From contig DRGL01000053.1 of the NCBI GenBank assembly GCA_011050085.1, positions 1 through 64,000 of the forward strand: a stretch of 64,000 nucleotides of DNA, in the 5' to 3' direction. Source of the DNA: Pricia antarctica. GTDB taxonomy: Bacteria; Bacteroidota; Bacteroidia; Flavobacteriales; Flavobacteriaceae. Below, one piece after another: positions 1 to 64,000 of this stretch. Within the stretch, counting starts at the first letter, position 1. The number at the start of each line of letters is the position of its first letter. Under the pieces are notes generated by a model. That model was not told where the DNA came from. It saw only the letters and a program-made list of their open reading frames with translations, and made no database searches. A program made the translations under genes and the position numbers.

Positions 1-858
1 GAAATCTTTGCAGACCGGATTGTATCGAACGCAGATGTAGGTATAACATATAATACCTTGATAGGTCGCGAAAAACTTAGCTCAAAATTGCAAAAGAAAC
101 TTAGCAACACCAAGTACTCCTGTACCTCGCTAATGCTTTTTTTAACGGTGGATATGGACCTAAGGAAAGCGGGACTAGATTCAGGAAATATCTGGATGAT
201 GCCCGAATCCGACGGTAATGACCCTTTTGAGAAAATTCTCAATGCCAACATTGAAGATGGTGATGCTTTTGAAGCCATGTTCATCAGTTGTACCACACTT
301 AAGGATCCTTCAAGTTTTGATGGGAAACATCATAGCATCGAGGCAATTACCTTTGTTGATTATACCGCATTCGAAAAATATAAGGGTGAAGATACACAAC
401 GCTCCCAGACATATCTCGATTTTAAAGAACGCCTCACCCAGAAAATGATCAATGGATTAGAAAAAGCCATACCGGGTGTAAAGGAACATATCGTACATAC
501 TGATTTAGGAACGCCTATTACCAATGAATATTACATAAATACCACTGACGGTAATGTATATGGAACCGAAAAAAGCTTGAAAAATATCGGACCCTTTGCC
601 TTTAAGGCCAAAAGTGAAATAGAAAACTTATATCTCTGCGGAGCGAGTATCCTTTCCCATGGCGTTGCAGGGGCATCCCATTCAGGCGTTGATACCGCGG
701 CCCAAATTTTAGGGTGCCATCCCGATGAACTAAAATACCCCATGGAAGACCAAAAATTGAGAATCTTTGAGGCGGAAGATTCCTCCGATTACCCAGATTG
801 GTTACTCAAAAAAATAGAGGTCAAAAGGGCGAGGGGTGTATCCAGAATAATGAAATAA
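1..858 (+). CDS. Phytoene desaturase/retinol reductase-like FAD oxidoreductase, C-terminal part
   Basis: The reading frame is open from base 1, so the N-terminus with its FAD-binding GxGxxG lies outside the window; 285 residues remain. The first residues contain ADRIVSNADV and then TYN, matching the segment of phytoene-desaturase and carotenoid-isomerase-like proteins where a conserved V-S-N-A-D is followed by a threonine-tyrosine. Near the C-terminus, LYLCGASILSHGVAGASHSG fits the second FAD-contact region of the family (usually G-x-x-x-x-P-G-x-G-x-x-G). Such enzymes oxidise, isomerise or saturate carotenoid or retinoid-like polyenes. The substrate cannot be told from this part. The fold family is fairly sure, the reaction is not. 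The next gene on the same strand begins 231 bases on and is unrelated. Confidence 0.75.
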   Translation, partial: EIFADRIVSNADVGITYNTLIGREKLSSKLQKKLSNTKYSCTSLMLFLTVDMDLRKAGLDSGNIWMMPESDGNDPFEKILNANIEDGDAFEAMFISCTTLKDPSSFDGKHHSIEAITFVDYTAFEKYKGEDTQRSQTYLDFKERLTQKMINGLEKAIPGVKEHIVHTDLGTPITNEYYINTTDGNVYGTEKSLKNIGPFAFKAKSEIENLYLCGASILSHGVAGASHSGVDTAAQILGCHPDELKYPMEDQKLRIFEAEDSSDYPDWLLKKIEVKRARGVSRIMK

Positions 859-1089
859 GAAAATAAACCCCAATCTTGTACAATACTGAAGGCCTTAACA
901 CGTTCCAATCGTTGATAGCTTCTAATTAAAGAAAAACGTGTGCATATAGTAATTTCAAATCATTGATAGGTCTTATCAACGGTAACAGCTAAAATTTTCA
1001 CATAAAAAAAGAATGCTATACTTTTACGTCGAACATGATGGTAAAAACCAACTAAGAGCTATTTAGAAATCCCCATAAAACAACAATTA

Positions 1090-1860
1090 ATGAAGACAGT
1101 TTTTATCTCCCTATTCCTACTTATTGGAACCACTTTAACGCTACAAGCACAAAGAAAAAGTGATTTAATAGCAGAAATCGAAAGCCTCAAATCGCAATTG
1201 GATTCCGTAAGTTCAGAAGTTTTGGACGCCCGAAAAAATGAAAGGGTTGCTCAAGCCAGGGCAACTTCTTTTGAGGCTCAGGTTACCAGCCTTCAGCAAT
1301 CGAATAATACACTAATGTCAAACATTTCAAACTTTACTGCGGTTTCTAATAAAAATTCGGATATCGCCAACAGCGCTATCGAAAGTCTTCAGGCAACTGA
1401 AGGTAAATTACGTTCTATCAAAAACGCTATTGCAAGTAATGATTCTACCATAATTGTAGTATTGACCAATGTCAAGCAAACCTTAGGTGAAGAAGCCAAA
1501 ATTGCCGTATCGAACGGAGCTGTAGTGGTTTCTTCCGACCTCACCAGTTTATACGGTAGCGATTCGGGCACCACATTGACTCCAGAAGCGGAGGTTTGGT
1601 CAGAAAAGTTGGCCTCAATATTGAAAGCCAATCCAACTACGGCAATCGATATCGAGGGACTCAGTATGACAGGTGATTTGAACGTACCCGCTCAGCAGGC
1701 CCTCGCCATATCTACCGTATTACAAAGTAAATTTGCCATAGCACCAGAACGCATCAGTACCGTAGGAAAGGACGGGAATCTTAAAGAAGGTGTTCAAGTC
1801 AAGATACATCCCAAATTCAGTGATTTCTATCTGATGGTTCGGGAAGAAATGAAAAATTAA
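1090..1860 (+). CDS. Exported coiled-coil protein with OmpA-like C-terminal region
   Basis: This 256-residue protein starts with a clear signal peptide (lysine, hydrophobic run, then TLQAQ as likely cleavage region). Residues about 24-75 are heptad-like and rich in E, K, L and Q, which predicts a coiled coil. The C-terminal half has a region with OmpA-like character: a stretch ending in AEVWSEKLASILKANP, then an IDIEG strand and an LAISTVLQ helix, as in domains that bind peptidoglycan, though the full set of OmpA signature residues is not visible. It probably acts in the periplasm or on the outer-membrane inner face. No close named relative is recognised. It sits alone, with over 200 bases on each side. 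Confidence 0.6.
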   Translation: MKTVFISLFLLIGTTLTLQAQRKSDLIAEIESLKSQLDSVSSEVLDARKNERVAQARATSFEAQVTSLQQSNNTLMSNISNFTAVSNKNSDIANSAIESLQATEGKLRSIKNAIASNDSTIIVVLTNVKQTLGEEAKIAVSNGAVVVSSDLTSLYGSDSGTTLTPEAEVWSEKLASILKANPTTAIDIEGLSMTGDLNVPAQQALAISTVLQSKFAIAPERISTVGKDGNLKEGVQVKIHPKFSDFYLMVREEMKN

Positions 1861-2437
1861 GTTTGAAAGCGTCTTTCCTTATTTTTAATTATGAGGTTAT
1901 AAATTTTTATCTGCCCTTGTGACTTTTAATAATTAAGACCGGACATCAATATCCAAAAGAAATAAAAATTCGAAATAAAAGAGATTGCTTGAAATTGCTT
2001 GAAATTGAAAATTTTATCCCGAAAAAGTAGAGGATAAACCTTAATTGTTATCAGTGGAGGATTTAGCTTAACATTTGGATTGGATATAAGATCAAACCAG
2101 AAATATGAAATAGGTCCCGTGAAGAGCTTGGTTAAACTATACTACTTATTAAATAAGGTAAATCCGATTTAAATCATCCTTTAACTAAGAAACTAGTATT
2201 ATAATAATATGATATATAATTAATGTTTTAAGGGAATTTGCACAACAACAGAATGCCTGCCACATTAGGTCTTTGACACGATATGATAGGTTAATTTTAG
2301 AACTACAATTCAGAAGATATCATTCCAGAACGACTATTGATAGCATAATAGGAAATAGTACCGCCTACCTCTCGCCTTTAGTATACTTTTTCTAAAAAAG
2401 CTTCGTTTTACATCCAGTAACCAACTCAATAAATATT
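1861..2437. other. Intergenic region, no gene recognised
   Basis: This is 577 bases of AT-rich DNA without a convincing reading frame. The only structure noticed is a short tandem duplication near 1985-2006, where a ten-base unit (ttgcttgaaa) occurs twice. No terminator hairpin was found just after the upstream gene. Confidence 0.5.
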
Positions 2438-2956
2438 ATGTCTGGAGAAGGAATTTTACAACTATTCGGTTTTTTACTGCCCGCAGTGGTAACAGGGGTG
2501 GTTGCTTTTTATTTTTTTAAGCTTCACACTAAAAATGAAGATGGGCGTCGCCGGTTTTTGTTACATAAGGATACACAAAAAAACACCCTCCCGATACGAC
2601 TACAAGCTTACGAGCGCATGGCCTTATTTTTAGAACGGATTTCAATTGCTAGCCTTGTTGTCCGCGTGGCACCAAAGTCTGCAGATAAAAATGCGTACGA
2701 GGCATTATTGATCAAGAGTATTGAAACAGAATTTGATCACAATCTTTCGCAACAGATTTATATGACCGACGCGTGTTGGAATATTATAAAGGCCGCCAAG
2801 AGTGCTACGGTACAAATGATCCGTAAAGCGGCTATGAGCGAACATGATTCTGCAGATAAACTACGCGAAGATATTCTCACCCAAACCATGGATAAAGAAT
2901 CCCCTTCGGCAACTGCTTTGTCTTTCGTAAAAAAGGAAATTGGGGACCTCTGGTAA
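2438..2956 (+). CDS. Small membrane-anchored protein, unknown function
   Basis: This 172-residue protein has one N-terminal membrane segment at about residues 7-27 (FGFLLPAVVTGVVAFYFF), followed by a basic stretch and a soluble, helix-rich region. The pattern of one helix, then a conserved RLQAYERMALFLERI motif and a long helical tail, is familiar from small uncharacterised proteins of Flavobacteriaceae that are usually present once per genome. The function is unknown. The start ATG opens directly onto the membrane segment. It converges with the patatin gene, whose stop lies 27 bases away on the other strand. Confidence 0.6.
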   Translation: MSGEGILQLFGFLLPAVVTGVVAFYFFKLHTKNEDGRRRFLLHKDTQKNTLPIRLQAYERMALFLERISIASLVVRVAPKSADKNAYEALLIKSIETEFDHNLSQQIYMTDACWNIIKAAKSATVQMIRKAAMSEHDSADKLREDILTQTMDKESPSATALSFVKKEIGDLW

Positions 2957-2983
2957 CACTAGCCATTACACTAGGATCACATT

Positions 2984-3895
2984 TTATTCCACTTCAGGTT
3001 TTATCGGATTTAGTTCTGTATTCTTGAACTTGGCAAAATTATAGCCGCTCTCCCACCATGCCGTCATTTTTTCTTTTTCAAAGATTAAGGAATTTGTAGT
3101 GAGTACCGTAGGTGTGTAGTAAAAATTAATTATAGCATTGTTATGGTTTGCCACATACTTACCGATACGGATATTTTGATGTTCGATACGGTCGAGCATA
3201 AATTCGAACATAGAGGTCATCAACGAAAATGGATTCTTTGATGGCAAACGGTTCAAATGGCTAACTTCAGTCTGCAAAACGATGACATCAACATCGGTTG
3301 CCCCACGTTTGATCGCTTCTTCAATAGGTACCATATTCCCAAGGCCACCATCAGCATATTCGCATCCGTTTTTACGCACAAGGCTCATAAATGGCGTATA
3401 ATTGCACGAAATCCAAATCCACTCACAGAATTCCTCATACTCATATTCATTGATGTTTTTATACTCCACCTGATTCAAAGAAAGATTTGAAACGGTTACT
3501 ATGATTTCCATAGCACCTTTCTTTAAAACATCAAATTCTGCACGGGTCAGGGTGTTTTTAATGAGGTTAAGAAGATTAAGGCTCTCTCCGAACGTCTTAC
3601 TTCCACGGTAAAAGTTTTTAAGAACGTTCCAGTGGTCAATACCAATAGTATTTACCCCATGTTTTTTCTGAATGGTAAAGGGACAGTTGCTAAAAATACT
3701 GTCTTGATTTACGGAGGTATAAATTGCCTTGATTTTATCAATTTTCTGTAAGGCCAGATGTGAAATTAAAAGACTTCCGGTAGAGGTTCCTAAAAACAAG
3801 TCATAGGTATGATGCAGTTCTTGCATTAAATATTGGGCGACGCCACCCGCAAAAGCACCTTTGCTACCCCCACCGGAAATGACCAACGCTCTCAT
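2984..3895 (-). CDS. Patatin-like phospholipase
   Basis: This 303-residue protein is a patatin-family lipid acyl hydrolase. All three signature blocks are visible: the oxyanion-hole glycine run GGGSKG at residues 8-13, the nucleophile elbow G-T-S-T-G with Ser38, and the dyad aspartate in ADGGLGN at about residue 182. The family cleaves acyl chains from phospholipids or other lipids with a Ser-Asp dyad. No signal peptide is seen, so it is probably cytoplasmic or loosely membrane-bound. It follows the M1 peptidase gene on the minus strand with only 13 bases between, so the two are probably cotranscribed, although no functional link is known. Confidence 0.85.
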   Translation of the reverse strand: MRALVISGGGSKGAFAGGVAQYLMQELHHTYDLFLGTSTGSLLISHLALQKIDKIKAIYTSVNQDSIFSNCPFTIQKKHGVNTIGIDHWNVLKNFYRGSKTFGESLNLLNLIKNTLTRAEFDVLKKGAMEIIVTVSNLSLNQVEYKNINEYEYEEFCEWIWISCNYTPFMSLVRKNGCEYADGGLGNMVPIEEAIKRGATDVDVIVLQTEVSHLNRLPSKNPFSLMTSMFEFMLDRIEHQNIRIGKYVANHNNAIINFYYTPTVLTTNSLIFEKEKMTAWWESGYNFAKFKNTELNPIKPEVE

Positions 3896-3908
3896 AAGTT
3901 TTGTTTAA

Positions 3909-6044
3909 CTAGTATTCGATACTTTTTAAATAACGCAATTCTTCGTCATTTAGTTCCTTAGAAACGGTTTCAATGCGTTTTTTATAATCCTCATCCGTAA
4001 GTAATTCTTTCAATAGGTCTCTGGCAAACTTCTTGAATTGCCACACAGGATGGTCAGTCGCGCGAATCAAGTTTTTTAGGCTTAGGTCAGTTAGTCCGAA
4101 AGCTTCCTTCAGATAAAAGAAAGCGGATTGGCGAATGGTATAGCTATAGGCGCCATCTGTGTAGCTATCCAGTTCGTCAAAATACATCTTGGTATTCTTT
4201 CCGTTATAATCCGGTGTCAACATGGCCAAGGTCAACCATAGTAGACGAACGTTTTTGCTTGGCAAACCAATGATATCTGCTGTATTGTCCAAATAGTTTT
4301 TTCGATCTTGGGGATAGGTTTCCCAAAGTTTAAAAAGTGCATTCTCGACAGTAACATAGCTCTTGTCCGTCAATAGTGATTCAAAGGCAAGCTTATTGTA
4401 TTTTTTGACATCTGAAGCATTTGAGAGCATTTGTCGAATAGGGACCGTGTCACTAGCAAAAGCCAGTTGTATTATGTCGTCAGGAATAGTTTTTTCATAT
4501 TTTTCAAGGATATGTTTTTTAAGATGGATGGATGGGCTTCCGTTCCAATAATGAACATAATCGACTTTGTAGTGCGTTTTTTTATAATCCCCTTCCATCT
4601 CGAGATTTAATTGTAATGAAGGCGAGTGCCTTTTGAGCGTTTTGATGGCTTCATCATAAGGTAATTCTGTAGCAACCAACCAATCCTCTTTGAAATCGGA
4701 TAGACTGCTGCCGGAAGCCTTTTCCATCTCGCTCAAAAAGTCAGGTACCGTTACCGTTGCAAATCGGTATTTTTTCAAATAAGATTCAATGCCCTTGTGA
4801 AAAGCCGTATCCCCTACCTGTTCCCGAAGCATAAAAAGAGCCCAAGCCCCTTTCTCGTAAAATGTTAGACTACTTGCTTTCGGATTTAGTAGACTTTCCC
4901 CTTTACCTTGTTCGGCCATCTCTAAAAGTTGGTTCAAAGTCCCGTATAGCTTCCAAAAAAAATGGTCTTTACCGAAAAGTTCTTTTTCGGCGAGATATGC
5001 ATAATAGGTCGCAAATCCCTCATGAAGCCAATGGTGGTTTCCATTTTTTTCGGTCACCATATTTCCGAACCATTGGTGTGCCAGTTCATGCGCTCCGACA
5101 TTTATATAATTGGCATCTACAAAAGCGGTGGAATCAATAACATAACCATCCGAAAAGATGGTAGTACCTGTATTTTCCATTCCCGCATACAGGAAGTCGT
5201 GAACTGGTATCTGTTTATAGTTCTGCCAAGGATACGGAATGCCTATTTCACCTTCCAAAAAATCAAAAATCCTTTTGCTGTAGCGGTAAGTAGGCTCAAC
5301 CCTAAGGCTATCTTCCGGATAGTAGTAATTATAAATGGGAATACCGCTTTTAGACACAAGCTCTTGATTATCATAGGTGCCAATTACGAATGCCAAAAGG
5401 TAGCTGCTCATGGGTTGCTGCATATCAAAATGCCAAGTTTTGGTGCCGTCGTTATTAGTTGTATCGGATGTTAATTCTCCATTGGCAATTACTTCATATT
5501 GGGCATCGAATCTAATGTTCAGGTCGAACTCTACCTTTTCTTGCATGTCATCAAAACTGGGAAGCCAGTGGCTGGAATACTTGCCTTGGCCCTGTGTCCA
5601 AACTTGTTTATGATTAGCAACTATTTGCTTAGCGGGAGATTCCTGCGTATTTGTCAATGGAGTTTTTTGTTTGTTTATCCCATCAACGTTCCATCCTAAA
5701 AAGTAAACGGTTTGTTTTGGTGTACAGCTATAGACCAATTTCAGCTTATGCATCTTGCCCTTCTTGAAATTTTTGCTGATGGATATTCTATTGCCCGAAT
5801 TGGAAAATGCCACTTCCCTATCATTCAAGCGCACCAAAGAGAAATCCATATCATGGGCATCCAAAAAAACGGAATCGACATCCTGTAAAACCTTAAATTC
5901 ATACGTGACGGTGCCCTCGATACGTTTTTCGTTGGTGATGGGCTCGATAGCAATGTCTCCACGAACAAAATCTATCTTATCTTGATATTGTGCGGTTGCA
6001 AAAAGACATTTCAGTATGACAAGTAATAAAATCAACGATTTCAT
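3909..6044 (-). CDS. M1 family metallopeptidase (aminopeptidase N-like), exported
   Basis: This 711-residue protein starts with a signal peptide (hydrophobic run ending in ATAQ). The zinc site is intact: HELAHQW at about residues 317-323 with the third ligand glutamate in WLHEGFATYYA, eighteen residues after the second histidine. The exopeptidase motif GMEN occurs upstream in YAGMENTGT. The N-terminal beta-rich region and the C-terminal helical part fit the size of exported Bacteroidetes M1 enzymes. It would remove N-terminal amino acids from peptides in the periplasm. It lies 13 bases upstream of the patatin gene on the same strand, and diverges from recG across about 120 bases. Confidence 0.9.
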   Translation of the reverse strand: MKSLILLLVILKCLFATAQYQDKIDFVRGDIAIEPITNEKRIEGTVTYEFKVLQDVDSVFLDAHDMDFSLVRLNDREVAFSNSGNRISISKNFKKGKMHKLKLVYSCTPKQTVYFLGWNVDGINKQKTPLTNTQESPAKQIVANHKQVWTQGQGKYSSHWLPSFDDMQEKVEFDLNIRFDAQYEVIANGELTSDTTNNDGTKTWHFDMQQPMSSYLLAFVIGTYDNQELVSKSGIPIYNYYYPEDSLRVEPTYRYSKRIFDFLEGEIGIPYPWQNYKQIPVHDFLYAGMENTGTTIFSDGYVIDSTAFVDANYINVGAHELAHQWFGNMVTEKNGNHHWLHEGFATYYAYLAEKELFGKDHFFWKLYGTLNQLLEMAEQGKGESLLNPKASSLTFYEKGAWALFMLREQVGDTAFHKGIESYLKKYRFATVTVPDFLSEMEKASGSSLSDFKEDWLVATELPYDEAIKTLKRHSPSLQLNLEMEGDYKKTHYKVDYVHYWNGSPSIHLKKHILEKYEKTIPDDIIQLAFASDTVPIRQMLSNASDVKKYNKLAFESLLTDKSYVTVENALFKLWETYPQDRKNYLDNTADIIGLPSKNVRLLWLTLAMLTPDYNGKNTKMYFDELDSYTDGAYSYTIRQSAFFYLKEAFGLTDLSLKNLIRATDHPVWQFKKFARDLLKELLTDEDYKKRIETVSKELNDEELRYLKSIEY

Positions 6045-6123
6045 GCTACAAATATAAAAGTGTTTCAGTTGGTAATCACAATTTTATTCCTTTGAACGAA
6101 TGCCTAAATCCGTTAACTTCTTT

Positions 6124-6131
6124 TAGTTTTG
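6124..6131 (+). promoter_or_regulatory. Candidate -7 promoter box of recG
   Basis: The octamer TAGTTTTG matches the Bacteroidetes -7 consensus TAnnTTTG exactly. A TTTG occurs at 6091-6094, but its 29-base distance is longer than the usual 19-21, so the -33 element is uncertain. Transcription from here would start near 6137 and support ATG 6165 as the recG start. Confidence 0.45.
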
Positions 6132-6164
6132 CAGTGTGCCTACCGAACTCCGATTTTTAGCTCG

Positions 6165-8270
6165 ATGAATGCCAATTTACTACAGACCCCAATTGTTTAT
6201 CTTAAGGGCGTAGGCCCGAACCGGGCCGAAACCCTTCAGTCGGAACTGGGTATTCAGACGTTTCAAGACCTGCTCAATCTTTTCCCCTTTCGCTATATTG
6301 ATAAAACCCAATATTATAAAATTGCACAGCTCCAACGTAGCAATGCCGATGTGCAATTACTCGGTAAAGTGATTCACATTAAAACTATAGAACAGAAGAA
6401 GGGGAAACGCCTGGTCGCGACTTTCGTTGACGACACCGGGGAAATGGAACTAGTGTGGTTCAGGGGCCAAAAGTGGATTAGGGAGAATCTCAGGTTGAAC
6501 ACCCCCTACGTCATCTTTGGGAAATGCAATTGGTACAATGGCCAAGTCTCGATGCCCCATCCTGAAATGGAACTGCTGAGCGAACACGAAAAGGGACTTA
6601 AAATCGCAATGCAGCCCGTCTACCCTTCCACCGAAAAACTGTGTAATAAAGGCATTACCAATCGGGTCATCAACAAACTGATGCAACAGCTTTTCATGGA
6701 AACCAAAGGTAAGTTTTCTGAAAGCCTCTCCCCTACGCTTTTAGACGAATTAAAACTGCTATCTAAGAGCGAGGCGATGTTCAACGTTCATTTTCCAAAA
6801 AATCAGGAACTTTTGGCCAAGGCACAATTCCGTTTAAAATTCGAAGAACTTTTTTATGTGCAACTGCAGCTACTTTCCAAAAAAATGCAGCGAAAGCAAA
6901 AAATCAAAGGCTATACCTTCGATCAGGTGGGTGCATTGTTCAACGCCTTTTATACAGAGCACCTACCCTTCGAATTAACGGATGCGCAGAAACGGGTAAT
7001 TAGGGAAATACGGTACGATATGGGCAGTAACGCCCAAATGAACCGTTTGCTTCAGGGGGATGTAGGCTCAGGGAAGACGATTGTGGCCGTAATGACCATG
7101 TTACTTGCGATTGATAACGGCTTTCAAGCCTGTTTAATGGCGCCAACGGAAATTTTGGCAAATCAGCATTATAGCGGAATCCGTGAACTTTTAAAAGAAA
7201 CAGGGGTTACTTGCGCCTTATTGACCGGCTCGGTGAAAAAAAAGGCCCGCCGGCCCATACACGAACAGCTAGAGAATGGTGAACTACAGATTTTAATAGG
7301 TACTCATGCCTTGCTGGAAGACAAGGTACAATACAAGAATTTGGGTTTGGCCATCATAGACGAACAGCACCGCTTCGGAGTGGCACAGCGTTCACGGCTT
7401 TGGCATAAAAATGATTTTCCGCCACACGTTTTGGTAATGACCGCCACGCCTATTCCCCGTACCTTGGCCATGAGCCTTTATGGTGATTTGGATATTTCGG
7501 TAATTGATGAACTTCCGCCAGGCCGTAAACCAATTACGACCGTGCACCGCTATGATTCAAATCGGTTAAAAGTATTCCGCTTCATACGGGACGAAATTAA
7601 AAAAGGACGGCAAATTTACATCGTTTATCCCTTGATTCAGGAATCTGAAGCCATGGACTATAAAGATTTGATGGACGGCTACGAAAGCATCGTTAGGGAT
7701 TTTCCCTTACCCGATTACCAAATTTCCATCGTGCATGGGCAAATGAAGCCTGCGGACAAAGAGTACGAAATGCAACGATTTGTAAAAGGCGAAACCCAGA
7801 TTATGGTCGCCACCACAGTAATTGAAGTGGGAGTCAACGTACCGAATGCCTCCGTCATGATCATTGAAAGTGCAGAGCGTTTTGGATTGTCTCAGTTACA
7901 CCAGCTTCGGGGGCGTGTAGGACGAGGAGCGGAACAGAGCTATAACATTCTAATGACCAGTCACAAACTCTCCGCAGAGGCCAAAACCCGCTTGGAAACC
8001 ATGGTACGCACCAACGATGGCTTTGAAATAGCTGAAGTAGATTTACGCCTCCGCGGGCCGGGCAACCTAATGGGTACGCAACAGAGTGGTGTGCTGAATT
8101 TAAAGATTGCCGATATTGTGAAGGATAACGATATATTGAAAACTGCACGATATTATGCCATTAAATTATTGAACGAAGATCCCGGTTTGGAACATCCTGA
8201 TAATTTGGTCGTAAGGCATGCCTATGGGCAGTTGGTCAAGTATAAAAATATTTGGAATTATATAAGTTGA
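6165..8270 (+). CDS. recG: ATP-dependent DNA helicase RecG
   Basis: RecG remodels stalled replication forks and branch-migrates Holliday junctions. The protein has the N-terminal wedge/OB domain (start LLQTPIVYLKGVGPNRAE) and two helicase domains. Walker A GDVGSGKT is at about residue 298, the DEQH box (IIDEQHRFG) at about 398, the TATPIPRT motif follows, and the C-terminal domain has HQLRGRVGR. ATG 6165 is preferred over the in-frame TTG at 6129 because the family begins close to the NLLQTP motif and because a promoter-like box overlaps the TTG. This gives 701 residues, normal for Bacteroidetes RecG. It is transcribed alone and ends at a hairpin shared with the convergent lipoprotein gene. 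Confidence 0.95.
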   Translation: MNANLLQTPIVYLKGVGPNRAETLQSELGIQTFQDLLNLFPFRYIDKTQYYKIAQLQRSNADVQLLGKVIHIKTIEQKKGKRLVATFVDDTGEMELVWFRGQKWIRENLRLNTPYVIFGKCNWYNGQVSMPHPEMELLSEHEKGLKIAMQPVYPSTEKLCNKGITNRVINKLMQQLFMETKGKFSESLSPTLLDELKLLSKSEAMFNVHFPKNQELLAKAQFRLKFEELFYVQLQLLSKKMQRKQKIKGYTFDQVGALFNAFYTEHLPFELTDAQKRVIREIRYDMGSNAQMNRLLQGDVGSGKTIVAVMTMLLAIDNGFQACLMAPTEILANQHYSGIRELLKETGVTCALLTGSVKKKARRPIHEQLENGELQILIGTHALLEDKVQYKNLGLAIIDEQHRFGVAQRSRLWHKNDFPPHVLVMTATPIPRTLAMSLYGDLDISVIDELPPGRKPITTVHRYDSNRLKVFRFIRDEIKKGRQIYIVYPLIQESEAMDYKDLMDGYESIVRDFPLPDYQISIVHGQMKPADKEYEMQRFVKGETQIMVATTVIEVGVNVPNASVMIIESAERFGLSQLHQLRGRVGRGAEQSYNILMTSHKLSAEAKTRLETMVRTNDGFEIAEVDLRLRGPGNLMGTQQSGVLNLKIADIVKDNDILKTARYYAIKLLNEDPGLEHPDNLVVRHAYGQLVKYKNIWNYIS

Positions 8271-8368
8271 TTTTGCTATATAAGAACATCCTTCGTACCA
8301 ATGAGACGCCAGTTATGGAAAGCTATTCTCGAAGGTTCTGGTTTCGTAACCTTAAAAAGCTCTCAATA

Positions 8369-8395
8369 AAAAGCCCTCAATTTGAAAGGGCTTTT
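8369..8395. terminator. Bidirectional hairpin terminator between recG and a lipoprotein gene
   Basis: A perfect 9-bp stem (AAAAGCCCT at 8369-8377 and AGGGCTTTT at 8387-8395) with a 9-base loop is flanked by A and T runs on both sides, as expected for a terminator serving two convergent genes. Confidence 0.85.
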
Positions 8396-8442
8396 AATTT
8401 ATAAGGTGTATGCGGAACAAGGACTCAATGCAACCAAAATTC

Positions 8443-9570
8443 TCAATTCGATTTTTCGGAAAAAGATTTGAATTCGTCGTCGGCTATGCCGTCTCCATCG
8501 TAATCGCTTTTGTTTATGCGAATTAGGGTCGTGCCGTCAAGCTGGATAAGGCTATCAATAAGAAGAATACCTTCGCCGGCCTCAAAGCTTCTTGTTTCTG
8601 ACTCCCCATTTTCTATACGTACTTGATCATAAAAGATTAAGCTCAATCTTGATTCCGTTTCATTGAAGGCCCAAAAACCTTCGAAGCTTTCCGCAAACTC
8701 ATAATCATCGTTAAAAATGGGTTCGCACTCGAGGGACGAGGCCTCATAATTCAAGTCGTTGCGAATTATTTTATATTCATAAGTAAAAGCTCCGTCTGCA
8801 GTCAACGTAAAACTAATAGATTCGGTGATAATACAGCTGTCGAATTTCAACTCTTGAACTTGGCAAGGAAGGGATAGTTCATTGCAGTCATTCTCTCCGA
8901 CCAAAACTGTTTCTGTCACCCCTTCTTCGGTATGTTCCGTTTTTGTGAAGTCCCATGTACCGACCAAATCGACATTTCCGCCCCAGTTCTCTACCGTGCC
9001 ACATACCTCTTCGGGCGCACTGATGTTACCATTACCATCATAAACGCAAACTAGGTAACAAAACGTGCCTGGTTCAACGGTGCTGTTGAAATCAACATCT
9101 AATATAAATTCGTTGTCATTTTTGGCGGTTTGCGCGGTCGCATTCCCAGAAAAAAATCCGTATGCCTTTTGTAGGTCCACCGCTTTTTTCGACAGGCCGT
9201 TAGCCGAAAGATCGATATCATAATAGCTCTTTGAAACAGCACCGTCTTTATCCTTAAATTGTAAATAGGCACCAATGACATCAGAGTCGGAACTCAACCT
9301 TACTTCGAAACCCTCGTTCAAAAAGGCAGCTTTACCGCTATCGCCGATATCGAGCGATATCATTTCGTTAGGGGTCGGGGGCATTCCCTCTTCTTTGGTG
9401 CCGCCCTTGATTATAACGTTGTCGGATACTGTATCGGCCGCCAAGGGGATGGTTTCCTGATTTACGACCTGTGGCCCTATTTCTTCGGACATAGAAGAAC
9501 TATAGTCTTTTCCGCAGGAAGCTATAATTACTAGTGCCGCCGTAGCGACAATTCTAAAAATAATTTTCAT
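8443..9570 (-). CDS. Hypothetical exported lipoprotein
   Basis: This is a 375-residue lipoprotein: a basic N-terminus, a hydrophobic segment and the lipobox IASC with Cys19. The mature part is acidic and probably beta-rich, with several cysteines (for example FCYLVCVYDG and CNELSLPCQ) that could form disulfides. The segment VGTWDFTKTE near residue 205 is like the start of lipocalin-type domains common in flavobacterial lipoproteins. The C-terminus carries DYDGDGIADDE, an EF-hand-like calcium loop. The function is unknown. It is transcribed alone and converges on recG. Confidence 0.65.
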   Translation of the reverse strand: MKIIFRIVATAALVIIASCGKDYSSSMSEEIGPQVVNQETIPLAADTVSDNVIIKGGTKEEGMPPTPNEMISLDIGDSGKAAFLNEGFEVRLSSDSDVIGAYLQFKDKDGAVSKSYYDIDLSANGLSKKAVDLQKAYGFFSGNATAQTAKNDNEFILDVDFNSTVEPGTFCYLVCVYDGNGNISAPEEVCGTVENWGGNVDLVGTWDFTKTEHTEEGVTETVLVGENDCNELSLPCQVQELKFDSCIITESISFTLTADGAFTYEYKIIRNDLNYEASSLECEPIFNDDYEFAESFEGFWAFNETESRLSLIFYDQVRIENGESETRSFEAGEGILLIDSLIQLDGTTLIRINKSDYDGDGIADDEFKSFSEKSN

Positions 9571-9640
9571 TGTGGGGAAGTTTGATTTTGATGTGCGTAA
9601 ATAACGTGAAATCTGTAGTGATATTGTCTTTCTAGCTATA

Positions 9641-9781
9641 TCGCTCCATGTTCAAGTACACCTTCTGCGACAGTTTCCTGAAAAGGGCGCACTTGTTGTC
9701 GATGCCGAGACACTGGACATTGAAATTGATGAAAATGACTTCGAATTCCATCAGCATAGTCTCGCGCTTTTCAATGGATGA
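9641..9781 (+). pseudogene. Possible C-terminal remnant of a lost gene
   Basis: Within the 387-base gap 9571-9957, one plus-strand frame reads protein-like for about 45 codons. It includes FPEKGALVVDAETLDIEIDE and ends at TGA 9779. It has no good start and stops or loses sense upstream, so it looks like the tail of a deleted gene. The family is not recognised and the call is weak. The rest of the gap holds nothing identifiable. Confidence 0.25.
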
Positions 9782-9957
9782 TAGGTTTTTCTGTACTATT
9801 GCCTTGAGTATTTTTAAATATTATCTCGTAACTTACCTTTATGCTGTGCATATGAAACTGATTTATGGTTGATTTAACTTACAGCTATTCGGCAATCTGT
9901 ACAGCTTGTTTTATTTCAAATCATAATCTACCCCCGGTTAAATTGAACGTTACGCTT

Positions 9958-12858
9958 TCAATCCTGAATATTGTAACCTACTCCTAAAAATGGATTAATG
10001 TTGTACGGACTTCCAATGCTGTTAATTATTCCGACTTGCGTTTGCGATGTAGGTACTATTTCGCTATGGCGACCAAAAAAATAGACTACACCGCTGGGGG
10101 GCATTACGAAACTATCTTCATCTTCATCTAGAAATGTATAACCTTCATCCAGTCCGTTCCAACTTGTGTTTAGTCTTATGAATTCGTTTCCTGTTTCACC
10201 GCCGCCGGAATTTGCTTTGAGACTTGCGCTGCCCTTACCACCACCTGTCGAGGTAATCTTTACGGTAACCAATGACCCCGCTGGAGCACTATAGCGGCCG
10301 GTCACTTTATTAAAAGGCGACACATTGATTGTAATTGTATCAGTTGAGACAAATTGACCATCGGATACAGTCAGCTTCACAGTATAGGTACCCGTAACTT
10401 CAAAATCGTGAGAAGGATTTCTTTGGCTGGAAGTCATTTCATCGCCAAAATCCCAAGCATAGCTTAATGTATCTCCATCCGGATCGCTAGATCCGCTACC
10501 ATTAAATTGCACGGTTAAGATATTGGGTCCGCTCGTCTTATCCGAAGAAACTACGGCCAATGGTTGCCGATTCGGCACCTCAACGGTAATATTGAGGGAG
10601 ACTTCATCGGTCAATCCACCGGCATCGGTTACCCGTAGTATGGCCATATACCTATTCGCGACCGTGTATACATGTTGGGGATTGGCGGCGCTAGATGTAT
10701 TGCCGTCACCAAAATCCCAAGCATAAGACACGATGCCAGCATCGTCATAAGAAGAATTTCCAGTAAAATTTACCGTATTACCGGTAACTACCGTTGTCGG
10801 AGCAGCATTGGCAACTGCAGTTGGTTTTTGATTGGGTACTTCAATCTGAACTGAAGCTGTATCTGTTAGTCCACCATCGTCGGTCACCGTAAGCATTACC
10901 GTGAAATCACCGTGAACAGCATATTTATGAACAGGATTAGACAACGAACTCGTATTTCCATCACCAAAATCCCAAGTATACTTTATAATTTGTATGTCGT
11001 CAGTAGACGAACTTCCCGTGAAATTAATGTTCTCATCAATACCTGCAATAGGTTTACTTGCACTCGCTTCTGCCGTAGGTTTATCACCCTCGATTATTAC
11101 GGATGCGGTGTAGGCATTTTGGGTACCATTCTCCGCAGTCACCGTAAAGACAACCGCATTTGTGAAATCAATGGCCGTTTCAGAAAGTGGGTCGATTGAT
11201 GCCCCAGTGTGAACGATACTTGGTGAAAGGGATTTTTCATCGTTTCCAGAGGGAAGCGTTAACGATATATTTCTTTGGCTGAAAACACCGGATACACCTG
11301 CAATTTCAAAGTTTGTAATATCCTTTTCATTACTTTTCTCAATTACTACGGTAACGGTATACTCCAGAGTGCTGCCATCTTCGGCAGTAACGGTATACAC
11401 TATTGGATTTGTAAAGTCTACTGTAGTTCCATTTTGGGGACTTAAGCCAGACCCTGTGAATTGAACTGTCGGGGTTAGGGATTTAGCATTGGAGCCCGCC
11501 GGAAGCGTTAGGGAAATATTCGTTCCGGATATAGTGCCAGCTACCCCCAATATTGTCAAGGCTTCAATTGATTTATCTGTGCTCTCCGCTATAGTAACAA
11601 TCACCCTCCAATCTTGTCTGTCACCATTTTCGGCTGTAACCGTATACGTCACGGGTTTTCTAAAATCTTGTGATTCCGTTGGAGAAGGCGAAATATTGGC
11701 ATTGGGGGAAACATTGAGTGTGAGTGGCGCTGTCTGGGTTTCCGTACCAGAGGAAACATAGACCGTAATCGTATGACCAATCTCATCAATTTCGGCCGTT
11801 TCTATTTGACCAGGAATAGCAAAAGCCAAAATATCATTTTCAGGACTTAGCGGATTTTCTCCTGCGATGACCTTTACCGTTCTCACCATCTCAATAGCTG
11901 TGTTGCCAGATGCATCACTGACAATAAAATATACAGCATAGCTTCCCTCCTTCAACACATCAACCTCGGAGGCATCTATAACTATATCTTCGGAAATATC
12001 ACCGTCTACATCGTCCAGAGCTGTAGCTCCAGGATCATTATAAACAGAACCCAGCTGAAGGGTAAATGGATTATTGCCTAGTAAAGTAATTTCAGGAATT
12101 ACCCTATCGACAATATCCTCTAATACTTCGAAACTAATAACGACAGTATATGCTTCGCCCTCATCTCCTTTTAAATCGAAGGATAGTTCGGTAACTCCTA
12201 ATTCAAGGGGCGTAAATTCTAGGGTATACGTGCCCGGAAGAATCGGTGAAAATTCGGAATAATCTACTACGGATTCTGGTTCTGCGGATTTAGTATTAAA
12301 CGTTCCCGAACCAGATATCGGATAATAACGCCGAACATAAGTAACATCGGGATTGGCTTCTGATTTTTCAAAATTTACTGTTATTTGTACGCTGTTGCCC
12401 AACTCCACCCGTTTGACCGAACTTGCGGCCGTCCATACCAAAGGAGGAATCTTAGCCAAAGTGTACTCAATTTCTACATCTTTTGTAAATCCATAGTTAT
12501 CAGTTGCCGTAATCTTTACTACATGGTTTCCTGATTCAGAGCCCACATACATCATCGTTGCGGATAAAGGATTCAGCGGAATCTTTTCGCCTTGCGGAAA
12601 TATTTCTCCTAACCTGTTTTGAAAGTAACCCGAACCTTTTGTTATCAAGTAAGAATACGAATATTTGAATTCTTCAAGTATTTCTTCTGGAACCACCGTG
12701 ATTTTCGTCGTTAGATTCTGATTTACGAATCCACTGGATTCATGTTGCTCAGTTAAGGTGAATTCCACTTCGGTCTTGAGTCCAATTTCTTTGGTACAGG
12801 CCAAAATTATAATTAAGGTCAAAAAAATAAAAGAAGTAAATCGAACAATATTTTTCAT
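9958..12858 (-). CDS. TraQ-like multidomain lipoprotein with PKD repeats
   Basis: This 966-residue lipoprotein has a lipobox cysteine at residue 21. In order, it holds two tandem modules resembling conjugal TraQ/DUF3872 (about 25-130 with LITKGSGYFQN, and 133-245 with YPISGSGTFNT), one DUF5011-type Ig-like domain (about 251-330, PGATALDDVDGD), and three DUF5018-like repeats (about 341-590, each with a Y-T-V-T-A-E-[ND]-G motif). Three PKD domains follow (about 596, 681 and 766, with WDFGDGNTSS or WDFGDEMTSS), then a unique 110-residue tail. It is probably surface-exposed and adhesive or structural. It lies downstream of traO, but a hairpin in the 287-base gap suggests separate transcription. 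The TraQ-like assignment is by pattern only. Confidence 0.7.
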   Translation of the reverse strand: MKNIVRFTSFIFLTLIIILACTKEIGLKTEVEFTLTEQHESSGFVNQNLTTKITVVPEEILEEFKYSYSYLITKGSGYFQNRLGEIFPQGEKIPLNPLSATMMYVGSESGNHVVKITATDNYGFTKDVEIEYTLAKIPPLVWTAASSVKRVELGNSVQITVNFEKSEANPDVTYVRRYYPISGSGTFNTKSAEPESVVDYSEFSPILPGTYTLEFTPLELGVTELSFDLKGDEGEAYTVVISFEVLEDIVDRVIPEITLLGNNPFTLQLGSVYNDPGATALDDVDGDISEDIVIDASEVDVLKEGSYAVYFIVSDASGNTAIEMVRTVKVIAGENPLSPENDILAFAIPGQIETAEIDEIGHTITVYVSSGTETQTAPLTLNVSPNANISPSPTESQDFRKPVTYTVTAENGDRQDWRVIVTIAESTDKSIEALTILGVAGTISGTNISLTLPAGSNAKSLTPTVQFTGSGLSPQNGTTVDFTNPIVYTVTAEDGSTLEYTVTVVIEKSNEKDITNFEIAGVSGVFSQRNISLTLPSGNDEKSLSPSIVHTGASIDPLSETAIDFTNAVVFTVTAENGTQNAYTASVIIEGDKPTAEASASKPIAGIDENINFTGSSSTDDIQIIKYTWDFGDGNTSSLSNPVHKYAVHGDFTVMLTVTDDGGLTDTASVQIEVPNQKPTAVANAAPTTVVTGNTVNFTGNSSYDDAGIVSYAWDFGDGNTSSAANPQHVYTVANRYMAILRVTDAGGLTDEVSLNITVEVPNRQPLAVVSSDKTSGPNILTVQFNGSGSSDPDGDTLSYAWDFGDEMTSSQRNPSHDFEVTGTYTVKLTVSDGQFVSTDTITINVSPFNKVTGRYSAPAGSLVTVKITSTGGGKGSASLKANSGGGETGNEFIRLNTSWNGLDEGYTFLDEDEDSFVMPPSGVVYFFGRHSEIVPTSQTQVGIINSIGSPYNINPFLGVGYNIQD

Positions 12859-13118
12859 CGGTTTGCCTATCGGAGTTCTAATTTAGAACCGATGCAATCA
12901 CTATTTAGTACGGATTTAGGTTGAAGTACTTGCTTTTTGGATTATCGTAACATTTGAAAAACTACCTTGAACAAAATTAGGAATCCAAGAAAATTTTCAA
13001 AATACCTTTTTTACTCCCAATCTTACTTTTAGTTTTTTTGAAATTCACTCATATTGGGCATAACGGAATATTCAATGGAAATAGTCGAATCAAAATCTAA
13101 GATTATCCAATTCGCTAA

Positions 13119-13139
13119 AAGAGCCTTCCTCAGGCTCTT
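13119..13139 (-). terminator. Hairpin terminator after traN-traO
   Basis: An 8-bp stem (AAGAGCCT at 13119-13126, AGGCTCTT at 13132-13139) with a 5-base loop is followed on the minus strand by a run of T. It lies just after the traO stop and separates traNO from the PKD lipoprotein gene. Confidence 0.65.
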
Positions 13140-13145
13140 ATGCCT

Positions 13146-13685
13146 TTACAGGTTAAAGTAATAGCGGAGTCCAAGCCCAGAGAAATTGGTCAACTTACCA
13201 AAATCACTATTGACATGATAAAACTGGGAAGATTTAATGATGAGGGAAGAATGTTCGGTCAAAATTATATCTACCTCGACGGTTGCGACACCTCCATAGA
13301 TAAACTTGCTAGCACCGTCAAGGAATACTACGTTTGAAATATCGCTATTACCATTATTTACTAATTCGTATCCTGCAATAGCTCCTCCCCCTACACTGAG
13401 GGATTGCATCTTTCGTTTTCTGCTGTAAACGTTTAGAAAATAAGAATAAGATGCGGTAAAGCTTGAATACGGGATAGTTGTTTCCCCTGACCTGAAATTG
13501 GCTATACAAACATCAAGGGCAATTTGCGTAAAGGTGTTTTCGCTCAAGTTAGCGTTATAGCTAATTTCACCACCATAGCCTTTGCCGAAAATACCAACAT
13601 TCATCGAAAAAGTATTGGAGTAACTTTGCGAAATGGCAGTTAATGGCAAAAGAAATACGATGAGAAAAAAAGCCTGTAATTTCAA
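13146..13685 (-). CDS. traO: TraO-like outer-membrane protein of Bacteroidetes conjugation systems
   Basis: This 179-residue protein has a signal peptide ending near TAISQ and a beta-rich mature part ending in LGLRYYFNL. Such an aromatic C-terminus is typical of small outer-membrane beta-barrels. The succession GKGYGGEISY, TASYSYFLN, GYELVNNG, SKFIYGGVATVEVDIILTE and GLGLRYYF resembles CTnDOT-type TraO, where the same landmarks (YSFF, GYE, FIYG, LT) occur in the same order and at similar length. TraO is a component of the mating apparatus of Bacteroidetes conjugative transposons. Its start overlaps the traN stop by four bases, so translation is probably coupled. No tra genes beyond traN and a TraQ-like gene are near. 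Confidence 0.7.
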   Translation of the reverse strand: MKLQAFFLIVFLLPLTAISQSYSNTFSMNVGIFGKGYGGEISYNANLSENTFTQIALDVCIANFRSGETTIPYSSFTASYSYFLNVYSRKRKMQSLSVGGGAIAGYELVNNGNSDISNVVFLDGASKFIYGGVATVEVDIILTEHSSLIIKSSQFYHVNSDFGKLTNFSGLGLRYYFNL

Positions 13686-14731
13686 TTGGTCGGGGCGTTA
13701 ATTTGTTTATTATCCAACGGTAACAAAACCATTCTATTGTTTTCCAATTCATCCAAAACAACGAATATCCTTTCCTTATTTGAAATGGTAAAACGTTTGA
13801 ATACAAAGACTACTTCGTTGATACTTTGTGGGTCTATTTTATCTTGAAGGTTATAGGTATAAAGTGGTTTCATAATCTTTTGAAGTTGGCCGACCCCAGA
13901 TTTTCTAAAAAAACTCAATCCGTTGACCTGATATTCTTTTTTCGAATTATTTTCAATTTGAAGTACAAAAAATACCTCGCTACGATCTACCAAAATATTA
14001 TTCAGTTTTAGGACTATATTTTTATTTTGACGAAAAGTACGCCTGACCAATGTTTTTTGTAAGTAATTATTTTCGCAAAATATGCGGAAATATTCTTCCC
14101 TGTCAATACTATAGAGGTCGTCCTCTACCTCTATTTTCATAGATTCGCTACTATTGTCTGAAAAGTATGATTCATTGGCATCTGAGACGTCTTGAAATTT
14201 TCGGACACTTTTTTTGTTTTGATTCCGAGAAGTAATACCCGCATGTGAATCCCCTTGTGAGGCATCCAACTTCATTGACGATTTCTCCGATGCAAATGGC
14301 GGATTACTATCGTTCCTTAGGTAAGATGCATCCAAAATTTTGACGGTATCAATTCTCTTATTTAATTTTAATTGATGGCTAGGTATGCGCCCAATGGACG
14401 TTCCATTGTCCAAAATGAAATTAAAATTATCTATGTTCTCGGAATACTTTAAAATAAAGGAATAGATGTAACCATCTTCAGTGATGACCGTGAGATTACT
14501 TTGACTTCCCTTTTCCCCCTTAATCAAACCTATGCTAGGGGCATCTTCGTAATATTCAAACGTATAGTTAGCTGTTGGAGGAATTGTTTTGGAAATAGCG
14601 GACGGGAAAAAAATAGTAATGGTAGAGTGCTCATTGGCCATAATCGAAACGGGCATCGCTTTTTGCTCTTGCGCAAAAACACCGAAACAGATATAAAAAT
14701 GCAGTAGAAGTATAGTGAAGTAGGTCTTCAT
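13682..14731 (-). CDS. traN: TraN-like (DUF4138) conjugal transfer protein
   Basis: This protein of about 349 residues has a signal peptide. ATG 14731 is chosen over the upstream in-frame ATG 14746 because MKTYFTILLLHF gives a better signal sequence. The N-terminal part (SIMANEHSTITIFFPS, then LTVITEDGYIYSFILKYS) and the C-terminal part (VLKLNNILVDRSEVFFVLQI, then NNSKKEYQVNGLSFFRK and PQSINEVVFVFKRFTI) follow the two-block plan of TraN from Bacteroides conjugative transposons. The middle (about 120-200) is low-complexity and variable. TraN is an envelope protein of the mating channel. It is the first gene of a two-gene traN-traO unit. Retention outside a conjugative element is unusual. Confidence 0.7.
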   Translation of the reverse strand: MKTYFTILLLHFYICFGVFAQEQKAMPVSIMANEHSTITIFFPSAISKTIPPTANYTFEYYEDAPSIGLIKGEKGSQSNLTVITEDGYIYSFILKYSENIDNFNFILDNGTSIGRIPSHQLKLNKRIDTVKILDASYLRNDSNPPFASEKSSMKLDASQGDSHAGITSRNQNKKSVRKFQDVSDANESYFSDNSSESMKIEVEDDLYSIDREEYFRIFCENNYLQKTLVRRTFRQNKNIVLKLNNILVDRSEVFFVLQIENNSKKEYQVNGLSFFRKSGVGQLQKIMKPLYTYNLQDKIDPQSINEVVFVFKRFTISNKERIFVVLDELENNRMVLLPLDNKQINAPTN

Positions 14732-14960
14732 AACTTTGCAGAACAACGGGTATTTATAGTATTTGCGGTAAAATATCTTACGTGTATAGAATGGAAAAAA
14801 CTATTCATTATTGCTCACGCTAGTTGAATGGAAGAAGTAATCGGTGATTTGATAGGGTTCAAATTTTCACCAAACCCCATAGAACTATCTCAAAGTTGAA
14901 TTTAAGGTGTAAATGTTATGATTAACACTCGATGAGTCATCGGAACATTTCATGAAAAAA

Positions 14961-15004
14961 GGGATTTGTTTTCTCTCGAGTCGACCCGCTAGAAAATAAA
15001 TCCC
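14961..15004 (-). terminator. Hairpin terminator after tssC
   Basis: Arms of 14 bases (14961-14974 and 14991-15004) pair with one mismatch around a 16-base loop. On the minus strand the stem is followed directly by six T. The site lies 57 bases after the tssC stop and closes the tssBC unit before traN. Confidence 0.7.
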
Positions 15005-15060
15005 ATTTGCATCTTAATGCATAATGCTTACAGAAAATACATGTTCACAATATGAGATAT

Positions 15061-16419
15061 TTACGCTTGTTCGTATTTAGTATCCCAATCCGTACCTTCA
15101 TCTCCTTTTTGGCCATCCATTTTGATTAAAAAGTTTTTAGCTGGGAAATACGGTTTTAGACGGATATCCATATAAATACGGTCTTTTTGATTTTGATCTT
15201 GCTCAAATCTTCGAATTTCGAAATTTTCGATCAATTTGTCCGGTCCAGTAATATCATCTAGAAAGCGTACAATCTGTGCTTGTATTTCATTTCTTGTTTT
15301 AGTGTTGAAATTCTCAAATGCTCTTCGGTTCAAGAAATCCATTAAAACTTTTGATACATAATCAAACACACGTACAACGGAATAAGTCTGCAGGCCTAAA
15401 TTATCACCATTAAAAAGCGTCTTGGCAGAAAAGGCCATAACCTTACCGTATTCGTTCACCATCGGAACGAGTCCGAGATTCTCTAAATTTGCGATTTCAC
15501 TTTTCCTCAAATCAAAACGCACGCCATCGACTTCACTAAGACCACCATGTTTCTTGCCAGCAGTTACCTGTGACATTAAGGTCTTATATATTTTACCGGC
15601 CAATGCTCCCGATGGTGGTACATGTATATCGTCTTCTTCTCCAATATCTTCGTGTTTACCACGGCCGACCAACCAATTGCAGGTCATCACTGTATTTGAT
15701 AGATAGGTGTCGCTACTAGCTAGATTTGCGCTATCGAACATTTCCATGACATCATCCGGCTCGTCTAAATGTGCAAAATCGGTTATTAATGTGACCTTAT
15801 TGTCATAAGCGATTTTAGCCCATTTATCTACAACGGATTTTGAACCTAAATATCCCGGTAGAACCAAAAGACCATAATTTTCCCGAAGGTCTAAGCGGTC
15901 GTACTTATCAATTAGCTCTTCACGAATATGATCAATAAATCGCGTATTGTCCAAATCGGAAAGCTGCTCTAGCTCTGCGTTCATTATAGATACATTCTTA
16001 ATGGACTCCATATCGGTATTCTTATAGAAAAGTGCTACCGAACGGTATGAAGTTTCAAGTTCACGTGTATCTTTCAGCGCCGACCTAAGGTTTTTGATAA
16101 GCACTTTTTGTGACTCCTGTGCCTTATCATCTGCGGCCTGAACCAAACTGATAATATCGTCACCCGATTTCAGGATTTCTGACCAAAGTTCCAAGGTTTT
16201 CAGTAAGCCGGATCGTTCTTCCTTTTTACTATTTTCCGAGAGAAACATTTTTCGCCTCGCCTTTCGATCAGGATTTAAATTCTGCACTCCTTCGATGGCG
16301 GATTCTAAAAGATCATACCCCCCGTATTTCACGAACTCCTCGGATTTTAATTTTATCTGGTCCGAGTAAGGCTTATCGCTGAATTGTGCGGTTTGCTGTG
16401 TAGTCTGTGCGTTTGCCAT
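15061..16419 (-). CDS. tssC: Type VI secretion contractile sheath large subunit TssC (Bacteroidetes type)
   Basis: TssC and TssB co-polymerise into the contractile sheath that drives the T6SS inner tube. The 452-residue protein has the landmark segments of Bacteroidetes TssC (DUF5458 type): NLNPDRKARRKMFL, ELETSYRSVALFYKNT, LRENYGLLVLPGYLGS, TDFAHLDEPDDVMEMF, SGALAGKIYKTLMSQVTAGK, VMAFSAKTLFNGDNLGLQTY and PYFPAKNFLIKMDGQKGD. The length is normal and no breaks are seen. It lies six bases after tssB. No baseplate (tssEFGK), tube (Hcp), spike (VgrG), ClpV or TssNOPQR gene is found nearby, so the pair is isolated within the window. Confidence 0.9.
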   Translation of the reverse strand: MANAQTTQQTAQFSDKPYSDQIKLKSEEFVKYGGYDLLESAIEGVQNLNPDRKARRKMFLSENSKKEERSGLLKTLELWSEILKSGDDIISLVQAADDKAQESQKVLIKNLRSALKDTRELETSYRSVALFYKNTDMESIKNVSIMNAELEQLSDLDNTRFIDHIREELIDKYDRLDLRENYGLLVLPGYLGSKSVVDKWAKIAYDNKVTLITDFAHLDEPDDVMEMFDSANLASSDTYLSNTVMTCNWLVGRGKHEDIGEEDDIHVPPSGALAGKIYKTLMSQVTAGKKHGGLSEVDGVRFDLRKSEIANLENLGLVPMVNEYGKVMAFSAKTLFNGDNLGLQTYSVVRVFDYVSKVLMDFLNRRAFENFNTKTRNEIQAQIVRFLDDITGPDKLIENFEIRRFEQDQNQKDRIYMDIRLKPYFPAKNFLIKMDGQKGDEGTDWDTKYEQA

Positions 16420-16425
16420 GATAGC

Positions 16426-16878
16426 TTATTTGTTGGTTTTAATTTCTTCGATTAGGGCATCAATAGTATCTACTAAAGATTTTTTAGCCTCAGCATCTTC
16501 AAGCGCGGCTTTCAAAATTTTATTAGTTTTCAATTGCTTAATGATATTCCTGTACTGATCGCTTTCAATTTCCAGTTCCTTTAAAAAAGAACTACTACTG
16601 ATAATCCCTTTTTTACCGAAATCACCAAGCGTGTTAAACCTAATAGTCTCGTTTACTGTACCTCCATTTTTATCCTCAAAGGGAATCTTTAACTCTGGTT
16701 CAAAATGTTCAAAAACATCGTCTACTGTTCGTAGCCCTTCGACAACTTCGGGTTTGACCGGAGCGTTTGGAGTCAATTTCCCCGCGATAAGAGTTCTATT
16801 CTGTGGAATATCATTTAGGGCTTCGTTCGCATCCCCTCTCACTTCGGTTCCCCCAATACCTACGCTGTTAATGGCCAT
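16426..16878 (-). CDS. tssB: Type VI secretion contractile sheath small subunit TssB
   Basis: This 150-residue protein has the hallmark TssB segment ALNDIPQNRTLIAGKL, followed by TPNAPVKPEVVEGLRTVDDV and FEHFEPELKIPFED. The last third is helical (SDQYRNIIKQLKTNKILKAA). It pairs with TssC in the sheath wall. The length agrees with Bacteroidetes TssB. It is the first gene of a tssB-tssC unit with a six-base spacer, preceded by a 730-base gene-free stretch. Confidence 0.9.
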   Translation of the reverse strand: MAINSVGIGGTEVRGDANEALNDIPQNRTLIAGKLTPNAPVKPEVVEGLRTVDDVFEHFEPELKIPFEDKNGGTVNETIRFNTLGDFGKKGIISSSSFLKELEIESDQYRNIIKQLKTNKILKAALEDAEAKKSLVDTIDALIEEIKTNK

Positions 16879-17612
16879 AATTTTAAAGTTTAAAAATGTA
16901 TTTTAAAGTTGGATAAAATAATATGCACCAAAATTTACAATACATGGTTTAGTCAATCTATAACTATTTTTTTGCCCAAGTATTGTATACTACACTGGCA
17001 ATGTGCAGGTAATGCCGTTGAAATGCTTACCATCTAACCTATACTCACGTTTATAAAACTCCTTCATATCAAGTTCCCGACATTTCGTATAAATAGATTA
17101 TAGAAATAGCTTTAATCAATAACTCAAAGCACTATTCATTGATGTATATGCTAATAAATGTTTTGGTTAAAGGGCAAGAGTAGCGTAATGTTCTCATTCT
17201 GAGTTACAGTATTCCAGTTGTGTGTTTGTATGTAAATCCGGTTTTTATATTCAATATTGTTTGAAACGAGGCTACTGAAGTGTTGAGGTGTATTGATTAA
17301 TAAATAATAGTACTTTCAAAGAATCCTAGCTAAAAATTCCGCTACGCCTTCTTTCCTTATTTTTATTGTTTATGTCTAATTCTTAAGAGGTAGATGAGAT
17401 TCTACTTTAGGGAAATGATTCACCAAGAAAATCCGGACCATTATATAAACATTCTTTCGTTCAGAAGACTATCAGCCCGTATCATAGACTGGAAATAATT
17501 TAGCTGAACAGAATAATTTACTTGAGAAAATGTAGATAGATGGCATTAAAAGTGGCTTTTTTTACTGAAAAGTAACTGATTTTAGACTAAACCCTATTTG
17601 ATAAAATCCCAT
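16879..17612. other. Intergenic region upstream of tssB, no gene recognised
   Basis: About 730 AT-rich bases lie between the tssB start and the wzc terminator. No reading frame or RNA gene is convincing. The part just upstream of tssB includes a TAAATTTTG-like sequence on the minus strand (near 16930-16945) that is one base off a Bacteroidetes -7 box. Confidence 0.4.
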
Positions 17613-17647
17613 AAAAAAAGCCTTGAAATTAATTCAAGGCTTTTTTT
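17613..17647 (-). terminator. Strong rho-independent terminator after wzc
   Basis: A perfect 15-bp stem (17613-17627 with 17633-17647) closes a five-base loop ATTAA. Its outer part is seven A:T pairs, giving a U-run in either direction. It lies 22 bases beyond the wzc stop and ends the degT-capD-wza-wzc transcript. Confidence 0.9.
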
Positions 17648-17669
17648 GCAGTCTATATTTAGAATTATA

Positions 17670-20054
17670 CTAAAATTTCCACCATTTCTTTTGGGTTTTA
17701 CCATAGCCGTATCCATATTTACCGCCATAGCCCAAATTGGAAGCGTCAACATCATTAACCACAAATGATAGGCCTTTTATCTTCCCTTCTTCTTGAAGTT
17801 TGATAGGATAATTTACAGCTTTGGTTTCTGTCACTCCAGCTCTGGTAACATAAATCAATAAATCTGCATAATCACTTATTAACAACGTATCGGTTACAAC
17901 CATTAAAGGCGCGGTATCGACAATAACATAATCATAGATTTCAGAAACATTTTCGAAAAGTTCCTTAATACGATTACTCATTAGTAGCTCAGCAGGATTA
18001 GGAGGTATGCGACCTGAATAAATCACATCGATGGTGTTGTGATGGATCATCATAGGATTTACAATATCCCTTACCTCAATCGTATTGTCATATAGATATT
18101 CCGTAAGACCGGCATCTTTATTTCGGGCGGGTTTCGCCATCTTATCGACATCATTTCCAGTAAAAAAGGTATACAACTTTGGATTTCTAATATCAGCTCC
18201 TATCAATAATACCTTTTTGTTAGTACTCGCCAATATCATGGAGAGGTTAGTTGATAAAAAAGTCTTTCCTTCACCGGGTACGCTTGAGGTTACATATACA
18301 ATATTGCTCTTTCCCGGCTTAGATTGTTTGGATTTTATTAAATAATCAAGATTAGTGCGGATAATACGAAGGGATTCCGCAAGCACGGAACGGTCTTCTT
18401 TGACCACAAATTTGTTCTCTTTTTTGGTCAATTTTGGAAGCTCACCAAGAATTGGCGTATTCTGTACCAATTTTTCAAGGGAATTCATATTGTGAACCTT
18501 ATTATCTAATAGATCATGCGCATATATAATTGAGAAGGGCAACAACAACCCTAAAATGAAAGACGCTAAGTAGATTAAAGATTTTTTAGGTGAAACAGGT
18601 AATTTACTTACTGCATACGCTCTGTCAATAATATTGGACTTGGGTGAGCTTGACGCGGCGCTGATTTGCGCTTCTTCTCTTTTCTGAAGAAGGTAAAGAT
18701 AAAGTGATTCCGTAGTTTGTTGCTGACGAGTTATATCGCGTAAAGCTCTTTCTTTTGCAGGCGAAGAATAAATTTTTGAATTAAAACGAGCCTGTTGACC
18801 ACTTAATGAAGATACAGTCATACCTAAGGTTTTAACACTATTATTCAAACTCTGCTGCATGCTTCGCTTTAACCCAGCAATCTGTTGATCGAGATTAATG
18901 ATAACCGGGTTCTTCTCGTTTGAGCTTTTCAATAATCTTTGACGTTCTTGTACTAACTGATTATACCTATCCGTGGTCCCGGCAATGGTAGGGTCTGCTA
19001 GGCCTATATTTGTAGGCAATACTTCATAAGTATCTTGGCTTGCAACTAAATCTTGCATCGAAGAAGCCATATTTAACTGATTTCTGGCATTGGCCAATTC
19101 TTGTTGGTTAGCTACCCCAACATTAAGATTCACATTTGCTTCAGCTTGAATATCGGATACCCCGGCTTCAGTTTTGAAATCTTGTGCTGATTGGTCCACA
19201 CTAGAAAGATCAGTGGAAATATCGGCAATTCTCTCGTTGATAAAATTTGAAGTTCGATCTGCAATCTCCTGTTTATCTTCAATTGCATTTTTATTATATA
19301 TCCTAACTACTGCATCCAAGATTTTGGTGGCTTTTTCACGTATTGGATCTTCTAATAATAAGTTAACAATGTTAGAAAATTCTCCCGGGTTTGTAATTTT
19401 GACCCTTGTTCTATAACTTTGTGCTACATCCTCAATCGGATTAACTGAAATTCGCAATTTTTTATTCTTATAATTCTCGAAAACCTGAACATTTGGTGTA
19501 ATTACTATATCACCTATTGGTGTAGGAATGTTTTTCCCAAAAGCATAAATTTTAACTGGCTTATCCTCCTCTTCAGTATATCCAAAAGTTGTTGACGATG
19601 AAATTGTAATAAAAAATTGAAAATTTGATTTATTAACAATCGAATCGGCCGAAATAAAGTTTAGATTAACGGGCGGATTCGTATAAAGTTCAGTTTCGAT
19701 TATATTTCCTTGTACCATTATTTTGGTATTTAGATTGAGGTCTCGAACTACCTGAATAAAGTTAGAACGGCTATTTACAATTTGTAATTCATCTTCTACC
19801 TTGTTTTTTCCACCACCCAAGAAATCTAAATCTTGAAACACATCAAGTTCAGAACCCGAGGATTTATCCTCTAAAATTTGTATTTGAGTTTGAACGGCAT
19901 AATTTGGGGTGGCATATCGGATATACAAATATGCAAGGCCTAAAGCAATTATAGCACAAATAACAAACCATTTCCAATGGTTTAAATATCTAGCAATAAT
20001 TTCTTTTAAATCAATCGAATTACTATGCTTCGGATTTTGAGAAGTATTACTCAT
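17670..20054 (-). CDS. wzc: Wzc-type polysaccharide co-polymerase / BY-kinase
   Basis: Inner-membrane protein that sets chain length and couples Wzy polymerisation to export through Wza. The 794 residues hold an N-terminal Wzz domain between two membrane segments (about 30-50 and 490-515, the latter SLIYLASFILGLLLP), with a large periplasmic coiled-coil part. A cytoplasmic tyrosine-kinase domain follows, with Walker A VPGEGKT at about 590, Walker A' LLIGADIRNP and Walker B YVIVDTAP at about 710. The tail GYGGKYGYGYGKTQKKWWKF carries a tyrosine cluster that is probably autophosphorylated. It is the last gene of the unit, 36 bases after wza. Confidence 0.93.
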   Translation of the reverse strand: MSNTSQNPKHSNSIDLKEIIARYLNHWKWFVICAIIALGLAYLYIRYATPNYAVQTQIQILEDKSSGSELDVFQDLDFLGGGKNKVEDELQIVNSRSNFIQVVRDLNLNTKIMVQGNIIETELYTNPPVNLNFISADSIVNKSNFQFFITISSSTTFGYTEEEDKPVKIYAFGKNIPTPIGDIVITPNVQVFENYKNKKLRISVNPIEDVAQSYRTRVKITNPGEFSNIVNLLLEDPIREKATKILDAVVRIYNKNAIEDKQEIADRTSNFINERIADISTDLSSVDQSAQDFKTEAGVSDIQAEANVNLNVGVANQQELANARNQLNMASSMQDLVASQDTYEVLPTNIGLADPTIAGTTDRYNQLVQERQRLLKSSNEKNPVIINLDQQIAGLKRSMQQSLNNSVKTLGMTVSSLSGQQARFNSKIYSSPAKERALRDITRQQQTTESLYLYLLQKREEAQISAASSSPKSNIIDRAYAVSKLPVSPKKSLIYLASFILGLLLPFSIIYAHDLLDNKVHNMNSLEKLVQNTPILGELPKLTKKENKFVVKEDRSVLAESLRIIRTNLDYLIKSKQSKPGKSNIVYVTSSVPGEGKTFLSTNLSMILASTNKKVLLIGADIRNPKLYTFFTGNDVDKMAKPARNKDAGLTEYLYDNTIEVRDIVNPMMIHHNTIDVIYSGRIPPNPAELLMSNRIKELFENVSEIYDYVIVDTAPLMVVTDTLLISDYADLLIYVTRAGVTETKAVNYPIKLQEEGKIKGLSFVVNDVDASNLGYGGKYGYGYGKTQKKWWKF

Positions 20055-20090
20055 TGTCTCCTTTTAAATTACAATGTGAATAAAAAATTA

Positions 20091-20936
20091 TTATCTGTTA
20101 GTTCTTGTAATCAATAAAATTGTAGAAGTAATTAATAAGGACCCTATAGAAACAGCAATCGTAGTTCTTGAATCGAGTGATGAAGCAGTGATTGCGGATT
20201 TATTTGGTTCCACATAAACCACGTCATTTTGGGTAAGATAATAGACAGGAGAACTCATTGCTTCTTTACGTTTAAGGTTGATTCTGTGGTACACTTTAGT
20301 ACCGTCAAAATCTCTAATTACCATTATGTTTTCTCTTTTACCTTTGATTGTTAAGTCGTTAGCCAAACCGAGAGCTTCCAAAATAGTAATACGTTCACCA
20401 TTTACTGGATATGTACCAGGGCGGTTTACTTCCCCTAATACTGTAACTGTAAAATTACGTAGACGAATATTTATAATAGGATCTTTTAAATAATCCGAAA
20501 GTTCATCTCTAATAACTATTCTCAATTCTTCCGAGGAAAGTCCAGAAACTTTAATTTTTCCAATTACTGGAAAATCAATCTCCCCATCTTTATCTACTAA
20601 ATAATCTACTTGTTCCGCACTCAATGAACCAGCTCCTGCGTTGCTATCAGGTCCGGCTCGAAATAAATTAAAAGGTGCACTTGCTTGATTGTCTAAAGTA
20701 CTTACGTAAATACTAAGCACATCATCAACCTTAAATTTTGGTGTAAACGTGTTTTTGTCAACTAAAGTTTCAAAATCCCCAGTATTTTGAAAATAGACCA
20801 CATCTCTTTTTGTGGCGCATGAACTAAATAAAACAGCTATAACCATTATAAAAGCAATTTTTCTACCTATATAACCAATCTTATTCCTACTAATGTTATT
20901 CCTTTTGGATATCATAATTTCAATTTTTGCATACAA
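20091..20936 (-). CDS. wza: Wza-like polysaccharide export lipoprotein
   Basis: Outer-membrane secretin-like pore for capsule or exopolysaccharide. The 281-residue lipoprotein has its lipobox LFSSC with Cys40. An alternative ATG at 20915 would shorten the leader by seven residues and is equally plausible. After the Cys come the typical YFQNTGDF and DVLSIYVSTLD motifs of the Poly_export domain (about 60-150, ending VDKDGEIDFPVIGKIKVSGL). An SLBB domain follows (about 155-235, VTVLGEVNRPGTYPV). A single hydrophobic helix near the C-terminus (TTIAVSIGSLLITSTILLI) fits the membrane-spanning helix of Bacteroidetes Wza. It lies between capD and wzc in one transcription unit. Confidence 0.92.
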   Translation of the reverse strand: MYAKIEIMISKRNNISRNKIGYIGRKIAFIMVIAVLFSSCATKRDVVYFQNTGDFETLVDKNTFTPKFKVDDVLSIYVSTLDNQASAPFNLFRAGPDSNAGAGSLSAEQVDYLVDKDGEIDFPVIGKIKVSGLSSEELRIVIRDELSDYLKDPIINIRLRNFTVTVLGEVNRPGTYPVNGERITILEALGLANDLTIKGKRENIMVIRDFDGTKVYHRINLKRKEAMSSPVYYLTQNDVVYVEPNKSAITASSLDSRTTIAVSIGSLLITSTILLITRTNR

Positions 20937-21058
20937 TATTACTAAAAAATTACTCTAGAGTTCTTTAAATGATTAGCCTTTTCTGGCAAAGCAGAAAGGT
21001 AAATGTTTTGATAATTATGAAATAGAAAATTAAAAACCAATTTAAAACCTACTAAAAT

Positions 21059-22990
21059 CTATAACACCTTTTTAAGGTTAGAATTGCTTTTAACATTAAC
21101 TTTTTTCTTATCCAGTTTACAAAGATCTGAATTATTCGATACATATTCCGGAACAATCTCTTTCATTAGACTAACCGTACTACCGTTAAAGAACATATTG
21201 GATACACAAAGTTCATCGATTTTCGATCGTACTTCAATATAATTAAGGGAACGGGACTTGCCAATCATAATTTTTTTATGATATGTCGGCATAGTGTTCT
21301 CGCCATTCGCCAATAATTCTTCGTATAACTTTTCACCCGGACGCAAGCCTGTTATTTTAATATCAATGTCTTCGGGATAACGCAATCCGGAAAGTTTAAT
21401 CATATTTTTGGCTAAATCAAATATTTTAACCGATTCGCCCATATCAAAAATGAAAATTTCTCCTCCATCTCCCATGGCCCCAGCTTCAAGAACCAATTGA
21501 GATGCCTCTGGAATGGTCATAAAGTAACGCGTAACCGCTTCATGTGTCACCGTCAACGGGCCACCCTTATCAATTTGCTTTTTAAACAAGGGTATAACAG
21601 AACCGTTAGACCCTAAGACGTTTCCAAATCGAGTTGTAATAAATTTTGTCTTACCTTGTTGCTGCATGCAACTAACGTACATTTCCGCAATTCGCTTTGT
21701 TGCACCCATCACATTTGTAGGGTTTACGGCCTTGTCCGTGGAAATAAATATAAATTTATCTGCATTGTGGCTTACGGCCAAATCTGCTACAACTTTAGTT
21801 CCGGCAATATTAATTTTAATGGCTTCGTAAGAATTGTATTCCATTAAAGGCACGTGTTTATAAGCCGCCGCGTGAAAGATAATGTCCGGACGATGTTCCT
21901 GGAAAATGTTGTTTAGGCGATTCTTATCACGAACATCACCAACTATCGGCAAAAAGTTGTGATATCCATTTTGCTTGAGCTCTTGCTGTAAGTCGTAGAG
22001 TGCAGATTCCGACTGGTCAATAACAATTAGTGATTTATACTCATAGGTACAGATTTGACGTACGATTTCACTACCTATGGAACCAGCTCCGCCCGTAACC
22101 AATACAACCTTGTTCTTTACCTCTTCAGAAATTTTTGAATTTCGGATGCTAATAGGCGCTCGGTCTAATAAATCTTCAATCTGAATTTGCTTAATTTGTG
22201 AAACATTGAGCTCTCCATTTATCCACTGCTCAACAGGTGGTACAATTTTCACTTGCACTGGGTAATCCACTAAGCCCTCAACTAAATCTTTAAGTCTTTT
22301 CGGATTAATATTCTGCATCGAAAAAATGACCTCAGTAACATTGTTCTTTACCAAAAATTCCCTGTTTAAAACTTCTTTAGGGAATACTTTTACACCATTA
22401 ATATTTTTTCCAACCTTTTTATCATCCTCATCTACATATCCCAAGACACGAACTTTACTCTTACTGTGGTTTGCCAATGCATTTTGAGTCAAGATACCCG
22501 ATTCACCGGCACCATAAATCAAGATATTCTTATTGCTCTTAAAGCCTTGCGCCATAAGATTATTGTATAGGGCTTTAAACACGTATCGTGAGGTCGTCAT
22601 CGCGATAAACGACAAAAGACTATGAATAATTATGATACCTAACGGTACCGTAAAATTCTCCAGAATTCCAAGCTCTCTATTAAATAATACAATTGTAATT
22701 AATAAGATACTGGATAAACAAATGGCATTGAAGATATTGTATACATCTCTAACCCCCGTATGTCGTACAACTCCCTTATTGGAGCCGGTAAATAAAAACG
22801 AAGCGGTGGCAATAATCGCAATTATAGGTAGCTGAATCAACAACTTACTTATATCGAAATCTAAGGTAAGGTTAAATCGGATAAGGTAGGATAGGACGAA
22901 GGAAATCACTACCATAAAAATATCTATCACTAGAACAAGCCATTTGGATGCATACCTATGGGCGTTACCGACTAAATATTCTTTGATCAT
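21059..22990 (-). CDS. Membrane nucleotide-sugar 4,6-dehydratase (PglF/WbpM/CapD family)
   Basis: This 643-residue protein has four N-terminal membrane segments (about 15-35, 47-65, 80-100 and 112-130), a CoA-binding-like Rossmann region and a C-terminal short-chain dehydrogenase domain. NAD is bound by GGAGSIGSE at about residue 302. The active-site segment STDKAVNPTNVMGATKR has Met in place of the usual Tyr of YxxxK, the signature of UDP-HexNAc 4,6-dehydratases such as PglF and WbpM. The expected reaction is UDP-GlcNAc to UDP-2-acetamido-2,6-dideoxy-4-keto-glucose, the entry to bacillosamine-type sugars. The upstream gene encodes a PglE-like aminotransferase ending one base before this start. 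Confidence 0.9.
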   Translation of the reverse strand: MIKEYLVGNAHRYASKWLVLVIDIFMVVISFVLSYLIRFNLTLDFDISKLLIQLPIIAIIATASFLFTGSNKGVVRHTGVRDVYNIFNAICLSSILLITIVLFNRELGILENFTVPLGIIIIHSLLSFIAMTTSRYVFKALYNNLMAQGFKSNKNILIYGAGESGILTQNALANHSKSKVRVLGYVDEDDKKVGKNINGVKVFPKEVLNREFLVKNNVTEVIFSMQNINPKRLKDLVEGLVDYPVQVKIVPPVEQWINGELNVSQIKQIQIEDLLDRAPISIRNSKISEEVKNKVVLVTGGAGSIGSEIVRQICTYEYKSLIVIDQSESALYDLQQELKQNGYHNFLPIVGDVRDKNRLNNIFQEHRPDIIFHAAAYKHVPLMEYNSYEAIKINIAGTKVVADLAVSHNADKFIFISTDKAVNPTNVMGATKRIAEMYVSCMQQQGKTKFITTRFGNVLGSNGSVIPLFKKQIDKGGPLTVTHEAVTRYFMTIPEASQLVLEAGAMGDGGEIFIFDMGESVKIFDLAKNMIKLSGLRYPEDIDIKITGLRPGEKLYEELLANGENTMPTYHKKIMIGKSRSLNYIEVRSKIDELCVSNMFFNGSTVSLMKEIVPEYVSNNSDLCKLDKKKVNVKSNSNLKKVL

Positions 22991-22991
22991 T

Positions 22992-24170
22992 TTATTGGTT
23001 TTTTAGTATATGTTTTACAACTCGCTGCAAATCATTTTCAGTAAGATTTGAGCCACTAGGTAGACAAAGCCCCCGTTCAAAAAGATTTTCGGATGTACCA
23101 TCGCTAAAATTGAGAAAATTTTTAAAGATAGGCTGCAAGTGCATTGGTTTCCATAAAGGTCTTGATTCGATTTCTTCTTCCAAAAGGGCAAGTCTAATTT
23201 TTTCCCTGTGTTCAAAAGAGGGAGTTAGTACACAAGTCAACCAGCGATTACAGAAAAAACCTTCCTGTTCGTCCAAAAATTCGATATCGGACAAATCAAG
23301 TAAGTGTTTTTTATAAAATTCGAAGTTTTTTCTTCGGGCGGTTACCCTTTGGTCCAACACTTCCATCTGTCCTCTACCGATACCTGCCAAGACATTGCTC
23401 ATTCTATAATTATAGCCTACCGACGAATGTTGGTAATGCGGGGCATCGTCTCTTGCTTGGGTAGCCAAAAAGACCGCTCTATTTTTGATTTCTTGGTTTT
23501 TTGCTAACAATGCCCCACCACCGGAAGTAGTTATAATTTTATTGCCATTGAATGAAAATACGCCAATGTCACCAAAACTACCACACTTACGATTTTCATA
23601 TGAACTTCCTAGGGCTTCGGCACTATCTTCTACTACAGGAATTCCGTATCTCTCCGAAATTTTGGAAATATGATCAACCTTGTATGGCATCCCATATAAA
23701 TGAACTGCGACAATGGCCTTTGGTTTTTTTCCATGGGCTATCCGGTCAAGAATGGCCTTTTCCAACAAATCAGGTGATATATTCCAAGTATCTTTTTCAC
23801 TATCCACAAAAACGGGAGTAGCTCCAAGATACAGTATTGGGTTTGCAGATGCCGAAAATGTAAAACTTTGACATATTACCTCATCTCCACTTTGTACACC
23901 AAGTAGTTCTAGTGCCAAATGAATAGCTGCTGTGCCTGAACTCAAAGCTGCAACGTGCACGTCTTCGTTCACATAATTGACAATCGCCTTTTCAAATTGG
24001 TTTACATTAGGGCCTAAAGGTGCCACCCAGTTAGTATCAAAGGCTTCTTTAACGTAAGTTTCTTCAGTACCCCCCATGTGGGGTGAAGACAACCATATCT
24101 TTTCGTTTACCGTGGTTTTCAAAGCTATAAGGTTTAAGGACGCTAGTCCATTAATTTCATAGTGGACCAA
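22992..24170 (-). CDS. DegT/DnrJ/EryC1/StrS aminotransferase (PglE-like)
   Basis: A PLP-dependent sugar aminotransferase of 392 residues. The family opening KIWLSSPHMGG is present, so the true start may be nearer to it (a TTG at 24122 is in frame). Ala-rich LSSGTAAIHLAL binds cofactor phosphate, VEDSAEALGS holds the PLP-pyridine aspartate, and the Schiff-base lysine lies in FSFNGNKIITTSGGG at about residue 210. The next gene makes a 4-keto-6-deoxy-HexNAc, so this enzyme probably aminates C4 with glutamate to give the UDP-4-amino sugar, like PglE. It is the first gene of the degT-capD-wza-wzc unit. The 281 bases upstream hold no gene. Confidence 0.9.
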   Translation of the reverse strand: MVHYEINGLASLNLIALKTTVNEKIWLSSPHMGGTEETYVKEAFDTNWVAPLGPNVNQFEKAIVNYVNEDVHVAALSSGTAAIHLALELLGVQSGDEVICQSFTFSASANPILYLGATPVFVDSEKDTWNISPDLLEKAILDRIAHGKKPKAIVAVHLYGMPYKVDHISKISERYGIPVVEDSAEALGSSYENRKCGSFGDIGVFSFNGNKIITTSGGGALLAKNQEIKNRAVFLATQARDDAPHYQHSSVGYNYRMSNVLAGIGRGQMEVLDQRVTARRKNFEFYKKHLLDLSDIEFLDEQEGFFCNRWLTCVLTPSFEHREKIRLALLEEEIESRPLWKPMHLQPIFKNFLNFSDGTSENLFERGLCLPSGSNLTENDLQRVVKHILKNQ

Positions 24171-24451
24171 AAACTGGCTCCATGATTTGGGAAGGTAAAA
24201 TTACTTTCTATTGCGGTGGAAAACTATTTATTCGGGGAATATGCCCAAAAAATCGGTTAAAATACCACCTTGGTTTTCATACAGCCATAAATACGTAAAA
24301 AGGATGAAGAAAGATTGTTTTAGCTTTTAATGTATCGTCAGTAAAATACAAAATTACATAAATATCAGTATTTATTTTTCGTTATACCTTCTAAATCATA
24401 TACTTAAAAGCAAAAGAGCAAACTCTAAAGTCTGCCCATCCAAGGTGAAAA

Positions 24452-25438
24452 TTATTTTCGATTATACTTTTTAAAATCTTTATGCTCCTTCCGGTATAAC
24501 TCTTCCTCGGGAAGATTTTTAAAATACTCATAGGTTATCTTCATGCCATCGGCCCTAGTAACCTTTGGCTCCCAGCCCAAAAGTTTTTTAGCCTTTGAAA
24601 TATCGGGCTGACGCTGTAACGGATCATCTTTGGGTAAAGGCTTATAAATAATTTTTTGGTCGGTACCGGTTAGTTTTACAATTTCTTCAGCAAAATCCTT
24701 GATTGTAATTTCATGTGGATTCCCAATATTTACCGGTAAAGCGTAATCACTCAATAGTAATCTATATATTCCTTCAATTTCATCATCTACATAACAAAAT
24801 GATCGGGTCTGGTTACCATCGCCAAAAACGGTTAGGTCCTCACCCCTTAGAGCTTGACCTATAAATGCAGGGATGACCCGACCATCGTTTAAACGCATTC
24901 TTGGCCCATACGTATTAAAAATCCGAACGATACGTGTTTCCACTCCATGGAATCGATGATAAGCCATTGTAATAGATTCCATAAAACGTTTAGCTTCATC
25001 GTAGACACCCCTAGGACCTATGGTATTTACATTTCCGTAGTAATCTTCTGTTTGTGGATGCACCAAAGGATCTCCATAAATTTCTGAAGTTGAAGCGATT
25101 AGAATCCGCGCATTTTTTTCTTTTGCAAGGCCTAAAAGATTATGGGTTCCTAAAGCACCAACTTTTAAGGTCTGTATGGGAATTTTTAGGTAGTCAATCG
25201 GACTGGCTGGAGAAGCAAAATGCAAAATGTAATCAAGTTTTCCAGGTACGGTAACAAATTTAGTTACATCGTGGTGGTAAAACTCAAAATTCGGGAGCTT
25301 AAAGAGATGGTCTAAGTTGCGTAAATCACCAGTTATAAGATTATCCATGGCTATTACATGGTACTTCTCCTTTATAAAACGGTCGCAAAGATGGGATCCT
25401 AAAAATCCTGCAGCTCCAGTAATCAATATTCGTTTCAA
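24452..25438 (-). CDS. uxs: UDP-glucuronate decarboxylase (UDP-xylose synthase)
   Basis: Extended short-chain dehydrogenase of 328 residues: NAD motif GAAGFLG at 8-14, the catalytic STSEIYGDP and YDEAK (about 145). The sequence [13 protein letters not shown] and the [17 protein letters not shown] block are diagnostic of the UXS group rather than of UDP-glucose epimerases. The reaction is UDP-GlcA to UDP-xylose plus CO2, through a 4-keto intermediate. The substrate would come from the divergently transcribed UDP-glucose dehydrogenase gene 351 bases away. The protein is soluble, of normal length, and lies upstream of degT on the same strand. Confidence 0.9.
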
Positions 25439-25789
25439 GGTCTATCGGGTTAAAAGTTTAGACGAATATAAAAACAAACATCGTAATTATAAGACGACGA
25501 TTACAAAAATACTATGTAAGGTGCAAGAACTTGGATGTAATAACTTACGCATGACCAAGTTTACTATTAGCCGAAAATCTATCTTTTTAACGAGAATTCT
25601 GTAGTTTAATGAAGTAATTTAGTAATCTTTGCACTTCAAAAAATTACAAGGCTACAAATTAAAAAGGTAGAAAAGAATAAAGGCAAATGCATTGCGTTAT
25701 TCCACTGTAACCAATATTAAAATCAAAAAGCTATTGGTTTCGCGCTATTTCCGAGCAACCTTTATGAGCTTAATTTAAAAATTATTATT
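25439..25789. promoter_or_regulatory. Divergent intergenic region between uxs and ugd
   Basis: This 351-base AT-rich stretch lies between two divergent start codons and must carry both promoters. On the plus strand, TAATCTTTGC at 25623-25632 is close to the Bacteroidetes -7 box (one extra base in the spacer), about 160 bases before ugd. No gene is seen. Confidence 0.35.
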
Positions 25790-27187
25790 GTGAAAAAAGT
25801 CAGTAAAATCTGTTGTATAGGAGCCGGCTATGTCGGTGGGCCTACCATGTCAGTCATTGCAAGTCAGTGTCCAGAAATTCAAGTGACCGTGGTCGACATT
25901 AATCAAGAACGAATTGATCGCTGGAACGATGAAGACCTTGATAAACTACCTATCTATGAGCCTGGTCTTAAAGAAATAGTAGGCGCCAACCGAGGCAAGA
26001 ACTTGTTTTTCTCCACCGAAGTCGATAAAGCTATTGATGAGGCTGAAATTATTTTTATATCTGTTAATACCCCGACCAAAACCTACGGTAAAGGAAAGGG
26101 GCAAGCTGCCGATTTAAAATTTGTGGAACTTTGCGCCCGTAATATTGCAAAGGTAGCCACATCGGACAAGATAGTTGTAGAAAAATCAACCCTTCCGGTA
26201 AGAACTGCTAGCGCTATAAAAAGTATCCTTGAAAATACAGGAAACAAGGTCAATTTTGAAATACTATCAAATCCAGAATTTTTGGCGGAAGGTACTGCCG
26301 TTGAAGACCTTTTAAATGCCGACCGCGTACTTATAGGCGGTGATGATACCCCTTCTGGAAAGGAGGCCAAAGATACTTTAAGTTCAATATATGCACATTG
26401 GCTTCCTAAAGAACGTATCTTACAAACCAATGTTTGGTCTTCTGAGCTATCCAAATTAGTCGCGAACGCATTTTTAGCGCAACGAGTTTCTTCAATTAAT
26501 GCAATATCAGCATTGTGCGAACGTACTGACGCCAATATAGCAGAGGTTTCACGTGCCATTGGTACTGATAGCCGTATTGGGTCTAAATTCTTAAGTGCTT
26601 CCGTTGGGTTTGGTGGGTCTTGTTTTCAAAAAGACATCCTCAACTTAGTATACATTGCCCGAAGTTTCGGTTTACAAGAAGTAGCGGATTATTGGGAACA
26701 GGTAATTATCATGAACGACTATCAAAAAAAGCGTTTTGCCGACCATATCATTTCTTCTTTATACAATACGGTATCAGGCAAAAAAATCGCTTTTTACGGA
26801 TGGGCCTTCAAAAAAGACACAAATGATACCCGTGAATCAGCGGCAATCTATGTAGCCGATGCCCTTTTGGAAGAAAGAGCCGAAATTACGGTTTACGATC
26901 CGAAAGTTTCTGCAGACCGTATTTATGCCGACCTCGACTACTTAGAAACAAGGTCTCCTGAAGAGAACCGACGACTATTGAAAGTTGTTAAAGATCCCAT
27001 GGCGGCTACTGATGAAGCTCATGCAGTGGCCATCTTGACCGAATGGGATGAATTTAAGAGTTACGATTGGGATACCATTTATGAAAACATGCTCAAGCCC
27101 GCCTTTCTGTTTGATGGAAGAAGATTGCTGAATAAAGAAGAAATGGAAGAAAAAGGCTTTCAATATTATAAGATCGGACAATCATGA
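25790..27187 (+). CDS. ugd: UDP-glucose 6-dehydrogenase
   Basis: Two-step NAD-dependent oxidation of UDP-glucose to UDP-glucuronate. The 465-residue protein has the N-terminal NAD fold ([14 protein letters not shown], about 8-21), the catalytic Cys278 in [10 protein letters not shown], the central-domain lysine region [14 protein letters not shown], and the C-terminal UDP-binding domain ([19 protein letters not shown]). The GGPTM form of the nucleotide loop and the length resemble the long eukaryote-like class found in Bacteroidetes. The start is GTG 25790. Its stop overlaps the start of the next gene in the four bases ATGA, so the two are translated together and the product is passed straight to a UDP-GlcA epimerase. 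Confidence 0.93.
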
Positions 27188-28200
27188 AAATACTTGTTAC
27201 CGGTGCCGCCGGTTTTATCGGATACCATTTATGTGAAGCCCTATTAAAAAGAGGCTATGAAGTATTGGGCCTTGATAATATCAACGATTATTATAGTGTA
27301 GACTTGAAATTTGATCGGTTAAAGCAGCTGGGTATTACAAAAGAGCAGGCAGAAGTTTTCAACCATAAATCATCAAGCACTATCTATGGCGAGAAATGTA
27401 CTTTCGTTCGTATGAAACTTGAAGACCGTGAGGGACTTCCCATTTTATTCAAGCAAGAAAATATCGAGATTGTTTGCAATTTAGCGGCACAAGCTGGTGT
27501 TCGACACAGTATTGAAAACCCAGAAACTTACATTGACAGTAACATTGTTGGCTTCTTAAATTTGTTGGAATGTTGCCGTAATTTTAATATTAAGCATTTG
27601 GTATATGCCAGTAGTTCTAGCGTTTATGGTTTAAACGAAAAAATTCCGTTTTCGACCGATGATAACGTTGATCACCCCATCAGCCTTTATGCTGCCAGCA
27701 AGAAGAGCAATGAATTAATGGCACATACATACAGTCATCTTTTTAAAATTCCCACGACCGGACTTCGATTTTTTACGGTATATGGCCCATGGGGGCGGCC
27801 GGATATGGCTATCTTTTTATTTACCGATGCCATTGTGAACGACCGAGCGATCAAGGTATTCAACCACGGAAAGATGCAGCGTGATTTCACTTATGTCGAT
27901 GATATTGTCGAGGGCGTGGCCCGTATCATTGAAAAGCCTGTTACCGATAGAAAATTGTATGATATCTATAACATCGGAAATAATAATTCGGTGCAGCTTT
28001 CAGAATTTATCGAATCAATAGAAAAGCATATTGGTAAAAAAGCGAAAAAAGAAATGTTGCCGATGCAGCCCGGCGATGTAGAACGTACTTGGGCCGATGT
28101 GGATGACCTTATTGCAGATTATGACTACAAGCCTGATACAACGGTGAACGATGGAGTAAAAGAATTTATAGATTGGTACAAGAGCTATTATAAAGTGTAA
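27184..28200 (+). CDS. UDP-glucuronate 4-epimerase
   Basis: Converts UDP-GlcA to UDP-GalA. The 338-residue extended SDR has GAAGFIG at 7-13, [15 protein letters not shown] (typical of the GAE/CapI/LspL group), the [20 protein letters not shown] block, ASSSSVYG and the catalytic YAASK at about residue 170, then [14 protein letters not shown]. It overlaps ugd by four bases. Together with uxs this gives the cell UDP-GlcA, UDP-GalA and UDP-Xyl. About 90 bases downstream lies a 32-bp palindrome. Confidence 0.92.
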
Positions 28201-28288
28201 TTAAGTTTCGTTAAGTCTAAAACAAAATATAAGCTTCCCTTGATTAGGACTGCTTATTTTTTTAAAACTTCTTTGGAGTAATTATTTT

Positions 28289-28320
28289 TAATTTTCTCGG
28301 GGCTAGCCCCGAGAAAATTA
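28289..28320. terminator. 32-bp perfect palindrome, probable terminator
   Basis: The arms 28289-28304 and 28305-28320 are exact reverse complements: A+T-rich outer parts and a TCTCGGGGCT core meeting at CTAG. A hairpin with a T run on either strand would form. It lies 89 bases after the epimerase stop and marks the border to an IS3 relic, so it may be either the operon terminator or part of the element end. Confidence 0.7.
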
Positions 28321-29421
28321 ACTTCTGCGTATTTGACCAACGGTATTTTCTCTAGGCGTAGTGTGGCTCGTGATGGTTATAATCTTAGATTCAGATATAT
28401 ATCCGTTCCCTCACCTAATCGGTATCCTCGAATATATTTTTATAGAGCAACCAACGCCTATAGTCGCCGTAGTAAAGCTTCTTGGGCCTGTTTGCTTGGC
28501 TGGATATATTTAATCTATCCCGTGCATCCGGCTCTAATTATTGCTAATATGGCCAATGAATTCCAGACCATTATCCATTCTTATCTTTTTTAATTTCCTT
28601 TTTTTATTGATGAGATGGTTGAGTACCCAGACCAGACAATTGCTGCACAATGAAAAGTCGACTTCTATATCATGTGCTTCATGGTTAAAATCATCGATGA
28701 TGTTGAAGGACTTTAAAAATATTTTGTTTTCCAAGACATCGGTTACGAAATCCATGCAACATGTATGGTTGAGCTCATCGGGAACTTCCAAAATCTCTTT
28801 TAACCGTGCAGGCCAGCGTTTCTTCACTTTTCTTATAATGGTAGCTCAAAGGCCATGTAAACATGGTGCACGTTTATGGTTCCATGGCTTAAATTCATTG
28901 CGCAAATGCTCATATGCCTTCCAATAAAACCTTCATCCGAACATTCCCTTCTTTTTGTTGTAAGGCTTGCTCTATTTAGGTATCGTCTTTTGACCGCAGT
29001 CTGTAATAATTTACACTCTCGCTCATATTGAGGATACGGCACGCCATGCTAAAATTATAAAAACAAGTTTTTGGTAATAGCATACGTCAGGGCATTAAAG
29101 CTTTTTCCGAAATTTTTTCGCCATTTGATGGTCCAACGCCAAGTTGGCATACATCTGCTTCAGCTTTTGGCTCTCCTCTTCGAGTTCTTTTATCCGGCTA
29201 AATTCGTTGACGCTCATACCCGCGTACTTCAAACGCTGATTGTAGAACGCGGCCGAACTCACACCTTGCTCGACGGGTTCTATCGGAAAGGCTCTTGCCA
29301 ATATCGCACTCCTTTATGATTTTTACGATTTACGTGGGTGAAAATTTGCTTTTTCTCAAACTATTTAAATTTATGATTAATATTATCTTTTTAAAAAGTT
29401 CGACTTCAGGTGAAGTTTACA
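28321..29421 (-). mobile_element. Decayed IS3-family element (orfA and orfB remnants)
   Basis: On the minus strand a broken OrfA begins near 29360 (RKSKFSPT, then a stop where the family has Gln, then IVKIIKECD). After a frameshift it continues as AAFYNQRLKYAGMSVNEF and a KELEEESQKLKQMYANLAL leucine-zipper segment (29301-29095). OrfB pieces follow: ACKLLQ-like N-terminus (29042-28833), the DDE core with CMDFVTDVLENK, NIIDDFNHEA and IRMDNGLEFIG (28827-28534), and a C-terminus ending YAEVN near 28320, with several stops. The outer end at 29400-29421 (reverse complement TGTAAACTTCACCTGAAG) resembles the ends of two other IS3 copies here. It cannot move. Confidence 0.85.
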
Positions 29422-29427
29422 AAAACG

Positions 29428-29463
29428 AAAAGCGGGGTGAAAATACATTTTCACCCCGCTTTT
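29428..29463 (-). terminator. Strong hairpin terminator after a lipoprotein gene
   Basis: A perfect 17-bp stem (29428-29444 with 29447-29463) encloses only two bases; the core GCGGGGTGAAAAT is followed by T's on the minus strand. It lies 33 bases downstream of the lipoprotein stop. Confidence 0.9.
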
Positions 29464-29495
29464 AAGTCTAATACTATTATGATTGCTTATTTACT

Positions 29496-30449
29496 CTAGA
29501 AATCTTCTTCATCATCTGGAAATTCCTCTAGCGGACATTCGTATGTGAATTGAACCAAATCATTTACATCTAGAATACCATCTTCGTTATATGGGTCTTG
29601 TGTTGTAAAGGTAAATACTTCAAAATCATTAATACCCGACTGAAATTCCGGCGTATATGCCCTAATATCCATCCTATTGTAGTCTTCGGGAATCGGAATA
29701 TCATAAAGACCATTCCCAAAAGGGAAAATTTCAAGAACTCGATTGTTATCTATGGTTACCGTAATGATATCGATACATTCCCCTTTTACATCAATCCAAA
29801 GTGTCTGTAACCTCTGCGTACCAAAACCGCCATCGACAAGCGCGTCATTTGGCACATCGATTTCTTTTTTGGAATAACAAAATGCATCACCGCCCAATTC
29901 AGTGTTCTCAGTTACCTCCACGTCAAAAGGAACCGTGACATCTGTAAAACGCGCTAAATCAAAATCATTTATATTGGGTATTGCATATAAGGTATCATTA
30001 CCTCTCATGAGGAGTATTTCGTTAACTGTATTCTGTCCTAAAGGTATGGGTGCCGAAACTGTGGTGGATACCAATCCATTAGTTTCGGAAGCCGGTACAC
30101 TTTCCGTATGAGTTATACCAGTAGCATCGGTGATGATAAAAATTACGGCGTCAGGAACTCCCGATTTGCAAGAAGGCACCTTCGAAGTATCACTGGGAAT
30201 TCTTCCTAAGTAAGAAACTAATCCGAACTGTGCTTCAAGTGGTTCCTCAACCTCGCCGGGTGCTTCATTCCCATCGGTTTCCGTGGACTCATCAGAAGTA
30301 TCTTCTTCCGGTTCCTCAGACTGCTCTTCTGCATTCTTTACATCTTCGATTTTATCTGGCTTGGCTTCCAAAGTAGTTGCTTCCTCCTTCTCGCAACCAA
30401 AAAATGTAAATGTCAAAACAAAAATAAACGTATACCATACTTTTTTCAT
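29496..30449 (-). CDS. Hypothetical lipoprotein with acidic linker
   Basis: This 317-residue lipoprotein has its lipobox FFGC at Cys19. Residues about 25-75 form a very acidic, E/D/S/T-rich tether (EEQSEEPEEDTSDESTETD), a common spacer in surface lipoproteins. The folded part is probably beta-sandwich-like, with single cysteines at SCKSG, AFCYSKK, GECID and YECPLEE that could pair. The C-terminus is again acidic. No family is recognised. It lies within the polysaccharide locus between two IS relics and has its own strong terminator, so it may be an independent insertion or a surface partner of the polymer. Confidence 0.6.
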   Translation of the reverse strand: MKKVWYTFIFVLTFTFFGCEKEEATTLEAKPDKIEDVKNAEEQSEEPEEDTSDESTETDGNEAPGEVEEPLEAQFGLVSYLGRIPSDTSKVPSCKSGVPDAVIFIITDATGITHTESVPASETNGLVSTTVSAPIPLGQNTVNEILLMRGNDTLYAIPNINDFDLARFTDVTVPFDVEVTENTELGGDAFCYSKKEIDVPNDALVDGGFGTQRLQTLWIDVKGECIDIITVTIDNNRVLEIFPFGNGLYDIPIPEDYNRMDIRAYTPEFQSGINDFEVFTFTTQDPYNEDGILDVNDLVQFTYECPLEEFPDDEEDF

Positions 30450-30747
30450 AAATCCATGGGTTTTTTAATATTTATCAATCAAAGCAGTAAAATCTTATAA
30501 ATAATTTTAACATCGAGATTTTGAAGAAAGCCTGAATGATAGCTGACCTAACTATGCTAAGTTTATAAATAATTTCTATAAAATTGTAATTAAAAAAAAT
30601 TCTAAGAAATTTCTTTCAAATGAATAGCGAAAATATTAATTCTAGTTTAAGTAAACAAATGGTATCCGCCAAATACCAATTTTCTCTAGTAAAGGTCGAT
30701 TTTCCTTTAGAGTATTATACTTATTGTTTAATATATTGTATATCCGT

Positions 30748-31658
30748 TTAATGTCCACTTGCCGTGATGCTCGGTATCACTAGCCTGTCGAATATCATTT
30801 CCCCGAAATACCTTCTATTGAACTTAGGAACTCGTTCAGGTACATTTGAAAGTATTTTGGCTTATTCTTAATGGTAGGTCCCTACAAAGTAAAGTTTGGC
30901 GTTGCTTATTACTATGTGCACCGATTTCAAGGTTTCCCTTGTCGTGCGTTCGTCGGACTTTTCGCTTACATATATGTCGACATATACTGCAATATTGACT
31001 TACGATGTGCTTTTAGTGGTAAAGACGATTATATCCCCATTGTCCATCGCTTTTTGGAGTTTCCGGTCGGTACACTACATTTTATGTTCGGTTAGGACCT
31101 TGGCCTTGATATATCTGCACTACAACTCTAACTTTACAGTATCGATGTCCGCCAGAACGTTGCTCTCCACCATTTTCATGACATTGGCCTTCGTCTTGTT
31201 GCCACTCCGTTTTTTCTCTGTCGTGTGGTCGTTAGCCGATGCCCCTATGGTAAAATATCCCTCGTCAGACTCAATCATGCCCTGCAAAGCGTAGCAGTCG
31301 TCCCTTTGACCCGTGGCCTTGCGTAGTTTGTGGACCATGGCCCATACGGGCTCATAGCGTTTTGCACCCAACTGGCGCTGTATCTCCCTGCTGGAGAATC
31401 CCTTCTTGGTGGTGCTCAACAGGAATATGGCCTTGGACCAGGTCATGAAGGACAGCTTGGAACTCTCTATTATTGAGACGCTGCGCAGCGATATCCTTGC
31501 CTTGCACGATTTGCACTGATAGCTCCATTTGTTCTGCAGCCAATAGTGGTCCTTGCCCCGGCAAAGACGGCAGACCAATCCTCCTTGTTACGTTGTTCCT
31601 TATAATACAGACGGTAACTTTTTTCGTCGGTAAAAGTGAACTCCGAAAAAGAATACAT
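30748..31658 (-). mobile_element. Decayed IS1595-family transposase gene
   Basis: On the minus strand the ISXO2-type transposase can be followed in pieces. The N-terminus FTFTDEKSYRLYYKEQRN (from ATG 31658) is followed by a frameshift, then a zinc ribbon CRLCRGKDHYW...YQCKSCKAR, the family block RSVSIIESSKLSFMTWSKAI, SAREIQRQLG-like helices, and the first catalytic part GMIESDEGYFTIG. After a stop near 31120 further shifted pieces carry KSDERTTRETLKSVHIVISN and FNRRYFGEMIFDRLVIPSI, ending at TAA 30748. Several stops and shifts make it a pseudogene. The 298 bases between it and the lipoprotein gene (30450-30747) hold nothing recognisable. Confidence 0.85.
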
Positions 31659-31970
31659 CCGTTTTTCAATTACTTTTTGTTCAATAAAATATACGATTAT
31701 ACCACTAGTCTGAGGGGTTTTTACGTGTAAACAACTTATTGTTTTATATCTCTTGGATATAATATTAGGACATTCTTATTTTATCCGTTTGGTCAAGGCG
31801 GAATAATAATAACATTAAAAATTTTACTGATAAAAAAGCAAAGGTTCTTAAAGTCACAGATAAACGTATATTAAGGTATTTGCGCGTATAATAATAAAGA
31901 ACAAGATTTTTTTTTTACATCTTTGCACCCATATAAAAAGTATTTTCCTAATTATTATATAAATAACACA

Positions 31971-32981
31971 ATGTCATTAAAAAATCTTGCTTTTTCAAAT
32001 AAGTACAATGTATTAGTTACAGGTGGTGCTGGTTTTATTGGCTCAAACATTTGCAAATGGTTATTGAATAATGGAAATAAAGTAAGATGCCTCGATAATT
32101 TCGCCACAGGCAAAAAAGACAATATAAATGATTTTATTAATCATCCTAATTTTACTTTATTAGAAGGGGACATTAGGGACCTCGATGACTGTAAAAAATC
32201 TTGTGAAGGAGCCGACTATGTTTTGCATCAGGCAGCTCTTGGCTCCGTACCTCGATCTATAAACGACCCTATAACAACTAATGAAGTAAATGTATCTGGA
32301 TTTTTGAACATGCTGGTTGCCTCCCGTGAAGAAAAAATAAAACGTTTTGTATATGCCGCTAGTTCATCCACATATGGAGATTCAGAATCGATGCCTAAAG
32401 TGGAGGAGGTTATTGGAAAACCTCTTTCTCCTTATGCCATCACAAAATATGTAAATGAACTCTATGCTGAAATTTTTGCCAAAACTTACGGACTAGAAAC
32501 TATTGGACTTCGTTACTTTAATGTTTTCGGTAGAAATCAGGATCCAAATGGAGCTTACGCTGCCGTTATACCTAAATTTGTAATTCAGTTGGTGAATCAC
32601 GAAACTCCAACTATTAATGGTGATGGAAGTTTTTCTCGTGATTTTACATATATTGATAATGTCGTAGAAGCCAATATTCGTTCGCTTATCGTAAAAGATT
32701 CGGAAGCAATTAATACTGTGTATAATGTCGCATATGGTGAACGTACTACGCTGAATGAACTTGTCAAGTTACTTATTGAATATCTATCTAAATTCGACGA
32801 CTATATAAAATCTATTAACGTTAAATATGGTGCAAAACGTGCTGGTGATGTACCGCATTCATTAGCATCAATAGAGAAAGCAAAGAATTTTTTGGGATAT
32901 ACACCGGAGTATGATATTAAAACTGGGCTTCAAGAAGCGGTTGAATGGTATTGGGAGAATTTGAAAAATGACACCATTTGA
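31971..32981 (+). CDS. UDP-HexNAc C4-epimerase (WbpP/TviC-like)
   Basis: Extended SDR of 337 residues from ATG 31971; an in-frame TTG at 31923 is rejected because the added residues precede the family start. NAD motif GGAGFIGSN, then CLDNFATGKKDNI, the QAALGSVPRSINDP block typical of the WbpP/TviC/Gne group, AASSSTYGD and catalytic YAITK at about residue 155, RYFNVFGRNQDPNGAYAAVI. It probably interconverts UDP-GlcNAc and UDP-GalNAc, or the acids. The neighbour 40 bases downstream is a TviB/WbpO-like dehydrogenase, the usual partner, so the pair should make UDP-GalNAcA or the GlcNAcA form. It diverges from the IS1595 relic. Confidence 0.88.
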   Translation: MSLKNLAFSNKYNVLVTGGAGFIGSNICKWLLNNGNKVRCLDNFATGKKDNINDFINHPNFTLLEGDIRDLDDCKKSCEGADYVLHQAALGSVPRSINDPITTNEVNVSGFLNMLVASREEKIKRFVYAASSSTYGDSESMPKVEEVIGKPLSPYAITKYVNELYAEIFAKTYGLETIGLRYFNVFGRNQDPNGAYAAVIPKFVIQLVNHETPTINGDGSFSRDFTYIDNVVEANIRSLIVKDSEAINTVYNVAYGERTTLNELVKLLIEYLSKFDDYIKSINVKYGAKRAGDVPHSLASIEKAKNFLGYTPEYDIKTGLQEAVEWYWENLKNDTI

Positions 32982-33021
32982 GCGTAATCTGTTGAACAAT
33001 AATCTATAATTTAAATCAAAT

Positions 33022-34302
33022 ATGAATAAAATAAAAATTGCTATCGTCGGTTTAGGATATGTAGGCCTCCCGTTAGCACGACTATTTGCCACTAAATATC
33101 CTGTAATCGGTTTTGACATTAATGTACGGCGCATAAACGAACTACAGTCCGGAATGGATAGTACATTAGAAGTTGAACAGGAGGTTTTGAAAAATGTTCT
33201 GTCATCAACTCCCAAAATGGAAGTCGGACTTTTTTGTTCAAACCAGATTGAAGATATTGCTGATTGTAACTACTATATTGTTACTGTGCCCACTCCTGTA
33301 GACAGCACTAATAGACCTATTTTGACACCCCTTTATAAATCAAGTGAAACAGTAGGCAGGTCCTTGAAAAAGGGAGATATTGTAATTTATGAATCAACTG
33401 TATATCCTGGAGTAACCGAAGAAGAATGTGTACCTGTATTGGAAAAGGTCAGCGGACTAAAATTTAATGTTGATTTCTTTGTAGGATATTCTCCCGAACG
33501 AATAAATCCTGGTGACAAAGAACATACAGTAGAGAAAATCCTTAAAGTTACATCAGGCTCTACGCAAGAAATAGGCAAAAAAGTTGATGCGCTATATAGC
33601 TCCGTCATTACAGCAGGCACTCATCTGGCACCTTCCATTAAAGTTGCCGAAGCCGCTAAGGTTATAGAAAATTCACAGCGTGATATTAATATCGCTTTTG
33701 TAAATGAATTGGCTAAAATCTTTAATCTAATGTCAATTGACACTGGTGACGTTCTTGAAGCTGCGGGTACGAAATGGAACTTTCTTCCTTTTAAACCTGG
33801 ATTAGTCGGAGGGCATTGTATAGGTGTCGATCCATATTATTTAGCACAAAAAGCACAAGCTTATGGATACCACCCAGAGATTATATTAGCAGGTCGCCGT
33901 ATGAATGATGGAATGGGAAAATATGTTGCCTCTGAAGTGATTAAACTAATGGTCCAGCGTGATATAAAAATTAAGGATGCTAATATACTCATTTTAGGTA
34001 TAACTTTTAAGGAAAATTGTCCCGATGTTCGTAATACTAAAGCAATTGACGTTATCAGAAACCTTCAATCCTATGGTACGGAATTAACTGTTTTCGATCC
34101 TTGGGCATCTAAAGAAGAAGTAAAAGAGGAATTCAATTTAGATATTATCAATAAGCTGCCAAATAAAAAATATTCTGGAATTGTATTGACTGTTTCGCAC
34201 AAGGAATTCTTAAATTTAGATTTAAGAAGTTTATTAACTGAAGACGGGCTATTATATGACGTCAAAAGTGTTTTAAAATGTAAAGTTGATGGGAAATTAT
34301 AG
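33022..34302 (+). CDS. UDP-N-acetylhexosamine 6-dehydrogenase (WbpO/TviB-like)
   Basis: Four-electron NAD-dependent dehydrogenase of 426 residues that oxidises C6 of a UDP-HexNAc to the uronic acid. The N-terminal NAD motif is GLGYVGLPLA (10-19), STVYPGVTEEECVPVLE and GYSPERINPGD are typical of the WbpA/WbpO/TviB branch, and the catalytic Cys is in LVGGHCIGVDPYYL at about residue 266. The C-terminal domain has ILGITFKENCPDVRNTK. With the epimerase just upstream (40-base gap), the expected product is UDP-GalNAcA. The unit ends at a clear hairpin 114 bases downstream. Confidence 0.9.
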   Translation: MNKIKIAIVGLGYVGLPLARLFATKYPVIGFDINVRRINELQSGMDSTLEVEQEVLKNVLSSTPKMEVGLFCSNQIEDIADCNYYIVTVPTPVDSTNRPILTPLYKSSETVGRSLKKGDIVIYESTVYPGVTEEECVPVLEKVSGLKFNVDFFVGYSPERINPGDKEHTVEKILKVTSGSTQEIGKKVDALYSSVITAGTHLAPSIKVAEAAKVIENSQRDINIAFVNELAKIFNLMSIDTGDVLEAAGTKWNFLPFKPGLVGGHCIGVDPYYLAQKAQAYGYHPEIILAGRRMNDGMGKYVASEVIKLMVQRDIKIKDANILILGITFKENCPDVRNTKAIDVIRNLQSYGTELTVFDPWASKEEVKEEFNLDIINKLPNKKYSGIVLTVSHKEFLNLDLRSLLTEDGLLYDVKSVLKCKVDGKL

Positions 34303-34415
34303 TCTTTATAAAGTTCTTTAATTTTATGCAACTCACATGGATATAAATCTAAATAAATCCATATTTATTTAATACTCCACCATTTTTTAAGACTATCTCA
34401 TAAAGTGTGTAAATA

Positions 34416-34449
34416 AAAAAATAGCGGTGGCATTCCACCGCTATTTTTT
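34416..34449 (+). terminator. Rho-independent terminator after the HexNAc-uronate genes
   Basis: A perfect 15-bp stem (34416-34430 with 34435-34449) with the tetraloop CATT; the core is TAGCGGTGG and the 3' arm ends in six T. Confidence 0.9.
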
Positions 34450-34489
34450 AACTTTAAATTTTCACATAATTATGTAGAAATAAGAAGTA

Positions 34490-35058
34490 AGCGACGATTT
34501 TCTAAAACAGTTCAAGAATGGCGATGAGCTTAACGGTTTTTGAAGGAATTCCAAAAACGCCGTATCGAGAAGATAGTCGAAGGTAAGCTTGACGGTTACT
34601 TGGAAAATGAAAAAAATCGAAAGCGGAAAGGCGAAAACTCCCGCAACAATCATTCCAAAAAAGAAGGTGCGTATCTCCTTCGGAGAATTAGACATGTTTT
34701 TGCTCAGGGAACCGGACGAGTCCTTCAGCCCCATGGTTGTGCCTAAACGGGGCAACCTCCTAATTAACTTCATCAGGAACATTATCATATCGCTCTATAC
34801 AAAAGGCACAGGCAACAGCGATATTAAGGAGCAGATATGAGAGGTCTACAAGTTCGACGTATCCACTTCCACCATATCGCGGATTACTGGTATAGTATAT
34901 AAAGTTATCGTAGCCTAGCACAACCGTCCGTTGAAACAGCTCTACCATATCGTTTGGATGGTAGTATCGTCTTCAAGGTCAGGGAAACTTACTAGGTCAT
35001 GAACAAGACGGTTTAAGTGGCCGTAGGACTTCGCAGGTAAGGAAAAAAAAAGGTGCTC
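34490..35058 (+). mobile_element. Truncated, decayed IS256-family transposase
   Basis: The plus strand reads FLKQFKNGDELNGF, then after a shift KEFQKRRIEKIVEGKLDGYL, then SFGELDMFLLREPDESFSPM and VVPKRGN, IIISLYTKG, FDVSTSTISRITG, NRPLKQLYHIVWM and GSIVFKVRE, ending with GKKKVLG at 35058. These are consecutive blocks of IS256/mutator transposases, spread over three frames with several stops. The second half of the protein is missing because the reading breaks off where an IS21-type end begins. It is a dead remnant. Confidence 0.85.
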
Positions 35059-35064
35059 GGTTAT

Positions 35065-35220
35065 TTCGGTTCGGATTGTGCCACTAATTCGGAGTCTTTG
35101 TGCCAGCCATTTCGGTTCAAACCGTGCCAATAATCTCGGTTCGTTTTGTGCCGGTCGATTTTGGCCAGGAATCAAAACGGTTCGATTTATATCATTTTTT
35201 AACGGGTCGTTTTGTGCCAC
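35065..35220 (+). repeat. About 23-bp direct repeat array, IS21-type left end
   Basis: Copies begin near 35065, 35088, 35111, 35135 and 35201, with weaker ones between. Each resembles TTCGGTTCGnnTTGTGCCA (for example TTCGGTTCGGATTGTGCCA, CTCGGTTCGTTTTGTGCCG and ACGGGTCGTTTTGTGCCA). The period is 23-24 bases. IS21-family elements carry several such transposase-binding repeats at each end, and an istA-like start follows at 35291, so this is most simply an IS21 left end that landed in the IS256 gene. Confidence 0.7.
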
Positions 35221-35290
35221 GGTTCACATGGCCCACTAGTCACTTTGAGAGATCAAGTAATACCTTATCGCGCTAACATAAAACCCAGAT

Positions 35291-35359
35291 ATGTCCAAAT
35301 CACTTAATCCAATGGACCTAAAACAAATTATCACCTTACATCTGGACGGTTACATCAAC
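35291..35359 (+). pseudogene. istA: IstA (IS21 transposase) N-terminal fragment
   Basis: ATG 35291 opens 23 codons reading SKSLNPMDLKQIITLHLDGY, like the start of IS21 IstA proteins (a helix that leads into the HTH domain). It is cut at about 35360, where the sequence changes to the end of the old IS3 orfB on the other strand. It supports the IS21 reading of the repeats just upstream. Confidence 0.55.
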
Positions 35360-35361
35360 CA

Positions 35362-36059
35362 CTGTCCGTCCATGGAGTTGGAAACGCTCCAATTGAGTAT
35401 TTTTCTACTGTAAAGATCGATTATCGCGTTCATGTACATAAATCCCCGCAGCATGGGGATATAGGTGATATCGGTCTGCCAGACCTGACCGGGCCTTTCG
35501 ATCTTCAGGTCTTTCAGAAGATAGGGATATTTATAGTTCGCAGGATCCTTGATAGTGGTCCTTGGCTTTCTGTAAACGGTCTGGAGTCCCATGAGCCTGT
35601 ATAGCCTACGGACCCTTTTTACGTTTACCCGATGGCCCAGGTCAAGGTTCAGGCAGTCCGTCATGCGCTCCACGCCATAATACGGATGTTCAATAAAATG
35701 GGTGTCGATCTCCCCCATCAGCCTTAGGTTGTACGGACTCTCGCTCCTGGGTCTGTAATATGGCCCGGAACGGTGGATCTTAAGAAGTTTGCACTGTTGT
35801 ACAAGACTTAGCCTTGGATGGCATTTTACCACCTTCTTCCTTCTCTCGGTGGTGCTCATTTGCCCAAGGCTTTCCTTAAAAAATCGTTCTCCACCTGCAA
35901 CTGGCCGATCTTGTTGAATAGCGGTCCGGTATCCGATGTAGGGTCCTCCTTCTCGGTTTTTGATCTGAAGGCCAGGTCCGCATTGTCCAAAAATTCCCGT
36001 TTCCAACTCGATATCTGGTTCGGGTGGATCTCGAATTTCGCGGCAAGCTCCTGAAGGCT
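35362..36059 (-). pseudogene. Old IS3-family element, orfB and 3' part of orfA (first fragment)
   Basis: On the minus strand orfA residues LQELAAKFEIHPNQISSWKR run into a leucine-zipper part (GQLQVENDFLKKSLGQ). OrfB follows in another frame: RRKKVVKCHPRLSLVQQCKL, PYYGVERMTDCLNLDLGHRV, the HTH_21-type region and the start of the DDE domain (QVWQTDITYIPMLRGFMYMN, IIDLYSRKILNWSVSNS). The protein is cut after SNSMDGQWLM at the IstA junction, so the second D and the E are gone. The 5' end was split by a second IS3; the rest of orfA is at 37290-37440. Confidence 0.85.
36057..36059. repeat. Left target-site duplication (GCT) of the complete IS3
   Basis: GCT here and at 37290-37292 border the element. 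The spacing 36060-37292 is 1233 bases, a multiple of three, and excision of that stretch restores the split orfA frame of the older IS3. Confidence 0.7.
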
Positions 36060-36128
36060 TTGTAGGCTTCCCTAAAAATAGGACAGTTGTTAATTCGAAT
36101 TTACTAATTTTAAATTCACACTGTCACG

Positions 36129-36395
36129 ATGAAAAACAGCAAGTTTAGCGAGAGCCAAATAATCAAAGCTCTTAAAGAGAATGAACAGGGAAGATCTGTA
36201 GGGGACCTATCCAGAGAATTAGGTATTGACAAGAGTACCTTTTATTACTGGCGTAAAAAGTATGGAGGAATGGAGCAGCAACACCTTAAGCGTTTAAAGG
36301 AGCTCGAGGAAGAAAATAACAGGCTCAAGCAAATGTATGCAGATGTAAGCCTGGACAACAAAATGCTCAAAGACGTTTTATCAAAAAAGTTCTAA
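36129..36395 (+). CDS. IS3-family transposase OrfA
   Basis: This 88-residue DNA-binding subunit has an HTH: FSESQIIKALKENEQGRSVG, LSRELGIDKSTFYYWRKKYG, followed by the leucine-zipper ELEEENNRLKQMYADVSLDN used for dimerisation. It stops at TAA 36393. It regulates transposition alone and forms the N-terminal part of the OrfAB transposase by frameshifting. Confidence 0.93.
   Translation: MKNSKFSESQIIKALKENEQGRSVGDLSRELGIDKSTFYYWRKKYGGMEQQHLKRLKELEEENNRLKQMYADVSLDNKMLKDVLSKKF
36383..36389 (+). promoter_or_regulatory. Programmed -1 frameshift site A6G
   Basis: The heptamer A AAA AAG is in the right phase (0-frame codons AAA at 36384 and AAG at 36387), six bases before the orfA stop. Slipping by one base continues at GTT 36389 into the orfB frame (VLRPSDKIVRVKYLIKDYLV), which is open to 37273. 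This is the standard way IS3 elements make OrfAB. Confidence 0.85.
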
Positions 36396-37273
36396 GACCT
36401 TCCGACAAAATAGTTCGAGTCAAGTATCTCATAAAAGATTATTTAGTACCTGTTGTACGAGCCTGTAATGTTGTAGGACTTACCAGATCAATGTGGTACT
36501 ACCAGAGTAAAAAGGACGATAGAGAAGTCATTGATAAGTTGACTCAACTAGCAGAAGCCTATCCTACCCGAGGTTTTGATGAATATTATTATAAGATCCG
36601 TCGTGAAGGTCTAAAGTGGAACAGAAAACGTGTATTACGAGTTTATCGAGAGATGAAGCTCAGTCTTAGACGTAAACATAAGAAGCGTTCGGTAAAACGC
36701 GTAAAGCAACCTTTAGAAACGCCTGCTTTACTTAATGAATGTTGGAGTATGGATTTTATGAGTGATGCACTTACAGATGGTAGAAAAGTACGGGTATTCA
36801 ATGTAATTGACGATTGTAACAGAGAGGCTCTTGCTATTGATGCAGGACTTTCTTATCCTGCCAGAGCTGTAGTAGAGACCCTAACCGATTTAAAAGAAGA
36901 GTTTGGAACTCCTAAATATATTAGATGCGATAATGGGCCAGAGTTTATCTCCAAAACATTTACAAAATGGTGCGGGGAGAACTTTATTGAAATCAAATAC
37001 ACACAACCCGGTAAACCAATGCAAAATGGGTACATAGAACGTTTTAATCGCTTCTTTAGAGAAGATATCCTGGATGCGTATTACTTCAAGGATATTCATC
37101 AACTTCAAAAGATAAGCGACAACTGGAGGGAGGATTATAATTTTAATCACCCTCATAAATCTTTAGGGAATAAATCCCCAAAAGAATATATGCCCAGGTT
37201 TGATGAAGAATTTAAATTCTTCATCAAACCTGAATTAAATAACAACTATTTATCGAATTTTAAGGTGTCCTAA
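36389..37273 (+). CDS. IS3-family transposase OrfB (DDE integrase), made by frameshift
   Basis: From the slip site the frame is open for about 294 residues. An HTH_21 region (PTRGFDEYYYKIRREGLKWN, NRKRVLRVYREMKLSLRRKH) precedes the rve core: first D in CWSMDFMSDAL, second in IRCDNGPEFIS, and E in QNGYIERFNRFFRED, 35 residues after the second D as in functional IS3 enzymes. It ends with PHKSLGNKSPKEYMPRF. No own start codon precedes the first conserved residues (the first ATG, 36491, is too late), which fits expression only as OrfAB. Confidence 0.9.
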   Translation, partial: VLRPSDKIVRVKYLIKDYLVPVVRACNVVGLTRSMWYYQSKKDDREVIDKLTQLAEAYPTRGFDEYYYKIRREGLKWNRKRVLRVYREMKLSLRRKHKKRSVKRVKQPLETPALLNECWSMDFMSDALTDGRKVRVFNVIDDCNREALAIDAGLSYPARAVVETLTDLKEEFGTPKYIRCDNGPEFISKTFTKWCGENFIEIKYTQPGKPMQNGYIERFNRFFREDILDAYYFKDIHQLQKISDNWREDYNFNHPHKSLGNKSPKEYMPRFDEEFKFFIKPELNNNYLSNFKVS

Positions 37274-37289
37274 AAAGGGGAAGTCTACA

Positions 37290-37440
37290 GCTGCTCTGCT
37301 CCTTTACCGCTTCAATGGCGACCTTGGCCTTGAACTATGCACTGAACCTGCTTGCCGGCAGGCAGGTTTTCTTCTTGTTCTTTTCATATTTGACAGGGTC
37401 AAATTACAATTTAACTTCCTGTCCTAAATTTGGGGAGTAT
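37290..37440 (-). pseudogene. Old IS3-family element, 5' part of orfA and outer end (second fragment)
   Basis: Minus strand from ATG 37387: MKRTRRK, then a 24-bp palindrome that shifts the frame, then FSA, a TAG stop where relatives have Gln, and FKAKVAIEAVKEQSS up to the insertion point at 37292. The remainder of the protein is at 35362-36059. The outer end probably lies near 37440 (reverse complement CTCCCCAAATTTAGGACA). At least three separate events have broken this gene. Confidence 0.75.
37345..37368. repeat. Short GC-rich palindrome inserted in the old IS3 orfA
   Basis: AACCTGCTTGCC followed by GGCAGGCAGGTT is a 24-bp palindrome with one G:T pair. It stands out as GC-rich in AT-rich DNA and interrupts orfA between MKRTRRK and FSA. 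Such small palindromes (tgcctgccggcaggca type) occur as dispersed repeats in Bacteroidetes. Confidence 0.6.
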
Positions 37441-37868
37441 TATATACTTCTAATCGAGCTTGCATAGCCACACTACCAAATGATTTAGAATTCTCAAGAG
37501 AGCGACCTCCATTTCGCCGTGAAAATGACGCGGAATACATAATGCAATTGTTTTAATTAAACACGAATGTAAAAAAGGTAAAATCGGGCTTGTAAAAGTG
37601 AAAAGTCATAAATAATCTTAAATTAAAGTTAAAAATACATATCAAGATATCTGCTATGACCAAACTTTACGTAACAATATGGTAATTCAACGGATATTTT
37701 CGTAGTTCACCGTTAAATTTATACAATTAATTACGCTAAAAATTTTTCTGTTCGAGTTAGATTCCTATTTTTGCACCAATGCAGTTTGCCGATAAAATTT
37801 GCATTTCATCGATACTAAAATAAATTTTGTTACGTTTTCGAATCTAATAGTTTTTTATTTAACCACTT
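37441..37868. other. Gene-free, AT-rich region with a promoter box
   Basis: No reading frame is convincing in these 428 bases. TATTTTTG at 37766-37773 fits the Bacteroidetes -7 box TAnnTTTG exactly and TTTT at 37743-37746 lies 19 bases upstream (consensus TTTG). Transcripts would start near 37779 and read into the two genes downstream. Confidence 0.5.
37766..37773 (+). promoter_or_regulatory. Candidate -7 promoter box for the beta-helix protein genes
   Basis: TATTTTTG is an exact TAnnTTTG match. The -33 position at 19-base spacing reads TTTT, one mismatch from TTTG. It lies about 95 bases before ATG 37869. Confidence 0.45.
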
Positions 37869-38234
37869 ATGAAATTATACCCCAATTTAAGAACACAAAC
37901 TTTCTTGTGTCTAATTCTAATTACTTTCTCATTTTTCTTTTCTAATAGCAGAAAAAATAGGTTTCTAAATTTTTGCTTTAAAGACTATTCGAACAATTTT
38001 GATATCTACACTGAGAAATTTGTTGAAACCTTAAGGATTAACACAAATCCTACAACAAACAAACCGGTTAATACTTCCCTCTTAGATTACAATCTTATCC
38101 TCATATATTTCAAACTCGAACATTTGTTCTCTGTGATTAATGATGGACGATTTCAATGTAATAATGATTTTAACAAATATGCACTTCAAATAGAAGTAGT
38201 CCGAAGAGTAAGAAATTCGAAATTACTTAAATAA
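37869..38234 (+). CDS. Small secreted protein of unknown function
   Basis: A 121-residue frame with a signal-peptide-like start (KLYPNLRTQTFLCLILITFS). The leader resembles that of the downstream beta-helix lipoprotein (RLFPKLLKRSIFYFILTTF) in length and spacing, which suggests a duplicated 5' end. The rest shows no known motif: a basic RKNRF patch, then mostly polar residues with three cysteines. It may be a real small exported protein or the decayed front of a lost paralogue. A promoter-like box lies 95 bases upstream and the next gene starts 92 bases downstream. Confidence 0.4.
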   Translation: MKLYPNLRTQTFLCLILITFSFFFSNSRKNRFLNFCFKDYSNNFDIYTEKFVETLRINTNPTTNKPVNTSLLDYNLILIYFKLEHLFSVINDGRFQCNNDFNKYALQIEVVRRVRNSKLLK

Positions 38235-38326
38235 ATTCTGCATGCAATCTCGACAGATATAGAAAACATAATAAGATTTTACTTTTATAAATTTTCCTAA
38301 TTATTAATTAAACCCCAATAAGCATT

Positions 38327-40294
38327 ATGAGATTATTCCCCAAATTACTTAAAAGGTCAATTTTTTACTTTATTTTAACAACGTTTACAGTTATTTTATC
38401 GTGTACTAAAGATGAGAGTATATTACTTGATGACCTAGACAACAATTCGCTGTACGCTGCAAAAAGTAGTACTAATAAGGCACCCGTAGCTATCGCTACA
38501 GCAAGTGTTACTAACGGAACTGCTCCGATAGTAGTTAAATTTTCATCCAACTCGACTGATGATAAAGGTATTTCTAGCTACAAATGGGATTTCGGTAACG
38601 GTATAACCGGTACCAGCGTAAAATCTCCGTCACGCACCTTAAAAAAATCGATAGTATATAATATTAAACTAACGGTTCGTGATGCTAATGGACTCACCTC
38701 TACAGATACAATCAAGGTAGATTTGACGGGAAATAACTCATCGAAAGGTGGTCTTATAGCTAAAGCAAAGGCCTCTGTTATTAATGGTAATGCACCACTT
38801 GTAGTGAAGTTTTCTTCAGAATCTATTGATGATAAAAAAGTTACTGGCTATGCATGGGATTTTGGTAGCGGTATTACACCAACTACCGTTCACAATCCAA
38901 CACGTACTCTTAGAAAGAATGGAATTTATGAGGTAAAGTTAACAGTAAAAGATGCTGATGGTAATACCGACAGCGATATTATTACTATTAATGTAGGGAA
39001 TGTTCCTGACACCTCTAGTTCAGATGATGAAGGTGCTTCTAATTCAAATGAAGAAGGTACTTCAAATGAAGAAGGTACTTCAAATTCCCCTAAATTCAAC
39101 CCTGGAAATTATCCTTCCAATGCTGTTTTTGCTTCGTCATTTGGTTTTAATTCATCTGATGCCACCAGTGCTTTCGAAAAAGCGCTCAAATCGGGAAATT
39201 CATATATTGTAATTGATAAGCAGAGCAGTGATTGGATTATTCAACCTACAAAGTTTTTCGACTTAAGAAATAAGACAATAGTATTTGAACCTGGTGTAAT
39301 AATTAGGCCAAAATCAGGGTCTTTCTCCAGCTCTAGCCAACTTTTTCAACTAATTCGAGCACAAAATGTTATCATTGAAGGTGATGGAGCTACTTTTAAA
39401 ATGAACAATGGTCAAGGAAAACATGCACTTGCAATATACAAAAGTAATAACATAACTGTGCGCGGCTTAACCTTAAGAGAAAGTGGGGGAGATGGAATAT
39501 ATATTGCGGGAGATAATAACACCGGTAGTTATTCACAAAATATAACTTTAGACAACGTTGTATCTACAGATAATAAACGACATGGATTGACTATAATAAG
39601 TGCTGAAGACGTTTATATAAAAAATTCAGATTTTATGAGGTCAAGTGGTAGTACCACAGAGGTTGGGGTTGATTTAGAACCCAACAACAGCTCTGATAGG
39701 TTGGTTAACATTAATTTTGACAACTGTAAATTTGAAGGTAATGATAGCTCTGGATTCGTAATAGGTACTCGAAGTCTGACTAGTTCCTCAACGCCAATTA
39801 GCGTACAGGTCAAAAATAGTGAATTTAGAGGTAATGATCGTTCTCCACATTCTTCACGTCCAAGGACTCAACTGCAATTAAGTCAAGGCAGCCACAATAA
39901 TCCAGTAACAGGTGACGTTCGTTTTGAGAATGTTGAATTCAATCAAAGTGGTAATAAAATAATTTTCACTAAATTATCTGCAAAGTCTTACAAAGTTGTG
40001 TTTAAAGATTGTTCTGCGGAAAATGTATCTATGAATGGCAGGGATCCAGTAATTGAATTACAATCGCTTGGTGTTGCCCAAACAATGGGAGGTTTCACAT
40101 TTGAAAATTTCAAAATGGAGTACGATGCAGATGTTCCTTTTATGAGGCTTCAAGTACCATCTAATGATATTGTTAAGGATATAAGAGGAACATTTACCAT
40201 TGATGAACCAAACAACAACGGTTTAGAAGTAACTGGAGGATACAATACTTCGAATAATCAAAACGTATCAATTAATTATAAGCATATAAATTAG
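38327..40294 (+). CDS. PKD-domain lipoprotein with right-handed beta-helix
   Basis: This 655-residue lipoprotein has lipobox LSC with Cys26. Two PKD domains (about 50-132 and 140-222, with YKWDFGNGITGT and YAWDFGSGITPT) are followed by a flexible linker of repeated SNEEGT units (223-260). A pectin-lyase-like parallel beta-helix fills 265-655. Typical helix rungs are LRESGGDGIYIAGDNN, DNKRHGLTIISAEDVYIKNS and VGVDLEPNNSSD. Such proteins bind or cleave acidic polysaccharides. The active-site residues cannot be assigned. A paralogue of the helix part is encoded at 41813-43090. It is probably surface-exposed and acts on the polymer made by this locus. A terminator follows at 40331. Confidence 0.8.
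   Translation: MRLFPKLLKRSIFYFILTTFTVILSCTKDESILLDDLDNNSLYAAKSSTNKAPVAIATASVTNGTAPIVVKFSSNSTDDKGISSYKWDFGNGITGTSVKSPSRTLKKSIVYNIKLTVRDANGLTSTDTIKVDLTGNNSSKGGLIAKAKASVINGNAPLVVKFSSESIDDKKVTGYAWDFGSGITPTTVHNPTRTLRKNGIYEVKLTVKDADGNTDSDIITINVGNVPDTSSSDDEGASNSNEEGTSNEEGTSNSPKFNPGNYPSNAVFASSFGFNSSDATSAFEKALKSGNSYIVIDKQSSDWIIQPTKFFDLRNKTIVFEPGVIIRPKSGSFSSSSQLFQLIRAQNVIIEGDGATFKMNNGQGKHALAIYKSNNITVRGLTLRESGGDGIYIAGDNNTGSYSQNITLDNVVSTDNKRHGLTIISAEDVYIKNSDFMRSSGSTTEVGVDLEPNNSSDRLVNINFDNCKFEGNDSSGFVIGTRSLTSSSTPISVQVKNSEFRGNDRSPHSSRPRTQLQLSQGSHNNPVTGDVRFENVEFNQSGNKIIFTKLSAKSYKVVFKDCSAENVSMNGRDPVIELQSLGVAQTMGGFTFENFKMEYDADVPFMRLQVPSNDIVKDIRGTFTIDEPNNNGLEVTGGYNTSNNQNVSINYKHIN
39043..39085 (+). repeat. 18-bp tandem repeat in the linker of the beta-helix lipoprotein
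   Basis: TTCAAATGAAGAAGGTAC occurs at 39043-39060 and 39061-39078, followed by a partial third copy; a diverged copy precedes at 39019. It encodes the SNEEGT units of the linker. In-frame copies can expand or contract without breaking the protein. Confidence 0.85.
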
Positions 40295-40330
40295 TGCTCG
40301 AATAGAAATAAATATTTTATATATCTCGAT

Positions 40331-40360
40331 AAACCACGTTTTAAAAAACGTGGTTTTTTT
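40331..40360 (+). terminator. Hairpin terminator after the beta-helix lipoprotein gene
   Basis: A 12-bp stem (40331-40342 with 40345-40356) around AA, core CCACG, followed by a T run. It lies 36 bases after the stop codon. Confidence 0.85.
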
Positions 40361-40369
40361 GTATCAAGA

Positions 40370-41719
40370 TGTATGTCCCGTCCTGAAATAGCGATATACT
40401 AAATTTCAGAGTAATGAAAAAGTCCGAAAAAACAGGCTATGTAAAGCGTGACCAGAAAGAATATTCTGTTTGTTTCAAGCTCTAAGTGGTCCAAGAAATA
40501 GGGCTCGCTCGATAAAGTAGAAGCGAAGCCTGTCAAAAATATTTTATACAGGCTAAATCCACCGTTAGGGAATGGCTAAGGAAATACGGTGATTTTGATT
40601 AGAAGTACCAATCCAAGACAATCGTGGCAAATACACCCGAACAAAAAATCCTCGAATAAAAGGCAAAGGTCAAGCTGTTGGAGAAATATCATGCCAGGAA
40701 TGTACACTTTGCCGAATGCGCCTACATGAAAGCCAGCATTTTTGATATGCTTGTCGACATGTCCGAGAAGGAATTTGACATCCGGACAAGAAAAAATTGA
40801 GGACCCGGGTTATCTACCGCTTTAAAGAAGGGCACAAAGAATCGTTGGTTTCTACCTGTGATCTACTAGAGATTAACAGACAAGTTAACGAAAGACTCGT
40901 AAGATTAAGACAGTATAAATGATCCATTGACCAAAAGGTCATCGGGCTCGTACACGATATCCGTAGCATAACGCCAAGATTGGAGGACAGCAAATTATAA
41001 TTTTGATAAGGAAACGGTTGTCGGCCAAGAAGGTAGGCAGGGACAATTTATTCTGTAAAGTAAGGCCCGACCATAAATAGATAGAGCCGAAGAGGAGTTG
41101 CCACATAACAACAGTCTCCCACCATAGGTTCAGAAAACTTGGAACCTTAAAGGCCCTCGAAGATAGGGAGGCCAAATTCCGTATGGAAAATTTACGTCAC
41201 GAATGTAGGCGATAGGCAATAAATCATACCTGGCGTTGATAACCGATGCATATTCAAAAAAGATAGTGGGCCTTACCGTATGGAGATTACTGTCGGTAGA
41301 AAGCTCGTTGAAAGCCCTGAAAATGGTTATAGGCAACAGGAAGAACAGGGGCTATCCTTTGATGCACCACTCCGATAGAGGCCTGCAATTCTGCTCGAAC
41401 GACTATCATAAACTGTTGAGAGAAAACGTAATAAATGCTCGTATGACCGCAAAATACGACCCATACGAAAATGCGATAGCCGAGAGGATAAACGGAATCT
41501 TAAAGCAGAGTTCGTTATAGCAAGGAAAACTTAGTTCTTCCTCATACTGTTTAAAATTAAGATTAAAATTCTACATTTAAACAGTTCGGTTTTAGGGGAA
41601 GCTTACACCACCTGTCCGATAATATGTTGACCCCGATGCGGATGCACCCTCAAAATGAGCTGAAACCAAATTGCTACAAATCAAAAAAGCTGAACGATAA
41701 TGTAATTGTTCAGGATTAA
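40370..41719 (+). mobile_element. Decayed IS3-family element containing a second IS3 end
   Basis: The plus strand carries an OrfA relic (KKSEKTGYVKRDQKEYSV near 40414, SRSEACQKYFIQAKSTVREW, a zipper ending KAKVKLLEKYHARN) and OrfB pieces with many stops. The best is 41236-41517: ALITDAYSKKIVGLTVWRLL, LMHHSDRGLQFCSNDYHKLL, YDPYENAIAERINGILKQ, the D and E of the DDE triad. The natural C-terminus (MLTPMRMHPQNELK, KSKKLNDNVI) resumes at about 41609-41719. Between them, 41521-41608 ends in GGGGAAGCTTACA, whose reverse complement resembles the end of the complete IS3. It looks like a solo IS end left inside orfB. Confidence 0.8.
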
Positions 41720-41812
41720 GTAATAATTATATAGGATTAAAAAGTATATATATAAAGTCACAATTATTAATCAAATTTTTACAAATATCTTTATTCAGAA
41801 TTTCAAACGTAA

Positions 41813-43090
41813 TTACTGTTCTAAATCAACCTTATAAATTGCATTTAAATTTATATTTACGTTAGCAGCTGAATTATAATTAATGTATTCAAATAAATTA
41901 TTTTGAATTCCTAAAATTGTAACATTTCCAGTTATATTTTCGATTTTTTTTAAAGTACCCAACTTTGAACCACGTATAATTACGAATGGGACTGATTGCA
42001 TATTTTCAATATAAAAATTATTAAAATGATAGCCCCCCAAGGCTCCGAATTCTTTATAATAATCAGGTACTTCTAAATAAATTGCAGGTGATTTACCGTT
42101 TGCGCTTAGACTTCGTACCATGCAATTATCAAACAAAACTGTATATGCATCTGAGCGTTTACGACTATATACCACGCCCCAATTAGAATTTTTAATTAAG
42201 CATTCCCTAAAAATTACAATACCTGTAACGGGACTTTCTTTATTTGCACCAAATATTATTTCGGCCCCCGCCTTGGGATTGTCTAGAGAATGATTTGAAG
42301 AAATTATACAATTTTCAACTAATATTGATATTTTCGCTGATTCCTTTTCTAACTTTCTTAAACCTATAACAATTCCCGGTCCAAAATTATCCCTTATTAC
42401 GCAATTGATTATTCGAATATCACTCACAATATTGTGCTTATTATTTGGTTCGATATCAATCCCAGCAGCAGGCTGTATACCTTTAGTTTCTGCGAAAAGA
42501 CTATTTTCAATCAGGACTCCTTTTGCACTAATTATTGTTATTCCTTGACGTTTGTTGTTCAATGACTTTATATTATTTATAATGATATTTTCAGAATATA
42601 ATTTGTCTTTTGCCCCTGCAATGTAGATTCCGTCACCGCCGGTATCTCTAACAGTTAAGTCTTTAACAACTATATTTTCAGACGCTCTTAAACTAATTCC
42701 ATGTCGCCATTCACCTTCCCTATACTCTTCTTTATTCATGGAAATTTGGCCTCCATTACCTAGTATTTTAATATTTTGGCAGTACAAAAACATAAGAAGA
42801 GCATCGTTAGAATTTTTGAATGCACCATTCTTAGCCTTCAACTCAACCCCCTTTTCTAGGATAATAACTTTATTTTTAATGTTTTTAAATATCATTGGAC
42901 CAATCAACCAAGGCTTAGTTTGGTAATCGATAATTATAGTATCTTTTTTTGATAACAATGCTCTGTGCAAAGCTGTGGTTGGGTCTTGAAAACCAAAAGT
43001 TGAAACTTTAATCGATTGTGAATGTAATTTTATAGTACTAATGAAGTTGAATATTACGCATATCACTAAAAATTTCACATTTAAACTCAT
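41813..43090 (-). CDS. Secreted right-handed beta-helix protein
   Basis: This 425-residue protein has a signal peptide (VIFNFISTIKLHSQ). All of the mature part is a pectin-lyase-like beta-helix, and it is clearly related to the C-terminal half of the plus-strand lipoprotein at 38327. The shared landmarks are VRDTGGDGIYIAG, LNNKRQGITIISAKGVLIEN, AGIDIEPNNKHN, PGIVIGLRKL and SPVTGIVIFREC. It lacks the PKD domains and lipid anchor, so it may be periplasmic or released. The two paralogues face each other across a decayed IS3, which suggests a local duplication followed by rearrangement. The enzymatic activity is unknown. Confidence 0.8.
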   Translation of the reverse strand: MSLNVKFLVICVIFNFISTIKLHSQSIKVSTFGFQDPTTALHRALLSKKDTIIIDYQTKPWLIGPMIFKNIKNKVIILEKGVELKAKNGAFKNSNDALLMFLYCQNIKILGNGGQISMNKEEYREGEWRHGISLRASENIVVKDLTVRDTGGDGIYIAGAKDKLYSENIIINNIKSLNNKRQGITIISAKGVLIENSLFAETKGIQPAAGIDIEPNNKHNIVSDIRIINCVIRDNFGPGIVIGLRKLEKESAKISILVENCIISSNHSLDNPKAGAEIIFGANKESPVTGIVIFRECLIKNSNWGVVYSRKRSDAYTVLFDNCMVRSLSANGKSPAIYLEVPDYYKEFGALGGYHFNNFYIENMQSVPFVIIRGSKLGTLKKIENITGNVTILGIQNNLFEYINYNSAANVNINLNAIYKVDLEQ

Positions 43091-43507
43091 AATTTCTATT
43101 TCTTTTAAAAGATTTAATCCTTCTGAAAGTATTAAAATAGTTGAAAACCATATCCATTTTAATGAAGTAGTATTTAAATTGCTTAAATCCTAAATTATCG
43201 AATGAAGCATTTCTTTAGACCTTAAAATTAGAATCGATATTGGTGTTTTATAAGACGTTAGATTTAAAATAGATTTAAAATAGATTTTATAATAATTGTA
43301 GAACTATTTTATTTTGTGCATTTTGACTATAATATCTTCAGTTTGACAACATTTTTTGGTTTTTAAAGTTATTAGAATATGAGTATCAAAAACATTATAA
43401 TAATATAAACATATGTTTTAAATAAATAATACCTATAGACTAATCTATTTATTGATTTTATAACGGCATCCCAAATACCGTTATAAAATAAAAATCTTAA
43501 CCTACTT
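43091..43507. other. Divergent intergenic region, AT-rich, no gene
   Basis: These 417 bases lie between the divergent beta-helix and pectate-lyase-like genes and must hold both promoters. No convincing frame exists. A short direct repeat (agatttaaaatagatttaaaatag, 43250-43276) is present. No exact TAnnTTTG box was found. Confidence 0.4.
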
Positions 43508-45421
43508 ATGAAATCACCCATTTTTAAAGTCATTCAATTGATGGTATCTGTAATTGTTCTATCCTTAATTTTTTCCTGTAGTAAGGATACTGATTTGTTA
43601 GCCGACTATATTATAGCCGAGAATCACAATGAAATAAGTGTGACCAATTTAGTCGTCGATGATTCCTATGTTATTACAACAAATGCTGAAATTGTGCTGG
43701 ATGTGCTGTATAATGATTCATATTCCAATCCTGACAAGGTGAAAATTGTAGAAGTTTCGCAACCTAATGAGGGAACAGTTGTTATAAACGAGGATAATAC
43801 CCTGACGTTTATCCCAGAGAGCAAAAATTTAGATTCTTCCCACGCTGAAACGCCTAAGGAACTTGACATAAAATATGATGAACCTATTGAAGAAAAATCA
43901 GAACCTTTAATAGTAGATGAAGATAATTCTAAAGATACTGATTCCCCATCTAATGATGTTCCGATGGAAGAAATACCCGCTGAAACAAATAATCCTGTTC
44001 AACATATTGAATCAGAACCCGAGCAACAAACTGAATCCCCAGCCGAAAAAGAAAAAAATGAAAACTTTACCTATACTGTTGAGACCGAAGACGAAAATGG
44101 AAAAACCACCAATGAAACCGGCGAAGTTGAAGTTAAATTTGATTATGGAGAACTAACAGCATTTCCTGAAGCAGAAGGATTTGGAAAAAACACTATCGGA
44201 GGCCGAGGAGGAGTAGTCATACATGTAACAAATTTAAGTGATAATGGTCCAGGTAGTTTAAGAAATGCATTGGAAAAAATACAAGGGAAAAGAACTATCG
44301 TTTTTGACGTTTCCGGCTATATAGTGTTAAAATCACAATTGAAAATTAGGACTGGTTACGGAGAAGTAACTATTGCAGGGCAAACAGCACCAGGTGAAGG
44401 TATAACCCTCCGCGGACATGGCATAGAGATCTGGGATAGTGAAGTTATAATTAGATATTTGAGAATTCGTGTCGGTACCGAACAACATAATCCTGAAGAA
44501 TTGGAATTAGATGCTATACGTATTGGACGAGTTAAAAGCGGAATCACAAATAATATTATTGTAGATCATTGTTCATTTTCATGGGCAACTGATGAACTTG
44601 CATCTATTAATTCCGTAACCGAGGGCGCAAGTATTCAGAATGTAACTTATCAAAATTGTATAATGGCTGAAGCAATCATATCCAGGTATGGAATGTTAGT
44701 TGGTGCGGGTGTGTCAAGAATATCGGTTTATAACAATTTATTTGCTCATAACGCTCAAAGAAATATTCGTAATAGCTATAGCGCTCCTGAAATCGAGTTT
44801 GAATTTATAAATAATATTATATATGATTATAACAGGGCAACTGAAATATCATTTGGTAATACGATCGATATAATCGGTAATATTTACAAGATTAATTCTA
44901 GCCCAGAAGATACTTACGCCATTAGCTACGGAAGAAGTCCACTAAAGCCGGACTATAATCCAGCTAAAGGTAATATTCATCAATCCGATAATAGAACTAT
45001 AAACACAAACTTTGCAAAAACAAATTCTAAATTTGATCTTTATGGTAAATCCAATAGAGTTATAACTCACTCTTTGATAAACCCAACTCCATCTGTCGAT
45101 TTAGAAAATAAGTTGTTAAATGATTTAGGGGCTAATATCTATGAAAGCCCAGTTGATAAAAGAATTTTAGAAGAATATAAAACATCAACAGGATCGCAGG
45201 TAAGTAGTTATACAGATACTGAATTATTTTTTGGAGGGTACCCTATATTAAAAAGCGAAAGCCGGCCTAACAATTATGATATGGATAGAGATGGGATGTC
45301 GGACTCATGGGAAATCTTACATTCACTTGACCCAAGTAATCCAAAAGATGGAAAAGAGGATAAGAATGGAGACGGCTTTACTAATCTCGAAGATTTTTTG
45401 CACTCTCTGACTATAAAATAA
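43508..45421 (+). CDS. PL1-type pectate lyase-like lipoprotein
   Basis: This 637-residue lipoprotein has Cys24 in the lipobox FSC. Residues about 47-118 and 195-215 form one cadherin-like (DDSYVITTNAEIVLDVLYND, then FTYTVETEDENGK) Ig domain that is interrupted by an 80-residue acidic, proline-rich insert. The catalytic module (about 217-560) starts AFPEAEGFGKNTIGGRGG, continues VTNLSDNGPGSLRNALE, TIAGQTAPGEGITLRG, VIIRYLRIRVGT and DHCSFSWATDE, as in PL1 pectate lyases that cleave polygalacturonate by beta-elimination. The C-terminus has calcium-type loops DMDRDGMSDSWE and DKNGDGFTNLEDF. Its presence in a locus that makes UDP-GalA suggests a polymer-editing role. A weak terminator follows. Confidence 0.85.
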   Translation: MKSPIFKVIQLMVSVIVLSLIFSCSKDTDLLADYIIAENHNEISVTNLVVDDSYVITTNAEIVLDVLYNDSYSNPDKVKIVEVSQPNEGTVVINEDNTLTFIPESKNLDSSHAETPKELDIKYDEPIEEKSEPLIVDEDNSKDTDSPSNDVPMEEIPAETNNPVQHIESEPEQQTESPAEKEKNENFTYTVETEDENGKTTNETGEVEVKFDYGELTAFPEAEGFGKNTIGGRGGVVIHVTNLSDNGPGSLRNALEKIQGKRTIVFDVSGYIVLKSQLKIRTGYGEVTIAGQTAPGEGITLRGHGIEIWDSEVIIRYLRIRVGTEQHNPEELELDAIRIGRVKSGITNNIIVDHCSFSWATDELASINSVTEGASIQNVTYQNCIMAEAIISRYGMLVGAGVSRISVYNNLFAHNAQRNIRNSYSAPEIEFEFINNIIYDYNRATEISFGNTIDIIGNIYKINSSPEDTYAISYGRSPLKPDYNPAKGNIHQSDNRTINTNFAKTNSKFDLYGKSNRVITHSLINPTPSVDLENKLLNDLGANIYESPVDKRILEEYKTSTGSQVSSYTDTELFFGGYPILKSESRPNNYDMDRDGMSDSWEILHSLDPSNPKDGKEDKNGDGFTNLEDFLHSLTIK

Positions 45422-45444
45422 TTTTCATATAATTTTAGATTTTC

Positions 45445-45469
45445 AAAGCGGAGGTTCCACCTCTGCTTT
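45445..45469 (+). terminator. Hairpin terminator after the lyase-like gene
   Basis: An 11-bp stem (AAAGCGGAGGT with ACCTCTGCTTT, one G:T pair) closes a three-base loop, followed by only a weak T run. Confidence 0.6.
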
Positions 45470-45481
45470 ATAATTTCGTAC

Positions 45482-45664
45482 TTAAATCATTTGTGCTAAA
45501 TCATTGCAAATACACTCAGTTTCAGCTTCAACCAATTTTTGTGCAATTAAGGGAATTTTGTAGGCTAAATAAAAAGCATTTGTCATCTTTGTACCGTCTA
45601 TGTCAACTATAGTTGTATAATAATTGTACTTCACTATTTTTTGATTTCGTAAATTAAAAATCAA
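45482..45664 (-). other. Unassigned short reading frame
   Basis: A 60-codon minus-strand frame within the 322-base gap 45422-45743. The segment VDIDGTKMTNAFYLAYKIPL looks more protein-like than random AT-rich DNA, but no family is recognised. It may be a remnant. The rest of the gap holds only the hairpin at 45445. Confidence 0.2.
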
Positions 45665-45743
45665 CTTTCATTTAAATGAATCTTTGACTTTATTTTAAAC
45701 TAACTTTTTAAACATTCATTTTTAGATTTTCATATTAAATATT

Positions 45744-46856
45744 TTGGCTGATAAAAAGATAAAAATTGCATTTATAGTACCATCTCTACAAAATGGTGGC
45801 GCGGAAAGGATGGTTGCCGCATTATCTAATTTTTTTTCTAAAAAATTTGAAGTAGTTATTATTTGTTTGTTGGAAAAAGAGATTTTTTACAAGATTAGCG
45901 ACGACATCGAAATACATTATGCACGAGAAGCTTCTCCTAGTCAAAATTCGTTTTCCGCAATTTTTAACAATTTTATAACCGTTAGAAATATACTGAAAAT
46001 TGTTAGACAAAAAAGAATTCACATTCTAATCGGGTTTACAACCCAAACAAATGTTTTGTCAATTATATCCTCGATTTTAGCTAAAATACCATGTGTAATA
46101 TCCGAGAGGAATAATTCTAAGGTTAATCCCCCCAATATATTCTGGCTTTCTTTGCGAAATTTTTTTTATAGATTTTCATTTCGTTTAGTTGTTCAAACAG
46201 AAGGTAATTTAAAAATTTTTTCTGAAATAATGCCTATCACCAAGATTCAGGTAATTGAGAACGCGATTGCGGAATCACTTGAGTTTAAGATGCGGTCCAA
46301 AAGAAAACTCTCAAAGGTTATTAAAATTTTGACAGTCGGGAGATTGAATCCAAACAAAGCACATGAAATATCTTTAACCGCCTTGAGTAATTTGTTAGAT
46401 TATGAATGGAATTTTACTATTGTTGGTGACGGGCCATCAAAAACTGATTTAATGATTAAAAGCAAAATTTTAGGAATTGAAGATCGTGTAAAGTTTACCG
46501 GAAGTATAAAAAATGTGGAAGACTATTATAAAGATTCTGACATTTTTATATTCACTTCAAAATCGGAAGGTTTTCCAAATGCACTTATGGAAGCCTATTA
46601 TTTTGGTGTTCCTTGTATTTCGACAAACTGCGACTATGGACCGTCTGAAATTATTACTGATGGTGTAGATGGTTACTTAATTCCAATTAATGATCACGTT
46701 GAACTTCAAAATAAGTTAAAAATTCTACTAAGCCAAACAAAGACAAGACAAAATATCTCAAAAGCCGCCTCCGGCAAAGCATCACGATTCAAAATGTCAA
46801 ATATTGCTATGCAGTGGGATAAGCTTATTCATAGTGCTTTAAACACTAATTCATAG
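45744..46856 (+). CDS. GT4-family glycosyltransferase
   Basis: This 370-residue GT-B enzyme transfers a sugar from a nucleotide donor with retention. The acceptor loop IVPSLQNGGAERM is at the N-terminus, VGRLNPNKAHEISL opens the C-terminal domain, and the donor-binding E-x7-E region is SKSEGFPNALMEAYYFGVP at about residue 275. The start is TTG 45744, chosen because it precedes the core by only nine residues; no ATG is better placed. It is cytoplasmic or membrane-associated. It is the first gene of a run with two- and minus-one-base spacings (flippase, polymerase), so it belongs to the repeat-unit assembly operon. Confidence 0.9.
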   Translation: MADKKIKIAFIVPSLQNGGAERMVAALSNFFSKKFEVVIICLLEKEIFYKISDDIEIHYAREASPSQNSFSAIFNNFITVRNILKIVRQKRIHILIGFTTQTNVLSIISSILAKIPCVISERNNSKVNPPNIFWLSLRNFFYRFSFRLVVQTEGNLKIFSEIMPITKIQVIENAIAESLEFKMRSKRKLSKVIKILTVGRLNPNKAHEISLTALSNLLDYEWNFTIVGDGPSKTDLMIKSKILGIEDRVKFTGSIKNVEDYYKDSDIFIFTSKSEGFPNALMEAYYFGVPCISTNCDYGPSEIITDGVDGYLIPINDHVELQNKLKILLSQTKTRQNISKAASGKASRFKMSNIAMQWDKLIHSALNTNS

Positions 46857-46858
46857 TA

Positions 46859-48199
46859 ATGAAATTACTGAATAAAGTTGAAATATCAAAAAGATTGAGA
46901 AAATTAATTTCCAATCCGGTAATCATGAATGTTGCCATTGTTAGCATAGCTACAATGCTCATAAAAATAGTTGCCTTTTACAAAGAAACTTTAGTGGCGT
47001 CAACTTTTGGCCTGTCGTTGTTATTGGACACCTTTCTAATAGCGGTTCTCATACCCGCTTTTATTCAAAATGTCTTTATTGGTGCGCTACGAAATATTTT
47101 CATTCCTAATTACATTGCGGAGCTTGGTTCTACCAATCAGAAAGAAGAATTTCAATCACTAATTTTGCTCATGGTTACGGGCATCATGTTCTTTTTCACA
47201 ATTCTCACATATTTTGTTTCGGACTTACTTGTAGAAATCGTTTTTCCCAATAAAGATTTTGAGTACTATGAACTCGTAAGAAGCCAACTTCATATCGTTT
47301 TACCCAGCTTATTTTTTATGGGCTATTCATCAGTAATAGGTGGACTTTTAGAGATTGAGTCCAAATTTATGGTTTCAACTTTATCAGGCATATTTCCGGC
47401 AATTAGTACCATTATTGCTTTAATATATTTTAATGATTATTTAGGCGATCAAGTATTGGCAACCGGTTTTTTAATGGGTAATATATTTGCTTTTATCTAT
47501 TTCATTTTTATAGGTTATCGATATCGACTGATATCGTTAAAATGGCCTCGTTTAAATGAGAATTCTAGAACGATGCTCAAGCAACTACCTCCTAAAGTTA
47601 TATCAGGTTTTTTAACAGGCGTAAATCCCTTTGTAGATCAATTCTTTGCGGGTCAACTAGCTATTGGTTCTATTGCTGCACTTAATTATGGCTTAAAGAT
47701 ACCTGCCTTTGTTTTAGGCATATTATTATCTTCAGTTGGAAGTGTACTTCTTCCCCATTTTTCAAAACTTGTCAATAAGAATATAGCGAGTGGCTTCAAA
47801 TATTTATTCAAATCAATTAAAGTACTTTTTATTTCAACCTTCGGGTTGACCATTATATTAATGGTTTTTTCTGAGCCAATCATTTCATTATTGTTTGAGC
47901 GCAATAGTTTTACATCTGAAGATACGAAGGTCGTGTCAGCTATTCAAATGATTATTTTGGCCTATGTACCATTTTCACTTTGTGGAATAATCATCGTAAA
48001 GTTCTTAACAAGTATTAACAAGAACAGCTTTATGGCCTATATTTCAGTAATTAGTTTTGCTTTGAATATTTTTCTGAATTATATTCTTGTTAAAAATTTC
48101 GATTTATATGGTTTAGCACTAAGTACAACTTTCGTCCGTATCACCGTGAGCAGCATATACTTTATTTACACATATCGATTATTTAAGAAGTTATACTGA
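46859..48199 (+). CDS. MurJ/MviN-like polysaccharide flippase (Wzx role)
   Basis: Inner-membrane lipid-linked oligosaccharide flippase of 446 residues with about 12-14 hydrophobic segments. The opening IVSIATMLIKIVAFYKETLV and the loop LLLDTFLIAVLIPAFIQNVF, plus LRNIFIPNYIAELG, follow MurJ-like MOP transporters rather than classical Wzx. It is shorter than MurJ (about 510), lacking the last two helices, as typical for exopolysaccharide-locus members. In Wzx/Wzy loci it moves the undecaprenyl-PP-linked repeat unit to the periplasm. It begins two bases after the GT4 gene and overlaps the next gene by one base (TGATG). Confidence 0.85.
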   Translation: MKLLNKVEISKRLRKLISNPVIMNVAIVSIATMLIKIVAFYKETLVASTFGLSLLLDTFLIAVLIPAFIQNVFIGALRNIFIPNYIAELGSTNQKEEFQSLILLMVTGIMFFFTILTYFVSDLLVEIVFPNKDFEYYELVRSQLHIVLPSLFFMGYSSVIGGLLEIESKFMVSTLSGIFPAISTIIALIYFNDYLGDQVLATGFLMGNIFAFIYFIFIGYRYRLISLKWPRLNENSRTMLKQLPPKVISGFLTGVNPFVDQFFAGQLAIGSIAALNYGLKIPAFVLGILLSSVGSVLLPHFSKLVNKNIASGFKYLFKSIKVLFISTFGLTIILMVFSEPIISLLFERNSFTSEDTKVVSAIQMIILAYVPFSLCGIIIVKFLTSINKNSFMAYISVISFALNIFLNYILVKNFDLYGLALSTTFVRITVSSIYFIYTYRLFKKLY

Positions 48200-49341
48200 T
48201 GAAAAATATTTTAAAATATACCATACTGGGATTGTTCATCTTGAATTTACCTGAAATTGGATTAGCGATTTTAGGATCTACAGTTGGAGGCCTTTTGAGT
48301 TATTTTTCATTCATTCTACTGGGCGTATACTATGTCTTTTTTTTGAGGGGTAAACCTAATTTATGGCTATTATATATAGGCTTGGCTTATTTTATAATTT
48401 CTGGTTTTCAAATGTATAATGGTGTTGAAAAAGATTTTTTAATAGAAGTAGCAAAATATCTAATATTAGTTCTTTTCGGGAATAGTTTCTTTAAAGAAAT
48501 TTCAAGAAAAGAAATGCTGTTGTTTTTATTAATTGGATCGATTACTGTTATTTTAAATGCCTTTGTATTCCCCGATAATTACGGTAGGTATAGTGGGTTT
48601 TATCTAAATCCAAACGCTGCTGGTTTTATAACAATTATTGGATATTGTCTAAGCTATTCAATGAAAAACAAAAGGCTAAAAACTTTTTACCAAGTTATTT
48701 TTACACTTGCTGGTATCCTTACTTTTTCTAGAACGTTCGTCCTTCTCTGGTTACTAACGAATCTTATCGCACTTAAAATCAACCTAAAAAATCTACGTGT
48801 TTTAGGGCTGGGAATTGTTCTTATAACTATAATTTTCACTTTTGGTGAAATTTTGAATTTGGGTGGTCAGCGCTATGAGATTTTTAAGGCTGTTCTAAAC
48901 TCTGATGATTCTGCACCTGCGGCATCAGGTATTGAGAAAGATTCGAGAACCGAAACTTGGGCACTTTTTTACGATGAAATATTCTTGCACCCATTCTTTG
49001 GAGACGGATATGGTAAGTTTCAAGGTGGTGGTATTCATAGAATTGGGCCTCACAATACTTATATTCTGATTGCTGGAGAAGCAGGTATTTTTCCACTTCT
49101 ACTTTTTATTATTTTCACTCTTTACTTATGTTATTCATCTTATAAAATATTTGACAAAGACCCTTCATGTTTCTTTATCAGTGTTGTTCTTATATTATAT
49201 TTAAGCACTAGCCATACTTACTTTAATTCATTTATAAAATTATCAATTACTCTATTTTTGTATAATAGATTACTGGAGGTTCAGAATAATCAATCCTATA
49301 TTAAAGAAAAAAATAGCGATATATATAATAAACGTTTGTAA
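48199..49341 (+). CDS. O-antigen polymerase/ligase-like protein (Wzy role)
   Basis: This 380-residue multi-span membrane protein of about ten helices has the Wzy_C/WaaL-type large periplasmic loop: LTFSRTFVLLWLL, then SRTETWALFYDEIFLHPFFG and GPHNTYILIAGEAGIFPLLL. The H-N of GPHNTY and the R of FSRTF correspond to residues conserved in O-antigen ligases and polymerases. It would link repeat units into the long chain whose length Wzc controls. Its start overlaps the flippase stop. Whether it is polymerase or ligase cannot be told from sequence; its place beside a flippase favours polymerase. Confidence 0.85.
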   Translation: MKNILKYTILGLFILNLPEIGLAILGSTVGGLLSYFSFILLGVYYVFFLRGKPNLWLLYIGLAYFIISGFQMYNGVEKDFLIEVAKYLILVLFGNSFFKEISRKEMLLFLLIGSITVILNAFVFPDNYGRYSGFYLNPNAAGFITIIGYCLSYSMKNKRLKTFYQVIFTLAGILTFSRTFVLLWLLTNLIALKINLKNLRVLGLGIVLITIIFTFGEILNLGGQRYEIFKAVLNSDDSAPAASGIEKDSRTETWALFYDEIFLHPFFGDGYGKFQGGGIHRIGPHNTYILIAGEAGIFPLLLFIIFTLYLCYSSYKIFDKDPSCFFISVVLILYLSTSHTYFNSFIKLSITLFLYNRLLEVQNNQSYIKEKNSDIYNKRL

Positions 49342-49390
49342 TCTGTGTTATTGGTGATTAATCTTTAAAGTCTAACTTAAGTGCACGATA

Positions 49391-50353
49391 ATGAAAAAAT
49401 TTTTTAAAAAAATTTATAGATCTTCCCCAATTATAAAGAATTTGTTTCTAACCGGATTAAAATTGCGAAAGTATTATCGCATACACTGTTTGTCAGAGGA
49501 AGCGTTTACGAAAAAGAAATTTAAGGAGGGTTTAGGATATGATCTAGATTTAGAAAATCCGATTTCTCTAAATGAAAAAATCAATTGGCTAATTCTTAAC
49601 GACAGGACTCCTCTACATACCCTATGTGCGGATAAATTTAAGGTTCGTGAGCATATTTCTAAAAAAATTGGTTCACAATACTTAGTTCCATTGGTGTTCC
49701 ATACCGAAAGCGCAAGTGATCTCTCAAATAAGAATATTCCCGATTATCCAGTAATTATCAAGACGAATCACAATAGTTTCGGATATGAAATAATAAATAA
49801 CAAATATGATATAAATTGGGATCCTATCCGTGAAAAATTCCAAAAACTTCTAAAAATTAATTATTACGATGCTAGCAAACAGTGGCAATATAAAAACATT
49901 AAACCGTTGATAATAGTTGAAAAATTACTAAAAGATTCAGATGGTAATATTCCAAAAGATTATAAATTACATTGTTTCAATGGATTAGTTAGAATGGTTT
50001 CAGTTGATATCAATCGGAGCAAACCCACTCATAGTCGCAGTTGGTACAATAAAAATTGGAAAAAGGAGCCGTACTCTTGGTCAAACAAAAGACGTACTGG
50101 TGGTTTTACCGACCCTCTACAGGAAGAATTAGAAAAGCCAGCCTCTTTCGATTTAATGATTAAACTTTCTGAAAAATTGGCTCAGGACTTCGACTACGTT
50201 CGTGTTGATTGGTACAATTTAGATGGTAAACTTTATTTCGGAGAGTTAACATTCCATCATTCAGGCGGTAGATGTCCGATTCTTCCAAAAGAATGGGATG
50301 TAAAATTAGGTGAAGAATTGGTATTGATAAAAAGTAAGCAATTAACTAACTAA
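49391..50353 (+). CDS. TupA-like ATP-grasp protein
   Basis: This 320-residue cytoplasmic protein resembles the TupA-like ATP-grasp family: NPISLNEKINWLILNDRTPL, CADKFKVREHISKKIG, YPVIIKTNHNSFGYEI (ATP loop), PLIIVEKLLKD and YKLHCFNGLVRMVSVDI, then VRVDWYNLDGKLYFGELTFH and HHSGGR. TupA is known for making teichuronopeptide in an alkaliphilic Bacillus, where amino acids are bound to a polyuronate; other members are found in capsule and exopolysaccharide loci. It could thus attach an amino acid or other amine to a uronic acid through an ATP-activated carboxylate. That substrate is inferred, not seen. It lies 49 bases after the polymerase gene. Confidence 0.85.
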   Translation: MKKFFKKIYRSSPIIKNLFLTGLKLRKYYRIHCLSEEAFTKKKFKEGLGYDLDLENPISLNEKINWLILNDRTPLHTLCADKFKVREHISKKIGSQYLVPLVFHTESASDLSNKNIPDYPVIIKTNHNSFGYEIINNKYDINWDPIREKFQKLLKINYYDASKQWQYKNIKPLIIVEKLLKDSDGNIPKDYKLHCFNGLVRMVSVDINRSKPTHSRSWYNKNWKKEPYSWSNKRRTGGFTDPLQEELEKPASFDLMIKLSEKLAQDFDYVRVDWYNLDGKLYFGELTFHHSGGRCPILPKEWDVKLGEELVLIKSKQLTN

Positions 50354-50482
50354 CAGTGCAATAGGCATTGATAATCCATTTTGTTGCATACTGACATTTA
50401 TGAAAGTTCAGACTATTGAAGTACCTATTACAAGGTATAAATATTTTTTCATAGTAATTATACTTTTTTATAATTTTCCATT

Positions 50483-51586
50483 TTGAAGACGAAAAAAATA
50501 AATATAATTTTTGTAATACCAACCTTGACTGCGGGCGGCGCTCAGCGAATAATGGCATTTCTTTCAAGAAACCTTAATCAGCAGAAATTTTCCACAACTC
50601 TTATAGTTCTTGGTTCTAATAAGGGGCTCGCCTTCGATATTAAAGATATGAGGGTTATCTTCTTAAATAAAACGAGAGTCCTTCTTGCTATCCCCGCGCT
50701 TATTCGGATTTTAATCCATGACAGACCGCAGATTATAATGGGTGCAATAACTCATCTCAATATTCTTTTAGGATTTATCTCACCATTATTTCCTAAGACA
50801 ATATTTGTGGGCAGGCAGACAAATATCAGTACTATAATGTCAAAACATTCAGGTGACAAACCCAAATTCTCTTTTGCTTCTGTTTTAAAAATAGGTTTCA
50901 GACAATTAGGTTATGTGGTGTGCCAGTCTAAGGATATGGCTATAGATTGCATAGCTTTTTTTAATATAAAGGAAGATAAAATTGAGGTAATAAGAAATCC
51001 TATAACTGATAATTTCGGATTTGAAGGACATAATAGAAACCCTATTTCAAATACCAAAAAATTTATAACTGTTGGAAGACTTGACAAGATTAAGGGTTAT
51101 GGAAGAATTTTAAAAGGACTTTCACAATATAATTCTGAATTTAACTATACCATAATTGGAGATGGTCCAGAAAAAGAATTTCTAGAAAACCTTGTTAAAT
51201 CGCTGAAATTACAAGGAAAAGTAGAATTTATACCATTTACTAAAAAGGTCCCCAATTATTTAAGGAATAGCGATTTTTTTATCCAAGGATCTTATGCAGA
51301 GGGTTTTCCTAATGCTCTTCTAGAAAGCTGCGCAGTGGGTACTCCAGTAATTGCATGGAAGGCACCAGGAGGTACTAAAGAAATAATAGAACATGAAGTA
51401 AATGGCTTGATTGCTGAAGATGATGAAGATTTCGTGAATATTCTGAATACCCTCAAGCACTTTGACCCCAAAAAAGTTTCTGATTCGGTCCACATAAAAT
51501 TTTCGAAGGAAATTATTCTAAAAGATTACGAAACTTTTTTTAGCAATATTTTAAATAAGCGGAAAACTGTTGTAAAGTATGAGTGA
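50483..51586 (+). CDS. GT4-family glycosyltransferase
   Basis: This 367-residue GT-B enzyme has IFVIPTLTAGGAQRIM at the N-terminus, the C-terminal opening VGRLDKIKGYGRILKGL, IIGDGPEKEFLENL, and GSYAEGFPNALLESCAVGTP as donor-binding motif. The start is TTG 50483 (KTKKINIIF follows); no ATG is nearer. The upstream enzyme of the cluster at 45744 is similar but not identical, so each probably adds a different sugar. It is the last gene before an IS3 element, so the operon may have been cut here. Confidence 0.9.
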   Translation: MKTKKINIIFVIPTLTAGGAQRIMAFLSRNLNQQKFSTTLIVLGSNKGLAFDIKDMRVIFLNKTRVLLAIPALIRILIHDRPQIIMGAITHLNILLGFISPLFPKTIFVGRQTNISTIMSKHSGDKPKFSFASVLKIGFRQLGYVVCQSKDMAIDCIAFFNIKEDKIEVIRNPITDNFGFEGHNRNPISNTKKFITVGRLDKIKGYGRILKGLSQYNSEFNYTIIGDGPEKEFLENLVKSLKLQGKVEFIPFTKKVPNYLRNSDFFIQGSYAEGFPNALLESCAVGTPVIAWKAPGGTKEIIEHEVNGLIAEDDEDFVNILNTLKHFDPKKVSDSVHIKFSKEIILKDYETFFSNILNKRKTVVKYE

Positions 51587-51981
51587 ATTGACTACCTCTA
51601 ATTTTTCTATAATCAAAGAACACAATAATTATTTTTCGTAATATAAGGTATTGATGGAAAACACTCTGTAGAAAGAGAAATTACCGCTGGTATTGACAAT
51701 TCAATAGGAATATTTTCGAATTGATTTTGATTAACGTTTAAACAGGACAATGTCAATATGTCATAATCAAATTCAAATTCTTGTTAATAGATATTTTGGA
51801 AAACATGAAGGTAGATAATAGATGCATCAAAGTAAAACCACTCAAACTTTAAATTTTGTAAGGTGCAGATTTGTAAAACCACTGATTTAAAGTTTCAAAT
51901 CAACCAAATTAGTAAGTCTTGTAAAATCAACTTCGTCAATTCCTGGAAATAAAATCGATATTTTTGAAAGCATTTGGTTGT
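51587..51981. other. Intergenic region, no gene recognised
   Basis: These 395 AT-rich bases between the GT4 gene and the IS3 left end show no convincing frame, terminator or repeat. Confidence 0.4.
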
Positions 51982-52028
51982 TTTAGCCCCTGTAAAACAA
52001 GAGTAATCTTTTAAATTTCGATTAGTAA

Positions 52029-52925
52029 TCAAGCGGTCATTTTCTTCATTAGAATAAGGTGCTTGTCCGTGTTCCATTTCTCCATCGGTGTGATACGACC
52101 AAGTAGTCCGTGGAGTCTGAAGTTGTTATAAAATTCTACATACCGTTTTAATATCTGCTCTATTTCGCCAAAACTGCGATAGTCGAACCTTGTAAAGACC
52201 TCTTTCTTCAGGATGCAATGATAGGCTTCTACATGTGCGTTTTCCTATGGTGTGGCCACATGGCAAAACTCCTATTGCACCCCTATCAGCCCTAGATACT
52301 CACGTACCTTGATGGCTATGAACTGGCTACCGTTATCACTTCTGTCCACCACATTTAAGGGGTAGTCGTACTGATTGAACATTAAGGAAAGAAGCTCTAT
52401 GACCTGGGCCTGTTTGATGTTGAAAGAAAAATCGTCTTTTAATATCCTACGGGTATGGGCATCGATTATAGATAACAAATAAGCGTTCTTGCCCAGGTTG
52501 GGCACCCAGACCATCTTGATGTCCATCTCAAAGCATTCCATCCGTCTGACCGTGACGACTTTCCTGAACTTTACGAACTTGCGCCCCGAACCACTCCTGT
52601 CTATTCTGTTCTTGAGCTTTAACAGGCCTTCTTCCTTCATGATCCTGTAGAGCTTTTTATGGTTGATGCTGTAACCGTCCCTTTTCAAATAGCTGGTCAT
52701 GAGCCGGTACCCGCAGTCTATAGACTCATGGCTTAAAATCTTTTTTACCGTCTCTATAATTACTGATTGCCCCACAAGGCCATTGGCATTGTGAAAGGTA
52801 AGTACCGATGGCCTATTTCCCTTTCTGCCAAAACTAGGGGTTCGGTAATAACTACTCTGTATCATACCGGCCATCTTTATGATCTTGGTATTGCTGCATT
52901 TGTGCTTTGCATAGGTTCTGCCCAC
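52029..52925 (-). pseudogene. IS3-family OrfB, broken by TAG codons
   Basis: The frame reads the HTH_21 region (GYRLMTSYLKRDGYSINHKK, LYRIMKEEGLL), the first catalytic D in MECFEMDIKMVWV, the second in VDRSDNGSQF, then TAG at 52269 after YLGLIGVQ. It continues EFCHVATP, a second TAG, ENAHVEAYHCILKKEV with the catalytic E, and YVEFYNNFRLHGLLG to TGA 52029. Both stops are single C-to-T changes from the glutamine codons (CAG) seen in relatives, so the damage is recent. Confidence 0.85.
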
Positions 52926-52992
52926 TAGATCTTTCTTGGATCGGACGACCCGAACTTTTTTTTAGAGGTTCCCGCTGCACCTCCAGCTCGAT

Positions 52993-53235
52993 CTACCTAT
53001 CGCTCAAAAGCTTGCGCAGCACACGGTTTTCTTCTTCCGCGGCCTTGAGCTCCTTGCTCTTGATATCATAGATGACCTTCAGCCCGGCCTCGCCCCTGTG
53101 CTCGAACTTCTTCCTCCAGCTATATAAGGTGCCGGTGCTGACACCGAACTTGCAACAGGTCTCCACTATACCGATCTGCTCACCGGATGCCAAAATCTCC
53201 AGCTTCTTTTCCAAGGCCCATTTCCTGTATTTCAT
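52993..53235 (-). CDS. IS3-family transposase OrfA
   Basis: This 80-residue HTH protein reads KYRKWALEKKLEILASGEQI, VETCCKFGVSTGTLYSWRKK, with the leucine-zipper-like helix SKELKAAEEENRVLRKLLSD. It is intact. It supplies the DNA-binding part of the OrfAB transposase, which cannot be completed because orfB is broken. Confidence 0.9.
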   Translation of the reverse strand: MKYRKWALEKKLEILASGEQIGIVETCCKFGVSTGTLYSWRKKFEHRGEAGLKVIYDIKSKELKAAEEENRVLRKLLSDR

Positions 53236-53291
53236 ATCTCAAATATATTAGATTTGAAATTTAAAATATCACTCTGAACTTTTAGGGGCTA

Positions 53292-53728
53292 AACTATTGG
53301 TCATCTGACATATAATTAGTTTCGCCTAATTTACCAGATTTGTTAACCTCATTTACCAAATTACCATCCTTCAGGGCTTGGTTATCTTTAAATCTTTTTT
53401 AACCGATATATTCAGCAATTCGGAATCTACCCCAAGAACACTGGCTTAACATAAGATTCGAATAATAAAAACTTTATTAGTAAATACGAGCAAAAGGGTA
53501 GATTTGAATTTTTCAAATCGACATAAATTTTAAATAGTATAGCTAAAACAATTTATAGCTACAATCGGGTTATAAGAAATATGGAGGAGAAAATTAATAA
53601 ATAATCAGCAAATAAAAACCAAGATTCAAATTACAAAATCAATGAACAATAAAATTTAAAAAATTGCCTATTATAAAAAAAGTTGAAGCTGTTAAAGAAA
53701 TATGAATCATCTAGACAACTGTGTTAGT
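53292..53728. other. Intergenic region, no gene recognised
   Basis: These 437 AT-rich bases between the IS3 right end and the SGNH gene show no convincing frame or hairpin. Confidence 0.4.
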
Positions 53729-54622
53729 TTATTTATTACAGTCAGTAACTGGATGGTTAAATCTAATTTTTTTTAAATATTCACTGTATCTCAACGCTCC
53801 TTTATAATTTAAATGTGCTAAGTCTGCATAGTCTTTTTCGGGAACTTTAAACCTTGTATGGTCTATTAAAATCGCATTAGGCATTTGCTCTTTGGCAAAA
53901 CCACAATACTGGGCCAATTGCAATTCTTGATGTTTAACTTTCATTGGATGCATCGGTGTTGCCAATAATACTAATTGTACCATATTTTCATCACAAAGTT
54001 GATATATTTTTCTCAGATATTTTGTCTGATACTGCGACAAACCTGCGCTTTCCGGAAGTGAACCCATTTCATTCCTGTCTTTAGCCACTTCAAGTTTATT
54101 TCTTGTCAAACGCTTATATCCCCCAAGACCTGATATGCCGAATTTTGACATTTTAAGATTGTGGAATATCGTTTGTGGTGTGTTTAAAATTGTGGCAATG
54201 GGATTGGCCTTGAGCATTGCCAAATAATCTTCCAAATCGAAAAGAAAGAAATGATTACGTATTTTAAACTTAATTCTCTCCTCACCTGAAAACCATAAGT
54301 CCATGTCCTTGCCGATATCTCCATAAGCATACCCCAATATCAAAGTATCAACTTGTGAATTGTTTTTTAACAGATGTTTAGCCTTGACATAATCATAAAA
54401 ATAACCCGAGCCGCTTTGAGCCAAATTGAAAATATTCGGTAGAAGAGAATCATCGATAGCGCATTCAGGATGAGAATTACCTAGCACCAAAATGTTTATT
54501 TCCTGAGATATTTTGAAATTAACGGCGTATCGGGCATATAAACCTGTCGCCACAACCAATATCGCTATTGAAACTATTACCGTAGCAGCAAATTTAAAAC
54601 TATATCTTATAAATTTCTCCAT
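53729..54622 (-). CDS. Membrane-anchored SGNH/AlgJ-like protein, partner of the O-acyltransferase
   Basis: This protein has 297 residues from ATG 54622; the frame is open further upstream but overlaps the MBOAT gene, and MEKFIRYSFKF starts a proper membrane anchor (about 8-30). The SGNH blocks are NILVLGNSHPECAIDDSLL, then the TPMHP segment and the catalytic D-x-x-H in YADLAHLNYKGALRYSEYL. This layout fits periplasmic partners of MBOAT acyltransferases (DltD, AlgJ/AlgX type), which receive acetyl groups and place them on the polymer. It starts two bases after the MBOAT stop, so the two are translationally coupled. O-acetylation is inferred. Confidence 0.8.
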   Translation of the reverse strand: MEKFIRYSFKFAATVIVSIAILVVATGLYARYAVNFKISQEINILVLGNSHPECAIDDSLLPNIFNLAQSGSGYFYDYVKAKHLLKNNSQVDTLILGYAYGDIGKDMDLWFSGEERIKFKIRNHFFLFDLEDYLAMLKANPIATILNTPQTIFHNLKMSKFGISGLGGYKRLTRNKLEVAKDRNEMGSLPESAGLSQYQTKYLRKIYQLCDENMVQLVLLATPMHPMKVKHQELQLAQYCGFAKEQMPNAILIDHTRFKVPEKDYADLAHLNYKGALRYSEYLKKIRFNHPVTDCNK

Positions 54623-54624
54623 TT

Positions 54625-56067
54625 TTAAAATTGAAAATAAATAAATTCTTGTTGAGAACCGCCAAAGGCAAAAATTGCTATGATTATAATTATGTAAGTC
54701 AACCACCTAAAAGGTCTGCCTGATAACTTTGAATTAACAGTAATTTCCAAACCGTGTTCATTTTCTCTTTGTAGCCACTCGACTATAATAAATAAGACCA
54801 TCAGTACCACGACCAATCTGGGAAAAACTTCAGGAACAGAAATAATGGCTCTCGAAAAAATATCCCTAATGTAACCAAATGCATGCTCAACATTTTCCGC
54901 CCTGAAAAAAATCCATGCCAAAACAGTTAAAGTAAAAGTGCTTCCCATTTGAAAGACCTCTTTTAAGTTAGGCAACAATTTTCCTTCTGCGACGTTTCCA
55001 AGATTTTCCCTATTTTTTCCGGATAGCAACAGAGGCAAAAAGTAAAGTGCATTCAAGCCTCCCCAAACAATAAAAGTCCAGTTGGCCCCATGCCAAAAGC
55101 CACTAACCAGAAAGATGATAAAAGTATTACGCAACTTCATCCCACTGCCACCCCTACTTCCCCCCAATGGGATATATAGATAATCGCGAAACCAAGTGGA
55201 AAGTGATATGTGCCAACGCCTCCAAAATTCTGCTATATCTCTTGAAAAATAAGGAAAAGCAAAGTTTTTCATCAAATCGAACCCGAACAATCTTGACGTA
55301 CCAATAGCTATGTCAGAATATCCAGAAAAATCACAATAAATCTGAAATGTAAAAAATAATGCGCCCATAAATAGGGTACTACCTGAATAATCGTCAGAAT
55401 TATTAAATACAATATTGGCATATTCAGCACAATTATCCGCAATGACAATTTTTTTGAATAGACCCCATAAAATCTGGCGCATACCATCTACTGCTTTGGC
55501 ATAATTAAAAGTTCTTTTCCTGTAGAATTGAGGCAAAAGATGGGTAGCCCTTTCTATCGGACCGGCTACCAGTTGAGGGAAGAAACTAACGAATGCTGCG
55601 AAAGCGATGAAGTCTTTGGTGGGTTCGAGTTTTTGACGGTAGACATCTATGGTATAGCTTAAGGTTTGAAAAGTATAAAAACTTATTCCTACAGGCAGTA
55701 GGATATTAAGGGAATTGGCATTTATTTCCATTCCGAAAAAAGAGAATGCAGAAACAAAATTGTCTAGAAAGAAATTATAATATTTAAAGAAACCTAAAAA
55801 ACCTAAATTAACCACAATACTTATCCATAAATATGTTTTTCTCCTCTTCGGGCTATCCTCATTAAGCAATGCCCTGCCAATTGCATAGTCAATCAGTGTA
55901 CTAAAAAGTATCAAGGAAAGAAAACGCCAGTCCCACCAGCCATAAAAAAAATAACTGGCAACAACTATTAGGAAGTTTTGAGCCTTTATATTTTTTTGGA
56001 CTACGAACCAATAAATCAAAAAAACTATAGGCAAAAAAATTGCAAAATCAAGTGAGTTGAAAAGCAT
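54625..56067 (-). CDS. MBOAT O-acyltransferase (AlgI-like)
   Basis: This 480-residue integral membrane protein with about 12 segments moves acyl groups, usually acetyl, across the inner membrane for polysaccharide modification. Motifs seen are NSLDFAIFLPIVFLIYWFVV at the N-terminus, VGISFYTFQTLSYTIDVYR, FFPQLVAGPIERATHLLPQF, FAEFWRRWHISLST-like AEFWRRWHISLSTWFRDYLY (about 280-299), and the catalytic histidine in SGFWHGANWTF at about 325. All match the AlgI/DltB/PatA branch. With the SGNH partner it probably O-acetylates the exopolysaccharide. It begins about 217 bases from the hydrolase gene upstream on the same strand. Confidence 0.93.
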   Translation of the reverse strand: MLFNSLDFAIFLPIVFLIYWFVVQKNIKAQNFLIVVASYFFYGWWDWRFLSLILFSTLIDYAIGRALLNEDSPKRRKTYLWISIVVNLGFLGFFKYYNFFLDNFVSAFSFFGMEINANSLNILLPVGISFYTFQTLSYTIDVYRQKLEPTKDFIAFAAFVSFFPQLVAGPIERATHLLPQFYRKRTFNYAKAVDGMRQILWGLFKKIVIADNCAEYANIVFNNSDDYSGSTLFMGALFFTFQIYCDFSGYSDIAIGTSRLFGFDLMKNFAFPYFSRDIAEFWRRWHISLSTWFRDYLYIPLGGSRGGSGMKLRNTFIIFLVSGFWHGANWTFIVWGGLNALYFLPLLLSGKNRENLGNVAEGKLLPNLKEVFQMGSTFTLTVLAWIFFRAENVEHAFGYIRDIFSRAIISVPEVFPRLVVVLMVLFIIVEWLQRENEHGLEITVNSKLSGRPFRWLTYIIIIIAIFAFGGSQQEFIYFQF

Positions 56068-56284
56068 AATTGTATGAGGCTGATTTTATTGTTTTAAAGG
56101 TCTATAGAGTTGCACAATTCCGTAAAGAATTACATTCTTTTGAAAAAACGAAAATGTTGAAGATTTCGTATAGATTTTTAATTTATTACTTAAATTACTT
56201 CCAAAATTTCATCTTTAGGTCGATATTCGCCTTTGCAAATGGTTTATTTGGTAGTTTACCTATATTGTTAATCTTAATTTGGTG

Positions 56285-57310
56285 TTAATCAAGTAAATCT
56301 TTAAAGGCATGTGATGTTAACATTTCATGACCACCCTCAAAAATAATCAACTCTATATTTTTAAAACGCTTTTGGAAAAAAATGCTTCTGTCCGATATTT
56401 TTCCGTAATCCCCAAAAGAATTTCGCTTTGCCATGAGAATAATTTTTTGTTCTTCTGATACATAATCAAGAGAATCGACCGCCCCGAAAGCAGCGACCAC
56501 CTTATTGTAAAAATGGATCGAATGGGTGATAGGAACATTTCCAGTAATTCCATCGTAAACTCCGGCAAATATTTTCAATTTAGCATTTTTCCTTTCTTCA
56601 GTTGGTGTTGGCCAATACATAGGTGATCGTTCTTTGGCTTTGGCGGGATCAAGATGTCCAGAATCCGATGACGTGCAATTAACTATATCATCGGTAAATT
56701 CACTATTTCTAATAATCCCTTCCTTGTACCATTGATTCAAATCAGAAATTGGTACCCATGATGAAAATGTATTTATGTTGTGTTTTGATTTCATAAATAG
56801 ACTTAAGGTAGCCAAACCACCGCCACTTTTTCCAATAACATAAATCTTATTAAGGTCTACATTTCCATTGTCTATTGCGAAATCTATGGCATCGTCTATA
56901 TCGCTTAATGCTAATGGGCTGCAGCAACTGTTTGGAGTAGTATTCGACCCTCTAAAGTTGGGATGGATATAATTGATATTTTTAGATTTACTCATGAGTG
57001 CTATGCTATCATACTCCCTGTAATCGCCTGCCCAAGTATGTAAACTTACAATTAACGGTTTTGAATTTGATGCTTTTGAGCTGTAATAGTACGCCTCTTG
57101 GTTCTTACCATCACTGCTGGACTTTATTGATACCAAATGAAAACCCCTATTCCATAATTTTTTTTTTATTTGATGATATTGTCTATAATCTTTGATTTCT
57201 AATTTAATGTTTGCAATCCAAGATGGATTTTGCCAAGCCAAAAAAACACCCAAAGCTATACAAATAGTAAAACCAATGATATACAAAATAAATCGACAAA
57301 TAGTACGCAA
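56285..57310 (-). CDS. Membrane-anchored alpha/beta hydrolase (S9/PHB-depolymerase-like)
   Basis: This 341-residue protein has an N-terminal membrane segment (about 8-26, LYIIGFTICIALGVFLAW). The alpha/beta fold shows the HTWAG oxyanion segment, the nucleophile elbow G-K-S-G-G at about residue 160, the acid in FAGVYDGITG and the base in FEGGHEMLTSHA. The family includes prolyl-oligopeptidase-like peptidases and acetyl-xylan esterases; peptidase or esterase cannot be told by eye. Its place next to the O-acyltransferase module hints at an esterase acting on the acylated polymer, but that is inference. Confidence 0.8.
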   Translation of the reverse strand: MRTICRFILYIIGFTICIALGVFLAWQNPSWIANIKLEIKDYRQYHQIKKKLWNRGFHLVSIKSSSDGKNQEAYYYSSKASNSKPLIVSLHTWAGDYREYDSIALMSKSKNINYIHPNFRGSNTTPNSCCSPLALSDIDDAIDFAIDNGNVDLNKIYVIGKSGGGLATLSLFMKSKHNINTFSSWVPISDLNQWYKEGIIRNSEFTDDIVNCTSSDSGHLDPAKAKERSPMYWPTPTEERKNAKLKIFAGVYDGITGNVPITHSIHFYNKVVAAFGAVDSLDYVSEEQKIILMAKRNSFGDYGKISDRSIFFQKRFKNIELIIFEGGHEMLTSHAFKDLLD

Positions 57311-58419
57311 ATTGTTAGTATGATAAATTATATAATAAACTTAAAATATGTAAAGTTATTTTATTTTCAGCGAGTAAATTAAGTTTGTATGAACTACCTA
57401 AATTGAATAATAAAGAAATCTGTTTTATACTAAATTCAAAATAAATCAAAATTTTCAATATTTACTAAGCTAAGAATAAACTTGAGCTGCCATTTAAAAT
57501 AGAAATTCTATTATAATGATATATCACATAAAATTAATGGATTGAAAGTTCTTTAAATTTAAAACTTTCCCAATTCTAAAAAAGTTCTAAAATTTTTATA
57601 TATTTTAAAAGTTGATTTCATCTGATTTGTAACCCTGTCAAACAAATGCGCTATTAAGTATTCAATAAGATTTATTGGGTTTTATTGCCTTAATAACATC
57701 CATAACTAAAATTCTCTAAGGAAATTTTGCGTTTTTTTAAACACCTAACATTAAGCAGTTAATACAAATTAATTTGGTTAGCTTATCAGTTAAACATAGA
57801 TGCTTCAGGCATGATAATTACTCTAACATTAAACAACTTATTATTGTATTTATGTGTCAACTTTTCCGATACGAAATCCGAATCTCTTTAGCCAAGCGTT
57901 GTATCCTTTCTATATTTGCAACTTTCTCTACCAATTTTTTGAAGTTTTCCACAACCTGGAAGAACGTGGCAAATCTAAATCGAAGAATGGCGCTCTTCTG
58001 AATTTTCAACCCGATTCACTTATGCAGTAAGCAATTAAAATTTTTAAATCAAATACTATTAATAAATATGTTTAATTCTTTTACTAGTAAATTTTAACAA
58101 AATATCATTAATACATTTATTTAGCTTGCTTTACCTTAAGTTTTATTTTCTATTTATTTCGTTTCTTTAGGACCATTGTCGTCTGTTATTTTAGTAGTTT
58201 TTTAATTATTCAAAACGTTGATAATCTAGATTTAAATAAAAAAAATTAGTTATAGTTAAAATACATAAATCCGAATTTTAAAAGTTATATCTAAACAAAA
58301 TATCATTATCTAAAGATTTATTAATAAGTTAAAAAACTAATTTATCGCTTTAAAGATTTATTTGACCTTGAATAATTTCCAAATATTTACATATATTAAT
58401 TGAATATAATTAACCAATA
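57311..58419. other. Long AT-rich gene-free region
   Basis: In these 1109 bases no start-to-stop frame of family character was found. One minus-strand stretch (about 57850-57995) reads FFQVVENFKKLVEKVANIER in one frame and KGYNAWLKRFGFRIGKVDT in another, which may be a frameshifted relic. Otherwise only A and T runs are visible. Confidence 0.4.
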
Positions 58420-60123
58420 TTATATATCTCCAATTTTAGCGTCCTCAACTAACATTTCGTTTATTCTCAAAATCATAAAAGTTCGGGTAGCCAACCACTG
58501 ATTGCTCAAGAATCCTGTATTGACGTTCGCCCTAATTATGTTTTCGATAAATTTAGGTAAATAGGCTTTAATAAGCTTTCTCAAACCTCTTCTGAAAGAC
58601 TCTTTTTGATAATCGCTACCATATGAGTCTATCAAATAATTCAGAAAAGATTTTGGGAAAATCGTTGAATCCTTATGATTTCGTAAGGTATCACAAATAT
58701 AATCTTCTACATCTTTAAGGTTGAGCACCTCACCTACCTCCTGTACGGCCTCACGTTTTGCAAAAGGTATGCCTGGGAACATTTCAGAAGTTATAGTATC
58801 CCAAACTTTCTTATCATTTCTTAAAGTTACTGGAAGCGATTGTACTGCCCGCACTACCTGTTCGCTTAGTAAAGGATTTACTATTTCGACATAAGATAAT
58901 TTAATATCTTCAAGTGCTGCGGTGGTAACCGGAGTCCGATGTTGTAACCAAAGGCGATCACGCCAATCTTCCAAGGTTTCCCCATCATTTCTACTGAGGT
59001 GTAAAGGTATATCGTTTTCGGTTATCCGAAATTTTTCCGGAATCGTGGTTTGTGATGTTGTTATTGAAAGATTACATGTACGCCTGACTTGATGTTCATT
59101 TTTAACAGGCGGTTTACGTCCAAAGGCATCATATCCGCGAATGACACCTCTACCTGTTTCAGATAGGTCACCCCAAAGCTGTAGGCCGTCTAAATACCCT
59201 GCTAGATGGTCGATTCGCCCTTCGCTGGCTTGAATAAAGCGATTTATTAAAGTTGGGAAACTACCCTCTTTATAATCCATTTCCGCATATTGGTGAGGTA
59301 CATTGGTTTTTTTCGCAAGTTTCTTACCTATACGTGCATCACTAGTGGCTTGATTCATTGCCATCTTCAAACCCCAGGTTACAGCCCTCAATTCTGGGTT
59401 CTGCAAATGAAACAAAAGACTTCTACTATCCATCCCGCCTGATAGCGCCAACGTCCATTGTGAAGGAATTATATGAAGACTTTCCACCGCTTTTTGTACT
59501 ACATCAATTAGTTTCTGCTTATGAGATACCGCATCTTTGACCGTTTCGGCATCAGTATTAAAGCCGAAATTGACATTCTTTTCAATTTTAAACTCCCAAC
59601 TATTTCGATTAAGGAGTAATCGTGTCCTAGGAGGAACGATTTGAAGCCTTTTATCCCAGGAATGTCCAGGACCTAGTGTTCCAGAACTTAAAAACCAACC
59701 GCAAGCTTTATTGTTTAACTCAAAATTGCCGAAAAAGGCAATGGCCATTCTTTGTGAAGTAGAAACCATAAAGATTTCCTCACTTTTATAATACCACATA
59801 GTTCGGGATGCGGCAAAGTCTGAGGACGCCTCGGCCATTTCTTCCCCTGCACGGAACAATGCGTAACTACCGTCGGGCAAGGGTGAATTGGGAATAAAAA
59901 GGGAATCAGATCCATCGCTCATCCCCAAACAAAGACTAGGCCCATCAGTTTTTATAGTGGGAGAGGGATTATAAATTAGTGTAAATGTATTTTTATCTGA
60001 AAAAATATAAGGCTGGGTTGCTGTTACATTATCAGGCTCCAATCGTTTAGCTATAGCTTCACCTAATTCCTTGAAATTTCGATTCTGGAGTTTTCGAAAA
60101 CAAATAAACAACGCTTTAGACAT
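58420..60123 (-). CDS. Asparagine synthase-related amidotransferase without the catalytic Cys
   Basis: This 567-residue protein is related to AsnB. The synthetase domain carries the pyrophosphate loop LALSGGMDSRS at about residue 228 and continues ARIGKKLAKKTNVPH and EIVNPLLSEQVVRAVQSLP. The N-terminal part is glutaminase-like (residues about 60-190), but it begins SKALFICF instead of Met-Cys, so it lacks the nucleophile that hydrolyses glutamine. Such proteins in polysaccharide loci (WbpS-like) are thought to amidate uronic acids. Here ammonia or another amine would have to be the donor. It is transcribed alone between two long gaps. Confidence 0.85.
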   Translation of the reverse strand: MSKALFICFRKLQNRNFKELGEAIAKRLEPDNVTATQPYIFSDKNTFTLIYNPSPTIKTDGPSLCLGMSDGSDSLFIPNSPLPDGSYALFRAGEEMAEASSDFAASRTMWYYKSEEIFMVSTSQRMAIAFFGNFELNNKACGWFLSSGTLGPGHSWDKRLQIVPPRTRLLLNRNSWEFKIEKNVNFGFNTDAETVKDAVSHKQKLIDVVQKAVESLHIIPSQWTLALSGGMDSRSLLFHLQNPELRAVTWGLKMAMNQATSDARIGKKLAKKTNVPHQYAEMDYKEGSFPTLINRFIQASEGRIDHLAGYLDGLQLWGDLSETGRGVIRGYDAFGRKPPVKNEHQVRRTCNLSITTSQTTIPEKFRITENDIPLHLSRNDGETLEDWRDRLWLQHRTPVTTAALEDIKLSYVEIVNPLLSEQVVRAVQSLPVTLRNDKKVWDTITSEMFPGIPFAKREAVQEVGEVLNLKDVEDYICDTLRNHKDSTIFPKSFLNYLIDSYGSDYQKESFRRGLRKLIKAYLPKFIENIIRANVNTGFLSNQWLATRTFMILRINEMLVEDAKIGDI

Positions 60124-61040
60124 GATAAATTATTAGTTGCTAAATCAAAGGGCAATTATTATTTTTCCAATTGGAAGAAATTAAACAGATCAAACTGGAA
60201 TATATAGCAACACTTAAATATTTAAGGTGTTTTATACAAAATACTCACTATTAAGTAATTCCATGGACTCTAACTTTTAGCAAACTATAAAAAAAATACT
60301 GAATTACATAATTAGTAAAGTCTGTTAAAACTATCCTAATGCATAGACTTGAAGTAATTCTTCATTTTGGAAACGTTTTTGGAAAACGTAATGCAAAATA
60401 ATTGGCAATTATTTATTGAAATTTCGCAGTTTTTAATGTGGAAAATTGTGTAACGTTATTTCTACGATTAATTACGCATGTAGTCCATTTTCTATTAAAA
60501 CCATATTAGAACTTTCTATATTTGCATAATTTTAAAAAAGCAAATTAAACTTACATGTAAATTTAATTGTTGAATACGTATTAAATAATATTAACGTTTC
60601 AGTAGATTTAATGGTAAATCTTGCTCATATCTTGAAAGAAGATTTTTCACAAACTCCCTTCTCATTTAAAAATTTAAAATGTGATTAAGCGAGTCTCATT
60701 ATTATTGAGTGAACAGGAGTGCTAAAAAGATATGCCGAACTGGATTCTAAACGCTAATGCTTGATCATATACTAGATTAGTCCAGAATCATTACAATATG
60801 GATATAGCAATCAAAGAAACTACGTTTACAATCAGTCTTTGCTTATCCAAGATATATCAAGTAGTTTCTTAAAGCCTTAATAAACAAAATACTAATTCTG
60901 CAACGAATTTTAAATCCATAGCAAACTAATCTATGTCAATAGTGATTAAAGAAGTTAGACTTAGTATTCTCTACTATGTTGCTAAATTAAAAAGACATGT
61001 TGTTAAAAATATAGATGTCCAATTTAATATAACCAATTAA
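60124..61040. other. Long AT-rich gene-free region
   Basis: These 917 bases between divergent genes show no convincing frame, RNA gene or hairpin. The stop TAA at 61038 lies in frame just before the GT4 gene below. Promoters for both neighbours must lie here but no exact TAnnTTTG was found. Confidence 0.4.
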
Positions 61041-61052
61041 CGATATCCAGTT

Positions 61053-62153
61053 CTGAAAAAAGAAAAAAATACCTGGCTTTTCGTTCTCCCGACGGACAGC
61101 ATTCAAGGCTCTGAACACATTGTAAAAAGTTTAGCGCTTTTCCTTTTAAACAAAGGCCATTCGTGCAGGGTAATTATATTATCTAAAAAGAAAAGCAAAG
61201 GTTGGCATGATTTAGAAAACGAAATGCAGGTAAGCTATATGCCGTATAGACGATATATATTCGGTGTATTTGCACTTATCCCGTATCTACTTATAAAAAA
61301 TTACGAAAATATAGACTTTACCTTTTCGTCACAAACCCTGATTAATGGTACGCTCGGTCTTGCAAAGCGTATAGGCCTATTCAAGAAAGGAAAAATAATC
61401 GTTAGGGAATCTAATACCATCTTTAAACTTTTAGATGGCTATAAACTCAAAGTATATACCTTTTTTTACTCAGTTGGGTATAAGGGCTCTGACCTTGTCA
61501 TCTGTCAGACAGACTACATGAAAAATGAATTAGAGGCTTCACTTCCACTTCTATCTGAACATCTAAATTTAAAAACTATTGCCAATCCCTTCAACTTTGG
61601 TGACATCAATAAAAAATCAGGTGAAATACTTCCAAAATTTAGAGGTCTAAAATTCTTAGTAGCTGCAGGAAGACTCGCCCCTGCTAAAGGTTTCGATATT
61701 TTAATCGATACATTTTCTGAAATCAGGAAAAATGAGCCACATCTAGAATTGATTATCTTAGGTGAGGGAAGAGATAGAATAGTATTGGAAAATCAAGCCA
61801 GACGATTGGGATTGGACAAATACATTCATTTGCCTGGCTATGTTCAAAATATATACGCATACTTTAAACACGCGGAGGTATGCATATTATCATCCAGAAT
61901 TGAAGGATTTCCGAATGTGTTGTTACAAATGATGTCGCAAAATAATGCCATAGTTGCCACCTTGAGTGCTGGTGGAATTGATGAGATTCCAGGTATATTC
62001 ACCTGCCCCACCGAAAACATGCCTAAATTGAAAGAAGGTATAGAACTTGCGCTAAAAAGTAGTTTAGAGAGCAATAGAGTTGTGTTTGATACGTTTTTAA
62101 AAACGAGAACACAGACCTCATTTTATCAAAATATAATCGAATATTCGAATTAA
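61053..62153 (+). CDS. GT4-family glycosyltransferase with a probable non-ATG start
   Basis: The family domain begins before the first ATG (61224). In the same frame the codons from 61053 read KKEKNTWLFVLPTDSIQG, then SEHIVKSLALFLLNKGHSCR, a typical GT-B N-terminal strand-loop-helix. No ATG, GTG or TTG occurs between the upstream stop (61038) and 61224. CTG 61053 is the best start candidate and gives 366 residues, normal for GT4; starting at 61224 would remove the first Rossmann element. The rest is complete: AAGRLAPAKGFDILIDT, LGEGRDRIVLE, RIEGFPNVLLQMM. Either the gene uses CTG or its ATG was lost. It is followed by another GT4 gene after seven bases. Confidence 0.8.
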   Translation: MKKEKNTWLFVLPTDSIQGSEHIVKSLALFLLNKGHSCRVIILSKKKSKGWHDLENEMQVSYMPYRRYIFGVFALIPYLLIKNYENIDFTFSSQTLINGTLGLAKRIGLFKKGKIIVRESNTIFKLLDGYKLKVYTFFYSVGYKGSDLVICQTDYMKNELEASLPLLSEHLNLKTIANPFNFGDINKKSGEILPKFRGLKFLVAAGRLAPAKGFDILIDTFSEIRKNEPHLELIILGEGRDRIVLENQARRLGLDKYIHLPGYVQNIYAYFKHAEVCILSSRIEGFPNVLLQMMSQNNAIVATLSAGGIDEIPGIFTCPTENMPKLKEGIELALKSSLESNRVVFDTFLKTRTQTSFYQNIIEYSN

Positions 62154-62160
62154 ACCTATC

Positions 62161-63300
62161 ATGCCAAACCCCAAAATACTTATCATCGCCTCCTTAGATC
62201 AGAGTCTAATTAACTTTAGGGGTGATTTTATAACCGCTTTGATAAAAAATAATTTCGATGTGTTATGTGCCGCGCCGAACTTGCGAAAAGAGTATATCGA
62301 AAAAATAGAGGCCTTAGGAGCAAAAATAGTAGAGTTCGACCTACAGCGAACTGGTTTGAATCCAATAAAAGATCTTAAAACCATTTCGCAGCTAAAAAAA
62401 ATTATTACCAATAATAATATAGATTTAGTTTTTCCATATACCATTAAACCGGTTGTGTATGGTTCGATTGCTGCGAAAAAATTCGGTGTTCCGGTTGTTT
62501 CATTAATTACGGGTCTTGGTCTCACATTTAGCGGCGTTAACTTTAAAGCAAAGGCTCTGCAAATCGTAACGGAGATAATGTATAGAAATGCCTTAAGCGA
62601 AAACAAGATGGTTATATTTCAGAACCAAGACGATAGGAAACTTTTTTTAGATAAAAATATTACCAAAACAAATCAAAAAACCGAAGTAGTCGATGGATCG
62701 GGTATCAATCTTGATCGATTTAATTTCAGAATAAGCGAGAAGCAGGTAGGTGATATTATAAAATTTATAATTGTCGGTCGATTGATTAAGGAGAAAGGTG
62801 TCTTACTTTTTATTGAAGCGGCTAAAAGAATAAGAACGGAATATCCAAATGCTGAGTTTCACCTCATCGGAAGACCTCCTGAAAACAATCCGGATTCACT
62901 TTCAGAAACTGCCTTACTGAAATACCATGAAGCAGGGACCGTTGTATATCACGGTCATCAATCCAATGTTGTAACCTTGCTGTCAAAAGCGGATGTATTT
63001 GTATTACCCTCCTATTACAGGGAAGGTGTACCTAGATCTATTTTAGAAGCGCTTTCCATTGGCCTCCCTATCATTACCACAAATATGCCCGGATGCAAGG
63101 AAACTGTCAATAACGGTAAAAACGGATTTTTGCTAGCACCCGAAGAACTTGAGCCCCTAATAAAGGCAATGACCTTCTTTTTGGAAAATCCCAACGAAAT
63201 TGCCAAGATGGGAAAGGAAAGTCGCAATTTGGCGGAAAACAAATTCGATGTTCATATCATTAATAATCAATTACTGACTATTTTGAATCAGAGTTTATAA
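62161..63300 (+). CDS. GT4-family glycosyltransferase (PglA-like)
   Basis: This 379-residue GT-B enzyme has a SLINFRGDFITALIKNNFDV N-terminal segment, a YTIKPVVYGSIAAKKFGVP stretch, SLITGLGLTF, and VVDGSGINLDRFNF. These are typical of the GT4 branch that includes PglA, the bacillosaminyl-PP-undecaprenol alpha-1,3-GalNAc transferase, and capsule relatives. The donor motif is REGVPRSILEALSIGLP and the C-terminal opening IIVGRLIKEKGVLLFIEAA. A PglC-like transferase follows 161 bases downstream, so this enzyme probably adds the second sugar to its lipid-linked product. The exact donor is unknown. Confidence 0.88.
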   Translation: MPNPKILIIASLDQSLINFRGDFITALIKNNFDVLCAAPNLRKEYIEKIEALGAKIVEFDLQRTGLNPIKDLKTISQLKKIITNNNIDLVFPYTIKPVVYGSIAAKKFGVPVVSLITGLGLTFSGVNFKAKALQIVTEIMYRNALSENKMVIFQNQDDRKLFLDKNITKTNQKTEVVDGSGINLDRFNFRISEKQVGDIIKFIIVGRLIKEKGVLLFIEAAKRIRTEYPNAEFHLIGRPPENNPDSLSETALLKYHEAGTVVYHGHQSNVVTLLSKADVFVLPSYYREGVPRSILEALSIGLPIITTNMPGCKETVNNGKNGFLLAPEELEPLIKAMTFFLENPNEIAKMGKESRNLAENKFDVHIINNQLLTILNQSL

Positions 63301-63461
63301 AGTAAATAAAAAGGTTCTAAATTTTTGATTGATTTGACCCATTTATATCACCTTTAATTATAATAATTGCAGTTACATCCAAGAAGATTGTAATTGGTCT
63401 ATATCCAGTTACTTAAAGAAGTATTTATCATTAATTTCGAATTCAATATTTAAACTTAGAT

Positions 63462-64000
63462 ATGTACAGGCACTTTATTAAAAGAATTTGCGACTTCATA
63501 GCGGCCCTGTCAATATTGATGTTGATTTCCCCGATCTTTACCTTGGTAGCGATAACGCTTTGGTTCGCAAATCAAGGTAGTATTTTTTTCATTCAACGTC
63601 GACCAGGGAAAGGAGAGCAAATCTTCAAAATTCTGAAATTTAAAACAATGAACGATAAGAAGGATGCTAACAATGAACTATTGCCCGATGCCGATCGTAT
63701 TACTAAAGTTGGCCAATTCGTCAGAAAAACATCCTTAGATGAGTTGCCACAGCTATTGAACGTTTTGATTGGGGATATGAGTTTGATAGGACCCCGCCCA
63801 CTTTTGATTCGATACTTGCCTTTATATAGCGAACATCAGCGACGTAGACACGACGTTAGACCAGGCATTACTGGGTGGGCTCAGATTAATGGAAGAAACG
63901 CAATATCTTGGCATCAAAAATTCGAATATGACGTTTGGTACGTTGATCATCAGTCTTTTCTCTTAGACCTTAAAATTTTATTAGGTACCTTTTCAAAGGT
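63462..64000 (+). CDS. Initiating sugar-phosphate transferase (PglC-like), truncated by window end
   Basis: From ATG 63462 ([12 protein letters not shown]) the frame is open to the window end, 179 complete codons. One re-entrant membrane helix (about 9-32, [18 protein letters not shown]) precedes the catalytic core of small monotopic phosphoglycosyl transferases: [70 protein letters not shown] and [18 protein letters not shown]. It attaches the first sugar-1-phosphate, in PglC diacetylbacillosamine, to undecaprenyl phosphate. The start of the chain therefore lies at the right edge, and an acetyltransferase (PglD) would be expected just beyond. Only a few residues are missing. Confidence 0.92.

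Follow-up and report, generated by a model that had tools for sequence, protein, structure and literature searches.

A traN-traO-traQ envelope module linked to a subtype iii type VI secretion system in marine Flavobacteriaceae

We analysed a 64,000-nucleotide stretch of Pricia antarctica DNA (the window), in which the contractile sheath genes tssB and tssC lie beside relatives of the conjugation genes traN, traO and traQ. The data are best read as linking a conjugation-derived envelope module to a type VI secretion system of subtype iii (T6SSiii), the adjacency being meaningful. On this best reading, the three-protein module derives from, or shares ancestry with, the outer-membrane part of the Bacteroidetes conjugation (type IV) system and was co-opted once by one T6SSiii lineage. 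TraN, TraO and TraQ probably form or decorate the exit of the T6SS through the outer membrane. Specifically, the sequences suggest that the window holds a piece of a T6SSiii with a dedicated outer-membrane module, a TraN-TraO ring being the presumptive exit of the tube; we give this a probability of roughly 55%. The open literature, which leaves out most subscription papers, yielded no earlier description of a T6SS-linked TraNOQ module.

Gene organisation of the window

The coordinates and names that the preliminary description gave to the five genes of the block were confirmed. These genes and their surroundings are listed below.

16426-16878, minus strand: tssB, small sheath subunit, 150 aa, assigned by its position upstream of tssC
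15061-16419, minus strand: tssC, large sheath subunit, 452 aa (PF17541, E 6.5e-235)
14961-15004, minus strand: candidate terminator hairpin 3' of tssC, arms GGGATTTATTTTCT / AGAAAACAAATCCC, read by eye
13682-14731, minus strand: T6-type traN (traN-like; PF13595/DUF4138, 51.1 bits against a cut-off of 31.1)
13146-13685, minus strand: T6-type traO (traO-like; PF10626, 69.5 bits)
13117-13139, minus strand: candidate terminator hairpin 3' of traO (AAGAGCC-TGAGGAA-GGCTCTT, then T), read by eye
9958-12858, minus strand: TraQ-domain surface-type lipoprotein, 966 aa (PF12988, 32.9 bits; PF16403, PF16410, PF18911)
6129-8270, plus strand: recG, chromosomal neighbour outside the module (RecG domains)
3909-6044, minus strand: M1-family peptidase gene adjoining recG, context only (PF01433; cluster c24)

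TssC scored 780 bits on PF17541, a profile of Bacteroidota type, against a cut-off of 25. TssB had no match in Pfam and none above the cut-off in NCBIfam; a TssB gene lay directly upstream of tssC at each of the 11 loci that the first search gave, TssR-bearing T6SSiii included, with identities of 41-87% across these loci (the window's own copy excluded). The start of traO and the stop of traN overlap by 4 bp. The TraQ lipoprotein has a lipobox with Cys-21 (LACTKEIGLKTEVEF) and a TraQ domain spanning roughly residues 9-132, which is followed by Ig-like, DUF5018 and PKD repeats.

Neither candidate hairpin was listed by the terminator scanner, whose limit is exceeded by the loop of the tssC hairpin; the run TTTTTT at 14960-14955 directly follows this hairpin. 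As far as can be read from the sequence, the arrangement suggests that tssBC, traNO and traQ form three separate transcripts in the window. Since candidate terminators stand between them, co-transcription of the three units is unsupported here.

The remainder of the T6SSiii

The window copy of tssC is the only one in the genome (G000; 5.48 Mb, 84 contigs). Contig C34 carries TssG, TssN, TssK, TssO, ClpV, TssE, TssF, an NlpC/P60 protein and, at its edge, a PKD protein in the TssP position, which was assigned to TssP from this position, its PKD domains and its clustering with a 312-aa TssP adjoining tssR. Hcp is encoded on contigs C29 and C79 and VgrG on C36. The T6SSiii of the Pricia genome is complete, though divided into several pieces, of which tssBC is one; such loci are commonly split in Bacteroidota (PMC10781749). 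The picture of two incomplete machines, drawn from the window, was thereby overturned: the rest of the T6SSiii lies on these four contigs, and the Tra genes have paralogues in three conjugative elements of the same genome (see below). An orphan sheath without a machine was ruled out by the T6SS parts found elsewhere in the genome. We also rejected an extracellular or phage-type contractile system, on finding no complete particle cluster, a sheath of T6SSiii type and parts scattered as they are in T6SSiii.

Recurrence of the block and co-occurrence with TssC

T6-type traN-traO(-traQ) was found in 18 distinct genomes, all of them marine Flavobacteriaceae (Pricia, Zobellia, Maribacter, Pseudozobellia, Cellulophaga and others). 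Thus, the neighbourhood is conserved, and chance adjacency, which the preliminary description had allowed for, is ruled out by the recurrence of the block. The usual gene order is tssP-hcp-tssB-tssC-hcp-cargo-traN-traO-traQ(1-4). In 15 of the 18 genomes, no more than about 10 kb separates the module from tssC; the linkage is lost in the other three. A scan of GTDB returned 13 loci, of which seven lay beyond the first set. They come from Pricia, Maribacter, Pseudozobellia, Zobellia, Cellulophaga and uncultured Flavobacteriaceae, and T6SS genes were present within 10 kb at 11 of the 13. An order-wide draw of 395 genomes contained no T6-type TraN beyond the known carriers.

Scores of the T6-type TraN profile over 397 genomes of the family were two-peaked: 11 genomes exceeded 200 bits, and no match listed for any other genome reached 100 bits. 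TssC, present in 44 of the 397 genomes, was found in all 11 carriers of T6-type TraN (hypergeometric 9e-12, a nominal value uncorrected for kinship). Because the carriers are related, the co-occurrence represents fewer than 11 independent events. T6-type TraO, searched for in the TssC-bearing genomes and three others, was found in exactly the same 11 genomes, adjoining TraN. In each of two genera, a congener that has no TssC is also without the module (G021 compared with carrier G420; G228 with carrier G394).

The separate transcription units suggested for the window, together with the unlinking of the module from tssC in three genomes, would fit an independent envelope system, such as one for displaying lipoproteins or interfering with conjugation, whose site and lineage are common with the T6SS by history only. 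Such a system is very unlikely in the face of a module that occurs only where TssC is present, is lost with TssC in congeners and has a tree history shared with TssC.

Relation to conjugative elements

TraN of the window scored 54.6 bits on NCBIfam TIGR03780, the equivalog profile for conjugative TraN, below the curated cut-off of 164.1. The three conjugative elements found elsewhere in the genome (on C14, C74 and C84) contain TraM, TraN, TraO and a long TraQ. The window Tra genes are paralogues of these, with identities to them of about 24-31% for TraN and about 31-36% for TraO. The window genes are flanked by tssBC and by recG and the M1 peptidase gene, and TraN-TraO has no full transfer operon, with TraG, J, K, M and others, beside it. 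TraM, absent beside the module, is missing altogether from 4 of the 11 carrier genomes; therefore, the module is not a conjugative element of this type, and its tra-like genes are not confined to complete conjugative elements, a point that the preliminary description had singled out for checking. A whole conjugative element was excluded on the chromosomal flanks and the lack of TraM in several carriers.

Elements of the CTnDOT type have the same three families in the same order with overlapping traN and traO, and the conjugative TraQ of this genome is long, as is that of the window. They differ from the T6-type genes in that the latter form a clade of their own, with about 23-31% identity in TraN and no traM upstream, and in that the window lipoprotein combines one TraQ domain with Ig/PKD repeats. 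In Bacteroidales, the GA1 and GA2 T6SS loci reside on ICEs and are flanked by tra genes that include TraN and TraO (PMC4714493). Tra genes thus adjoin T6SS genes there as they do here; in GA1/GA2, however, they are the conjugation apparatus that moves the locus, whereas here only N, O and Q are present, at a chromosomal site by recG.

The GA1/GA2 precedent and the three conjugative elements of the genome both lend some credit to the idea that the module is a relic or hitch-hiker of a conjugative element on which the T6SS formerly resided, with no role in secretion. Several features make this improbable to a high degree. Only TraN, TraO and TraQ remain, in at least seven genera, with no TraG, J, K or M alongside, and they are retained even when unlinked from the T6SS. 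In traN, traO and the anchor part of traQ, divergence at third codon positions is about 2-4 times that at first and second positions, which indicates that the module genes are under purifying selection. T6-type TraN was not found on plasmids, where only conjugative-type TraN occurred (22-26% identity), and it groups in a single starred clade, separate from the sampled conjugative TraN, including TraN2, a second paralogue confined to carriers.

Genomic site and evolutionary history

In Pricia (the window included), Zobellia and related loci (L013, L110, L112, L128, L131, L136), the traQ end of the module is flanked by recG and the M1 peptidase gene. We take this site to be ancestral. Loci have split apart in Pricia, G420 and Pseudozobellia, and the module was kept each time: in Pricia, the main T6SS cluster moved off and left tssBC-traNOQ behind; in G420, it was tssBC that moved, with traNOQ staying in place. 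All 17 carriers fall together in the TssC tree, possibly with one long-branched non-carrier (G109) among them, and TssR-bearing systems make up a separate starred clade. TssC and TraN distances agree across the 17 genomes (Mantel r 0.71).

Predicted structures of TraN and TraO

AlphaFold2 was run on 11 sequences. TraN is a secreted protein of two beta domains, one N-terminal and one C-terminal, with a variable linker between them. Its model is moderate overall (pLDDT 63, pTM 0.37), the N-terminal domain being confident (residues ~24-115) and the C-terminal domain moderate. Chains of type IV core complexes made up the first seven Foldseek matches and the first eight VIA-align matches to the model; they comprise DotH, TrwF/VirB9, CagX and the X. 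citri and F-plasmid core complexes, with Z values of 8.5-9.6, while the first unrelated row reached 6.8. TraN is thus predicted to share the fold of VirB9, CagX and DotH; VirB9, TrwF, CagX and DotH are given as equivalents in a 2025 review (PMC12624023). The TraO model is an eight-stranded barrel (pTM 0.71) with OmpA, Ail and OmpW as best PDB matches, and the protein is predicted to be an outer-membrane beta-barrel. At the thresholds used, no PDB sequence relatives were found for TraN, TraO, the TraQ N-terminus, TssB or TssC, one TraN match being non-significant.

The module resembles the outer-membrane core of type IV systems (VirB7/9/10; TrwH/F/E; Cag; Dot/Icm) in its predicted VirB9-like fold and in the barrel and lipoprotein that accompany TraN. 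It differs in sitting with T6SS genes and in having no VirB10/TraM partner, ATPases, coupling protein or pilin. A VirB10 partner is part of Gram-negative type IV core complexes; its absence therefore speaks against a complete type IV-style core.

TssR and the T6SSiii membrane complex

In the T6SSiii membrane complex as known, the outer-membrane lipoprotein is TssR. Neither PF17643 nor a full-length profile built from six sequences found it in any of the 11 carriers, and neither revealed a divergent, hidden TssR. The gene order of TssR-bearing loci is tssG-N-K-O-small gene-P-R. Carrier loci have neither tssR nor the small gene between tssO and tssP, and an NlpC/P60 gene lies beside tssG.

About 29 other Flavobacteriaceae T6SS are without both TssR and the module. 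Hence the absence of TssR does not disqualify a system from T6SSiii membership; nor does it require the module, and a rule by which lack of TssR means TraNOQ was discarded on account of this second group. TraNOQ is a lineage-specific addition or replacement and not a general answer to the missing TssR. An NlpC/P60 protein is common to most of the examined T6SS that lack TssR and the module. A 1039-aa "NlpC" label in locus L158 proved to be a false cluster join.

The suggestion of a T6SSiii with an alternative envelope anchor was in part forestalled: the membrane complex of this subtype, TssNQOPR, was described in 2024 (PMC10781749), and TssN, TssO and TssP are present in the window genome. What stands is that TssR and the small tssO-tssP gene are missing. 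Similarly, the assembly is not of an undescribed kind, being a T6SSiii, but it carries an added or substituted outer-membrane module. Compared with the GA3 T6SSiii of Bacteroides fragilis, a TssNQOPR system (PMC10781749), the genome has TssB, TssC, Hcp, TssE, TssF, TssG, TssK, TssN, TssO, TssP, ClpV and VgrG in common; it differs in lacking TssR and the small gene, in having NlpC/P60 beside tssG and in the addition of traN-traO-traQ. TssR is missing in 31% of T6SSiii systems in the literature, with TssN and TssP near-ubiquitous; about a quarter to a third of systems, above all those of Flavobacteriales, have no tssO, tssQ and tssR or none that is recognised, and the authors who reported this suggest that such systems may have co-opted other genes (PMC10781749).

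A possible outer-membrane exit and the variable TraQ lipoproteins

If TraN and TraO are the exit of the tube, TraN would form a periplasmic VirB9-like ring beneath the outer membrane, and TraO a small beta-barrel anchoring or completing this ring in the membrane. At least one TraQ lipoprotein would dock through its constant N-terminal domain and present a variable Ig/PKD stalk at the cell surface. The module would occupy the outer-membrane place of TssR above TssN-TssO-TssP, and would perhaps replace TssR. The Hcp/VgrG tube would gain a reinforced exit, and the TraQ ends might set the specificity of contact. The computed results are the recurrence and gene order of the block, its co-occurrence and common history with TssC, the lack of TssR, the predicted folds and the TraQ pattern of constant anchors and variable ends; from these we infer the physical association with the T6SS, the ring assembly, the replacement of TssR, the surface exposure and the adhesive role.

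Carried to its full extent, this reading becomes a hybrid machine, put forward here only tentatively, in which a T6SSiii lineage swapped TssR for a type IV-type ring with interchangeable TraQ stalks that choose the cells contacted. If true, it would be, to our knowledge, the first T6SS to have borrowed its outer-membrane complex from a conjugation system, and would account in part for the missing TssR. For one lineage, the locus is a concrete, genetically testable candidate for co-opted genes; it may also be an instance of the outer-membrane part of one secretion machine being taken over by another. We know of no T6SS for which contact specificity is an established property; constant-anchor, variable-end TraQ proteins, if surface-exposed, would offer a route to it for a contact-dependent weapon.

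TraN-TraO could instead be a surface accessory platform of the T6SS that is no channel and displays variable TraQ proteins, which hold or recognise neighbours before firing. The Ig/PKD/cadherin-like repeats of TraQ, the tandem arrays of up to four traQ genes whose anchors are almost identical and whose ends are unrelated, the missing VirB10 partner and the many T6SSiii that have neither TssR nor the module are all in keeping with such a platform. We consider it rather unlikely, since VirB9-type proteins are parts of channel rings in known systems and TraN and TraO are always both in the module.

The pattern of TraQ variation bears on the platform and on the tube exit that we favour. Tandem copies number two to four per locus (some arrays exceed the fetched stretch, so that the last copy may be cut), and are 54-100% identical over their first 240 residues and 12-42% over their last 200. 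The anchor motif ACTK-x-x-x-L-x-TEVEF is common to the TraQ lipoproteins, and CTK-TEVEF was found in 27 lipoproteins of the set.

TraN paralogues and TraQ lipoproteins

A second T6-type TraN paralogue, which stands without TraO or TraQ, was seen only in genomes carrying the T6-type traN-traO-traQ module that accompanies T6SSiii. The distance from tssC to this gene is roughly 18-40 kb in genomes G029, G240, G261, G394, G412 and G420. Positions in the loci fetched from the genomes compared are as follows:

L066 8999-9988 (genome G029), second T6-type TraN paralogue
L108 4228, L117 8379 and L118 7939, the same paralogue

On the 3′ side of traO, the TraQ lipoprotein genes occur in tandem, two to four per array, in loci L112, L132, L134, L137 and L139. 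The tandem lipoproteins, up to about 2000 aa long, have near-identical N-terminal anchors and unrelated C-terminal ends; possibly these genes form a variable surface array. The conjugative-element TraQ of the window's own genome far exceeds the single-domain family model (133 positions):

L027 10264-14244 (contig C74), TraQ of 1326 aa with three TraQ-domain stretches

The same genome contains five TraM loci of two kinds (contigs C14, C25, C30, C74 and C84) and so harbours several conjugative elements alongside its T6SS.

NlpC/P60 and TssC genes

T6SSiii loci without the outer-membrane lipoprotein TssR have an NlpC/P60 peptidase gene at a fixed place. The gene adjoins tssG in Pricia, Zobellia, Cellulophaga and TssR-less Flavobacterium-type loci, and its product may be a cell-wall-opening enzyme or a part of the membrane complex.

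L060 748-1383, NlpC/P60 peptidase gene

Genomes G109, G177 and G315 each have two different TssC genes, one copy of each pair being strongly divergent.

Candidate effectors

A variable cassette of small genes, probably encoding effectors and immunity proteins, lies between the second hcp and traN (L109, L110, L114, L015-L016). It comprises gene clusters c14, c20, c31, c33, c42, x412 and x146, of which x412 and x146 had no match in Pfam. A likely effector-immunity pair is formed by a phospholipase gene and the adjoining DUF2931 gene in a T6SS that is TssR-less and TraN-less:

L120 13137-15693, Tle1-like phospholipase gene, adjoining the DUF2931 gene and vgrG

Remainder of the window

Two further features were recorded in the window:

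8443-9570, putative lipoprotein of 375 aa, between recG and traQ
17670-27187 and 43508-56067, polysaccharide gene cluster, directly upstream of tssB

The putative lipoprotein matched no family, and its gene was not seen at the corresponding place in Pricia antarctica. The polysaccharide cluster encodes a Wzc-type kinase, a Wza-type export protein, a dehydratase, a LegC-type aminotransferase, a UDP-sugar dehydrogenase, an O-antigen ligase and an MBOAT protein.
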